From contig CAMPDV010001723.1 of NCBI GenBank assembly GCA_946699065.1, positions 1 through 64,000 of the forward strand: 64,000 nucleotides of DNA, written 5' to 3'. This DNA comes from Loxodes magnus (taxonomy: Eukaryota > Ciliophora > Karyorelictea > Loxodida > Loxodidae). The position numbers were made by a program, and so were the translations under genes. Positions 1 through 64,000 of this stretch are shown here, in pieces (within the stretch, counting starts at the first letter, position 1; every line of letters begins with the position of its first letter). Under the pieces are notes generated by a model that did no database searches, was not told the DNA's origin, and was given only the letters and a program-made list of their open reading frames with translations.

Positions 1-297
1 AATTTATGAATTCTTAAATATGTAAACAACTATTACTTCTTCTTTCACTTTACTTTTCAAATTCGTAAAAATATTTCTGAATCAATTAATGAAATTTTTA
101 AAGACTAAAGATAAATCATTTATTAGGTCTTATCATTAGTTGTAAAGTTATCGTTCATAAGACTTATATTTATTATATAAGCTTTATCTATATTTAGTAA
201 TGCTTTTATTTGTTATAATATTAATTTATAATGAAAGAATTAAAAGTAATAGTTAAATTAGATAAAATAAGTAATAAATATATAAATAAAATAAAAA

Positions 298-1203
298 ATG
301 GTAGAAGGGTTCAAGAAAGGCTTTTATACCACCTCCTAAAAAGGGGAGAGAAAGTAAGAACCTTCATCTTTAACTCACACATCTTCTTCCTAGAAATAAT
401 CTTATTCTCAAAACCTTCAAGAATAATAGACTCAACAAGGAACTTCCAGGCAAACCACTAAGATGGGACAAAAGCGTCAAAAGGCTACTACGATGACACC
501 AACTGAAGAGGAAGGACCTAGAAAGGTGCTGGAGACGCAGGAAGCAGCAACCGTGCGAGAGTTTGCGATGCCACAGTTCCAGGGAGAACAGGCATAAATT
601 TTAGTCGCATTCTCTGAACTGAAGAAGGAAGTAAAGAGGCTACGATTAGATAATAGAGCTCTAAAAAATCAAGTTACTGAGCTCAAGGAATGGAAAGAAA
701 GCTTCTGGGAAGTCTACGATCGAGAGCAAAACACTTTCTTCAGGGAAACGGGATTGCTGCAGCAGAGAACAACTGTGCTTGAAGAGAACAGCAAGTAGTA
801 ACAGTAGTAAGAATTCAAAGTCAGGACAATTCAAGATTCAATGGACATAGAAGGAGCTACTAATTTACCGAGGAGTTCGGACAAGAAATGAATTAGGAAT
901 AAACCAAGATGTTTTGCATGCAAACAAACTGGACATAAATATAGACAATGTTAGAAATTGAAATTAATTAAATAATAGTGCTGAAATAGAAAATAATAAG
1001 AAAAATATTAGTACTAATATTAGGATAAAATTAGATGAGAATACTGTAACTAATTTTATACGTCAGGAGGTCAAATCTACAAACCGAAGTGGTACATAAT
1101 CCAAGGCGACTGAAGAAAGAGTTCTGAAGGGAGCTGGTTCCAGCCAGGTTATCAAACTGGTGCTGTGAACACGAGGTTGAAAGTCCTCCAAGTTCACTAA
1201 ACT
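298..1203 (+). CDS. LINE ORF1-type protein with CCHC zinc knuckle (family 1)
   Basis: Read with UAR=Gln and UGA=Trp, this is one open frame of about 300 residues. It starts MVEGFKKGFYTTSQKGER, has a charged heptad-like stretch around residues 105-165 (coiled coil, leucine and lysine/glutamate rich), then a knuckle CFACKQTGHKYRQC (CX2CX4HX4C) near residue 203. A Trp- and Gly-rich tail follows (RWEYCNQFYTSG, GDWRKSSEGSWFQPGY). TGA occurs in frame at 889, 982, 1036 and 1111, and the first and second flank the knuckle. All are shared with the second copy, and the protein-like composition continues past each, so they read as Trp. This domain order is that of LINE ORF1/Gag-like RNA-binding proteins. 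The 3' end is approximate, set where coding composition fades. Base composition is far more G+C-rich than the surroundings. Confidence 0.75.
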
Positions 1204-2108
1204 CCAATTTAAAGTTTTTAATTTAGTAATATATATAGTAATAAATAACTAATTGAAATAAAAAAGATATTAAATTATAACTAGAAAATAAGCTTCTCAT
1301 ATTTAAATAGGAGAAAAGCCAAAATATATGCAAAAACTATCTAAATAAATTTAAGTTAGAATTATATAATTTAAATTAATAAAAATAAGCATTCTCATTC
1401 TTAACTTACAGAGACTAGTTAAATAACAAAAATAGCAAAATTAAACATCCAAAGTTAATTATATCTATAATCCATTAAAAATTAGTATCCTTAAATTTAA
1501 ATAGGAAAGGTAGAAAATTATTATAAAATTTAAATAGAGAAAGGAGAGAGTTAATGAATAAGTTGAATAATAACAAACTTTATTAAGAAATAAAATAAAT
1601 AAATATATAAAGGCTTTTAAATTAAATTTAACAATTGAAGGAAGATACATTAAAAGAATTAAATGAGCGATAATTTATAAATATATTAATTAAAAGAATA
1701 AAATTTTCTATTAAAGATAAAATTATAAATAAATAGAATAATTAAATTTAAAAATAATAAATATAAATGAGATTAAATATTTATAGAACAAATTTATAAA
1801 AATAAATAACTTCTATTGTTTAACATAACTAAAGCTAACTTTAAATTATATTATTATAAAGTAGGATTAATTATAATTTTATTTGTAAGATAAAGCTATT
1901 AATTTTGATAAATTAAGCTTATAAAAATAAATATAAATAAACAATTACTAAATCAATAAAAGAAACATTAAGGAATAGAATAAATAGCAACTCTAAATAA
2001 ATATTAAATCCATAAATTATTAACTTATAATTAAAATTTTAAAAAGTAAGATTGAAGCTTAAAGATTTAATTGTGAGAGAATAAATATTTATTATTATAT
2101 TATATAAA
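1204..2108. other. A+T-rich spacer inside the composite repeat
   Basis: Almost pure A/T sequence with no domain or conserved motif that I can recognise. It is preserved nearly unchanged in the second copy of the composite (54841-55745), so it moved or was duplicated together with the two ORFs. I see no gene in it. Confidence 0.6.
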
Positions 2109-2962
2109 ATGGCTTTAAGAAATAACAGAATTTTGAACAAAACATTTAAACAGGAAAATTCTCTAAAAACAAAAAACCGAAATAATTACAATGAGTAAAA
2201 GTGAGAAATATGATTGATATGACGAACATTAACTACTTGGAAATCCAGAACTAAAAAAACTTCAGACACAAACTAAAATAGAAATATTATCTAAGTCATT
2301 AAAAGAGTTTATGTTTAAAAATAGATACCTCACTGATAAAATAGAAAAATTAGAAAAATTAATATCGTTTTGCTTGAGAAAAAATATTAATAATCATAAG
2401 AAATAGAAAAAAAACTGAAACAAAGAATTCTTTAAATTTAATAATAAATTCAGGTAACGCCATTTTCGTTTTAACATAATTAATCAGATCTTATGGAAAT
2501 AGAAAATGAAGCATCAAATTAAAATAAACAGTAAACGTTTATTTAAAATAAGTAGTAAATTTAAATTAAATAAGTGTTACAGGAATAATAGTTTAAAAGA
2601 AGAATAAAATGCTACGTGTGCAATAAATAACACCAATGAGAATACTGCTACTAACTAAGCGAAATTTAAAGAAAGAATAAATAAGATATTTTTAGAAAAC
2701 TATTTAGGATATATCCAACATAAAGCGGAAAAATTTATAGAAAAAAATTCTTTAATTCAAATCTTAATCCTTGGATAAATAATTAGGAACGCTAAGTGCA
2801 AGACCAAAACTATTCCGAATATTAAAGGATGGTGCACTAATGAAGTGCTACACCGCCTAACTAAGCCTAGTAGGAATTCAAGACAAACTAATAGAGACAA
2901 GCTGATAGAATAGGTCAGATGGCTGACTACTATGGCTTTAACAAAGCTTTTTAACTTTTTAA
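2109..2962 (+). pseudogene. LINE ORF1-type gene, family 2 (frame change)
   Basis: Homologue of 55746-56604 and of the minus-strand copy at 27826-29515. The parts are a basic N-terminus, a conserved block starting MSKSEKYDWYDEHQ (Trp = TGA) at 2191, a coiled coil, a segment MEIENEASNQ, and a zinc knuckle CYVCNKQHQWEYC at about 2610 (CX2CX3HX4C, Trp = TGA). In this copy the knuckle is out of frame with the upstream block by a small length difference in an A/T-rich run near 2360-2410; the 53.6 kb copy keeps one frame. A Gln/Asn/Arg-rich tail runs to the TTTTTAAC repeats. It is a LINE-type ORF1 derivative and probably a dead copy. Confidence 0.65.
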
Positions 2963-2965
2963 CTT

Positions 2966-4345
2966 CTTTTTTATTATATTTTAAAAATTAAGAAGCATTT
3001 ATTTTTATTATAAAATTATTTTCATTAATGAAACAAGCTTAACGACTGTATCATTAGTATTATACATGAACTACAAGAAAATTTTTATTATTTTAAGAAA
3101 AAAAAGAAATAAAAATTTTTACTTCCAAGATTTTGTTTTTCTTGCTTAATATAATTGATAAGAAAGACAAGTTTTATTTAGTGAACAAAGGAGTAAATTA
3201 AAATACTAAAATTTAATAAAAGTTATTTCTTAATAAAATATGTTCTTCTAAATCAAAGACTAGCAAACTAAATTATTTCTTTTTTTAAATAATTTATAAA
3301 ATATTAAATTAAAAAATGTAGCAATTAAAATTTTAGTGAGTGAAATAAATGAATCTTATAAAACTCTTATCCTCTGAGAAAAAGAATAGAATTTCCTGTG
3401 TTTAAATGAATTAAATAATTAAATATGTAAATAATTAATTTAAGCTATTATTTAATTTTAGAATAAAGAAAGTAAATAAAATAGTCCAAAACTATATGAG
3501 ATTGAATTGAAAATAACTTATTTACAGTAAATAAATAATGGTATGTTTAATAATTTGAATTAGCAAGTTAGTTATATTTAAATAAATAGAGTTTTAATTT
3601 GGATTAATATTTTAAATATTAGTTTTATTAACTTTAAATAATTAAAATACTAATAAAAATAAAAATTAGTTATAATTTTTAAATTACAGATACTAATAAA
3701 TTAATTAGATTTTAATAATTTAGACTTATTATAGCTTAAAGATTGTGAAATAAAGATCTACTAAATAATGAATAGATAAAGGTTAGTTTTCTATTTCTTA
3801 ATAAAGATTATAATGAAAATAAAGTATTACATGCATATATATTAAGTAAAAAGTATTAAATAAATAATTCTGATATTTAGTTTTTTATTTTATAATTAAC
3901 AATTTAAAGTTTAAAATTAAAAATAACTAATTAAAAAGTTATAATTTTTAACTTCTAATTAAATAATAAGAAATATTTTAGATAAGTTAGCTAGCAGATT
4001 TAAAATTAAAAGGTAAATACTTTTAATAGTTTAAATTACTGTATACTAGTTTAATGCTTACATATCATTTATAAATTCTTAAATTTAAAGACTTATTTAA
4101 ATCCTGTAACTTCCTTATCTTTCTTTTTATTGTTTTATATAGTTAAAAAATAATAACCAAATCACAAATTTAATGCTTATAAATTATTTAAAATATGATC
4201 TAAATGTTTATATTTATTCCTCTTTTAATATAAAATAAGCAAATCATAATTATTCTTTTTAATATAACTAAGTTAAATACAGATTAAATTATATATTTTA
4301 AAAATTAACTTCAAATCATATTGATAAACAATAAATTAAAAGAAA
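2966..4345. other. A+T-rich intergenic DNA, duplicated receptor 5' flank
   Basis: No gene seen. From about 3840 the sequence can be aligned by eye with 44540-44900, upstream of receptor gene C; for example both contain AATAAGAAATATTTTAGATA followed by similar text. This marks an old segmental duplication carrying a receptor gene together with its upstream DNA. Confidence 0.5.
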
Positions 4346-5080
4346 ATGGAAGGCTTAAACAAAGGTTTCTACACCACCTCCAAGAAATAGGAGAGGAAAC
4401 CAGAAACCGAAATAACCCAGACCCCTGCCAAGTAACAAGAATCTCATCTATCAGGAACACAAACCAGGGAAGAGTATTAACAGACTAGGAAAAGCCACGA
4501 ACTTACCCCGGCATCTTAGGAGAAGCCAAGGAAACAACCTAAGTCTGCTCTACATTAGGAGATATCGGAAGTCTATCCTTCCGGACAAATGAGCGTGGAG
4601 CAGCTCATTAAAGTAGTGCTAAGTCTCTAGCAAGAGGTAAAGAAGCTTAAAAGGGAAAATACGAAACTAATGGACCTGATTGAGCAACAGGATACAAGAG
4701 AGCTCCGAATGGCAAACTGGGAAAGGGAGCTCGACAACATCTGGAAACACCAACAGGAACAAATGAAACATATGAATGACTCAATAAAGACGATTCAAGA
4801 GCAGAACAAGCAAATAATCTAGAGCCAGAGCCAAGTGCAAGAAATTCCTAAGATAGAGAAAATGGACATTGAAGAAGAGCAAGTAATCAAAATGACAAGA
4901 GAGAAAAGAATTAAGAAGAAATGCTATTTCTGTGGTAGCTATAGACACCTATATAGGAAATGTAGGAAATTCCAGGAATATAAAAGAGAATATTGGATAA
5001 GAGAAATGAAAGAAAGAGAAATGCTCTATTGTAGCGCAGAGGGGAATATATAAAAAAAGATGTAATCAAAGAAGTGGTGA
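4346..5080 (+). CDS. LINE ORF1-type protein with CCHC zinc knuckle, full-length copy
   Basis: Open for 244 residues with UAR=Gln from MEGLNKGFYTTSKKQER to a TGA at 5078. Downstream of that TGA the frame stays weakly protein-like to about 5250, so the TGA may be Trp and the true end later. A Gln/Ser/Thr-rich N-terminal third is followed by a coiled coil (about residues 85-160, with EQLIKVVLSLQQEVKKL) and a perfect CX2CX4HX4C knuckle CYFCGSYRHLYRKC near residue 194, then a basic tail. It is homologous to the ORF at 298 and to four minus-strand copies in this window. It lies 1.3 kb upstream of receptor gene A, within DNA otherwise duplicated near gene C, so it was probably inserted after that duplication. 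No ORF2 follows. Confidence 0.8.
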
Positions 5081-5250
5081 AACAAGAACCTTAATAATAC
5101 GTAAGAAGGGAAAACAAGAAATTTAAATAGGACCAAGGAAGAGAAAACAAGACATAAATCAAGAAAACTTTTTACAAACTTATTTTATGAGGCGGTGATG
5201 TAGACTGCTGCGAAACATTTAAATCAAATTATAAATTATAAGCAATAAAT

Positions 5251-6397
5251 TAAATAGCTTAATCCTACAGATAAGATAAAATATCTATATTGATCTTACA
5301 AGAAAAATTAACTCTAATTTTAAAATTAAATAATAGAAAAGTTTATGATTATGCAAATATTATGAAGATGTGGAAAAGTTAAATAAATAATAATTATATA
5401 TATTTTATAATTAAAAAACAGTAATTTAAATATTTAAATTAATAATTAATTTTTATTATAATATTTTATATTATATAAGCTTATTTATCTCAACTTTAAT
5501 TTAAAAAACCTTATTTTTAGATTATATATCTAAACATAAAATAGATATATTTTTAGTATCTTAATTAAATTAAAATTATTTTAATTTTCTTTCATTTAAT
5601 CAAATAAATTTTAACCATATATTAATATTTAATTAGCTTCTCTTTTCGTTAAAGATAATTTAAGAAGTGAAATAAAGTTACCTCATAACTTTTAGTTTTA
5701 TAGTGATAAATAATTTTAGACTTTAGTTTTTTATTATTTACATTCTTATAGATTTTTATGCCTTCAAATATTTTTAGGTTAGCTATCGAACTCTTATATT
5801 ATGAAATTTTTAAGATTTTTCATTAATATAAGGATAAGATAGACATCTAAAAAAGAATCTTCACAAACAAGAATTTAGCATTTTTTAAATAAATATTAAA
5901 TTTTTTAATTTATTTAGATTTTATTTGAAAGAAGTAGTATCAAATTTAAGTAACTTAAGGAACATTAATAAATTAAGCTTTAATAAATAAGTAAATTCTA
6001 ATTTTTTTAATTTAAAGCACTATAATTTTAATTTTTTATTAATAAGCTTTCAATTATAATTCAACTGCATTATAAAAAATAATAGTTACTAACAAAATTT
6101 AAATAAAAACTAATTCTCGCTTTATAATTAAGGAAGGCTAAAAAATTTGCTTTAGTAGTAAACAAGTTTAATTTAGTAAAAGTTAATTTTAAAGTTGCAT
6201 AAACTCTTAACTTTGCTTTTAAATAGTAAATGCTAATTTTTATTTTCGTAAAGAAGCAGAATTTATTTTAAACTTGCAGGGACATAAAAGCAGTCAATTG
6301 AGTAACTTGGAATTTTTTAAGCAAGTAATTATTTTTTTATTTTCTACATTTTAAATTAATAGTTATTGATATTTTAATTTAACTATTTCGTTATAAA
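5251..6397. other. A+T-rich upstream region of receptor gene A
   Basis: No gene seen. Around 5620-5720 it aligns with 45550-45660 upstream of gene C (shared AGCTTCTCTTTTCGTT-like block). From about 6345 to the ATG the two flanks become practically identical, including AACTATTTCGTTATAAAATG. That abrupt rise in identity looks like the 5' edge of a gene-conversion tract rather than a conserved promoter, though a promoter must lie here. Confidence 0.5.
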
Positions 6398-9300
6398 ATG
6401 GAAAATTGTATTAAGAGTACAATAAGGGATTTGAAATAAAGGTTAATCTCTTTATTATACTTTTATAGATAAATTTTTTCTAGATCGTTACTAATCTTCG
6501 CTTTAGTTCAAATGAGTTTGATTAAGCTTTCTTCTTCATAAAATTTAAACCAAACTTGGATATCTAAGCATGACGGTTCAATTATGTCTGTATGTCCCAA
6601 TGAATTCAACTGAGTAATTTACAAAGAAGACAAGTGTGAATGCCAAGAAGGTTACTTCTGACATAAATATACTTAAATATGTTAGAAATGTTAAATCGAT
6701 AATTGCATAGCTTGCGAAGCCAATTATGGTGACTAATATTACGTAGTTCGTTGTACTAAATGTGATACTGGTTATTCACTGTTTGGAGATTTTTTCTCTA
6801 AATGTGTTAGCAGCTGTCCTTAAGGATTTATTAATAAAAGCAATAAATGTGAATGTCCTAGTGGAATGTATAGATTTGATTGAAATGAGTAATGCTACAA
6901 CTGTTCAATTATCCACGAAGAATGCCAGAATTGTTCAATATCCTTATGAAAATAGACTCTTTATTGCACTAAATGTCCTTTAAATTTGTTGACAGTAGAA
7001 GGAACTTGTAAAGAATTAAATGATACCTGCCCACATAATTAGTTTTAAATATAAAAAGACAAATCCTTTTGTAAAGGATGTGAAGATGATTGCAAAAAAA
7101 CGCAAGATTGCATTTACAATAAAACTTGCTTTTGTGGAAAATACAACTATTATGATGAAAAATAAAACTAATGGTAATGTCTTGATAAATGTCCATAGAA
7201 TTATACAGCATAATGAAATTATGGTGGAAATTAAATTTGTATTTATTAAGGAAAAATCTTAAATTATTATAATAATGAGTTTTTAAATGCATGCTCTAGT
7301 TAAGAAGGTCTTGTTAAAAGTGGATAAGTTTGCTATTGCTTTAATAAAACTTATTTTTATGAAGAAACACAAAGAAGTTGTATTCCTTAGTGTGAATAAG
7401 TTGGACAAACAAACGTATAGGGAACTTGTTGGGATTGTAATACATGAATTCTAGATTGTAAATCATGCTCCAATAGATTAAATTGCTTTGAATGTCGAGA
7501 AAATAGTACTTTAAATGGAAATAGATGCGATTGTAGTGAAACTTATTGTGAAAATATGTTTAACGAATGTGAATCATGCTAAGAAGTACCAAACTGTAGA
7601 AAATACAATAAAGGCATGTGCACAATGTGTGAAGATGGATATTTTTTAAATCAAAACTTAACATGTATCAACATAACTTAAGTCAAAGAAGGTTGTATAT
7701 CTGGTGACTATGGAAGTTCTAGTATCTTTTATGACCCTTGGTGTAAAAAATGCGATATTAATTATAAATTATGCAACTAAACTTGCATATTAAAGGACTA
7801 AGAATGCATAGATTCTAATAATAATTAATATTTCTAAGATAATGATCAAAATGATATTTACTAACCTTGTTTTTTCTTTATTCCGTATTGCAAATACTGT
7901 AACAACTCCTAATGTTTAGAATGTTTCGAGAATTATACTTTGCTTGATAATGGAAAATGTATTGAAGAAGAAAAAGATAAATCAGGCAATATCTCAGAAA
8001 ATGATTAAGATTCTACTAAAAACGATTTCTGGATTATATCTTAGAAAGAAAAAGATTTCGCTGAATCACAACAAATTTTATTAGAAATCATAGTTATAAG
8101 CTCTTTTGCTTCAACATGTTGTTTGATGTTCTTCGTCTAGATGAGTACTAGTACAGTTACCTAAAAATTATTTCAGCTGTATGTGATTTCTTAACTTATA
8201 CGCCTAAATGGATTAATAAATGTAAAAAAGCCTTAAATTCTATTTTATTACTATTACTAGTTCGGATAAAGTAACACTCCTCTTGTCTCATCTAACAATA
8301 AAAATCTTCCCTTCGACTTAACACCTGATAACTAACAAATAAATGATATAAACTTATAAATCTAAAACTATGAAAATTATAGCTTCCTAGGAAATAGCTT
8401 TTCTATCTTACTAATGCTAATATCAGCTGGAATTTTAATAGGAATATTTGGTGGTTTAGAGAAAATAAAAGTGATAAGCAATAAAATAAAGAAACTAAAT
8501 TAAAACTGAATAAAATATAGAATTTTACTTACTTTGATACTTTCAAAGATTTTAGATTTGAATCTAGCAATTTTCATATAACTAAGCGAAGTGGATTTTT
8601 CATAAGCAATTTCATGCATAAATGTAGTGATTTGCATTTTAAGCATAGTAAGTTTTAAAATATAGATATTTGAAATAATCTTTATGATATATATTAAAAT
8701 AATGGTAAAGAAGTTCTAAACTTTTCTATTTTAGGGAGAAAATAAATTTAACGAGAAATAGACTTTGGGAAAACTATTCCTATAGCATAGACCTATTTTT
8801 GATGAGTTAAGCTGTAAGAGTGCTTGATCATTAAGTTTTTATATTTGATTCGTTTTAAGAAGATTAATTCTTTCACTGATTATAGGTTGTTTAAGAGAAT
8901 ACGAACTAGCTTAAATAATTTTGTTTATAGTTGGAAGTGCTATATGAATAGGATATCTAATTTTATGTAAACCCTTAGAAAGAAAGAGTTCATTAATAGT
9001 GAATATTATATTAGAAGTTTGTGTGTTGATATTGTTCTCATCTAATATAGCATTATACAGTTGGGATAAAGAAGAGGGAAGAAACCTATTAGAAGGTTAT
9101 GATTTGTTTGGATATTTGATAATAATATGAAGCACTGTAATATCATTAGTAGGATTGATCATATTCATCTATGCCCTTGTCATGGACATTATTACTGAGT
9201 ACAAAAAAAGAAAATCTTTATCCCAAATCCAACATTCAGATGTCACTTCTAAGATAGATAAATTCAGTTTAGAAAAATTTGAAAAAGATTTAATTTTTAC

Positions 9301-9913
9301 AACTACTAATGTTACTAAAAGATAAAACATTAGTGATCTTCTAAATGCTACCTCTAACTAAGAAGTAAACGAGATTAACTAATCAGGATTTTTTTAACAG
9401 AAGACAAAAGTTAAACCGAAATAAACTGAATAAAAGTTGTAAAATGAGGATTAAGAAGAAAATAAAAAATATAAAAATGAAAATAAATAAATTCATCAAA
9501 TAAGACATAAAAAAGAGAGACATTTATGTAAAGTAGATTAAGTAAAATTTGATGAGCACCATTTACTAGAATGTAGAGACGAATAAGTTAATTTAATAAT
9601 AAAGAACTTAACATAGAAAATTTAGCAAATATTTTCAGAAAGCAATTTAAGAATATAATAAAATAGTATATCTCTACTAATTTTATATAAAGATGATTTA
9701 ACTATAGCATCTTCGTTAAAATTAGATATAACCTCTATCATTTTTAGAAAGTTATAATGTTTGGTTTTGAAAGAAGTAAAGAAGTTTTGGAGTTCACTAT
9801 TCAAGATAAATAAATCATTGGTGATAAAGTTTTGGAAGAAAAGCCATAAGCGTAACTAGATGATATCAAGTGTTCTTTTTAGTATTCTTAATGAGAATGG
9901 AGTCAAAGTTTGA
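6398..9913 (+). CDS. Cysteine-rich multi-pass membrane protein, receptor family member A
   Basis: An intronless frame of 1171 residues ending at TGA 9911, which aligns with the terminal TGA of B and D. A basic N-terminus is followed by a hydrophobic signal-like stretch (residues about 30-46). The ectodomain (about 66-520) is built of closely spaced CX2C and CX5-12C units, EGF/furin-like in spacing. A short linker leads to about eight predicted membrane segments (roughly 558-577, 666-687, 707-727, 741-769, 812-832, 840-858, 866-886, 906-927) and a charged 240-residue cytosolic tail. Eleven in-frame TGA codons stand beside eight TGG codons. The plan resembles the large ciliate families of cysteine-rich, furin/EGF-like membrane proteins and apicomplexan cysteine-repeat modular proteins; ligand and function are unknown. 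It appears intact. Confidence 0.9.
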
Positions 9914-10289
9914 AACAACTTAAACATAAATATTTAGAGCATATTAAAATTTAAATAACTAAAAGGTATTTATCTTATTAATTTAACTTTTATTTAAATT
10001 CTTAAATTTATAAGTTCTACAATTTTTAACTTGCTGCTATCTAGAATCATAATTTTTCATATATGAACATTTATTAGAGCTAAGCTGCTAATTTAAATTA
10101 AAAAAATTCTTTAACTTGTCCTTTATCATATGCTTTGCTATTTGATAATTATACATTATACCACTTCTAATTTATAAAAGAAAGTATTTTAAAACTACTA
10201 GTGCTATGATTTTTGCATACTTTGATTATGCTTTAACTATAGTTTTATAGATAAATAAATACAAATACAAAATGAATTTTTTGGTGTTT
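9914..10289. other. 3' flank of receptor gene A
   Basis: A+T-rich. The first 40 bases still resemble the 3' flanks of B and D (TTTAAACATAAATATTTAGAGC-like text) and then diverge. No gene seen. Confidence 0.5.
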
Positions 10290-11150
10290 TTAGAGGTATT
10301 TCAACATCTAGAGGGCTCTAATGGTTAAATAAAAAAGTTTGAAAGTCTCTGAAACTCTTCTCCTTTCTATGCACATGGTCCTTGAGGTATTCTTTCGCCT
10401 AGATAGTATTTGGTAACGTTTTGCTTGTATATTTTTCCGAATTTTGCAATATAATCTTTCTCTTTCCCTTTTTATTAGTAGCTAATGTTGTCTCTTGTTT
10501 TTTTTCTCCAATTTTTTCTAGATGTTACAGTACTCTTATTTAAAGGTGTAAATTTTTAGCATATTTTCCACGGATTCGTACGAGAGTACAATAATAACAT
10601 CTTTTTGTTTCTAATTTAGGTCTATATTTTGAGATTTTTTCTCCTTCAATTATCATTGGATCCTTCTCTTATTCTCTTAGTTCCACTTAATGCTACAATT
10701 TTTGTTGATTTTCTTCCATTTTTCTATTTTTAGACTAGTTCTTTCTATTTCTATTGCCAGTTTATGATTAATTGTTCTGGTTTTGTGAAAAATTTAAAAA
10801 TGCTTAGGGTTTCTTTCTTAGGTCATGAGTATCGATTCTATTTCTCTGCCTTTTCCGGTTTTTCCATTAACTTCTTTTTGTCTTTCTTCAACTTGTTGGT
10901 CTCTTCCTGGAGGTCCAGCACCACCTTAATCAGTTAATCATAGCTTATTTACTATTATGTGGTTAAATTGGAGACTTCCAAGCGTATTATATTTATAGCC
11001 TATTTCCTAGACTTCTCTTAAGATGTGAGATTCTCAATTTGATGGACAACCTTTATAGAACCCTTCTTCAGTCCTAACCTCTCTAGGATGTCGTTAATCC
11101 CTGCCTTTTTGGTGCTACGAAGAATCCTATTTTGAATCCTGAAATGTTTT
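10290..11150 (-). mobile_element. Decayed LINE ORF1-type element (family 1)
   Basis: The minus strand has the G+C-enriched composition of the other ORF1 copies. It contains a recognisable N-terminal block (LGLKKG near 11060) and a coiled coil DQLIKVVLDLQEETNKLKKD, almost the same as the intact copy at 4346 (EQLIKVVLSLQQEVKKLKRE). It ends with a damaged knuckle CYYCTLVRIRGKY in which the second half of the ligand set is lost. The knuckle is in a different frame from the coiled coil, so at least one frame change is present. I see no ORF2 and no (TTA)n tail, only mixed A/T at the 10290 end. Confidence 0.65.
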
Positions 11151-13084
11151 TTATAAATTTGTATAAAAAATAAAAATAATTAACTTGACCCTATCATTTA
11201 GCATAGAACTAAAGTTTAGTAAAAATCCTTTTTATTATTTGTTATTTTACAGATAATTTTATTTAATTAATAATCTCCTCAAATATAACCAACCAATTTT
11301 CTTTTGTAAGATCATTTAGTTAAAAAGTTCTAAACTTATTTAAATTTGTTTCACTTTTTGATTTGTTATAAAAATAGTAGATCTTGTAGGCTTATATCAT
11401 CATTTACTTAAATTAGTGGGAAACTTTATTAGAATAATAAAGTTTTAAATTAAGATTATCTTATTTCTTAAGAAAGGTTTATGTTTGCTATCTCTGATTT
11501 TTAAAAGAATGGTATTTCGAAACACTAATTTAAAAGCTAAAATTGCTGTACTTTTAGTTTTTTATTATAAATTAGCTACTTGATAAGGTAGATACTTGGA
11601 TATATCTAATAAACTAGTCACTCCAAATTTAAAAAGTAGAAAGTAAACTTAAGATCCTTGTGCTTTATTTTACTAAATTGATCTCTTTTATTATTTTTCT
11701 TAGAAAACATAAGAAAATCGAAGTTAAAGAGACTAGTTTTACATTAATGCCCTTATTTTTATAACTATGCTAGGATTAAGCATCTCTCTAATGATAAAGT
11801 GAAAAAAGGTTGATACATCTAAAAATAATTTTAATTAAGTTATTAATTTATATATTCAGTGCTATTAATTGATGTAAAGGAAAATAACTATTTATTTTCT
11901 AAATCTTAAATTTTTAGGTTATTACCTGCATAACAAAGGCATAAATGCATCATATAATAAATTAATAAATCTAAAAGAATCTCAAATATAATATCTACTA
12001 AAATGTAGGATTTGCAATGTTTTGTTACTAAAAAGTAGATGCAAGTAGTGTTTGATAAACTCACTAAAAGTAAAAGTAGATCTTGCTAAAAAAATATTTT
12101 TTTATTAATTCCAAAATTTATAAATAAATAAGTCTATCCATTAAAATAGCTTATTATCTCTTAATGTCAAGTTCTAAAGTTTATAAATTTAAAATTTACT
12201 AAGAAGCAAGAATTGTAGGATTTTTGCTAGAATTTTAAATAATAAATTGCAATAAGATTGAAAAATGATCACATAAAATTTACTCTTTAGTATCTTTATA
12301 AAATAAAGAATTGACATATGATAACGGGATAATTCTCTATTAGATAGTAATTAATAGCTATTTAAAAAGAAAACATTTTTAAAATAACAAAACTTGAATC
12401 TTTCACAAAAAGTCATTCGTATCAATGGCATTTCAGAACACTATCTTTTATATTAATTTCATTAATACTTTCATGTCAATATAAGATAGTAGGAATCTTT
12501 CTCTAAAATAAATGGTTAATCACTCTCTTAATCAAAGATAATGCAAAAGCTAAATTACTAAAATTTAGTGGTTTTATTAATTATTTTATTATAATATAAG
12601 AAAAACTCATATCAAATCAGATATTTAGTTTATTCTGATTTCCTAATTGTTTGTTCAAAAGGTAAATAACCTTTAAATTTTTAATTTATAAGTATATAAA
12701 GTTTGATGTATAATATATTAATTTATTATTTCATAAAATTATAAAAGATGTAAATAAATCATAGTCATACATTGACTACCTATTTTAATATCCATCCAAC
12801 TACTATAATATAAAGCTATTTTTACTTTTAAGATAGTGTCTATTTTCTATAGTTATGAAAGGATTTTATTTTAGTATTTTTAACTTATAAAATTAAATTT
12901 AATTATTTGGTTTTTATTATCTCTGCTATTCTGTATCAAATTAATTTAAATCTTAAAATTTAATTATGCAAATATAAAGCATTTTAATATAATAATAGAA
13001 AATATTTTCTTAATAGATTCATTTTATTTAATAATTTAAATTTATTTAATTAAAAGTTAAATTAATATAAGCTTAGATATGCTT
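11151..13084. other. A+T-rich intergenic DNA
   Basis: Nothing recognisable: no coiled-coil, Cys-rich or zinc-knuckle reading on either strand. The last 100 bases resemble the 3' flank of the giant OTU-RING gene (32570-32670), consistent with the remnant that follows. Confidence 0.5.
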
Positions 13085-13250
13085 TTTATTATTTTTATTT
13101 CTATTTATATAAACTAAAAATTAAATAATGTAGATCCTTTTTATTAAAGTTATCTTTTTTAATTTTTTCTGCTTCAATTTCTCTTTCTGTTTTTATTCAT
13201 TCATTACGTTGGTACAATCTAACATTTACTTTTATGCTTTATAAATTATA
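13085..13250 (-). pseudogene. 3' end remnant of an OTU-RING gene copy
   Basis: This segment aligns in the same orientation with 32665-32830, the last 50 or so codons of the giant minus-strand gene. Shared blocks include TTTATATAAACTAAAA and CTAACATTT. On the minus strand it resembles the C-terminal CX2C pair of the RING (KCQIC-like if one missing base is allowed) followed by a Lys/Glu-rich tail. The rest of this copy continues on the opposite strand from about 13440 to 16390. This points to an inversion with one breakpoint just right of this remnant. Confidence 0.55.
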
Positions 13251-13439
13251 TTAATAAATATATTTAGAAAGCCAATAAACTTAAAATGATAGCTATAATT
13301 ATATTTTTAATTGCTCTATAAAATTTATCATAATCATACATTTATTTAAAATGGAAAGAGAATAATAATAATAAATTTTAGATATAAACACTACTTTGAT
13401 TTGATAAGAATTAATTTTAGATTTATACAGGAAGTCAAA

Positions 13440-16390
13440 AAAAAGATTGATAGAACTAAAGTGCAGAAAACACAAGAAAATGTAGTTAATAATTAAGTAA
13501 CTAAAACAAATTTTATAAAAATCACAGCAATAGAGTAACTTTTTAATTTATATCTAAAAATCTTAAGAATATCCACAAGCTTAGTTAATAAGAATGGAGA
13601 ATAAAATATAAATAAAGCTAAAAATTTATTAAAATTATAATATAAGGAAAAAGAATTATAACAGCAATAGAAATTTCTTAAAAAACTGGGAAATTACTAC
13701 GATTAAAGTAAACTCACAAGAGTAAAAATAATAAAAGTGATAATGATAAATTTTTTAAAGTATGAAATTAAATAATAGAACATATAAAAATTTTTAATAT
13801 TAAAAGATACAAATTAACAATATAGTAGTAAGAAACTAAGTTTATAATTATACAAATTATTATAGTAGAAATAAATCTGAACTATCTAAAAATAAGCAAA
13901 TTGCGTTTTTTAAATAAATAACCTGATTCAATGGAAATAGATATAAAATCTCTAAAAATTAGAAAGAGAAAAATTCTAAATAGAAGGAAATTGAAAAACC
14001 TTGTCCTAGTTAAATAGTGAAAATAATAATTTATAAGAATATTTTCACGTTATTTATATAGTTTAAATTATGAAACCATTAAATGAATTCAAATAGTTAT
14101 CTCTAAGCTTATAAAAAAGTTATAATCAAAATAAACCACTAAAGTTATTAGAAGAGTAATAGAACAAGTAAGGATTAAACTAAATAATCTAAAAAGAAAA
14201 AAAAATATGAAAAAATAAATAGAAAATATAAATATAATTAAAAAGTTAGAAGAATAAACAAGTTTTGATTAAATTTTAAATTAATAAGATAATATATTAT
14301 ATAATATGAAAATATTAGAAATTTATATAAGAAAATAAATAAAAAATGTGTAAATTTAACTGTAATTAAAAAGGATAAGAAAATGATAAAAGATTAAAGG
14401 ATAATAATAAAAATATTTTAAATTTAATTTATATTAAATACTTAATAAAAAGATATGAATTTACTCAGATAGATAATAATAATAGCTGAAACAAATTAAA
14501 ATTGAAAAATAATTTAAATTAATTAATTTAAATGAGAATTATTTTCTTTTTAAAAAATCTTAGATTAATATCTATAAAGCACTTGTAAAGAATAAGAATA
14601 TTACTGAAAATGCTAGGTTTTAAGCATGAAATTTGCTATAATAGCATTAATAAAAAAGCTATTAAAGCTAAAGAGGGCATTAAAAAGTGATTAATTAGAA
14701 TAAAAGCATTTTATCCATAAACAAAATCAATTAAAAGCTTTCTTAGGAAGAAATAAAGTAAACCAAAAATAAAAAATATTTGAAGAAAAAATAAAATAAA
14801 AGCTGATTTTTGAAATAGTAAAAAAAGAAATAAAAAGAGTAAGTAGAAGATGCAAAAGACTTAAATTTATAAAATATCTTTTAAATATAAGGTCTAGCAA
14901 TCAGAGTTCAATTAGGACATAAAATTAAAGAAAAAAATGCAAATATAGATTAAATTTTTATATGCAATCAATAATTAGAATATTATTTACAAAATTATAA
15001 GAATATTATGAATGTAAAGCAATAAAATTTAAAGCTTAAATTTCTTTGTGGAGATAAGAAAATGAAAGTTCTTGAATAGAAAAGAGTTTGAAGATAAAAT
15101 AATTGAAATTTACTTTCAAATTTCATTTATAAGAAAAAGAAATAATTGAGACCGAAGCAAACGCAAAAATATTCCAAATATATAAAGCTTAAGCATTAAA
15201 ATAGAAAAGTTGAAAAAGGCTTAAGACTTAAAAATAAAAAAAATAAAATGATAAACAGAAGTTTAATCTTATAAATAAATTAAAGCAAGAATTGAACTTA
15301 AGGATGTAATTTAAATAATTGCAATATATTTCGAAATTTGATAGATGATGCAGCATAAAGCATCTCAAATGAAAAAATATATTAAATTCAAATTATTAGC
15401 AGCTACTTTAGAAATAATGTTCTCTTCGTAGTTCTCCTACTGCTAAGTAAATCATAATTTCTTTGGAAATTTGATTCCTATAGATTTTTAGGGAAGATGA
15501 AAATTGCTGCTTCTGAAATATTTTTCTTACTTAGAAAGCACAACTCCTGCATAAAACTTGGATAATTTTATAATAAAACTTTAAAGTTATAGAATCTTCT
15601 TCTACATAAAGGAATAGCAATAAAATAATAGTCATAAAGTTCTTAAAAATACTTTCCTTAGATTACTTAGTAAATTGAAGAAACTAAAATATCATATTCA
15701 AAATTAATTCCAAAATATTACGCTTAAGAAATTAGAATAGCAAAGATAAACGAGATAAAGATCTTACTTGGCGCATGAGAATCCCATTGAAAGCTAAATG
15801 AAACACATGAAGATTACTTAAAACCTTTGGACTTAATTTGTTAAGAGTAACTAAAGAAAATACTAGTAATACAGAAAAATAGCTGATGGTCTTGGAGTAG
15901 GGTCGTTTTAGATGACTAAAGTGAAGATAGATATAGTAGCAATTGATAGAAAATATGATGAAGCTCTTTAATTCTAATAAATGAGAAAAGAAAGAAAATG
16001 TTTTTATATTTACATTTTAGGCAAGCTTTAGCATTATGATATCATTTACTCAAGAGGTAATAAATATAGATGGGTTGATAAAAAAAGTGAGTGATATTAA
16101 GAGAGACTAAGACTTCCTGTTTATTATGATAATAAAATCTAGAAGGACCTTTTTCATAGAAATAAAAACTATTGGATAAGAGAATCCATAAAAGAGTTTA
16201 AGTCTTTAAATTTTAGTTTTTATTAATTTAAAAAAAGCTAAAATTAAGAATTAAAGCAAAAGTTCTAACAAATAAAATACTAATAATTATAAAAGTACGA
16301 AGTATATCAATTATATAAAGAATATAATTAATTATTTATTTATAATGTGATCATAAAATATGCAAATATTGCCTTTAATGCTAATTAGAG
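13440..16390 (+). pseudogene. Decayed coiled-coil/otubain/RING gene copy, inverted middle
   Basis: On the + strand, an A-rich, Lys/Glu/Gln-coding stretch (13440 to about 15330) leads into an otubain-like domain. REDENCCFWNIFL at about 15490 aligns with VRGDGNCYYRAIGF of the intact gene; STTPAQNLDNFIIKL and FLRLLSKLKKLK align with the following helices. Catalytic-His-type text appears near 16030 (SFSIMIS/LHYDIIY depending on frame). The first half of a RING follows near 16344 (LQCDHKICKYCLQ), although its first CX2C pair has become YX2Y. Several frame changes and the altered DGNC motif (DENC) argue that it is dead. The last RING pair is missing here and lies inverted at 13085-13250. The coiled coil is far shorter than the 8.7-kb intact copy. 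Confidence 0.65.
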
Positions 16391-16394
16391 GTAA

Positions 16395-16530
16395 GAGCAG
16401 AAGAAAAAATCTACCAAATAATCTCATTTTTTTATCCTTTATTTTTCTACTCTTATATATCCTGCTCTTCGAATTCAGAATTTAAATTTTTTCTCGTTTC
16501 ATTGATTTCTTTTACAAATTTTATGCTGAA
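16395..16530 (-). pseudogene. Possible coiled-coil remnant continuing the inverted copy
   Basis: The minus strand reads as a charged, heptad-like peptide (KEINETRKNLNSEFEEQ). It begins immediately beyond the point where the + strand RING half breaks off. This is where the N-terminal part of an originally minus-strand gene should resume if 13.25-16.39 kb was inverted. The stretch is short and the composition is biased, so the call is tentative. Confidence 0.3.
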
Positions 16531-19500
16531 TAACTTAATAATTTTCAATAAAAGCTACTTATTTTGTTAACTTTTAACTATACAATTATTTATAAATTAT
16601 CTTAATTAATTTTTGAAAATTTCACTCTAAAACTATTTAATTTATTTTTTCTATAATAAGTTTTAGATTAAAATTTCTATCATTAGTAAATTAATTAATT
16701 AATTTCTAAAAAATAATAAAGAGAATTTTGTGAAATATTTATGAGTAATTAATAGCAAATAAATATTCAAGTAAGTAAATAAAGAAAGATTATATATAAA
16801 ACCATGAAGAAAGCTATCTAATGGAATATAAAAGAATTAATAATAGTAATTATGATTAAGTTCTTTAATTTCCAAACATAGAGATAGAAAATATTTGTTC
16901 TTAACTTTATATTTATATAACTCTTACTATATAAACCTATATTCAGAATAATTATTATAAACAAATAGATTTATTAGATAAGTTAAAATTAATAAATAAT
17001 ACATTTTTCTTAGTATTATGATTTGTAGAATTAAGAGAATCATTCACTATAAATAAAGAAAAAAACTGGAAATAGAAGTTAATAATAAGTTTAACTTTAA
17101 TCTAAAATAACGTAATGAAATAAATAAAAATAAATTTAATAAATAAATGTAGAAATATTTCTTTTTATATAGATATTAAGCTCTCTAGTATTTAAAGTTT
17201 AAGCACCATTAAAATAATAATAATCTGATTTTTATTCTAGTATAATATATAATAAAATCAAAGTTTTATAAAATATCTGAAATTATTTGAAATCATAAGT
17301 AACCTAGTTATCTATAAATATTTGCAAAAATAAAGTCTAGAAACATTTTAATTTCCAAATAATTAATAATTTTTATATTTATTAGGATGTCTATTTTATA
17401 TTTAAAAAAAGCGAAAGATAAATAGACTCTTTTCTACTAAGCAATAGATATAAAGTTTTCCTCGTTAAGAATAATTAATTAAGAAAATATCTAAGTTATT
17501 AACTTTACATGTGTATTAACTGCTTAGATTAAACAAAAGCAATTTATTAGGATATCCGAAAAACTAAGTTAGATTAAATTTAGAAAGAATAGCTTATTAT
17601 AGCACTGGAAATTTATTTGTCTTCTTAAGTCTTTAAATTATTTTTTAGGTTTATTTAAATAAATAGCTTTAAACTTATTCTTAGTTCTTTTAATCCTTTA
17701 CTTAAAATTATTAAAAACTATAATAAAAAGAAATAAAGCAGATATAATTTTAAAACTAGACAGTTCAAACAAAACAATTTAGTTTATAGTAGTTTAAACT
17801 AAAAGGTAATCAAAGAGATATTTCCATTAATTTAACTTTAGTTAAATTTTACATTCTATACTTAAATCCTCTAAATTAAAAAGATAAAATTAAAAGAAAA
17901 ATTAATAAGCCTTTCAAATATTAAATTTCTATAGATATATTAAAGCTTATTTATTAAAAACTAACTAATATTCATATAAATAAACTTGCTATTTAGTATA
18001 TTTAATCTATTCTTATTAATACGATGGCTATTAATTAGATTTTATATTTTTTAGCAAGCATTAAAAATAAATTAATAATATGGGTATAATAAGAGAAATT
18101 CCTTAAATCTATTTAATTTTTTATAATTTTCTCTCTTAAACAAGTTTGAATTTCAAGAGAATTGAGATAAGCTTAGCTATTAAAAAGATTATAATTATTA
18201 GCTAAATAAATAATAAGAAATAGTTTGATATTTTGAATTAAATTTAGAGTTTGGAAGCATTTTATTATTTGTATTTAACAATCCTAATTCATATATATCA
18301 TAATATCATAATATTAGCTCTTTATTTTAATATCATCTAGATTTCTATAGCTTCTTTATCTTTATAGTTTTATAGTTTCAAAATGATAAAGATTTATAAT
18401 TGTACTAGCAATTTCATGCCTCTAAATTCTCCAAAATTAAATTTTAAACTTTATTTTATTTTTATTTTTTTAATATGCATACAAACATAAAATTTATAAT
18501 TAAGGCTTCTAATAATTTTATAATCTGAAGATTTAAAAAAGATAAATATTGAATATCAAAAATCCTATTTAATAGAAAATCCTATCTACTAGTTATGTCA
18601 AAAATAGGAAGATAGATAAGTATTTTAGTGTGCTAGTAAAAAAAATTAAGTTAAATTCATTTATGTTGTAAAACTTTAAAATTAAAGCAGATTAAATGTA
18701 TAGCAATATACTAAATAATTAAATTGCTTTACTTAGAATTATGTTTTAATTAATTGTAGTTATTTACAAGTTTAACTAACTTTAATTTAGAATTGAATAA
18801 TATAGATATTTATAATTAGATTATGTATGAATATTTAAATATTATAATAAACTAAATTTATTTTTAAGGATTTCTGTATCTAATTTAAAAGTGATATTAT
18901 GTTTTATACCCTTCTATTTAAGTTATCTTCATTGTTTTTTTAATATGTTTTACACTTGCTTTAGTTTATTTTATCTTATCTTTAAATTTCCAAAACCTTA
19001 TTTCGATTATTTATTCCAAATCTTTCAGAAAGAAGTATTAGCTTTATATAATTTAAAAGATGTATATTTATAGCTGTACTCATTAATATAATGGATTTTG
19101 AGTTCATATTAAATTTAATAAGCTGCTCTTTCAAATATCTAGAAATAGATAGTTAAAATTTCTTCAAAGCTTTTATCTTTATAGTGATAATAAATATAGA
19201 TAACTTGCTTAAATTAAGTCTTAGTTTAAGATTATAATTATTAAATAGCTACATTTTTATAAATCTTTATGTCTTATACAAGCTTATAAACCTTTCTTTT
19301 GCTCAAAAATTAAAATTTATTATTCAATTTTTTCAAGCATTTTTCATATTAAAATAAGATATATCCAAACAGACTAAAATAATCTAAGATAAAAATAAAG
19401 AAATTATTCATTTTAAATCTAAAGCAAATCTTTTAACTTTATTTAAGTTATAATTAAGGAGAGTTTATCAAACTTTTGGCTAGTTAAAGAAATTTATTAG

Positions 19501-19928
19501 TTTGAAGATTTAATAAGCAAATAAATTTTAATTTAAATATCTTATAAGCACGAATATACTAAACTTCTTTCTTCATAAGCATCATTGCTACTTATCTTTA
19601 TAAATAATTTAATACCAACTTAAATAAAATTTAAATTAACGGAAAATCCTAGTTCAAGTATTTAGAGTAAGCTAAAAACTTCTAGTTTAATTTTAATTTA
19701 TAAGAGTTGAAATTTAAAATTAGATGTCTTTTAGCAATGCTATTCATTTAGTTAATGCTTGATGTAAAAAGTAGAGATTATTTTAAAACTATAGCAAAAC
19801 AAGCTAAGCAGTTAAATTAGAACTTTTAAATTTCAAGATAAAAGCAAACCAAAAATAAAAAGGAATTGCTATTTTAGACATTTTAATTAATAGCTGATTA
19901 TATTTAAATTTTTAGAATTCATTATAAA
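16531..19928. other. A+T-rich intergenic DNA, receptor B upstream flank
   Basis: No gene supported. From about 19440 the sequence aligns with 45925-46080 upstream of gene C (both contain ATTAACGGAAAAT and CCAAACTTCTT-like blocks), again showing duplicated receptor flanks. Confidence 0.5.
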
Positions 19929-22900
19929 ATGAAAAATTATAAGAAGAGTGCAAGAAGTATTTTGAATGAAATCTTAATAACTTAGCTAGACTTTATTAGA
20001 TAAATTATATCTAGATAATTACTAATTTTCACTTTGGTTCAAATGTGCTTGATCAAATTTTCTTCTTCTTAAATCTTAAGCCAAAATTGGATATCTAAGC
20101 ATGACGGTTCAATTATGTCTGTATGTCCCAATGAATTCAACTGAGAAACTTACGAAGGAGTAAAATGTCAATGCCAAGAAGGTTACTTCTGACATAAATA
20201 TACTTAAATATGTTAGAAGTGTTAAATTGATAATTGCATAGCTTGCGAAGCCTATTATGGTGAAGCATATTACGTAGTTCGTTGTACTAAATGTGTAACT
20301 AAATATTTACTGCTTGGAGATTTTTTCTCTAAATGTGTTAGTAGCTGTCCTTAAGGATTTACTAATAAAAACAATAAATGTGAATGTCCTAGTGGAATGT
20401 ATAGATTTGATTGGAATGAGTAATGCTACAATTGTTCAATTATCCACGAAGAATGCCAGAATTGTTCAATATCCTTATATAAGCAAACTCTTGGTTGCAC
20501 TAAATGTCCTTTGAATATGTTGACAGTAGAAGGAACTTGTAAAGAATTAAATGATACAAACTGTCCTTATAGTTCTTATTTAAAAACAACAGACAAAAAC
20601 TTTTGCTAAGGGTGTGGAGATAATTGCGGAAAAGCACAAGAATGCCCTTATAATAAAACTTGTTTTTGCGGAAAATAAAACTATTATGAGGAAAAATAAA
20701 ATTAATGGTAATGTCTTGATAAATGTCCATAGAATTATACAGCATAATGAAATTATGCTGGAAATTAAATTTGTGTTTATTTAGGAAAAACCTTAAATTA
20801 TTATAATAATGAGTTTTTAAATGCGTGCTCTAGTTAAGAAGGTCTAGTTAAAAGTGGATAAATTTGCTATTGCTACAATAAAACTTATTTTTACGAAGAA
20901 ACACAAAGAAGTTGTATTCCTTAGTGCGAATAAGTTGGACAAACAAACGTATAGGGAACTTGTTGAGATTGTAATAAATGAAGTCTAGATTGTAAAATTT
21001 GCAGGAATAGATGAGGCTGTCTTGAATGTCGAGAAAATAGTACTTTAATTTCTTATTATTGCGTTTGTAATGAAACTTATTGTGAAAATATGTTTAACGA
21101 ATGCGAATCGTGTTTGGAAATACCTAACTGTAGAAAGTATAATAAAGGCATGTGCACAATGTGTGAAGATGGATATTTTTTAAATCAAAACTTAACGTGC
21201 GTCAACATAGCTTAAGTAAAAGAAGGTTGTATATCTGGTGATTATGGAAGCTCAAGTATCTACTATGAGCCTTGGTGTAAAAATTGCACAACAAATTATA
21301 AATTATGCAACTAAACTTGCATATTAAAAGATTAAGAATGTTTAGATTTCAATGGCAGTAATTATTTCCAAGATAAGGATAATAATAATATTTACTAACC
21401 ATGCTTTTTCTTTATTCCATATTGTAAATACTGTAACAACTCCTAGTGTTTAGAATGTTTCGAAAATTATACTTTGTATGATAATGGTAGATGTATTGAA
21501 GAAATAAAAAATATCACAAATATATAAGAAGAATAATAAAACATTACAAATACCAATGAAGAAATTTAAAACAATACAGATATTATTGAAGAGGCTAAAA
21601 ATGTTACAAACATCAATGAAGAATAATAAAATAATACAAACAATAATGAAGAAGTTTAAAACAATACAGATATTTATGAAGAAGATTAAATAAATATAGA
21701 AAATTATGAAAAAAATAATAATTATTCAAACATAAATGAAGAAAATTAAAACTCAACAGACCAGACACATAATGAAACAGAGTTTTGAACTTTATCTTAG
21801 AAAGAATAAAACTTCGCTAATTCATAAAGAATTTTAGTAGAAGCTACAGTTGTCGGTGCTTTTGCTTCTACGTGTTGCTTGATATTCTTCGTTTAAATGA
21901 GTACTAGTACAGTTACTTAAAAACTATTTCAGTTATATGTTATTTCTTAACTCATACGTCTAAATGGATTAATAAATGTAAGTAAACCTTAAATTTTATT
22001 TTATTACTACTATAAGTTCGGATAAAGTAACACTCCTCTTATCTCATCTAATAATAAAAATATTCCCTTCGACTTAACACCTAATAACTAACAAATAAAT
22101 GATATAAACTTATAAATCTAAAATTATGAAAATTATAGCTTCCTTGCTAATAGTTTTTCTATCTTAATAATGTTTATATCAGCAGGAATTTTAATAGCAA
22201 TATTTGGTGGTTTAGAGAAAATAAAAGCGATAAGCAATAAAATAAAGAAACTAAATTAAAACTGAATAAAATATAGAATTTTACTTACTTTGATACTTTC
22301 GAAGATTTTAGACTTAAATCTAGCAATTTTCATATAACTAAGCGAAACAGATTTCTCATAAGCAATTTCATGTATAAATGTAGTGATTTGCATTTTAAGC
22401 ATAGTAAGTTTTAAAATATAGATATTTGAAATAATCTTTATGATATATATTAAAATAATGGTAAAGAAGTTCTAAACTTTTCTATTTTAGGGAGAAAATA
22501 AATTTAACGAGAAAGATACTCTGGGAAAACTATTCCTATAGCATAGACCTATTTTTGATGAGTTAAGTTGTAAGAGTGCTTGATCATTAAGTTTTTATAT
22601 TTGGTTTGTTTTAAGAAGAGCAATTCTTTCACTGTTAATAGGTTGCTTAAGAGATTTTGAACTAGCTTAAGTAATTTTGCTTATATTTTCAAGTTTTATA
22701 TGAATAGGATACTTAATTTTATGTAAACCCTTAGAAAGAAAGAGTTCATTAATAGTAAATATTATATTAGAAGTTTGTGTGTTGATATTGTTCTCATCTA
22801 ATATAGCATTATATAGTTGGGATAAAGAAGAGAGAAGAAATTTAATGGAAAGCTATGATTTATTTGGATATTTGATAATAATATGAAGTTCTATAATATC

Positions 22901-23645
22901 ATTAGTAGGATTGATCATATTCATCTATGCACTAGTTATGGATATAATTTCTGAGTACAAGAAAAGAAAATCTATATCTAAGATCCAGCATTCAGATGCC
23001 ATTTCTAAGACTAGCTAAAATAGAGTCAGTGATAGAGATTTTATTTTTACTACTACTAATGTTACTTAAAGACAAAACATTAGTGATATACTTAATGCTA
23101 CCTCTAACTAAGAAGTAAATGATATTAATTCGTCAGGATTATAAAAGAAGAAGATAAAAAGTGAGTCAAAATAAATTTAAAAAGAATCATAAAATAAAAT
23201 TTAAAAGCATGAAAACAAAGAAATTCATCAAATAAGACATATAAAAGAGAGAAATTTATGCAAAGTAGATTAAGTAAAATTTGATGAGCACCATTTACTA
23301 GAATGTAGAGATGAGAAAGTTCGTTCAATAGTAAAGAAATTAACTCAGAAGATTTAGCAAATATTAAAAGAAAATAGTATAAGAATATAATAAAATAGCA
23401 TATCTCTGCTAATTCTATATAAAGATGATTTAACTATAGCATCTTCATTAAATTTAGATATAAACTCAATCATTTTTAGAAAGTTATAATGTTTAGTTTT
23501 GAAAGAAGTAAAGAAGTTTTGAAGTTCACTATTCAAGATAAATAAATCATTGGTGATAAAGTTTTGGAAGAAAAGCCATAGACGTAACTAGATGATATCA
23601 AGCGTTATTTTTAGTATTCTTAATGAGAATGGAGTTAAAGTCTGA
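19929..23645 (+). CDS. Cysteine-rich multi-pass membrane protein, receptor family member B
   Basis: One frame of 1238 residues, ending at TGA 23643 in alignment with A and D. It shows the same plan as A: basic N-terminus, hydrophobic signal-like segment (LLIFTLVQMCLIKF), Cys-rich ectodomain with CX2C repeats, about eight membrane segments, and a charged tail containing RHIKERNLCKVDQVKFDEHH. It differs from A by an insertion between ectodomain and first membrane segment of about seven 10-residue repeats rich in Asn, Thr and Glu. At five aligned sites the Trp codon differs between A and B (TGG in one, TGA in the other). Upstream and downstream flanks are partly shared with C and D. It appears intact. 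Its ligand is unknown; a surface sensor or adhesion role is only a guess from the architecture. Confidence 0.9.
21505..21775 (+). repeat. 30-bp coding tandem repeats (N-x-T rich) in receptor B
   Basis: About seven imperfect 30-bp units encode decapeptides of the form NNTNNNEEVQ / NNTDIYEEDQ. They lie between the last Cys unit and the first membrane segment, where A has only about 20 unrelated residues. Most units carry Asn-x-Thr, the N-glycosylation sequon, so the insertion would make a flexible, glycosylated stalk. Unit-to-unit similarity suggests recent slippage expansion. Confidence 0.75.
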
Positions 23646-26444
23646 ATTTTAAACTTAAAAGTTAAAAGCTTATTAAAATTTAAATAGTAAAGATATATTC
23701 TTTATTAAATTTATACCCAATTTATAAATTCAAGCATCCTTTATGAATTTACATATAATAAAAATAAATATTTTCCTTTACTAAATAATTTATTCATAAA
23801 TTGCTTATTTAATATTAAATTTGATGAATTATTGAAAGAATCTTTAACTTCCTATATTTATTCGATGATTATGCTTTAAAGGATTTTTATTAATAGAAAG
23901 TTATTAAAAATATCTGATCTAAGATACATTGTATTTTGATATTCATTTTAAATTTTATTAAGAACTTCATACCTTTTTACCTATTATTGTCTTGAAGATA
24001 AAATTGTTTGTTCCTTTTTTCTAAAAACTAAACTTTAAGTAACTGAGAAAATGAATAAAATCTAATTTCTTAAGTCTTTATTACTAAATAAGTTTAATTT
24101 CACTTATAATCATTTTACATTTATCTAGCTACATTTCTTTTAGTAGGTTTTTCCTTTTTCATAACTAGTTTTAAAAATTTAACTTTTAACATTTTTTTAA
24201 ATAGTTGCAAATTTAACTTGAGAGTAGAGATAAAAATTTAGATTTCATTTGATTCTAAATAGCTTTTTATCTTTATAACCTTTTTATAAGAAGGCTGTTT
24301 TTAGCATTAGTTTAAGAGTAAAAGCTAGTTAGATTTGTATAATTTGTAAATTTATTTGTCTAGATAGGTGAAAACTCTGAAATAATAAATAAATGATAAA
24401 GTTTGAGTATAAAAAGAATAATAAACTGAAAATTCTTAAAGTTTGATAGATATAAAATTGTAATAGTGTTATATAAAGCATAATATTAATTTAAGCTAGT
24501 ATATTTATTTAATTTTAAAGCATAATATAAGTATAAATGTATAATAATAAATTACTAAGCTTAGTAGAAATTTAAAGTCCTAGAAGTATTATTTTAATTG
24601 TTTTGCTATATAATAGTAAAGAAATAAATGCTAAATATAAAGGATTTATCTTTTATATAGTTACTTTTGATTAAATTCTTTTAAAATAAAATAAAATAAA
24701 ATAAAATAAAAATTTTATAAATAAGTAAGTTTATAAAAGTTATATAAGATAATTAAAGTAACTAACGATGATTAACTTAAATTAGTTAACTACGTAGTAA
24801 TCATCTAGAAATAAGAGTGATATAACTACTAGAGCATAATCCTAACATCATGTTTAGTAAATATAATAAATTTTAAATAAATTTTAGATTTTTAATCACA
24901 TTATACTCGTAAATAATAGCCAAGCATAATCAATAAAAGCTTAGCTATTCTAGAGTTCTAAAAAATATTATATAATTATATAGATTAAAGTTGCAAGCGT
25001 TTATAACTATTAAAAGATAACTAGAATATTATAATCAAACATTAAATAGCAAAAGAAATAGAAAACACTTTTCAATTATCAACAATAAAATAGTTATAAT
25101 ATTCGAATAAATTATAATTCATAAGCTTTTCTTATTTTTCATATAGACAAAATAAATTAAACTTATGTAGTTAGATATTTAAAGTGTGTATATATGAATA
25201 TAATTTATTTTTAACGTTAAAAGATTATGAATATAAATTAAGAAATAAGAACTCCCAGATTAATAAGAAAACCTTTCTATTCTAGTAAATGAGATCAATT
25301 TTAATTCAAATATCTATTACAGTTTTTATTGCAATTTTAATTTATCTTATTTATCTCTTTAACTTTAAGAAGTCTAAATAAATTATAAGTATTTTAAAGT
25401 GTTTGATAGTTTCCAAATATTTTTAAATAGAAAGAAAATTTAAGTATTTATCCAAAAATACAGAATAACAATTATTTATTTTATTAGATAAGTATTATTA
25501 ATAACTAATAAGATAAACTTTGCTTTTCTATTCTTTTTTTAGAGGAGATATTTCTCTTAAAATTTAGCTTGATAGCATAAATTTGAAATTATTTATTTAA
25601 AAAATAAAAAGATTAAAGTTTTCTGAATAATTACATATAAATAGCTATAAAATTTATTCTTTTAATAGCAAACTAATTAATATACTTATTCATTTATATT
25701 TAAAATTATCTAGCACTATCAATTATTATATTTCACTTGATCCAATTTTCTTATACTTTAGACAATCAACTTTAAATTTTCTAAATGTGAGCATATTTAT
25801 ACTTCTTCTACACAAACATAAATAGAAATAAAGTTTTAATTTATAATAAATATACATTCCTTATTCAGTTATTCTCTATAATAGAGTTATATGATTTCAA
25901 CTATTTTTATTTATATACCAATGTATTTAATTATTTAGTTAGAAAGTTCTTTGTATATACTCATATATTATAAATCTTCTTTATATCAAATATTATCTAA
26001 CTTTATATTTTTCGAATCAGTTAAGTGCTTTATTTTTATTTGCATTCCAATTTCGTTTAGTTCTACATAAAATTTCTAGATACTTTTGAGTTATCGATTT
26101 GATTATATTCTTAAAATAGTTATCTACCACTTTTAATATACTTTAAAATCTAAGAACTAGAGTTTAAAATTTATAAGATAATATGACTATAAAATAAATG
26201 GAAACTAAATTAAAATTATTCTAATAAATGTGAAAGCTTACATTTATTGTTCTTTTATACTTAAGAACTATATAAAAATATAAAGGCAATATGTCTATTT
26301 ATAAATGAATGACCTCATAAACATAACTTAAACAATTTAAAGCTTAAATTAGTATAATTAATTAAATAATTTATTCAAATGAACCTTTATAAAAAATTAT
26401 AATGGAATATAGTTTATCTAAGTCTTCTACTTATAAATAATCTT
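23646..26444. other. A+T-rich intergenic DNA, paralogous to the receptor D 3' flank
   Basis: No gene seen. It aligns intermittently with 57489-59455, the 3' flank of receptor fragment D: shared TTTTATAAATAAGTAAGTTTATAAAAG at 24711 and 58722, AAACTTAAATTAGTTAAC at 24776 and 58782, and an AAGCTTAGCTAT block. Both flanks end in a minus-strand LINE ORF1 copy. A short (AAAAT)n run lies at 24682-24711. Confidence 0.55.
24682..24711. repeat. (AAAAT)n microsatellite
   Basis: Five to six consecutive AAAAT units. A plain short tandem repeat with no further context. Confidence 0.85.
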
Positions 26445-27321
26445 AATAATAATAATAATAATATACTTAAAGTTAGTAGAGTTTTGCATTCTCTGGAATT
26501 GCAACCAGTTCCTGCGGACAGTTTTTTTAACGTGGGTGTGATCCACGACCTTTTTATTAAGTGGAAGGTTATCACTGTAACCGTTCAAGTGGTCTTGCAA
26601 AAAGCTTTTATTTGTAGATCCCTGTTGGAGTTATTCATAGTTTATTGAGTTGTCTCCATGTTCTTTTCTGCTCTTATTTGTTTATTTCCTTTCATTATCA
26701 ACAGTTTTTTAAAATATGTTGATTTGATTTGCAACATCAACAAAGTTTGTATTATTGTATCTATTTCGTTCTTTTTTATGATAATTTATTTTCTATATTT
26801 TCTAATCTTTTAATGAAACTTGTAGCAATCATTTCTTTTTCTGGATTCAATTCTGTTTTTAATTCTATTGGTATTTTTTCTATTTTCATTTTTGTGTCGT
26901 ATTTAAAATTTTATTATGATTAAGTTCAGAGTTATTCTTCCGTTATTAATTTGCTAAAAATAAGTTATCTTCTAAGTATTAGTAATTCATTGTTCTAATC
27001 TTCTATGTTACTCATTAGTTCCCGTATTTTTTCGCCTAAGTTTTAAGTTGTTTCTTCATAATTTGAGATTACTTTTTACATTTGGTCTAATTAAATTTAA
27101 ACTTTTTGATTAGTTTCGTTTTTAGGTTAACTTATCTCTATTTATCCTACCATAACTTTACCTTCTGAAGAAGAGCTTGACTCCTCCTATTGTCATTATT
27201 TTTTCTAAATTTCTTTTGCCGCTTTTCTCTTTAGGTTTCTAAGTTAATTTTTTGGGAGTCGAAGAGATTAATCCATTTTATTTTCGTAAAAAATTCTTAT
27301 TTCTTAACTTTCAATACTCAT
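26445..27321 (-). mobile_element. LINE ORF1-type element with (TTA)n tail, open copy
   Basis: From an ATG at 27321 the minus strand is one frame all the way to the tail when UAR=Gln and UGA=Trp. It encodes an N-terminal charged region, a Ser-rich linker (EESSSSSEGK), a coiled coil (EETTQNLGEKIRELMSNIE), a zinc knuckle CWCCKSNQHILKNCW near 26740 (CX2CX4HX4C, first Trp = TGA), and a C-terminal region with WRQLNKLWITPTGIY and RGSHPRQKNCPQE. The frame meets a (TTA)n tail at 26445-26462 with essentially no untranslated region. It is homologous to the copy at 59456-60130. No reverse transcriptase is encoded, so any mobility would need a partner in trans. Confidence 0.75.
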
Positions 27322-27825
27322 AATATTAGACAGTTAATTAAGAGAATTAGAAAGAGTTTTAAAAGAAAATAAGTTTAAAGATAAGACATTTGGATAAGTT
27401 AGATTAGTCTTTAGAATATGTTTCATCTAGTATTTTATTCTAAATCATAAAATAAAAATAATATTTCATATTCTAAGAAAGATATTATTAATCTGATAAT
27501 AATCTTAAGAAAATACGTTATTATATATCTTTTTATAGCTTGAAAATGCAAATTAAATAAGCTAAACTACATAAAGATCATGAGCATTTTTTTATTTAAA
27601 GTTCAGAATAAAATAAATCATGTATATTCAAGTTATTTTAATAGAAATAAAGCTAATGTTAATAAATTATCATAATGAAATGTATCTAGAAATTAGATGA
27701 AAGAAAGCAAAATACTAGCATGCGCTTTATTATTAAACTTATAAAAATATTATATTAAAATAAAATAAAATGTAAAATAAATTAATAAGTAAACTTTAGA
27801 TTTGTATAAAGTGTATTTTCTTTAT
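27322..27825. other. A+T-rich spacer between two LINE-type elements
   Basis: No coding pattern seen on either strand. It separates the element ending at 27321 from the 3' tail of the next minus-strand element. Confidence 0.5.
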
Positions 27826-28167
27826 AAAAAAAGTTTAAAAACTTTATTAAAGTCTTGGACGTCAGTCATCTAACCTATTCTATCAGCTTGTCTCCATTAG
27901 TTTGTCATGAATTCTTACTAGGCTTAGTTAGGCGGTATATAACTTCATTAATGCACCATCCTTTAATATTCTGAATTGTTTTAATCTTGCATGTACGTTC
28001 CTAATTATTTCTCCAAGGATTAAGATTTGAATTAAAGAATTTTTTCTATAAATTTTCCGCTTTATGTTAGATATATCCTAAATCTTTTTTTAAAAATATC
28101 TTATTTATTCTTTCTTTAAATTTCGCTTAGTTAGTAACAGTATTTTCATTAATGTTATTTATTGCAC

Positions 28168-28180
28168 ACGTAATATTTTA
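28168..28180. repeat. Target-site duplication, left copy
   Basis: ACGTAATATTTTA on the left matches ACGTAAAATTTTT at 29009-29021. The uninterrupted homologous site in copy 1 of the composite (reverse complement of about 2594-2606) has a single ACGTAGCATTTTA. A duplication of about 13 bp next to a simple-repeat tail is typical of target-primed reverse transcription. Confidence 0.65.
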
Positions 28181-29008
28181 TTAATAATAATAATAATATA
28201 CTAAATTAAGTGTTTGCTGCTTTGTGGAATAACAACCTAATTTCCACCGCCAACCAGTGATCGCTCCTGAGGTTTAAAATAAAAGTTCGACACACCAAGT
28301 TTTTTCGAAGTACTGGAACTTGATTGGAAAATTCTCTTTCTGTAAATTCTTCTGTCCATAGTCACATAAATTCTCATTAATTCTCTTCATACTTCTTCGC
28401 TGTTTCTCTTCATCTGTTTCTTGTATATCTTGTATCTCTTGTAACTATGTAATCTTGATTAGCACAGGTAACATCTCTCGAGAATCCTTCTAATATTTGT
28501 TGTTTCTATTTGCCTATCGTCTTCTACTTTCATTTTTTTTTCTTAGATTAAAGATTCTATTCTTTTTTGTCCAAGTTGCTTTAATTCGATTTCTTATTTG
28601 ACTAATCTTTCTTCAGTATTTTTACTTTTTTCTAATAATTTTTTGTTTTCTTACCTTAATATTTTGACTTCTTCTTACAGAATTCGAACGATTTCAAAAG
28701 AGTTTCAATTAATATTTATTCTTCATTTTTTATTTTTGCATTATCAGATTTCATATAGTTACTTGGTCTTGGTTTAGGAAGAAAGTAAATATTTTATTAT
28801 TCGTTTTATTATGCTTTTTTTAATTTAAGTTTTTATTTTATTTAAGATTGTCTTTAATTTTCTACTGTTGGAGGTTATTAAGATTAAGAAAATTATTATT
28901 TTAATAAAGAAGACGTGGTGGATGAAGAATTAGAAGTCTCTGATTTTTACTCCTTTATCTATGAAGACTGCAAAAACCCTTCTTGAGACCTTCTGCCATT
29001 TTTTATAT
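28181..29008 (-). mobile_element. LINE ORF1-type element (family 1) nested in a family 2 element
   Basis: An 830-bp insertion that begins (minus strand) with an ATG near 28999 and MAEGLKKGF, homologous to the other family 1 starts. It has a zinc knuckle CYLCQSRLHSYKRY with the last ligand changed to Tyr, a Trp-rich C-terminal stretch (GAITGWRWKLGCY) and a (TTA)n tail at 28181-28199. The knuckle and N-terminus are in different frames, so it is decayed. It is flanked by an imperfect target duplication. Confidence 0.7.
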
Positions 29009-29559
29009 ACGTAAAATTTTTTTCTTCTTTTAAAATATTATTCCATTTATTTAATTTAAATTTACTAGTTATTTTAAATTAATGTTTACTGTTTATTTTA
29101 TTTGAGGCTTCATTTTCTATTTCCATAGGATCTGATTGATTCTGCTAAAAACAAAATGGTGTTTCCTGAAATTATTATTAAGTTTAAAAAATTATTTGTT
29201 TCAGTTTTTTTTCTATTTCTTATGATGATTAATATTTTTTCTCGAGCAAAACGATATTAATTTTTCTATTTTATCAGTGAGGTATCTATTTTTGAACATA
29301 AACTCTTTTAATGACTTAGATAATATTTTTATTTGAGTTTGTGTCGGCAGTTTTTTTGATTCTGGACTTCCAAGTGGTTAATGTTCATCATATCAGTTAT
29401 ATTTCTCACTTTCACTCATTGTAATTATTTCGCTTTTTTATTTTTTAGAGAATTTTCCTGTTTTAGTATTTTGTTCAAAGTTCTGTTATTTCTTAGAAAC
29501 CATTTTATATAATTTTTATATAATAGCTGAAGCTATAGAAAAATTAGCTTGATAATTAT

Positions 29560-30930
29560 AAATGAATATAATTAATATTAATTATTTATTACTTATTCTA
29601 TTTATTTTTTATTATAATGTGATTCTTAACTATTACTTTTCTTTTATTATTTTCAAATTTAACTCCTATTTTTATTTTATAAATCCTTAAATAAAAATAG
29701 TACATATTTTATATAGCTTTCAATTATATCCACTTCAATTATTTTAATTTCTAAATTAATATCGTTTTATTTATAATATCTTTATTCTAGTTCTTGGGTA
29801 TCTACCGCGCATTAAAAAATTCCAGATTAAATTAAATAATGTTCAACTTCAGTTAAATATAGTGATTTTTATGATTTCATTCCCTTTCTGAAATTTTTTG
29901 ACCTATATCTTTGCTTTAATTTGACTTTATTTTTATATCATTTTGTTTCTCTTATTATTATTTAATCTTTGCTCATTTAAAAATAATTATTTTAAGTATT
30001 TTATTCTCATATTACTAAAAGAATTATTTTCCCTCAGTTATTCTTAAATCAAGTTATTTGTTAATCTTTTTGCTTTATGCTTCTCATTTTTTCTTATTAA
30101 AGTTCAATATCTTCTCATATTTATTTATTGTTTTTTGTTTCTTAGTTTGCTAATAGTTGATAATACTCTAGCGTTTCTTTCATTTTTTTCTATGCTTTAT
30201 TAATTTAATTTATGATTTGAGATTTATCAATTCAACTTTTCAGATTAATGTTTGCATTTAAGTATTATGTTGTTTCTTGAATCTGAAAACTTCGTTTTTA
30301 TATAACTTATCTGTAATATAATCATTTAAAAAGTGCTAAATTTTTTATTATTGCTTGAAAATACAAAGTATTTAATCTTAATCAATGTGTCTTTCTGAGA
30401 GATCAATTCTAAAAAATATTAATTCCGTCAAAATTCTATAACTTAATTTTTATTCTTTTATCAATTCCTTGCTTGTTGCTATATATGCTATCTTTTTAAA
30501 TTAGATTTCGTTTTTATATTATTTATATTATTTTTGCTGTTTTCATATCTTATATTTTATTAATATTTCGTTTAAAATTTTTGTATGTATTTTATTTTAA
30601 TTTCTTTATTATTATTTTTATGTTTATATCTTTAATTTATAACTGCTTATTTCATAGTATTTTTCAAAATTTTAATATTTTGAGTTCTATTTATAACTCT
30701 ACTTGAATTATTGCTAGAATTTTATATATTATCCGCTTTTTCTTGTTCTTAATAATTTCTTATTTTTCTAATAAATTTTGTAAAATTTTACAAATCTTTT
30801 TGTAACTTATTCTTTAAATCTTATCAGTTAAATATATTATATTGAAATTCCTTGAATTAAGCTTATGAAATTTTCAAATCTTTTCTTGTGATCTATTTTT
30901 GCGCTAATTTTTTCATTTATCTATTCCTAC
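29560..30930 (-). pseudogene. Coiled-coil coding region, probably a broken gene
   Basis: The minus strand is Lys/Gln/Glu-rich and reads as a long coiled coil when UAR=Gln and UGA=Trp; KAQKKMKETLEYYQLLANQE and KQIWEDIELQQEKMRSIKQ are clear stretches. A more mixed segment (YLTEVEHYLIQSGIFQCAVD) follows towards 29780. An ATG at about 30912 opens a plausible N-terminus (MKKLAQKQITRKDLKISQ), but that frame is not the one carrying the best coiled coil, so at least one frame change is likely. It lies downstream of the giant OTU-RING gene on the same strand. I cannot tell whether it derives from the same family, and it could also be an expressed gene with unrecognised introns. Confidence 0.45.
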
Positions 30931-30934
30931 TTAG

Positions 30935-30955
30935 GTGCTACGCGCTCTATAATCA
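30935..30955. repeat. G+C-rich motif, copy 1 (GTGCTACGCGCTCTATAAT...)
   Basis: A 21-bp block identical to 32315-32335, followed in both places by T/A text containing TTTATTTATAT-like sequence. Such G+C-rich identity is very unlikely by chance in this A+T-rich DNA. It may be the 3' end of a short element, 5'-truncated here. Confidence 0.6.
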
Positions 30956-31998
30956 TCTTTGTTTATTTATATTAATTATATTTTATAAAAGTTTAGTCTT
31001 TTTATATGGGCGAATAATTATTCACGATTTATTGTATCAAACATTTTTCAGCATCAATTAACATGATTAATAAATTTTATTTTAAATTCTCTTTTTATTT
31101 TTATAGTTCTCTATTATTTACTTTAGTTATCATATATTATTAGCCGCTTATAACTTAAAATATTATAAATTTTAAAATTTATTTAAAAATGTTTTAAATA
31201 TAATTTTCAAAGTTTCAAGATGCTTGCTGAGTTTTTAGCTCTATATTTATATAGAATATATCATAATAAAATTATTTAAATTTTATAAGGAAACTTTATT
31301 AGCAATGGTATATAATTATTAAGCTTCATTAAAATATATAGTAAATATCATTTTTAGATATTAATTTACATCTCTTATGTTGATTTTTAATTTAATTCCT
31401 ATATGAGATTTACTCCCAACTTTCATGATGTAACTATTATTTAAACTAAATATTTTCTTGTCATCTATATTAATTGATTATTTTACTTTCATTGGATAAT
31501 AAAAACAAGTAATCTCTACAGACTTTAATAATAAAGAAACTCGAAAATTCTAAATAAATAATTACCAGAAAGATGAAATAATCAGATAGCAACTTCATAT
31601 AAGATAATAGTATTTTATCATATGAACCTTCCAACTCTCCATTGCTTTATTGAAATATTTGTTTTCTTTATGTCTTTATTCAACAATTAAAATATATTTC
31701 TATCTATTTTAATTGTATTTATAAAGTTTGATGTATATGCTATTGATTATATTTCATAAAGGGTATAGATGTAAATGTAAATGAATCATATTCTTACATT
31801 TATTATATGACTATTTAAAAGTTATTTGGCTATATCACGTAGAGATCTATTTAACTTAAGACAGTGCTACAAATATATTTTTATTGCTGTAAAAAGATTT
31901 AATTTTATCTCTGTTTAGGTTATAAAATTTAATTTATGTATTAGTTTTGAATTAATGAAGCAATCCATTTAAAAGCTGTAATTTTATTATATTATAAA
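30956..31998. other. A+T-rich intergenic DNA
   Basis: No coding or repeat signal recognised between the short G+C-rich motif and the structured segment at 32.0 kb. Confidence 0.5.
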
Positions 31999-32140
31999 AC
32001 CGCCATAGTTGTTCGAAGGTGAACAACAAGGTCATCTTCATCAGAGGTTGGGGAAGTTAAGTACCCATAATCGACTTTATGTCTTCCTCTGCTTTGGTGA
32101 TGCAATGAGACACAATCCTGCCATGTCCCTGGACCTCCAG
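31999..32140. other. G+C-rich, hairpin-containing segment (possible structured RNA or SINE-like head)
   Basis: A sharp island of about 50% G+C in very A+T-rich DNA. It begins with a perfect 7-bp hairpin (GTTGTTC, loop GAAGGT, GAACAAC; 32008-32027). A second possible stem pairs CAGAGG (32042-32047) with CCTCTG (32086-32091), enclosing GGGGAAGTTAAGTACCC. GCCATA, AAGGTGAA and GAAGTTAAG echo blocks of 5S rRNA in the same order, but the spacing and the 3' half do not fit a functional 5S gene. Options are a 5S-derived SINE-like head, an unrecognised small RNA, or a scrap of foreign coding DNA; strand is undecided. Confidence 0.35.
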
Positions 32141-32290
32141 CAAGTATTAAAGATTACGAGTATTCTAAATTTACATCAGTATTGAACATTTTTATCAGTA
32201 CTTAATAATTATACCAGTATTGTACAAGGTCTACCAGTATCTGATAATTTTATCAGTAAGAAACATTCTTGACAGTATGAAACATTTTTT
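32141..32290. repeat. 19-20 bp iterons with CAGTA core
   Basis: Seven to eight degenerate units. CAGTA begins at 32177, 32196, 32215, 32235, 32254 and 32273, with weaker AGTATT units near 32143 and 32158, so the spacing is 19, 19, 20, 19 and 19. The core is well kept while the A/T linker varies, as in a protein-binding array or an old minisatellite. It directly follows the G+C-rich hairpin island. Confidence 0.65.
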
Positions 32291-32314
32291 TTTAAGAGCT
32301 GTGCACCAACGAGA

Positions 32315-32335
32315 GTGCTACGCGCTCTATAATCA
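32315..32335. repeat. G+C-rich motif, copy 2, self-complementary
   Basis: Identical to 30935-30955. With two more bases on the left it can fold as AGAGTGC / GCGCTCT around a TAC loop (7 bp, one G-T pair). It closes the 31999-32335 unit of hairpin, iterons and terminal hairpin. Confidence 0.6.
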
Positions 32336-32711
32336 AATTTATTTATTTATGTAGATACAAATTATTTAGACTTAACAATAATAACTACAGCTTATTTAAG
32401 AGAGTCATTATATTTAATTATTTAAACTTTAATTAAAATAATAAATCAATTAATTAAATCCCTCAAATAACTAAGTCTCTCATTATACAAAAAGCTACTA
32501 CATTGCATTAAATTTAAATTTAGTAAATAAAACAAAATTTTTTAAACCTTTAAAATATAAACTAATAAATGGATATTAATTTAAAAGGTTAATTATACAT
32601 CTTGAATAATTTATTATATAAAGAATTTTTAAATTTAGTTATATTAAGTTTAAATATATTATTGATGACTTTTTATTTTGTTTATATAAACTAAAATGTA
32701 AGAAATATAGA
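32336..32711. other. 3' flank of the giant OTU-RING gene
   Basis: A+T-rich. The part next to the gene (32570-32711) is partly conserved at 12980-13130, beside the decayed copy. No separate gene seen. Confidence 0.5.
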
Positions 32712-35700
32712 TCATTTTTAAAAAAATTCATTCTTTTTTTGAAAATTTTCTCTTCCTATTACTTTCTCTATTTCTTGTTCTGTTATTATATAGCTACACA
32801 TCTAACATTTTACTTTAATATTTATTGACTCTGATTTTCCTCTTGTTTTTTATTCTATTCAGTCTTAAAGGCAAAATTTACAAACTTAATGATGACATTA
32901 TAAAATAACTATCTATAGATGTTCTATATCTAATTAACATACTTCACATTTTAAAAATTATTATTCTTCTATTTATTATAGTTTCTTACTTTAGTTCTAA
33001 ATTTTTGCTGTATCTGCTGTATTTATATAAGGTATTATATACTAAATTTTAAAAGGCTTAAACTCTTCTGATGGACTTTCTTACCCAGTAACTTGAATCT
33101 CTATAAAAAAAGGTTTTTCTGGATTTTATATATCATAATTGAACGGAAGCTTTATTCTTTCTTAATATTACTCACTTAATTCATCAAATCCATCTACATT
33201 GGACTATTCTTTCGAATATATTATATCATAATGTCCTAGTTTGCATAAAATGTAAATCTAAGGATATTTTCCTGCTATCTTCATTTTTTATATCTAATTA
33301 ACTGCAGCTCGATTTCTATCAATTGTAACTATATTTACCTTCACTTTCAAAACCACATGAAGTGGACCTACTCCTAATCAATCAGCCTCCTTTCCCATTG
33401 TCAATACATTTCTTATCAGTTCTTCATAAGAAGTTTAACAAAAAGGCTCAAAATACTCTCTATGAGACTCTAAATAGTTAGCAGTAAGACATCTCATTTA
33501 TCAAACAAGAGCTTCATCTTGATTATCCTTGTTATCTTAAATTTCTTAAGCAAGATATAGTTGAATAAACTTTTAATTTTATTCTTTTAGTTCTTTCAAG
33601 TTATTAAGTAATCTAAGGAAAGTTTATTTGAGAATTTGATGACTATTATTTCTATTATTAGGTCTTATTTTGTAGTAACCTCTATCACTTTCTAATTTAT
33701 TTATAAAGTCTTCTAAATGTTATACTGGAGTAGTGTATCTAAGTAAGTGTTCTAAGTAAGAAAATCCAATAGCTCGGTAGTAGCAATTTCCATCTCCTCT
33801 AACATTTCTATAAGAATCGAATTTCTATTATAGTTCTTATACTACTTTTTTTATATCTTCATTATGCTTATATTCGTTTAAATAAGTATTAAGAGATTTA
33901 CGAGGATATGTTTATTTCAATTATAGTGTTTATGGGTTTGTCATCATATTTTAACTCAAATTAATAGTTTAATTTTTTAAATTTTATAGAGTTTAATCAT
34001 TGTATTATTAGATATTTTATTGGAAATTTTAATTCTAATTTTGAGACATTATAGCTTTTTCATTTTCTTGTCTGAATTGTTCTTTTATTGACTTATTTTC
34101 TTCTGATTAAAAATGGTTTGTAAACTATAAAAGTTCTTAATTTTTCTAATCAATTTAAAGTTATTATTGCTGAATTTATTCTTTCATTATATTTTACTAT
34201 TAAGTTAGGAATATATTATTTTTACTTAGATCTTCGTTTTATTGTTACATTATTTTAATTTCTTATTCCAATATTGCATTTTTTTTATTTTGTTAATCAA
34301 TCTAAATTTAAAAGTTTTAATATTGTATTTAAGCATTTTCAATAGCTTGTTTCAGATATTATTTTTCTTGTTTTTCATTTAGGTTTTTCTATTTCAATGT
34401 GCTTATTTCTTCACCTAGTTTTTATTATAACAATTAAACTTCTTATTTATGCTTTTATTCTTATTACTGGCTCTAAGCAAATAAATTATTATACTAATTT
34501 TCTAATTCGCTTTGTTTATCAAAACTTTACTGTAATTGCTTTTATAACTCTTTCATATCACTTAACTGTCTTTAAATTTTCAAATTTAAGTCTTTGGATT
34601 CATTATTTTTGTTTTCCAAATCATATTCTTTTTTTCTTAAGTCTTCTACCTAAAATAGATATGTTTGGATTTATTCTTAATAATGTTTGCTTTAATTTTA
34701 TATTTTTTATACTTCATTTTCAAATTCTTCTCTCTACTATTCTGCTTTTTCTTTTCTTTCCACTTATATGCTTTATATTTATTTCTAATTTTTTGTATTA
34801 ATTTCTTCTAGTATTTTTATCTAAATTAACAAGTTTTAATAGGATTAATTTTATTGCATTATTTCTTATTGATCCTATTTTTGCTGTTGCAATTATTTAT
34901 TTTCAGTTTAAAGTCTTTCATTTATTTATTCAAGTGTTTCATATTTTTTATTTACGCTTTAAAGATTTTTAATGTTTTACTAAAGCTCTTTTACTTAGTT
35001 TTAAAATTCCTCTTATTTTGACTTTTATTTCTACAGAAATTCTTCATTCTTTTCTTTTAATAAAATTATTTCTTCTTTGCTTTATTAAACTTAATCTTAC
35101 AAAGAATTGCTATTTTATATCAAAGAATTTTTTTCTGCTTGGGTTTTTTAAATTTATTCTTCCTTTTGTTTAATTACTATTAAATTTTCTTATTTTTCTT
35201 TTGCTAATTGCTAAGCAAAAGCTCTTAGCTCTCCTATTTATTTTTCTAGTTGAATTATCACTTTTCCTTCTTTTTATTTTTCTATTTGCTTAGTGTATTC
35301 TTAATTATTAATTTCAAGCTATAAAATTTGTTATTCTAAAATAGATGTTTTTTCCTTTAATTCAGCTTTTTATTGTTCTTCTTTTATTTGGTTTTATTAA
35401 ATTTATTCTTTTATTTATTACTATAATGTCCTTTTTCCTTCTTCAGCTTTTTATTTTAATTACTAATCTTAGCTTTATTACCTTTTTAGTTGCTCAATTT
35501 GACTTTGTAATTAGTCTTTTTCTTTTTAATATTGTTTAAATTTAACTTATTTTTCCCTTTTATTATTCTCTTTAGTATCATTTTACATAAGTAAATCTTA
35601 ATATTTTTTTTATATATCTTGGAATGCTTAGTTTTATTGGGCATTATCTCTTTCTTGCTGCTGTATAATACTTTCGTATTTTTCAATTTATGTTTTATAT

Positions 35701-38700
35701 TATTAAATTTGCTATTCCATATCTATAAATTAACTTTATAACTCTTCCATCTTTTCATTTTGACTCTTAATTTATAGATTTAACTAATTATTTTCTTCCT
35801 TCATTCTGCTGTTTTCACTGCTAATATTTTCTAGAAACTTTATTTTTGACTCTTACGATTGGATTTGCTGAATTAGTAATTCTTTAGCTTCATGAGACTT
35901 TAAAATGAGTTTTTCGTATTATTATTATTAGCTATCTTTTTCTTCTTATGTCTTCTATATAATTCCTTCTTGCTTCTTATAATTTTATAGCAGCTACTTT
36001 AATTTACTTTCTTTTTGCTGAGTTAAATTTTATTGCTACTTCAAATCATTTTCTAACTATTAAACTTTTTCATTTAATTAAATAATTTAACTTTCTTTAT
36101 TTTAGAACTATTCTTGCATTTACTTTCAGTCAATATTGGTACCATTTTCTTTACTTTCCCACTATTCTTCAGTTTGTTATTCTTAATTAAAATTTAAAAT
36201 TTCTTTTTATTTGCTCTGCTCTTTAAGTTCTAGCAATTATTGCTTTAGTAATTTAATTTATTTCTCTTAGTCTAAAATCTAGCAAGTTTTTTATTCTAGA
36301 AAGATTTTAAGTTCTTGCACTTCACTTTCAAGTTATTTATTTAATTTAAGAAAGTTTTCCTCTTTATATATTCATTACTGCTTAATTTTTTTATCTTAAG
36401 AGGTGCTTTCTTGTAAGGTAAGTTCTGCATTTTCAATTTTACTTTAATATTATTTTATAATTTCCTTGTAGTTCTAGTTTTCTCTTTATTAGTTAATTAT
36501 ACTTTCTTACAATTTCTTGTTTTCATCCACTAAGTTTTCCTTTCCTTTAATTTATTAACCAAGCTGTAATTTCAATTAATCCATTTCCAGTTTTAGCTCA
36601 TTAAATTGCTTATCTTAAATGTCTATGGATTGAGTCTAGAAACTTTCGATTCTCTTTTTTAAGTTTTCACTTTCTGTGTTTTTTTCTTATTGTTTTTCTT
36701 ACAGAATGCTTAATTTTTGCTGCTCAATAGTTAATTTCTTTTATAATTCATTCACTTCATTTTATCTTTACTAACTTACATTTTGTTCTTCTTTTACTTA
36801 TTCTTCGTATTATCATATTTTTTCTTTTTTCTCTTCTATTAATTTTTCTAAATTTGATATTTAATGTTTAGTATCTTACTCTTGCTACTCAATAGTTTTA
36901 AGATAAAGTTAAATTTAGTGCTTTAGCTACTAATTTTCTTACTCTAATTAATATACACTATCCTATAGAACCTTTAATGGCTTGTCTATTTCTTATTAGT
37001 TTTTTTAAGAAATTACATTTTATTGATCAAGATTAATTATCAGTTATTTAAGCTATTCCGTTTCTTTTTACTCCTTCTTTAGAGTTAAGTTTAATTCCTC
37101 AATTTACGAATAAAGTTCCTTTAATTTATTTGCCTAATTTTCTTTTAAAATCTCTAAATCTTATGATAAGGAATTATTCTATTGTTCTGCTTTCTAGCAT
37201 TATTCTTAAATTTCTCTTAATTTTTACACTTCTATCTCAATTTATTTCTACTTTTCTTTTAGCTCTTTTTCTTTTTACCAAATTAGGCTATTAGATTCCA
37301 GTAACTTCATTTCTGTTAAAGAAGCACTGTTACTTTACTTCTGAATTTCTTTTTTCAATTATTCTATCTAACTTTTTGCTTCTCCAATTTCTTTTTGCAT
37401 TTATAAAATTTACTTATGCTTTTATTCGTTATCGCTTTAAAATTGCTGATTCTACTACTCTAATTATAAAACTAGTTTATCTTTTTCTTAATTGTTTGCG
37501 TTTTCAAACGTTAACTAATCATATTTCTCTTTCCAAAACTAGTTCTCTTTTACAGTTTATTGCATTTCTTTATTTTTGCTAATAGTTAAATTTAACTGTT
37601 TCTACACATCTTATATTTGCTTTTCTAGAAATTAGTTTTTTTCTATCTATTATTAATTTTCATTTTGTAGATAATTAATTTAAGTTAGATTACTTTATCT
37701 TTCTTCTATAATGCTTTCTAGTTTTTAACTTACTTATTCTTTTTCAATTTTAATTTCATTTATACTTTCTTCAAGTAGATTAATCATTTATTTTTATTAC
37801 TTGGTTATATATTATTCTTTTTCTAAAGTTCTAAGTGTTTGTTATTTTTCATTTTGAGCATTTAGTAAATTATAGGTTATTTCTTCAAAACTTTATCTTT
37901 CTTCTCTCACTTACTATTATAATTTTTAATTTAAATCCTTAATTGTTTCAACCTAATTTTATAAATCCTCTATCGATTTCTAAAGAGTTTAATTTTTAAG
38001 CCTCAGTCCTTCAAGCTCTGCCTAATTTTCCTCTAATTATTATTCCTTCATTTTGGTCTGACTCATTTAAAGCTTCAAATCTTAAATGGTTTATTTTTAA
38101 ACTTGATTTGTGCTTATTATTTATTTAATTTCGTCTTCATGCTGCTTTTAATATTCCCCCTTTCATGCCATTTCTTTCTTAAATTTCTTATTTAATTTAT
38201 TTTTTTCTCTTTCAAATAGATCTAAGTCTGTCTAACTTAAATTAAGCTTTAATAAATCATTAATCTAGCTTTATAAAAACTTTATTTCCTTACTTTGATT
38301 CAAGTTCTATACTTAAAGGTATTCCAACTACGCATTGATGTTTGTCTTACTTTTTTTCAATTTTTTAATTTTTTATTGTTTAAGATTTACTTCTGCTTCT
38401 AAAGTTTTAATTTTCTATATGTATTTACTATAATCTTCGCTGCTATAATATACCATTTATTCGTTATTTTAATGGAATCCCTTTTGTGGATTTACTATTC
38501 TTTCTTGTGGCTTTTTTTCTTCTTTTTACTGATTTATATCAAATTATTGCTTGCTTCTTTATTGCACTACTTGAATTTATTCTTTCAAACTGTTTATCTC
38601 ATTATCTTTTTATGTTGCTTGCTTCGTTAAATCCTTTTTATCTTTCTCTAATTTTTCTATTGTTTCTCTTAACTAGAAATTTTAAAGTTAAAGTTCTTCT

Positions 38701-41417
38701 AATTTGTAGTTTTGTTCTTTTAGAGTTTCTAATTGTCTTTAAATGCTTTCGAGTTCTTGTACCAAATTTTCATTCTGAATTAAGAGTGATTTTACTTTTC
38801 CCTCTGACTCTTAGTTTAGTTCTAATAATTCTGCATCTAAACCTTTTATTTTTTAAATTTAGATATTCAATTATGCTAACACAGCCTCTTATAAGCTCAT
38901 TTCTATTTGCTGCTATTCAAAAGTTATAAAATTTGGCTTCTTAGTCTCTTCAAAAGTAAGTTAAAGTAAATGGTCTCTATTTTATTAGATAAAGCTTTCG
39001 CCTTGAAAATATTACAACTCATCTTCATTTTTCATCTCGTTAAAATTTTCTAATTTCTCTCCCTTTATTTCACTCTTTTAATCGAATGAATTTGACTAAA
39101 TTGAATATTCTTCTTGGCTTTCGTTAAACTAGCTAGACCATTCTTCCTGATCGAAATTATGCTTAGCAATAGCTTAAATTTGATGCGAATCTTCTATAAT
39201 TTGCTTTTAACTTGTATTTTCCTTTTCTTATTGTTTAATATTCTATTATTAGTTCTAAGGAATTTGAGATTATAGTTCATCAATTCACTCCATTAGTTAC
39301 TGATTTCTATTATTCAACTCTTAAATTTAAAGCTAGAATGATTGGCATTAAATACATTCTTCTAAGAAAAATTATCGTAGCTTATTCTTTTAATTGCTTT
39401 AATTTAGCTACGAGTTAAAGTCTACACTCTTTTATCTATCACTCTAATTTATAGACTTCAACTTTTCATATTTCTACTCTAAATCTTTTCTTTATATCTA
39501 TTCTTCTTAGTACTTCTACTATAGTTAGCTGGTCAATTTTTACTTAGTTTTTATTTTTTTCTATAGTTCCTTTAATTAATCCTGTTTTTCCTTTTAATAA
39601 TGCAATATTTTCCTTTTTAGTATTTTGTTTTCTACTGCTTGTTATTGCATTTTAAACTTTATTTCCTCAATAAATTTTTCCTGCTTTATCATATCTTCTT
39701 TTATTTGCTACAGTAATTTATCTTACTCATTTCTTTATTTTTCTTTTTCAATTTTATCTGCTTTCAGTCTATTTAATTACTTTACTAAGAAATTTTGATC
39801 TGAATACTATTAATTTGTTGTTGGAAACTGCTCAGGTTAGTTAGTTTATTCACTATCTTGTTAAGATTTAATATCTGATTTGATACTTATGCTTTAATAT
39901 TTGTGTAATTAATCCGTAAACTCTTTTAGCTAATTTTCCAAATATTAAATTTGTTTGTTCAATAGTTGAATTTATCCAGTTTACTATCTATCCAGATTTG
40001 ATAGTTTTTTATTTTTCTCATCTAACTAAGATATTAATTTAAGATTTATTTCTACTAATTCCTTTTTATCTTCTTTTAAACTTGCTATTTTAACTTTGTA
40101 TTTTTACACTTTTTTTCCTAGTATTTCTTTCCAAGCATTTAAATCTTGATGTTGCGTTGCAAATTCTTATTCTATAGCTTATGAATGATATGGTGATTCC
40201 TAGTTTTATGTCAATAATTTTTAACTTTATTCGAAGTAAAATTCTTGTTGTTTTATTTTTCTTTTAACCTATTTACTTTTTTATTTTCAATCACCACTAA
40301 AACTCTTATGTTATCTTCATTACTACTCTTCCTTTTTTTATGCTTTGTGAATTTAGATTTAATTAGATTCACTATCACTTTGATAACAATCTACACTCCT
40401 TTCATGCTAATCTTCTCTTTCCTTTTTTCAGTCTTTAGATTCTTCCTTGCTTGCTTAATTTTCCACGCTTTTTATCTGATTTACATAATCTTGCCAATTT
40501 TACTCTAAGAATTAATGGCTTTGCATATCTTTTTTTAATTTTTTTAATCTTCGATATTCATTTTTCCATTTTCTTCTATCCTCTACAATTCAATTAATAA
40601 AGCTCTGTAAATTCTAAATTCTTATCTATTCAAATTCTATTATGTTTACATTACTAAATTTTATCTTTTAAACTTTCTCTTTAGCTATTATGTTTTCAAG
40701 ATTTTAGCTTATATTATCTATTTCTCCTGAGTATATTTAATTTATATATCTAAATCTATCAAGTGTTTTGATTTACTTTCTTAACTTATTATTCTCATCA
40801 TTCAATTATTTTAGTTTTTCTTTTAGTTCTAACTCTTTCTTTTATATATCTCCATAGTCATTTTCTTTCCATTTTAATTAATTCTTTAGATTTTTTTTCT
40901 CAGTTTCTGATTTAGTAAGTAAGTCCCACTAGATCTCATTTTACTTTTTCCCTTAGTCCTTCAAATTTTTTATTTCGCTTTTTAATTTATCTTTTAGCTT
41001 TTCTATCTGAGCCTTAAGGTCATTGATCTAAACCATATTCATGATATTATATTGAATAATTTCATTTTTAGTAGAGCATCTACACTTTGAAAGGATAAAT
41101 TAAATCTATTAATCTTCTTCAGCATTATATTTCATGTTTTCTTAGTTTTCTTCCTACTAATTTGTAATTTTATTTCCGTTTCTATTTTCAAGAGTTAAAT
41201 AAGATTAGCTTTTTATAAATCTATTGCTATTTAAGGAAAACTATTGCTATTATATATTGTGATTCAAATTTACCTTCTTTTTTAAATCAGATTAAGGTCT
41301 AGTCTAACCTTTGCTTGTTTATGGATTTAACTAAGCATTTCGGTGTGAGATTCTAGGGGAAGTCTTTCGGAAAGGCTAATGCTCTTCTAATTAATTTTAA
41401 TTTTCCTTTTGATCCAT
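32712..41417 (-). CDS. Giant coiled-coil protein with C-terminal otubain (OTU) protease and RING finger
   Basis: ATG at 41417; frame unbroken to TGA 32714-32712, about 2901 residues, with UAR=Gln and UGA=Trp. I checked phase at about 39.0, 37.0 and 35.0 kb and at both domains. Residues 1-120 are Asn/Gln-rich. About 125-2500 is Lys/Glu/Gln/Leu-rich coiled coil. An otubain (peptidase C65) domain follows: VRGDGNCYYRAIGF with nucleophile Cys about 2545, helix LTANYLESHREYFEPF, and LGHYDIIY with catalytic His about 2729. A RING spans about 2824-2874: CEVC, CHHQVCKFC, CQMC, with all eight zinc ligands. Its conserved Trp (CLQDWIE) is TGA. The RING spacing and the IKVKCQMC end resemble RING1 of RBR ligases, but no IBR or RING2 follows. 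Deubiquitinase and E3-type modules on one filamentous protein suggest ubiquitin editing at a structure. Expression is not shown. Confidence 0.85.
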
Positions 41418-42859
41418 TTTGATCTCTATATCTTTTAAATTAAGAGACTTTGGTTTAAAAATAATAACAATTAGACCAATCTTATAAGCAAAGCACTAAA
41501 TGGGTAATATTAAATGATAAAATAACTATAAAATTGAGATTTAGGAAATAGTGTTAAACTGTTTTTGATGATAGATTTAATAAATAATAGCTAGCTATTA
41601 TTTAGTTAGCTTACTAAATAAATATTTAGCTTCATTAACTAAGAAAGAAGGATTTGTTTCCCATAATTTTAATTAATTAATTCCTTTATCTCTTTAATTG
41701 CATTAGCTATTATAAATTTAGCCTGAAAGGTATATATTAATTTAGTATTATATTATTAGATTGGATTAAGGTTCTGAGATAAATAACTAGATTGGTATAA
41801 ATAAGATAAGCAGCATCAGTAGCATATGCTTATTATTAATTTTTGTTCTTAGTATTAAGATATTAATTAACTGCTACTTTATTATATTTTGGTGTATAGC
41901 AACAATCTAAGTTATATACTTTAAGTTTAAAACTTTATCTTTGGAAAATTAGTCTATAAATATAACTATCCTACTTTCATCTCATATCTTTCAATCTAAA
42001 TTATATTTATTTTATCTACCTTCTATAATTTAATTGAAGTGTTGCTATTTACTTAGGAATGTAAAAGATAAAATAATAAACTATATTTCCTACATCTAAA
42101 AAGCTTTAATTTAGTATTAATGGAAGCTAAAGAAATATAAAGCTACTAGAATAAGTTTCCTAACTATTAGTCCTAAAAGTTTAATAATATTCCATAATAA
42201 AGTTTAACTAGTTTGAGAATACATATTAAAGGTTTTAGCTAAAGGATTATATCATATGATTCTAGTATAATTATCTATTTCTATTTTTACACTTTTAAAT
42301 CAAGTCTATTTTTCAAGGTTATAGGTACCACTAGAAGTATAATAGTTAGATATAAAGAGTCAGATTAAATCTATTTCTATATATAAGAAAATTTAAATAA
42401 AAACTAATATTTGTATAAGAGTGTAAAAATAGAAATAAATAAATAGATAAATTATTTATTAATAAAACTAATTTAAAAAAATAGAGGCTAATTTAATAAG
42501 CATAATAGCAAAACAAACCTCTATTGATTGAAATAGAAAATTTAATAATCAAAACTTAAATCTATATAAAAACTGAATGATAAATAGACTTAAATTAAAT
42601 TTTTTAATTAATTAAGGAATTAATTTAAACTAAGCTAAGATTAAAATCTATAAAGTAATAAATTAGTAAATAAATAAAAGAAGCATAAATTAATAGAATA
42701 ATAAACAAATTGAGAATATAATAGCAACTTCAATTAGTTAATACTTAAATTGAAACTTATTAGATTTAATAAATCAGGCTAAAAATTAAATCTGTAAGAA
42801 TTAATATAATCTACAAGTAAATATAGAACTTAGAATAAATTAAGAGAAAACATAAATTG
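41418..42859. other. A+T-rich region upstream of the giant gene
   Basis: Must contain the promoter of the minus-strand giant gene, but no motif stands out. No coding pattern recognised. Confidence 0.5.
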
Positions 42860-43389
42860 TAATTCCCAAGCTTTTCTTATTTAATAAAATTTATTATATA
42901 AGCTGATTTTATTTAGAGAATAAAGAAATGCATATAAGTACTAGAAAATCTATAATAGTTATTTATTAAATAGTCTAATTCTATTAATTAAAATAAAATA
43001 TTCTAAAGCAATTCCTTCTACTTTCTAAGGTTTTTTTAAAGAATAAAAGAAATAATTGAACAAATATTTTGCAATTCAAAAGCTAAAAGAGTGAAAGATA
43101 AAATTAACCTTGATAAAGCAATTATATGATTAATGAGATATCTAATTATCAAACACTTAGATACTCAGCAGGAATAATAAAGAGAGATTCTAGAATAGGC
43201 TTATTTATAATCTTTGGGAATATTCTCACAAAAGAATAAATGAATTAGATTTGAGATAAACTCTCTACGAAAATATTTATATGCAAATATATAATAATAG
43301 TAAATGATAGAGATTATGATTGAGTATATGAATATACAAGCAGGAAAAATAATATATTCTTAACTTTATATTTAATATTTAACTAATAT
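42860..43389 (+). CDS. Possible protein-coding fragment, unknown function
   Basis: With UAR=Gln and UGA=Trp, this stretch gives a mixed, protein-like sequence rather than the low-complexity output of the flanks. Examples are FFQRIKEIIEQIFCNSKAKR, INLDKAIIWLMRYLIIKHLD (Trp = TGA) and KNKWIRFEINSLRKYLY. Its codons are also less A-dominated than its surroundings. I found neither a convincing start nor a conserved family. It could be a gene fragment, an exon, or chance, since any frame is open in this code. Confidence 0.3.
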
Positions 43390-45129
43390 TATATTTTAAA
43401 TTAATAATCTAAGCAAATGAATTTAATAATAAGTTAGAAGTTTAAAAAGAGCAAGTTTATCATATAATTTGACTTAAACATCTCAGGCATTTAAAAAGAA
43501 TGTATAAAAGAGAAAGTTATATTTATTGATGAAAGTTTAAATTTATCTTAAACTTTAATATGAAATAATTAAAAAATGATAACTAAATAAATGTTATAAA
43601 ACATTTATTTTCAGATATATATTTCAACCTATTAATGATTAAAGTTTGAAAAATGTATTAGATACAACCAAATCTAATTTAGTATTTGAATATCATATAT
43701 ATCAAATTAAAAAATTATAAGAAATGCGTCAAACATTTGAAATTAATTTTTTTATATAAGTATTTCTTAAAAATAAAGCCTAGAAGCATTATTAACTTTT
43801 TATGTCTCTAAAAATTAATAAGTTCATTTAGTAATAAATTATCTATTTTATATCTTATTCAAAAACATAAATCATATCAAACAAATTTTTTCAGGAGAAG
43901 ATATTTCTTTAATCTATTTAAAATAAGTCATTTTTAGAATATCTTGATAATTAATTTTAAGCTGTTTTTTTAGATAAAAATGAACAAAATATCTTAAAGC
44001 AATGAAGAAATAATTAAAAAGAATAGGTAATTTTTGCTACTAAACATAATTTAATTTACTTTTTTAAAATTTTAAGAAAATAATTATTTTGCTTAAATAA
44101 AAGGTTTAAGCTTGTTATTATTTCCTTCAATTCTTAGTTCTATTTAATTTAAATCATTTTATAGTTATAACTATAGACATAAAATGGTTAGAGCTTTAAA
44201 GCTAGATAGAAGCATAAAAAAAATTAGATTATAGTAGCTTTAAGTTATTTAATCTAAAAATTAATAAAAAAGATAGATATAAAATAAATAAATAAAGGCT
44301 AGTCTAAGATATAAAATTACCATTTTAAAAAAGATAAAAATTAATGATATATAAAACATATAAAATATAAATACACAGAGATATACATAAATAATTAAAT
44401 AAAAACTAATAAAAGAAAACTTTACTTTTAGTATACTTAATTTAAATTTAATTTAGGAATTTAAATTAAAATTGTTTATCTACCTTTTTAAATAAACATT
44501 TAAATTTGACAGCAACTTATTATCACACCATAAATTTAGATAAATAATTCTGCTTATAATTTATTTTTAATTAATAAAAGTATCAAAAGATTTAAAATAA
44601 GCAATAGATAATAAAATAATTATAATTAAACTAAAACTTAAATAATAAGAAATATTTTAGATACTTTGAACTAGCAATTTCGAAATTTAAAAGTGTTACT
44701 TATTAATAGTTTTTATTATTTTAAATAAATCTAATAGACTGACATGTATCTTATAAATTCTTAAATTTGTATATTATTTAAATCCTGTTAACTTTTAGCT
44801 TTTTTGCTAATAGTTTCATAAATTAAAAAATAATAAGCACATTCACATCTTCATTCTATACAATTTTTAAATTATGATCTAAGCATTTATTTTAATTAGC
44901 TTTTTGTTCTTTTAAATATATAAATAAAAATAAGAAATTCTAATAATTTTAAAATATTTTTTAATTTGAAGAGATAGAGAAAAGTATTTATAAAAGGATA
45001 GTAGTTTGATAGAAAATATGATTTAATTAGTTTATATAAAATGATATTAGTAGGATTTAAGTGATTTATTATGCTTATTTTAAATAGTTAATTTAAATAT
45101 AATTAACATTGTAAATTAAAAAAGCGAAT
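43390..45129. other. A+T-rich DNA, duplicated receptor C upstream flank
   Basis: No gene seen. 44540-44900 aligns with 3840-4200 upstream of receptor A. The LINE ORF1 present at 4346 in that flank is absent here, so this is probably the uninserted state. Confidence 0.5.
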
Positions 45130-45540
45130 GAATATCAAATTATTGAGCAATACATTCAACATCTTAATTGTTTTATTCAGAATTAAGTAAAAGCTATAGT
45201 GAAATGCTTTCAATTATAGCTAATTCAAATATAAATTCAAATTATTTAGATTTATTCTATTTTTTAATTATGTATGAGGATGTTAATTCAATAAAAAATA
45301 ATCAAATTCAAGAACTTCCACAATTTGATAAAAATGAAATATTTTATACTTCAATTAAATAAATTCTTTCTTACCTAATTCATAATAGATTCTTTTCATT
45401 TGCTTCAGTTGACCTTATCCAATTAAAATTTGTTGATAATTTTAATAATTAAAATTATCAAGCAATGAAAATTAGTATAATTTTAAAAGATTTAAAGTTT
45501 TTACATTTTATAAATATACTTATTTAATATAATAATTTTG
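45130..45540 (+). CDS. Possible small coding fragment, unknown function
   Basis: From about 45168 the + strand reads a non-repetitive, protein-like sequence for some 120 residues with UAR=Gln (LSKSYSEMLSIIANSNINSN, IQELPQFDKNEIFY, SYLIHNRFFSFASVDLIQLK) and no internal TGA. The corresponding place upstream of gene A lacks it, so it is either an insertion here or was lost there. No family recognised; the start is uncertain. Confidence 0.3.
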
Positions 45541-46368
45541 AAATTCATCTTATATTTAATTAACTTCTCTTTTCGTTTAAAATAACTTTAGAATAAAAAT
45601 TAAAAGTTCTTTCAAAACTTTTAGCTTTAATATAGATAAATGATTTTAGATATTTTGCTATTTTTAATTTAAAATTTTATTATTTAAATAGCTTACATCC
45701 TTATTAGATTTTATTTATTCTACAAACCTAAAAATCTTTTTAGGTAAAGAAAAAACTTTATCTTTCGAAGTTATTTTTCTAAGTTTGCTCGTTATTAAAA
45801 AGAATAAATGAACAGTCTAAATAGAGCTTTAAGTATCTAAAAAATTGATTTAAAAAAATAGTTTTTTTAAGTTTCTACTAAGAAGAAATATTCAATCATT
45901 TAATTAATCAAGAAAGCTTTTTCTTGGATTTTAGAAAGCAAATAAATTTAATTATTAGTAACTTATAAGTACTAATTTACCAAACTTCTTCATAATCATC
46001 CACTTTATATTTTTTAGCTTATCTCAATAAAATTTACTAGCAACTTAATTAAAACTCAAATTAACGGAAAATTCTTAATCTGCTTTATAATGTAGACCAA
46101 TAAAGTTTTTATTATTAATTTAATTTTAATTAATTAAAGAAGAATTTAAGATTCAGAAAATACTTTAGCTTTGCTACTAAAGTAGTAAATGCTAGTTTAG
46201 GAATGTAAAAGTAACTTTATTTTAAAACTCTAAGAAAATATGTTAGCCACTTAAATGAATAGCTTTCAATTTTATTTATAATAGAAAGTCTGATATAAAA
46301 TGGGGTTGCTAAGTTTACATTTTAAATTAATAGTTATTGATATTTTAATTTAACTATTTCGTTATAAA
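45541..46368. other. Upstream region of receptor gene C
   Basis: Aligns with the upstream DNA of both A and B in patches. Identity with A jumps to near-complete from about 46316 to the ATG. No gene seen. Confidence 0.5.
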
Positions 46369-49300
46369 ATGGAAAATTGCATTAAGAGTACAATAAGGGA
46401 TTTGAAATAAAGGTTAATCTCTTTATTATACTTTTATAGATAAATTTTTTCATAATAATTACTTATTTTCACTTTGGTTCAAATGAGTTTGATTAAGCTT
46501 TCTTCTTCATAAAATTTAAACCAAACTTGGATATCTAAGCATGACGGTTCAATTATGTCTGTATGTCCTAATGAATTCAACTGAGTAATTTACAAAGAAG
46601 GCAAGTGTGAATGTCAAGTAGGTTACTTCTGACATAAATATACTTAAATATGTTAGAAATGTTAAATTGATAAACGCATAGCTTGCGAAGCCAATTATGG
46701 TGACGAATATTACGTAGTTCGTTGTACTAAATGTGATAATGGTTATTCACTGTTTGGAGATTTTTTCTCTAAATGTGTTAGCAGCTGTCCTTAAGGATTT
46801 ATTAATAAAAGCAATAAATGTGAATGTCCTAGTGGAATGTATAGATTGATTGAAATGAGTAATGCTACAACTGTTCAATTATCCACGAAGAATGCCAGAA
46901 TTGTTCAATATCCTTATGAAAATAGACTCTTTATTGCACTAAGTGTCATTTAAATTTGTTGACAGTAGAAGGAACTTGTAAAGAGATAAATAATATAACT
47001 TGCCCTTACAATTAATTTTTAAAAACAAATGAAAAAATGTGTACAGGATGTGGGAGTGACTGCGGAAAATCACAAGAAGGCATTTACAATAAAACTTGCT
47101 TTTGTGGAAAATAAAACTATAATGATGAAAAATAAAACTAATGGTAATGTCTTGATAAATGTCCATAGAATTATACAGCATAATGAAATTATGCTGGAAA
47201 TTAAATTTGTGTATAATAAGAAAAACTATTAAATTATTATAATAGTGAGTTTTTAAATGCGTGCTCTAGTTAAGAAGGTATAGTTAAAAGTGGATAAATT
47301 TGCTAATGCGAAAATAAAACACATTTTTACGATGAAATATATTCCTTAATGCGAATAAGTTGGATAAACAAACGTATAAGGAACTTGTTGAGATTGTAAT
47401 AAATGAAGTCTAGATTGTAAATCATGTTCGAATAGATGAAATTGCTTTGAATGTCGAGAAAATAGTACTTTAAAAGGAAATAGATACATTTGTAATTAAA
47501 ATTATTGTGAAAATATATTTAACGAATGTGAATCATGCTTAGAAATACCTAACTGTACAAAATACAATAAAGATATGTGCACAATGTGTGAAGATGGATA
47601 TTTTTTAAATCAAAACTTAACATGTATCAACATAACTTAAGTCAAAGAAGGTTGTATATCTGGTGACTATGGAAGTTCTAGTACCTTTTATGAACCTTGG
47701 TGTAAAAAATGCGATATTAATTATAAATTATGCAACTAAACTTGCATATTAAAGGACTAAGAATGCATAGATTCTAATAATAATTAATATTTCTAAGATA
47801 ATGATCAAAATGATATTTACTAACCTTGCTTTTTCTTTATTCCGTATTGCAAATACTGTAACAACTCCTAATGTTTAGAATGTTTCGCAAATTATACATT
47901 GTATGATAATGGAAAATGTATCGAAGAAGAAAAAAATAAATCAGGCAATGATGAAGAAATTGAAAAAGATGAAAAAGAATTAAAATCCTAGAATAAAGTT
48001 CCTAATAATCTTTATGACTTAAATTTAACAAAATAATAAAAAATATTTATTTAAGATACTAAAAGGATTTCTTTATATATTATGTCTACTACTGCAGCCA
48101 TTGGATATACTTCTTTAATTATGAGTTCTGGATAATTTTCCTCTTGCTAATAATTTTGAATTGCTTAATGTTTAAACGAAATGATAAAATGTACTGGTCT
48201 TATTACTGTAATGATGCCTAATATTTTATAAGCTCTTTATCTAGTATATATTGATATTTAACGAGAAATTTTAGATTTTATTGGGTTAGATTTTAACTCT
48301 CATAAAGAATCTTAAACTAAAATACGATACAACTTATAGATCTAAAGTATCAATTCTGCTTCACTTTTCTCAAATGGACTTACTTAGCTTTTTGATATTT
48401 TACTATGTGTAATTATTTTCTATTTAATATGGCAATTAAAAAATGCTGAACTATTTTTGCTAAAATTTTTAAAGAACTTGTATAGAAATTATAGATATTC
48501 AGCCTTTATAAGATTAGGTATGAATATATCACTAGGATTAACGATTTCAGTTTTCCTTTAAATTAGATTTTCAAGTTTAGAAGACTTTTATGTTTCTCTG
48601 AACGTTTTCGTTTCTTATTTCCTTCTAGTAAGTTCTATAATACAGATTCTGATTATATTTTTTTGCTACATAGTGATTACTAAAATTAAGAAATTTCAAA
48701 AATTAGAATAAAATGATTTAAAATCTTAAATAGTAAATTAATAAAATTTAAAACTTAAAAAGGAAATTTTACAGAAATATAGCAGTTTATTTTGCGAACT
48801 TAAAGAGACTGACTCTAGTTAGATTTTATACTTTTATGTATTCTTCTTTATTAGAAGAGTAACTCTAGCCTTTATACTGATAATTTGTTAAGAATGGCCT
48901 GAACTTTAGATATCCCTGAGTTCTTTTTTATAATTGGTATGAATAAGTTATTTACTTAGATTTAGACCTTTGAAGGATAAATTTATACTAGTAATAAGCA
49001 TTATAAATGAGATTTGGATTTTTATTTTACTCCTTTAATTTTCATTTTATGTAAATAAAAATCCTAATAAGCTTGAAAGCTTCGCTTTTGTAATTGTGGT
49101 AATTACCATGCTCATTTTCATATTAAATTATCTCCTTGCTTTGATTCTAATAATCTATAATTTCATAAAGCAAAGAAAAAGTTTAAAAATAAGAAACTAG
49201 TAACAGTAAGTGACATTGGATTAAAACTTATTTTAAACTTAAGTATAAAATAGGGAAACATAAAGAACTGATAGAAGGAGAAGAAAAAAATCAAGAACAA

Positions 49301-49380
49301 GAGATACTTCAAATCAATAAAACAATTCTACTTTTATTTAGGAATCTCAAGTTGAAATTAAAAAGTAAAGAAGGAGATGA
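46369..49380 (+). CDS. Cysteine-rich membrane protein, member C: A-like ectodomain with a different C-terminal half
   Basis: Frame from ATG 46369 to TGA 49378, about 1003 residues, net in phase. The first 520 residues are almost identical in DNA to gene A. From about 47950 the sequence becomes unrelated to A and B at DNA level, although it again encodes a series of membrane segments (for example around 48075, 48400, 48520, 48610, 48840, 48980 and 49090) and a basic Gln/Arg-rich tail. Within the ectodomain there is one base fewer than A at about 46846 and 11 fewer at about 47335. The reading frame is therefore shifted between these points and restored after. One ectodomain Cys is also replaced (Arg at about 46685). 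It may be a recently damaged gene, or one with a replaced segment. The exchanged C-terminal module is the notable point. Confidence 0.75.
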
Positions 49381-52300
49381 GTTAATATACATAAATTTAA
49401 ACAATTTATACCTATCTTTAAATTATTAAGTCATATTAATTATTTATTAATGTTTTAATATTACTATTTATAAACTTAGTAACTAGTATGAGTAAAGATC
49501 TGGGCTTATCAATAGCTAAAAACAAGTAATTAAAGCCAGGTATAAAATTTCTTTGGTGGAACTTTATTACAAAATCTTTATTTTAAATTTAATAATTTTA
49601 CTATTTGATTGATATTTTACATAGCACAATTAAAATAATAAATAGCTAAAATTTAGTTTATTTTAAGTTCTCTCCTTTATTTAATTGTCATATGTTTTAA
49701 TTTTTCTAAAAGGTTATTTCTTAAATTTAGATATAATTTTATCTTCTTATTTATTTTATTTCTCAACTATGAAGGTTTTCAAGGATAAACTGTAAATCTA
49801 TAATTATTTTTAATTTATACTAGTTATAAGCCTTTAGCTTATTAGATTATTTACAGTGCTATTTCTTATTTTTCTTTTTCGCTTACAAGATATCTTATAA
49901 ACTTATAAATGGATTTTATTAAAATAATTATTATTTTCAACTGATTACTATCTAATTTTCTTTTGCCTTTTATTTATTATAAAAGATTTGCTTTAAATAA
50001 TAGCATGCATAGGATAAAATTTATTTAATTAAAGTTAAATATCTAGATTTTCTAGGCTTTTATTTAGTTTGAACAATTCTTTTATCTTTATACTTTTAGT
50101 AAATTTAGAGTTCTGAAGATTCTTAATTTTTATAAAATATCTTAATTGTTTAGCACCTCTTAATTATATCTATAATTAGCATTAAAACATTAGGAAGTAT
50201 AATTATTAAGATAGAATTTTAGCTTTTCTGTTTTATAAAAATTTTGATGATACCATGACAATTAAATACAACTATTTAAGTTCTACCTAAACTAAAATAA
50301 TGAATTTCTCTTATTAAATTAAAAAATAATTTGGAAAAGCAAAAAGTTAGTTTATCTATGGGATTTATTAATAGCTATTTTAAGAGCTATTAATTATTAT
50401 ATAATTAAATAGTTATCTTAAAACTTATTAGTGTTTCAAACTAGATAAATGATTTAAAATAAATCTAATTAAGCTGCTATAATCATAGATCTATTTTAAA
50501 ATGGTATTAAGGAAACAAAGGTAAAGATAAAGGCAATGAAATATAATGTTCATAACTTAACTTTATAAATAATTTTAGAAGGTATATCTAAAATAATTTT
50601 TAAGTTAGTGCTAGTAGCTTATAAACTATTTTATTTTAATTTAGTTATTTCTAGAAAAGTTATGATAGAAGAAGTTTTATTCCTTATAGACGAATTTTCT
50701 TTTATGATTATTAATAAATGAATGGTTTCAGGTATTATTTACAAATGACTTCTAGATATTATTAGTAAGTAGTTATTTTAAACTTAAATAAAAGAATCTG
50801 ATTGTATAATTTAATATTTATGATTTCCAGTTTAATAGCTTACTAAGGATTTATGATAAAAGTATTAACTCAGATAGATAACTATAGTTCATAATTACAT
50901 AAGAAATATCTAGCTAATATAAATTATTAGTCTAATACCTAAATAATAAATTTATTATACTAATAATTCTATTCCAATCATTTAGATTCTCACATCTCTA
51001 TTATTAACTAAACTCAAGATAATCCTTATTTTGCAATTCAGCTTTTATTTCATTCAAATCTTCTCTGCATCCTTTTATTTACTTAATTGCTCAAGACATT
51101 TGAAGATGTGAATTATAAGATTTTTAAAAATAGATAGATTAAATAAATAATTATTATAACTTAGCAGATATTATTACTACCAACTATCTAAAGCTTAACT
51201 AGCCATATCTATTTATCTATTTTTTATTTTAATTAAAGCTAAGATAAAAACTAGCAAATCTAGCTGCCTTTTAAAAATGAGGAAATATTAGTTACTCAGA
51301 ATCTTTTTATAAGGATAAGAATAATTCTATTTAATAATTAAACTATTTACTTTTCTTTACTAAGTTCTTTATACTTTTTTAAAATTTAAGATGCTTAAAT
51401 AAAAAGCTAAAGATTAATTAAAAATAGATTGCATCAAGTAGTTCAATGATATATCTTATAAGAAAATAAACTTATGAGGCAACTATAAAAGCCATTCATT
51501 AATTGTAAGTTAGATTCATTTCAATTTTATTAAATCCTAACTATTAATTTATTATATCTCTTAATTAAAGATATAACAAAACCATTTATATCAAGTTGGG
51601 CAGAACAAATATCTATCTATGTATATAATTTAAAAATTATAATACTCATTGTAGAAGAAATTAAAAAATAAAAAAGCAGAAGATTATGATATATCATTTA
51701 TAAAGAACTTAGTTTAAAATATATTAATACTTTTAATTTTAAGAATTATGTCACTTTAATTAGCACAGGATAAAATTAAAATAAGGCTATAATTTTGTTA
51801 TATTTTAAAGAATTGTTATTAAATTCTTCATTAAGCTGAATATAACTTTATTATGATATTTTATATATTTGTAAAGAATTTAATAATAGGATATTTATAG
51901 ACTTTCAGCTAGATTCACTAATTAATTTGGTATTTGGTATTTGGTATTTTCTATTTTAGTATTTCTTTTATCTTAATTGTAATAACTAGAATATAAACTC
52001 TTTAGATATATTCTAGTAGAAACTAGACTAATTTACTTTATAGTTAAATGTAGTATAAGAATAAAAGCTTATTAACTTTAACAATAATCTTAAATATAAT
52101 TAAGATAGACAAAATTTATATAGTTATAGCATAATAATAATCTTAACTCTTTCTATTTAATTTCTTACTAATCTTAAGTCTTTTAATTCAGATCTTAGTG
52201 AAAAATGCTTATAAAATATACTTACAAATCTTAAATTTAGTCCTATTAATATTTTAATTTTTAATATTTAGAAAGGAAGCACGTTGGATATTTTGCTTTA

Positions 52301-53637
52301 TGAAAAATAAAATTTTATTAATAATAGAAAACTTACATTCATTAATTTTAAATAAGACTCATTAAATCCATAAATTATTGCTATAGTTTAAAAGATTCTA
52401 TTTTTATTTAATAAGCTATTACAAAACCAAATATTTTTTATAAATGTTTCTTAAAATTAGCTTCTTATCCAGCAAATTAGAAGTGTGATAATATGAATAA
52501 ATAATTATATTTAGAGACTTTAAAATATCTTAATATATCTAAAGCTTTTATTTATTTTAAGTAATATTCTTAATTATAAATTCCTAATTTTATTATTTAA
52601 ATGGTTTATTGCTATGCTATTTTTTATTTCTTTCCATTGTTATTTTTATTGCATCATTTCTTTAAATTTTTCTCTTTATGTCTCTATTTTAACTTAACTT
52701 TCACAGGAGTTTCTATACATTCTTGTTTTTTATAATTATCTTATAATCCCCTACTTTATTGGATTTTGCATTGAGTTTATAATTTTTATAAGTACTTTTA
52801 AAAAAGCTATTTATATTTTTATTAATACTTATAACTATGAGAATCTCCAATTGTTTCATTATAGATTAAATTAAGTTTGTTTATCTAAAATATTCTTTAG
52901 ATACTCAAAAATTGTTCTTAGTCCAGAGATAAAGGGAAATGAAATCCTCCAATTTTTTATCTAATTTTTAATTCTTAAATATAAATTTTACTATTTCAAA
53001 TCTAGTTCTTAATACAATGAAACTTTTTTAATTAATTTTTCCCTTTGTGTATTATTTCCGAATTTTTTAGATTATTAACTAGGTGTACTAATACATACAT
53101 AATAGCTAAATTTATTTATTTATTTTATAAAGGTAGCAATCCTTCTTGATTTACTATCCTTTAAGTTTAAGATTAATCTTTATTATACTATTTTACTTTA
53201 ATTTTCATATGCATAAAGTCTCGGTAAGATTTAATTTATGACTTTAATTTTAATATGATGAAGCATCAAGTTTACTCTTCTTGCCAATTATCTAAAATTT
53301 GTTTAGATGTAAGATTAAGGTTAAGTAGTAATTTCCGAAATAAGAGAAATATTTCTATATGCTTTTATATCATGAAATAGTGCACATCATTTTTTAGTTT
53401 ATTTCTTCAATTAACCAAAGATAGTCTATTTTTAAATATAACTTCCTTAACACATTTAATCTTTATAATTTTCTAAAACTTTAGTATTGAAGAGGTAGAA
53501 ATATTATTTTTCATTTTAATTATTGAGAAAATAAAGTTTCTGGATCAAATTGGCTAAATTTTACTTTAATGTTTAATAAACTAAAATTGATAGCAGCAAA
53601 CTAAATAACGATAGCTTATATTTCTTAATCATTTTCT
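49381..53637. other. Long A+T-rich region, no supported gene
   Basis: The first 800 bases (from an ATG at about 49489, MSKDLGLSIAKNKQ) read as a hydrophobic, membrane-like frame. So do other frames in such T-rich DNA, and with no stop codons in this code openness proves nothing. A (GGTATTT)3 run lies at 51929-51950. I see no domain, LINE block or Cys-rich pattern. Confidence 0.45.
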
Positions 53638-53934
53638 AATTTATGAATTCTTAAATATGTAAACAACTATTACTTCTTCTTTCACTTTACTTTTCAAATT
53701 CACATAAGAATTTCTGAAGCAATTTATGAAAATTTTAAAGACTACAGATAAACCTTTTATTACATCTTATCATTAGTTGTAAAGTTATCGTTCATAAGAC
53801 TTATATTTATTATATAAGCTTTATCTATATTTAGTAATGCTTTTATTTGTTATAATATTAATTTATAATGAAAGAATTAAAAGTAATAGTTAAATTAGAT
53901 AAAATAAGTAATAAATATATAAATGAACAAAAAA

Positions 53935-54840
53935 ATGGTAGAAGGGTTCAAGAAAGGCTTTTATACCACCTCCTAAAAAGGGGAGAGAAAGTAAGAACCT
54001 TCATCTTTAACTCACACATCTTCTTCCTAGAAATAATCTTCTTCTCAAAACCTTCAAGAATAATAGACTCAACTAGAAACTTCCAGATCAACCACTAAAA
54101 TGGGACAAAAGCGTCAAAAGGCTACCCCGATGACACCAACTGAAGAGGAAGGACCTAGAAAGGTGCTGGTGACGCAAGAAGCAGCAGCAGTGCGAGAGTT
54201 TGCGATGCCACAGTTCCAGGAAGAACAGGCATAAATTTTAGTCGCATTCTCTGACCTGAAGGAGGAAGTAAAGAGGCTACGATTAGATAATAGAGCTCTA
54301 AAAAATCAAGTTACTGAGCTCAAGGAATGGAAAGAAAGCTTCTGGAAAGTCTACGATCGAGAGCAAAACACTTTCTTCAGGGAAATGGGATTGCTGCAGC
54401 AGAGAACAACTGTGCTTGAAGAGAACAGCAAGTAGTAACAGTAGTAGGAATTCAAAGTTAGGACAATTCAAGATCCAATGGACATAGAAGGAGCTACTAA
54501 TTTACCGAGGAGTTCGGACAAGAAATGAATTAGGAATAAACCAAGATGTTTTGTATGCAAACAAACTGGACATAAATATAGACAATGTTAGAAATTGAAA
54601 TTAATTAAATAATAGTGCTGAAATAGAAAATAATAAGAAAAATATTAGTACTAATATTAGGATAAAATTAGACGAGAATTCTGTAACTAATTTTATACGT
54701 CAGGAGGTCAAATCTACAAACCGAAGTGGTACATAATCCAAGGTGACTGAAGAAAGAGTTCTGAAGGGAGCTGGTTCCAGCCAGGTTATCAAACTGGTGC
54801 TGTGAACACGAGGTTGAAAGTCCTCCAAGTTCACTAAACT
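53935..54840 (+). CDS. LINE ORF1-type protein with CCHC knuckle (family 1), second composite copy
   Basis: Same frame and domain order as the ORF at 298. The differences are almost all substitutions, several of them silent or conservative (for example CFVCKQTGH for CFACKQTGH). The TGA codons at 54526 and at the three later sites are retained, which supports reading them as Trp. The 3' end is approximate. It has no reverse transcriptase partner within the unit. Confidence 0.75.
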
Positions 54841-55745
54841 CCAATTTAAAGTTTTTAATTTAGTAATATATATAGTAATAAATAACTAATTGAAATAAAA
54901 AAGATATTAAATTATAACTAGAAAATAAGCTTCTCATATTTAAATAGGAGAAAAGCCAAAATATATGCAAAAACTATCTAAATAAATTTAAGTTAGAATT
55001 ATATAATTTAAATTAATAAAAATAAGCATTCTCATTCTTAACTTACAGAGACTAGTTAAATAACAAAAATAGCAAAATTAAACATCCAAAGTTAATTATA
55101 TCTATAATCCATTAAAAATTAGTATCCTTAAATTTAAATAGGAAAGGTAGAAAATTATTATAAAATTTAAATAGAGAAAGGAGAGAGTTAATGAATAAGT
55201 TGAATAATAACAAACTTTATTAAGAAATAAAATAAATAAATATATAAAGGCTTTTAAATTAAATTTAACAATTGAAGGAAGATACATTAAAAGAATTAAA
55301 TGAGCGATAATTTATAAATATATTAATTAAAAGAATAAAATTTTCTATTAAAGATAAAATTATAAATAAATAGAATAATTAAATTTAAAAATAATAAATA
55401 TAAATGAGATTAAATATTTATAGAACAAATTTATAAAAATAAATAACTTCTATTGTTTAACATAACTAAAGCTAACTTTAAATTATATTATTATAAAGTA
55501 GGATTAATTATAATTTTATTTGTAAGATAAAGCTATTAATTTTGATAAATTAAGCTTATAAAAATAAATATAAATAAACAATTACTAAATCAATAAAAGA
55601 AACATTAAGGAATAGAATAAATAGCAACTCTAAATAAATATTAAATCCATAAATTATTAACTTATAATTAAAATTTTAAAAAGTAAGATTGAAGCTTAAA
55701 GATTTAATTGTGAGAGAATAAATATTTATTATTATATTATATAAA

Positions 55746-56604
55746 ATGGCTTCTAAGAAATAACAGAACTTTGAACAAAACATTTAAACAGGAAAATTCT
55801 CTAAAAACAAAAAACCGAAATAATTACAATGAGTAAAAGTGAGAAATATGATTGATATGACGAACATTAACTACTTGGAAATCCAGAATTAAAAAAACTT
55901 CAGACACAAACTCAAATAGAAATATTATCTAAGTCATTAAAAGAGTTTATGTTTAAAAATAGATACCTCACTGATAAAGTAGAAAAATTAGAAAAACTAA
56001 TAACGTCTTTACTTGAGAAACAATATTAATAATCATAAGAAATAGAAAACAAACTGGAACAAAGAATTCTTTAAATTTAATAATAAATTCAGGTAACGCC
56101 ATTTTCGTTTTAACATAATTAATCAGATCTTATGGAAATAGAAAATGAAGCATCAAATTAAAATAAACAGTAAACGTTTATTTAAAATAAGTAGTAAATT
56201 TAAATTAAATAAGTGTTACAGGAATAATAGTTTAAAAGAAGAATAAAATGCTACGTGTGCAATAAATAACACCAATGAAAATAATGCTACTAACTAAGCG
56301 AAATTTAAAGAAAGAATAAATAAGATATTTTTAGAAAACTATTTAGGATATATCCAACATAAAGCGGAAATATTTATTGAAAAAAATTCTTTAATTCAAA
56401 TCTTAATCCTTGGAGAAATAATTAGGAACGCTAAGTGCAAGACCAAAACTATTCCGAATATTAAAGGATGGTGCACTAATGAAGTGCTACACCGCCTAAC
56501 TAAGCCTAGTAGAAATTCAAGACAAACTAATAGAGACAAGCTGATAGAATAGGTCAGATGGCTGACTACTATGGCTTTAACAAAGCTTTTTAACTTTTAA
56601 CTTT
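55746..56604 (+). CDS. LINE ORF1-type protein, family 2, open from MSKSEKYD
   Basis: From ATG 55829 one frame runs through MSKSEKYDWYDEHQ, a coiled coil (LTDKVEKLEKLITSLLEK), MEIENEASNQNKQQ, and the knuckle CYVCNKQHQWEYC at 56249 (CX2CX3HX4C, one residue shorter than family 1). It then runs through a long Gln/Asn/Arg-rich tail (SGNIYWKKFFNSNLNPW, QADRIGQMADYYGFNKAF) to the TTTTAAC tail. Trp is TGA at four places. The upstream ATG at 55746 opens the MASKKQQNFEQN block, which is one base out of register with the rest, unlike the minus-strand copy where it is in phase. The termination codon is unclear; the frame reaches the repeat tail. Confidence 0.7.
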
Positions 56605-56605
56605 T

Positions 56606-57488
56606 AATATTAGAAGTTTGTGTGTTGATATTGTTTTCGTCTAATATAGCATTATATAGTTGGGATAAAGAAGAGAGAAGAAACCTATTAGAAGGTTATG
56701 ATTTGTTTGGATATTTAATAATAGTATGAAGTTCTATAATATCATTAGTAGGATTAATCATATTCATTTATGCTCTAGTTATGGATATCATTACTGAGTA
56801 TAAGAAAAGAAAATCTTTATCCCAAATTCAGCATTCTGATGCCACTTCTAAGACTAACTAAAATAGACTCAGTGATAGAGATTATATTTTTACTACTGTT
56901 AATGCTACTTAAAGACAAAACATTAGTGATATACTAAATGCAACCTCTAACTAAGAAGCAAACGAAATTAATTCATCAGATTTATAAAAGAAGAAGATAA
57001 AAGGTGAGTCAAAATAAACTTAAAAGGAATCATAAAATTAAATTTTAAAGCATGAAAACAAAGAAATCCATCAAATTAGGCATAAAAAAGAAAGACATTT
57101 ATGCAAAATAGACTAAGTAAAATTTGATGAGCACCATTTACTAGAATGTAGAGACGAGAAAGTTCGTTCAATAGTAAAGAAATTAGCAAGGAAAATTTAG
57201 CAAATATTAAAAGAAAATAATATAAGAATGTAGTAAAATAGCATATCTCTACTAATTCTATATAAAGACGACTTAACTATAGCATCTTCATTAAATTTAG
57301 ATATAAACTCAATCATTTTTAGAAAAATATAATCTTTGTTTTTGAAAGAAGTAAGGAAGTTTTGGAGTTCACTATTCAAGATAAATAAATCCTTTGTGAT
57401 AAAGTTTTGGAAGAAAAGTCATAAACGAAACGAGATGATATCAAGTATTATTTTTAGTATTCTTAATGAGAATGGATTTAAAGTCTGA
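56606..57488 (+). pseudogene. Receptor family member D, 3' fragment only
   Basis: Begins in the middle of the seventh membrane segment (LEVCVLILFSSNIALYSW) directly after the composite repeat. It continues in one frame through the last membrane segment and the whole cytosolic tail to TGA 57486, aligned with the stops of A and B. About 295 codons survive and roughly three quarters of the gene are missing. The remaining frame is undamaged, so truncation is probably recent. Its tail is closer to B than to A (KKIKGESKQ, KIDQVKFDEHH). Confidence 0.85.
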
Positions 57489-59455
57489 TAAATTTTAAAC
57501 ATAAATATTTAGAGCTTACTAAAATTTAAATAATAAAGATATAATTTTTATTAAATCTAGCTTTAATTTATAATTCTAAGCATTCTTTTGAAATTGTTGG
57601 TTAATAAGAATAATTATTAACCCTTAGTAAATATTAATTATTCATAAAATGCTTATATAAACTTAATATTTAATAAGTTAACTTCTTAAATTTTCTCAAA
57701 GGTTATTGTTAAATAGATAGCTAACTCATATATCTGTGCTAAGGTACATTATAATTGATATTAATTTTAAAATTTGATTCTTAATTAAAATCTAAAGTTC
57801 TTCAATTATCTTTCATTGTTATAATTTTAAATTTTATTAAGAACTTCGTGCCTTTTTGTCTGTTTAATCTTTTTGGCCACAAACTAAAATTTTAGTGATT
57901 AGATAATAAATAAAAAGGAAGTCTCTTAAATCTTTATTACTAAATAAGTTTATCTTCTCTAATTATCATTTTATATCTAACTTGCTACATTTATTTATAA
58001 AGCTTTTCCTTATTCTAACTAGTTAGATTTAGAACTTTAACTTTTAATATTTTCTTTAATTGTTGTGAAATTTAAATTTATTGTAGAGCTAAAAAACTAA
58101 TTTTAGTTGCTTTTAAAAAGCTTATTAATCTTTATAGCCTTTTTATAGGAATTTTCTTTAAATAGAAGTTTTAGAGTAAAGTTCGTTAAATTTTAGTAAA
58201 TTGTAAATTTATTTATCCAGATAGTAGAAACTCTGAAATAGTAAATGAATTATAAAGTTTAAATTTAAGAAGAGTAATAAATTGAAAATTCTTAAAGTTT
58301 GAGTAAATATAGGATTTAAGTGTTAATTCATATAAAGCATGCTAATATCTATTTAGATAGTATATTAATGCAATTCATTTCTATTCTCTTTATTACTAAC
58401 TAAGTTAGTTATTATTAGTTCTCATTAATACTTGTTATAATAAGTGTATATTACATTTAAATAAGCTAGATCTACTTGATTAACTAATAACTAAAGACTT
58501 TAGAAATATAATAAAGAAACTGGTATTTGGATTATAAATATGGATAGATTAGGTTATATTAAAGCATATCATATGTATAAATGTGTAAATAATAAAATTT
58601 AAAGTCCTTGAAGAATTATTTTAATTGTTTTGTCATAAAAAAGAAATGCCATGTTAAATATATCAAAGGATTTATCTTTTATTTAAACATTTTTTGCTTA
58701 ATTGGCTTTAAAATAAAAATTAAATTTTATAAATAAGTAAGTTTATAAAAGTGATCACAGATACTTAAGCAGCAACTAATAATAAACTTAAATTAGTTAA
58801 CCACTTAGACTAAATCTTAGAGGGATATGATTACTAAGAGTATATTTATTACATCTTTTTTAATAAAATAATAAATTCTTAATATTTTAGGTTTTAAATA
58901 ATTTAATACTAATAATAAATAACCAAGCACAATCTGTAATAAGCTTAGCTATATTAATTCTAGAAATATTATAAAATAATCTTTAAATTAAGCATACATA
59001 ACTATTAAAGATAATTAACTTAATTAAAGAACAAATAATTACAAAAGAATGTGCAAATCCTTCGAGTCTGGTAAATTAAATTATTATTAATCCATAAGCA
59101 TCCATTATAGTTTTGTAGTCATTTCAGTTTACCAAATTTATTTGACTCTTTAACTTTAAGATAATCAAATAAATTATAAAACTTTTATTGTTCACATCTT
59201 TCGAGTAAAAATGATTTAACTACTATATAATTTAATAAAATATTTATCATTTAACTAAAGATTGTATTATTTAATTGTCTTTCTTAAATATTTTTAATAT
59301 CTTTTATCTTATTTAAGTTTATCTCAGCTATTTATTTTTTATAACAAGTTTTCCTCTTACATTAGATAAAGAAACTCTTTAAAATATTAAAAGATTTATT
59401 TCTATATATATTTTTTAATAAAAATGTTTAAAGATTTACTATCTCTATTTTCAGC
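57489..59455. other. A+T-rich 3' flank of fragment D, paralogous to the flank of B
   Basis: No gene. Aligns in patches with 23646-26444 (see the shared blocks given there), ending at homologous minus-strand LINE ORF1 copies in both places. Confidence 0.55.
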
Positions 59456-60130
59456 CAGGTACCTGCTGACAAGTTTTTTTACGTATTTGTATTCCACAAC
59501 TTTTTTATTAGTGGGAGATTACCATTTTGTATTTTAAATATAGTGCACTAGAAGCTTTTATTTGTAGATACCATTTTCTGTTATCCAAAGTTGATTTAGT
59601 TGGCGTCAAGTTCTATGTTCTCTTTCGTTTAATTTTCTTCATTTCAGCAGTTTCAAGAAAATGATAATAGTTATTGCAATATCAGCATCTTTTTACTATA
59701 AGTGAAGTTAAACGGTTAGTAGCAAATAATTTATTTTCTATTTTTGTAATTTCTTTGAATTTAGGATTAATAAATTAAAGCTCTGCTTTTGTTTCTTTCT
59801 AAAATTCAATTTAAGTTTTTTCAATTTCCATTATTGAATTTCTTTTTGAATGCTATTGGAATTTTAGCCATAATTTTTCATATGTCACGAGCTTGTTTTT
59901 GATTAGTTGCATTTTAAGTATATTCATTTCGTTATTATTATCATTAACGTTAGTGGTTAATTCGTATATTTGACAACTTTAGTTGAAAATCGACTCTTCT
60001 TGTTCTTTAATTACCCTTTTCAAGTCCTCAATCATTTTTTGATTTCTATGAGAAACTCTGTAATATCTTGTTCTAGTTCCACAATGCCTGTCATAATATT
60101 AAAGGATTTATTTCTAAAACATTTTTTATA
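59456..60130 (-). mobile_element. LINE ORF1-type element (family 1), partial
   Basis: The minus strand reads MIEDLKRVIKEQEESIFNQ, a coiled coil (NNEMNILKMQLIKNKL), MEIEKTQIEFQKE and a knuckle RCWYCNNYYHFLETA near 59690 (first Trp = TGA, last Cys lost). A tail with IKRKRTQNLTPTKSTL follows. It corresponds in position and sequence to the element at 26445-27321, including the shared stretch AAGCTTTTATTTGTAGAT on the + strand. The two copies probably share one insertion that was later duplicated with its surroundings. The N-terminus is lost or diverged. Confidence 0.6.
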
Positions 60131-62653
60131 ACAATTTATAAAAATTAGGATTTTATAATTCTATTTTAGTTATTTTTTCCACTATTATTTTTAGATTATA
60201 CTTAAACTCCAATTTATTTAATCTTAATCCTTTACTATTTATATAATTCTTTATAATGTAAACAATTGTTTAGATTCCTTTTAGTTATTTCATTATTTCC
60301 CTTATATTTAATATTTTCATTTTAATAAGCACAAACTTATCTCTTATATTAAAGCTTTTCTAAACTTTTCTAGGATCCTAATCATAAATTAGATATGAAT
60401 GACTTAGCTAATTTTTGATTTTTAATTTTTGAATATATTTGTCTCTTTAATCGAGAAAAATATGATAGCCTTCTAATTATGAAAGGTTGTATATTTAGGA
60501 AGTTATAAAGCAACTATTTTCGTACTTAATTTTATTAATTTTTAGTTTAGTTACTTATGATTTTATAAGTCTAGATACTCATATTTAGCAATTCTTTTAA
60601 CTAAGAATTTTTAAATAAAATGTATAGAATATTAAGATTTATCCCATTTTATTAATTCATCCAATTTAAATTCTAAACAACGATAAAGCTTTATCACTAA
60701 TTAACTATAATAATGCTGCTTTAGACAAGTTAAAGATTTACAAGTAAAAATAAATTTAATTTAGTATCAATTATAAATGTTCTGCATATACTTAATTTAT
60801 TTAAAGCTAAAAATATAATTGTAATGTCTTTTAATTATATCGAACATTTTTCTCACTTTATGATAAACTTTTAAAATTACCTAAGATTTCGTATATTAAA
60901 CATTTTTAATATTTTTTATAAAAGATAAGGTCAAAAATATTTAGCCTGTCTATTAAATATAACTACTTTAAATTTTTAAAAGTTTTATCTTTATTTTGTT
61001 TTTCATAGCAAAATCTTCTTAAAAATAAATTGAAGGAAAAAATAAATTTTAACTTTTAAAGCTGAAATTTTTTAGAATATATGTAAAATAAGCTAACTAA
61101 ATGTCCTTATCTGATTTTTAAATATCAGATATCAGCAAAAATAGCTTTAAATTAAAAGATAAAATCGAAATTAAAAATTAAGAATGTTTAATTTTTATCA
61201 CTAAGTATTTTAAATTCAAATCAATATACTTATAAAAATTTTTAACTTCAGTTCTGCTACTCAACAATGAAATTTATGATATATAAAATTTGCTATAATT
61301 TATTTTTATTTTTCATTAAGAATTTAATAAATAAAAAATGTAGTGATATAAAGTTAAGATATATATTTTATCTCTAAAATGAAATATAAAGACAAAGCTA
61401 AGTTATACCTGATTGAGATAGAAATATAAAGCTATTTATAGATCTATAAGCATTTAATTTAGTTTCTTGAGATGGCTCAATAAAAAGAAATTTCTAAATT
61501 TGTATAACTTAATAAATAATAAATATTTTTAGCTAATTACAAATTATATTGCTTGTAACAATCTATTGCTGAAGTTTCAATCTTCTTTATGAGACTTATC
61601 GTTTTAAAAATTATTAAGTAGAAAGGTATTTTTTATTTATCAGGAGATACACATTTATTCTAATTAAGCTGATATTATTTTTAGATATATATTCAATCAT
61701 ATTCCTTTATAGCTTACTTAAACTAGTTTTAGTTCAGTGGCACTAAACTAGGAAATAATCTTTAGCATTTAATATTTTTTATAGCAATAAACAATTAGCT
61801 ATTTCTTTTATTTCTTTGGCAATGATTAATTTTTCTACAATATATTTGAATAAAAAATTAAGATAAATAAATTATTATTATTTTGCTTTAGCAGCCTACT
61901 ATATATACAATTCTTAATCAACTTTATAAATTAAATCTTTCCAGATTGTTTAACTTAACTTTATATAATCTTCTACTATGCAATTGATAATAATTCATTT
62001 TTTATTTTTTAAAGATTATATTACATTTTATTTAAAATCCTTCAATCGCAAAATTATTAAAAGTGGAAGATCTTTATGGTATTTATTTATTCAATTAGAG
62101 AGTTTTAAAACGAATCATTTAGTTTTCCTAGTTTATTAAATTAAAAATTCTTAAGTTATTAAGATATTAAGCTTATTGGTAGAACTGATTAATTTATTAT
62201 TAATTAGCTATTTTTAATTATTATCATTTTATGTTTATCTCCTTATTTATCTTTTTATTCTAATTTTTTCCTGCTATAAAAACAATCCTTATGCTCACAT
62301 ATGCTAAAGCTTACCTTTCAACTTATTTTTAATAGCCCTTTTAAATAAAAACATTTTTAACCTATTTTATACTGGTAAAGATTAAAGACTATTTTAAAGA
62401 AGCAAATCATATTTATTTTTTCCTTCTATTTTCAAAGAAATTCTTCCTTGAATAGATAATTATATTTCCAAATTTTAAGTATCTTTCTTCTCTTTTTTCT
62501 AGCTAGTTACTCAAATATTTTAACCAGAATAGTTTTGCATTAATAGTTAAGTTAAATCAGTTAAAAAATTGAATTAAAATAAAGAGAAAATAATTTTCAT
62601 AAGTTTAGGTATTTCCTAGACTATTTATTCTTTAATTATTTAATTGTTTATAA
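60131..62653. other. A+T-rich intergenic DNA upstream of receptor E
   Basis: No coding pattern or repeat family recognised on either strand. Confidence 0.5.
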
Positions 62654-64000
62654 ATGGACAATTTGATTCTAAGTTTCTTAAGATAGAGTTTTGATAAACA
62701 TGTGGGCTTTTTAGTAACTCCATAATTATGTTTGATAAGTAAAGAAACAAAACTGGTGGTTTTCGCTTTAGTTTTATTGAATTTGCTTTAGTTTTCATTC
62801 GCTTAATCACAAAATGATTTTTATGAGTTAGAATATGATTCTTCCATAAAAATGTCTGTGTGTCCAAGCTAATACAACTGAGAAATTTCCTTATAAGGAT
62901 AATGTAGATGTAAAGAAGGATTCTTTTGACATAAATTTACTCAGTCATGCTAAAAATGCTAAATTGAAAACTGTGCAAATTGTAAAGCTTTTTACTATTA
63001 TAATGACTATTATGTTATTTACTGTACTGAATGCTTACAAAATTATTTTTTGCTTGGATAATTTTTTTCCAAATGTGTTGATTCATGTCCAAATGGCTTT
63101 GAATATTGGGAAAAACAATGTTGGTGTTAGAATAATAAATATATATTTGATTGAGATGAGCTGTGCTATGACTGTGCAACTATAGATACAGCATGTCAAT
63201 CCTGCGAAATAAATTTATGAGGTTAACTTTTGTAGTGCTCAAAATGCGCATAAAACATACTAAACATAGAAAGAACTTGCAAATAAGCTTAAACTACAAA
63301 CTGCCCTTTTAACCAATATTTCACAAATGAAAGTAATTGATTTCAATGTGGTTGATGTGGAAGTGAATGTGGAAAGAAAGAAGAATGTGCTTTGAATGAA
63401 ACATGCTTTTGCGAAAATTATAGCTTTTATAATGAAAGCTAAAACGAATGGCAGTGTCTTGATAATTGTCCATATAATTATGAGTCACAATGAAACTATG
63501 CTGGAAATTAAATTTGTGTTTAATAAGGAAAATACTTAAATTGATACACTAATGAATTTTTAAATACTTGTTTAAGTGAATAAGGTCTTTACAAGGAGGG
63601 TTATTCTTGCTAATGCTCGACTAAAACTAATTTTTTCGATAATATTCAAAGAAAATGTGTTCAGTAGTGCGAGGAAATTGGATAAACAAATGTATAAGGA
63701 ATCTGTTGAGATTGTAATACGTGAAATCTAGATTGTAAAATATGTTAGAATAGATGAAACTGTCTTGAATGTCGAGAAAATAGTACTTTAAACTCTTGAT
63801 ATTGCACTTGCAATGAAACTTATTGTGAGAATATGTTTAACGAATGCGAATCGTGTTTTGAAATACCTAACTGTAGAAAGTATAATAAAGGCATGTGCAC
63901 AATGTGTGAAGATGGATATTTTTTAAATCAAAACTTAACATGCGTCAACATAGCTTAAGTCAAAGAAGGTTGTATATCTGGTGATTATGGAAGTACAAAT
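62654..64000 (+). CDS. Cysteine-rich membrane protein, receptor family member E (5' part)
   Basis: From ATG 62654 the frame stays open to the window edge (449 codons). A strong signal-like hydrophobic stretch (LVVFALVLLNLLQFSFAQSQ) is followed by the Cys-rich ectodomain starting MSVCPSQYNW. This half is well diverged from A-C, yet in-frame TGA is kept at the same Trp sites (after SQYN, FF, IFD and INL). From about 63640 it becomes nearly identical to B. That combination of diverged sequence, kept Cys spacing and kept TGA positions is the best single argument that the family is functional and that TGA is sense here. The 3' half lies outside the window. Confidence 0.88.

Follow-up and report, generated by a model that had tools for sequence, protein, structure and literature searches.

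The 64,000-nt stretch of DNA analysed here (the window) very probably comes from the nucleus of a ciliate, or of a similar alveolate, with an ambiguous genetic code, in which UAA and UAG (UAR) are sense codons, most likely for glutamine, and UGA is read as tryptophan inside genes and as stop near the 3' end of the mRNA. This code is already known, matching NCBI table 27, or table 28, which is the Condylostoma code, if UAR also serves as stop, but it seems to be taken to an unusual extreme here, perhaps in a new host. Going by publications on species with this code, UGA would be decoded by a tRNA-Trp carrying either a UCA anticodon or a CCA anticodon with a 4-bp anticodon stem, and this tRNA would compete with eRF1 at UGA. 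Across a short 3' UTR, the last UGA would lie near the poly(A) tail, where eRF1 would win the competition. A codon with a dual role as amino acid and stop is a test of how ribosomes recognise where to end.

Gene content of the window

The window is made up of very AT-rich, ciliate-like DNA, with 23–29% GC in genes and 14–17% across the 200 nt following genes A, B and D. Gene A (6398..9913, + strand; 1171 codons, terminal TGA 9911–9913) encodes a multi-pass membrane protein with a cysteine-rich ectodomain, its membrane topology being a by-eye reading of the sequence; it gave a weak R-spondin match (E 0.018) and a TRP-channel match below threshold (E 0.71). Its paralogue B (19929..23645, + strand; 1238 codons, terminal TGA 23643–23645) carries 30/90-bp units expanded as a tandem repeat at 21497–21752. 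Gene C (46369..49380, + strand) is 92.6% identical to A in its 5' half and diverged in its 3' half, and deletions of 1 nt and 11 nt place about 490 nt (approximately 46846–47337) out of frame; C is probably a pseudogene, with the TGA at 49378 as a weak candidate for its end. Fragment D (56604..57488, + strand; 294 codons, terminal TGA 57486–57488) is the 3' end of another paralogue, and gene E (62654..64000, + strand) is a diverged paralogue truncated by the end of the window. The dN/dS ratios among A, B, D and E ranged from 0.20 to 0.38 (A/B 0.29, B/D 0.20, A/E 0.33), indicating purifying selection on all four.

A giant gene on the opposite strand (32712..41417, − strand) has an in-frame ATG at 41417 and a terminal TGA at 32714–32712, and its frame was scored as a single uninterrupted coding segment of 2821 codons. 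It encodes a long coiled coil, called by eye and rich in glutamine if UAR is Gln, together with an otubain (Peptidase_C65) domain (33213..33884, − strand; PF10275 E 1.3e-35; PDB matches to OTUB1/OTUB2, best E 3.7e-19) and a RING domain (32796..32948, − strand). A decayed, frame-shifted otubain-RING copy, a pseudogene, is present at 15526..16378 (+ strand).

Two LINE-like repeat copies, 98.0% identical, occupy 1..2965 (+ strand; CCHC knuckles at 910 and 2610) and 53638..56603 (+ strand), the second stopping directly where fragment D starts. The earlier note had counted TGA codons at Trp positions of these zinc knuckles as support for UGA being Trp. That support was judged weak and was dropped, since the copies compared had no clear codon periodicity, and for that reason look neutral, and the stretches scanned yielded no reverse transcriptase domain. 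A tRNA search and an Rfam scan at the gathering score turned up neither rRNA nor tRNA in the 64,000-nt window, and no conserved housekeeping gene was found among the stretches of the window scanned. Searches of IMG/VR and GTDB contigs with patterns from the receptor, otubain and repeat proteins and DNA returned no relative, where peptide patterns may miss Trp- or Gln-rich stretches in case only standard codons were written into them.

UGA codons inside genes

The claim that A and B swap TGG and TGA at five aligned codons was borne out at all five (6881 TGA/20412 TGG, 7430 TGG/20964 TGA, 8030 TGG/21786 TGA, 8846 TGA/22602 TGG, and 9788 TGG/23520 TGA). At two more A/B sites, TGA was present in one paralogue only, opposite TAT (Tyr) and TTA (Leu). 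Internal TGA and TGG numbered 11 and 8 in A (TGA at 6611, 6659, 6881, 6947, 7214, 7445, 8507, 8825, 8846, 8945, and 9128), 12 and 7 in B, 12 and 3 in the 449 codons of the truncated gene E, and 12 and 9 in the giant gene as counted from 41189 to its end. Gene E had been said to retain TGA at the Trp sites of A and B, which holds for the 8 of its 12 TGA columns that share TGA with A and/or B, but the other four face S/N, G, Y and N/Y.

Together, A, B, E and the giant gene use UGA for 47 of their 74 Trp codons, a majority, and its share of Trp codons, 57–80% per gene, was near the proportion of A-ending codons in other codon pairs. It is conceivable, at somewhat less than even chances, that the ambiguous code stands at compositional equilibrium, with UGA serving ordinary genes as their main Trp codon and also as the only stop. 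In that event, the two meanings of UGA would have to be discriminated very efficiently, and there would be little selection against UGA-Trp away from gene ends.

The internal TGAs could alternatively be nonsense mutations in unexpressed or decayed gene copies of a ciliate using table 6, in which UGA is stop only. Decayed copies are seen here (gene C with its out-of-frame segment and the frame-shifted second otubain copy), as are retroelement-like repeats, but under a nonsense-mutation null TGG would be the source of TGA in 3–9% of one-step cases, whereas it was the partner in five of six, and the null was rejected at p values from 1e-7 to 3e-5 for kappa from 1 to 10. The seventh A/B site (TAT) was left out of this test because two steps are needed there. 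Furthermore, TGA columns are common to A, B and E, in which amino acids are constrained as shown by dN/dS, and the unbroken giant frame contains TGA at a rate of 0.42% (about 0.95% in A/B), where the other two frames of that strand have 1.7% and 3.7%. We consider nonsense mutation a very improbable source of the internal TGAs.

A codon substitution model was employed in which every meaning of a codon was tried in turn, and Trp was the best meaning of UGA in each of three runs. With Grantham distances, Phe was 6.1 and a stop-like meaning 9.6 lnL units worse; with BLOSUM scores, Tyr was worse by 5.1, a stop-like meaning by 8.6, and Cys by 28; and once the 3' half of C was included, Tyr was worse by 6.2 and a stop-like meaning by 8.9. 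The controls were imperfect, recovery being 42/64 codons with Grantham distances, 39/56 with BLOSUM scores, and 4/9 for two-codon controls reassigned as pairs in the run adding the 3' half of C. Counting of aligned partners with BLOSUM80 had given Tyr for TGA, 5.2 log10 units above Trp, with 38 of 63 codons correct. This method drops identical codons and penalises residues with one other codon, and it called TGG Phe; it was therefore superseded by the codon models, which are free of this flaw.

Scoring of protein domains gave a mixed picture. The RING tryptophan of the giant gene (CLQDWIE), which the earlier note had described as a TGA, is indeed encoded by the TGA at 32861, and PF00097 scored 20.1 bits with TGA as Trp, 17.9 with Tyr, and 14.8–14.9 with Cys, Arg or Gly. 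For the second RING model, PF14634, the scores were 16.3 with Tyr, 15.7 with Arg and 14.2 with Cys; Trp was not listed at E ≤ 0.05 and reached 13.1 bits in a separate scan. PF02338 preferred Arg, Gly or Tyr (23.3–24.5 bits) to Trp (21.8), and PF10275 did not separate the meanings of TGA (120.7–122.5 bits). A different sense meaning of UGA, for example Cys as in the Euplotes code or selenocysteine, may be suggested by the PF14634 preference for Cys over Trp, by the abundance of Cys in A, and by the Cys codons neighbouring its TGAs. Against it stand the deficit of 28 lnL units for Cys and its PF00097 score of 14.9 bits, and its probability appears negligible. Taken from the sequence comparisons, the reading of UGA as Trp inside genes is strongly supported.

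UAA and UAG as sense codons

UAR makes up 6.0% of the codons of A and 13.9% of those of the giant gene. Relative to a whole-code fit with UAR as Gln, fits were lower by 6.3 lnL units for Glu, 5.0 for Lys, 3.7 for UAA as Lys with UAG as Glu, 21.6 for Leu, 31.0 for Tyr, and 17.8 for a stop-like meaning. When fitted singly, Gln was not at the top for either codon: UAA was fitted better by His (+4.1) and UAG by Lys (+1.2) in the Grantham run, and by Arg (+3.9) and Lys (+1.0), respectively, in the BLOSUM run. In the run that included the 3' half of C, where the two codons were fitted as a pair, Gln was exceeded by Arg (+1.3) and Asn (+0.4), with Asp just below Gln (−0.5). PF10275 scored 122.2 bits with Lys/Glu, 121.8 with Gln, 120.9 with Lys, 119.8 with Glu, 106.5 with Tyr, and 106.0 with Leu. 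Judged from these fits, UAA and UAG certainly encode an amino acid, and a polar one. The earlier assignment of UAR to Gln is upheld as far as sense goes, but the codon models did not distinguish Gln from Arg, Asn or Asp; that UAR is Gln is most likely, a view taken chiefly from knowledge of other ciliates.

An alternative is that UGA is ambiguous as proposed and UAR encodes a residue other than Gln, such as Lys or Glu, either the same for both codons or differing between them. Two domain models lean this way, PF02338 by about 4 bits (26.0–26.4 for Lys or Glu, 21.8 for Gln) and PF00097 by up to 1 bit (Lys 21.2, Glu 20.7, Gln 20.1), Gln was not first in the paired codon model, and a ciliate with UAA as Lys and UAG as Glu is described in PMC10553269. 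The whole-code fits for Lys, Glu and Lys/Glu nevertheless fall 3.7–6.3 lnL units below Gln, and UAR is Gln in the ciliates and Amoebophrya reported with dual UGA in the texts consulted, L. magnus being assigned to table 27. A non-Gln meaning of UAR seems improbable on this balance, and we keep Gln as the likeliest meaning.

UGA at gene ends

An aligned TGA after NENG-V/F-KV, as noted earlier for A, B and D, is present at 9911, 23643 and 57486, and the 180 nt upstream of it contain no indels in these three sequences. A and B differ at 10 of 180 positions before this TGA and at 27 of 80 within 90 columns after it (p = 1.2e-8), and their amino-acid-changing differences rise right after it (p = 0.0013), with no significant jump of this kind in the 13 codons past TGA for B/D and A/D (p = 0.25 and 1). 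In the giant gene, the coding score reached its maximum at 32727, and the first in-frame TGA beyond that point lies at 32714; in A and D, the maximum lay about 325 nt before TGA, and hence the end is placed only roughly. No Trp codon, whether TGA or TGG, falls within the final 25 codons of A, B, D or the giant gene. TGA:TGG was 2:5 in the last 60 codons compared with 34:22 elsewhere, a depletion that was not significant (p = 0.13). The ends seen in two or three independent genes (A/B/D, the giant gene, and possibly C) were TGA only.

If UGA were always Trp, translation could really end at UAA or UAG codons that are recognised by context a few codons downstream of the terminal TGA, much as UAA doubles as sense and stop in Blastocrithidia. 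In-frame UAR codons are found in suitable places: A, B and D share an aligned, conserved one 14–15 codons downstream of TGA, the giant gene has one at a distance of 7 codons, and the similarity of A and D persists beyond TGA (6/45 differences in the first 45 columns after, 18/180 before, p = 0.59). However, at in-frame TGA rates of about 0.95% (A/B) and 0.42% (giant gene), a hand estimate gives a chance of about 0.4% that a Trp TGA happens to lie within the final 15 codons of one family and the final 7 of the other, the coding score drops by a few bits in each of A, D and the giant gene over the extra codons toward UAR, and amino-acid changes between A and B rise at TGA itself. Constant Trp meaning is thus unlikely, if less so than the other alternatives, and these sequences are best read as terminating at UGA in both of the unrelated families, A/B/D and the giant gene. 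The earlier claim of UGA as stop stands in that an in-frame TGA occurs where coding ends in both families, but the exact stop is placed only tentatively, the post-TGA amino-acid jump being significant in A/B only and an aligned UAR lying 14–15 codons downstream in A, B and D.

Comparison with known codes

The karyorelict code (table 27; L. magnus and Parduczia) has in common with the window UAR as sense, UGA as Trp inside genes and UGA at gene ends, and AT-rich 3' flanks and retroelement-like repeats are further points of likeness. In PMC11441545, L. magnus has 18.6% GC in UTRs and 33.5% in genes, so that genes here are more AT-rich (23–29%). UGA makes up 0.120% of all codons in Parduczia sp. 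and 0.042% in Condylostoma magnum according to PMC4967479, whereas among the Trp codons here it predominates; the fall in UGA ahead of stops that goes with table 27, at 2:5 against 34:22, was not significant here (p = 0.13). Condylostoma magnum shares UAR as sense, UGA as Trp and context-dependent termination, but UAA and UAG also stop there, while the ends seen here are TGA.

The same assignments are reported in other groups. Plagiopyla frontata (Plagiopylea) has UAR as Gln and UGA predicted as stop and Trp, with UGA-Trp reported as rare (3/240 proteins) in PMC10553269. The dinoflagellate Amoebophrya sp. ex Karlodinium veneficum has UAR as Gln and UGA as Trp and stop, with UGG strongly preferred to UGA in 14/14 dynein heavy chain alignments in PMC6394959. 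Since these two share the assignments, the code alone cannot name the host; the earlier attribution to a karyorelict, Condylostoma or a relative fits the code but is too narrow. UGA-Trp is minor in Condylostoma, Parduczia, Plagiopyla and Amoebophrya, and is conceivable there as tolerated read-through. Should UGA truly be the main Trp codon as well as the terminator, it would show that position-dependent termination can carry the full load, although this contrast is drawn from those four organisms and Loxodes may shrink it.

Blastocrithidia nonstop and its relatives are alike in UGA as Trp and in having one ambiguous stop codon, but in PMC12153298 UAR is Glu and UAA is the stop; Glu fits 6.3 lnL units below Gln here, with PF02338 leaning toward Glu in opposition to the codon fit. 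Table 6, with UAR as Gln and UGA as stop only, differs in view of the 11, 12 and 12 in-frame UGA codons of A, B and the giant gene, respectively, and the Blepharisma code, with UGA as Trp and UAR as stop, differs in view of the in-frame UAR codons that make up 6.0% of A and 13.9% of the giant gene.

Gene content of the window

The clear genes in the window (22% GC) were a receptor-like family of Cys-rich, multi-pass membrane proteins and an unrelated giant gene on the minus strand (32712–41417). All family members lie on the plus strand: A (6398–9913), B (19929–23645), C (46369–49380, damaged), D (56604–57488, a 3' piece) and E (62654–64000, a diverged paralogue cut by the window end). The giant gene has ~2,900 codons. 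Its product combines an otubain (deubiquitinase) domain (PF10275, E 1.3e-35) with a RING at the C terminus that may act as a ubiquitin ligase, to our knowledge an unusual pairing of domains; a coiled coil was also recognised by eye. Read with the standard code, the window has no stop-to-stop frame longer than 172 codons. Outside the clear genes it carries LINE-like repeats, together with duplicated flanks and one decayed otubain copy. No tRNA was found in the window, and Rfam gave zero matches at the gathering score. The Pfam scans covered part of the window, so additional genes could have gone unseen and the window may hold more than those noted.

UGA inside genes

The earlier note reported five aligned codons at which A and B swap TGG and TGA, and direct reading of the sequence bore out all of them (6881/20412, 7430/20964, 8030/21786, 8846/22602 and 9788/23520). 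Internal Trp codons were TGA:TGG 11:8 in A, 12:7 in B, 12:3 in E and 12:9 in the giant gene, giving 47 TGA among 74, a count that leaves out the broken C (TGA 10/16) and the fragment D (TGA 1/4). The claim that E keeps TGA at the same Trp sites held for 8 of its 12 TGAs, which share a column with a TGA of A or B, but not for the other 4, which face S/N, G, Y and N/Y. Under a nonsense-mutation null, the A/B partners of TGA would track codon abundance and TGG would supply 3–9% of one-step partners; 5 of 6 were observed (p 1e-7 to 3e-5), the sixth being TTA, with one more site (TAT) two steps away. Values of dN/dS under the UGA=Trp/UAR=Gln code were 0.29 (A/B), 0.20 (B/D), 0.26 (A/D), 0.33 (A/E) and 0.38 (B/E), indicating that the A/B/D/E family is under purifying selection.

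A codon substitution model was fitted to the A/B/E, A/B/D and A/B columns, trying every meaning for each codon, and Trp was best for TGA in all three model runs. The runner-up was Phe with Grantham distances (-6.1 lnL) and Tyr with BLOSUM scores (-5.1, or -6.2 when the 3' half of C was included); a stop-like TGA fell at -9.6, -8.6 and -8.9 lnL, respectively, and Cys at -28 in the BLOSUM run, with imperfect controls that recovered 42/64 codons (Grantham), 39/56 codons with at least 5 occurrences (BLOSUM) and 4/9 codon pairs (C added). A cruder partner count ranking Tyr above Trp was rejected; it dropped identical codons, so a residue with one other codon was penalised.

The giant gene provided an independent check in part. 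Its RING scored 20.1 bits against PF00097 with TGA as Trp, 17.9 as Tyr and 14.8–14.9 as Cys, Arg or Gly, and among these five meanings PF13639 matched at E<=0.05 with Trp only; PF14634 matched with Tyr (16.3 bits), Arg (15.7) and Cys (14.2), Trp not being listed. In the otubain part, PF10275 did not discriminate TGA meanings (120.7–122.5 bits), and PF02338 favoured Arg, Gly and Tyr (23.3–24.5) over Trp (21.8). Given these mixed scores, the Trp case rests on the paralogues, whose sequences argue firmly that UGA is Trp inside genes.

UGA at gene ends

In A, B and D, no indel occurred in the 180 nt upstream of the aligned TGA, and A/B differences there were mostly at third codon positions (1, 2, 7). 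Past TGA, frame-breaking indels began at +64 and periodicity was lost, A/B differences by codon position being 14, 11 and 12 over the first 120 columns. Differences rose from 10/180 before TGA to 27/80 within 90 columns after it for A/B (p=1.2e-8), from 18/180 to 23/83 for A/D (p=4e-4) and from 16/180 to 15/80 for B/D (p=0.036). The coding end therefore lies within ~20 codons of TGA. The rise in amino-acid-changing differences over the first 13 codons past TGA was significant for A/B only (p=0.0013; B/D 0.25, A/D 1).

In the giant gene, the coding score peaked at 32727, with the next in-frame TGA at 32714. By hand estimate from in-frame TGA rates, the chance of a Trp TGA so near two unrelated ends is ~0.4%. 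In A and D, the score peaked ~325 nt before TGA, drifted and fell after it, and is thus a weak guide to the end there. The proposal that UGA is a stop at gene ends agrees with the aligned TGA of A, B and D and the TGA closing the giant gene, but a UAR (UAA/UAG) follows 14–15 codons on in all three paralogues and 7 codons on in the giant gene; termination exactly at TGA in A, B and D is likely, though not proved, from these alignments. The 200-nt flanks beyond the terminal TGAs of A, B and D (14–17% GC) would suit AT-rich 3' UTRs.

Among the 36 internal TGAs of A, B, D and the giant gene, 30 are followed by A or T, as are all four terminal ones (A, A, T, T), so the next base does not tell the two apart. 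For the codon behaviour and gene ends observed, we infer a mechanism in which a tRNA-Trp able to read UGA would compete with eRF1, which would win at the last UGA owing to closeness to the poly(A) tail. In C. magnum, a sequence motif was rejected and closeness to the poly(A) tail proposed as the signal (Swart et al. 2016, PMC4967479); published work on L. magnus, and on Blastocrithidia nonstop and relatives (PMC12153298), lends the mechanism further support.

Meaning of UAR

With refitted parameters, UAR=Gln outscored Lys (5.0 lnL), Glu (6.3 lnL) and the split UAA=Lys+UAG=Glu (3.7 lnL), and Leu, Tyr or stop-like readings fell 18 to 31 lnL below it. Taken singly, neither UAA nor UAG was best modelled as Gln; when the two were treated together, Arg (+1.3) and Asn (+0.4) scored slightly above it, and for the true Gln codons CAA+CAG the same pair model likewise put Lys and Arg ahead. 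PF10275 scored Gln, Lys, Glu and Lys/Glu alike (119.8–122.2 bits; Tyr and Leu ~106), and PF02338 preferred Lys, Glu and Lys/Glu (26.0–26.4) to Gln (21.8). Of the earlier reading of UAR as Gln, a sense codon for a polar residue is thus firmly established by sequence, but models and Pfam do not single out Gln. Gln is nevertheless the likeliest meaning, being the commonest UAR reassignment in ciliates (PMC10553269 among sources) and the one reported where UGA is both Trp and stop (PMC11441545, with L. magnus as table 27; PMC4967479; PMC10553269; PMC6394959).

Repeats and decayed copies

The 5' half of C with a little upstream flank (46316–47949) was 92.6% identical to A (6345–7990), and its 3' half had diverged, a pattern suggestive of gene conversion among members of the array. 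Within 46846–47337, C has lost 1 nt from a run of T and, ~490 nt on, a further 11 nt, which restores the frame, marking a pseudogene or, in part, an assembly error. B has a tandem expansion of 30/90-bp units (21497–21752), absent from A, just N-terminal to the membrane part. Duplication extends to the flanks downstream of B and D (24025–25020 and 57881–59014, 75–78% identical), making segmental duplication the probable origin of the array.

LINE-like copies occupy 1–2965 and 53638–56603 (98% identical), the end of one coinciding exactly with the start of D, and a partial inverted copy lies at 27828–29513 (88–90%). The repeat has a gag-like first frame, and it carries CCHC knuckles; no reverse transcriptase domain was found within the stretches scanned. 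A frame-shifted, decayed second otubain-RING copy lies at 15526–16378.

Comparison with known codes

The ambiguous code as such is already known. It is recorded as table 27 in karyorelicts (PMC11441545), Condylostoma uses a variant (PMC4967479), and Plagiopyla frontata (PMC10553269) and Amoebophrya (PMC6394959) have the same assignments, so the code alone does not name the host. The window is repeat-bearing, pseudogene-bearing and gene-sparse, resembling the Loxodes genome, though germline DNA from some other ciliate would be an equally good match; extensive editing was not found in the Loxodes genome (PMC11441545). Genes in the window had 23–29% GC, compared with 33.5% in published L. magnus genes (PMC11441545).

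What may be novel is UGA as the majority Trp codon within an ambiguous code, for which no report was found in the accessible portions of the literature searched, a Loxodes figure not being among those compared. In A, B, E and the giant gene, UGA accounted for 57–80% of the Trp codons in each gene, figures from two unrelated gene families from which the genome as a whole perhaps differs, and this share is close to the A-ending share of AAR, GAR, CAR and UAR pairs in A, B and E (69–87%). UGA formed 0.42–2.7% of all codons in these four genes, compared with 0.042% in C. magnum and 0.120% in Parduczia (PMC4967479); UGA-Trp occurred in 3/240 P. frontata proteins (PMC10553269), and UGG was strongly favoured in 14/14 Amoebophrya alignments (PMC6394959). 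UGA is thus a minor Trp codon in those four species, whereas here it is the majority one.
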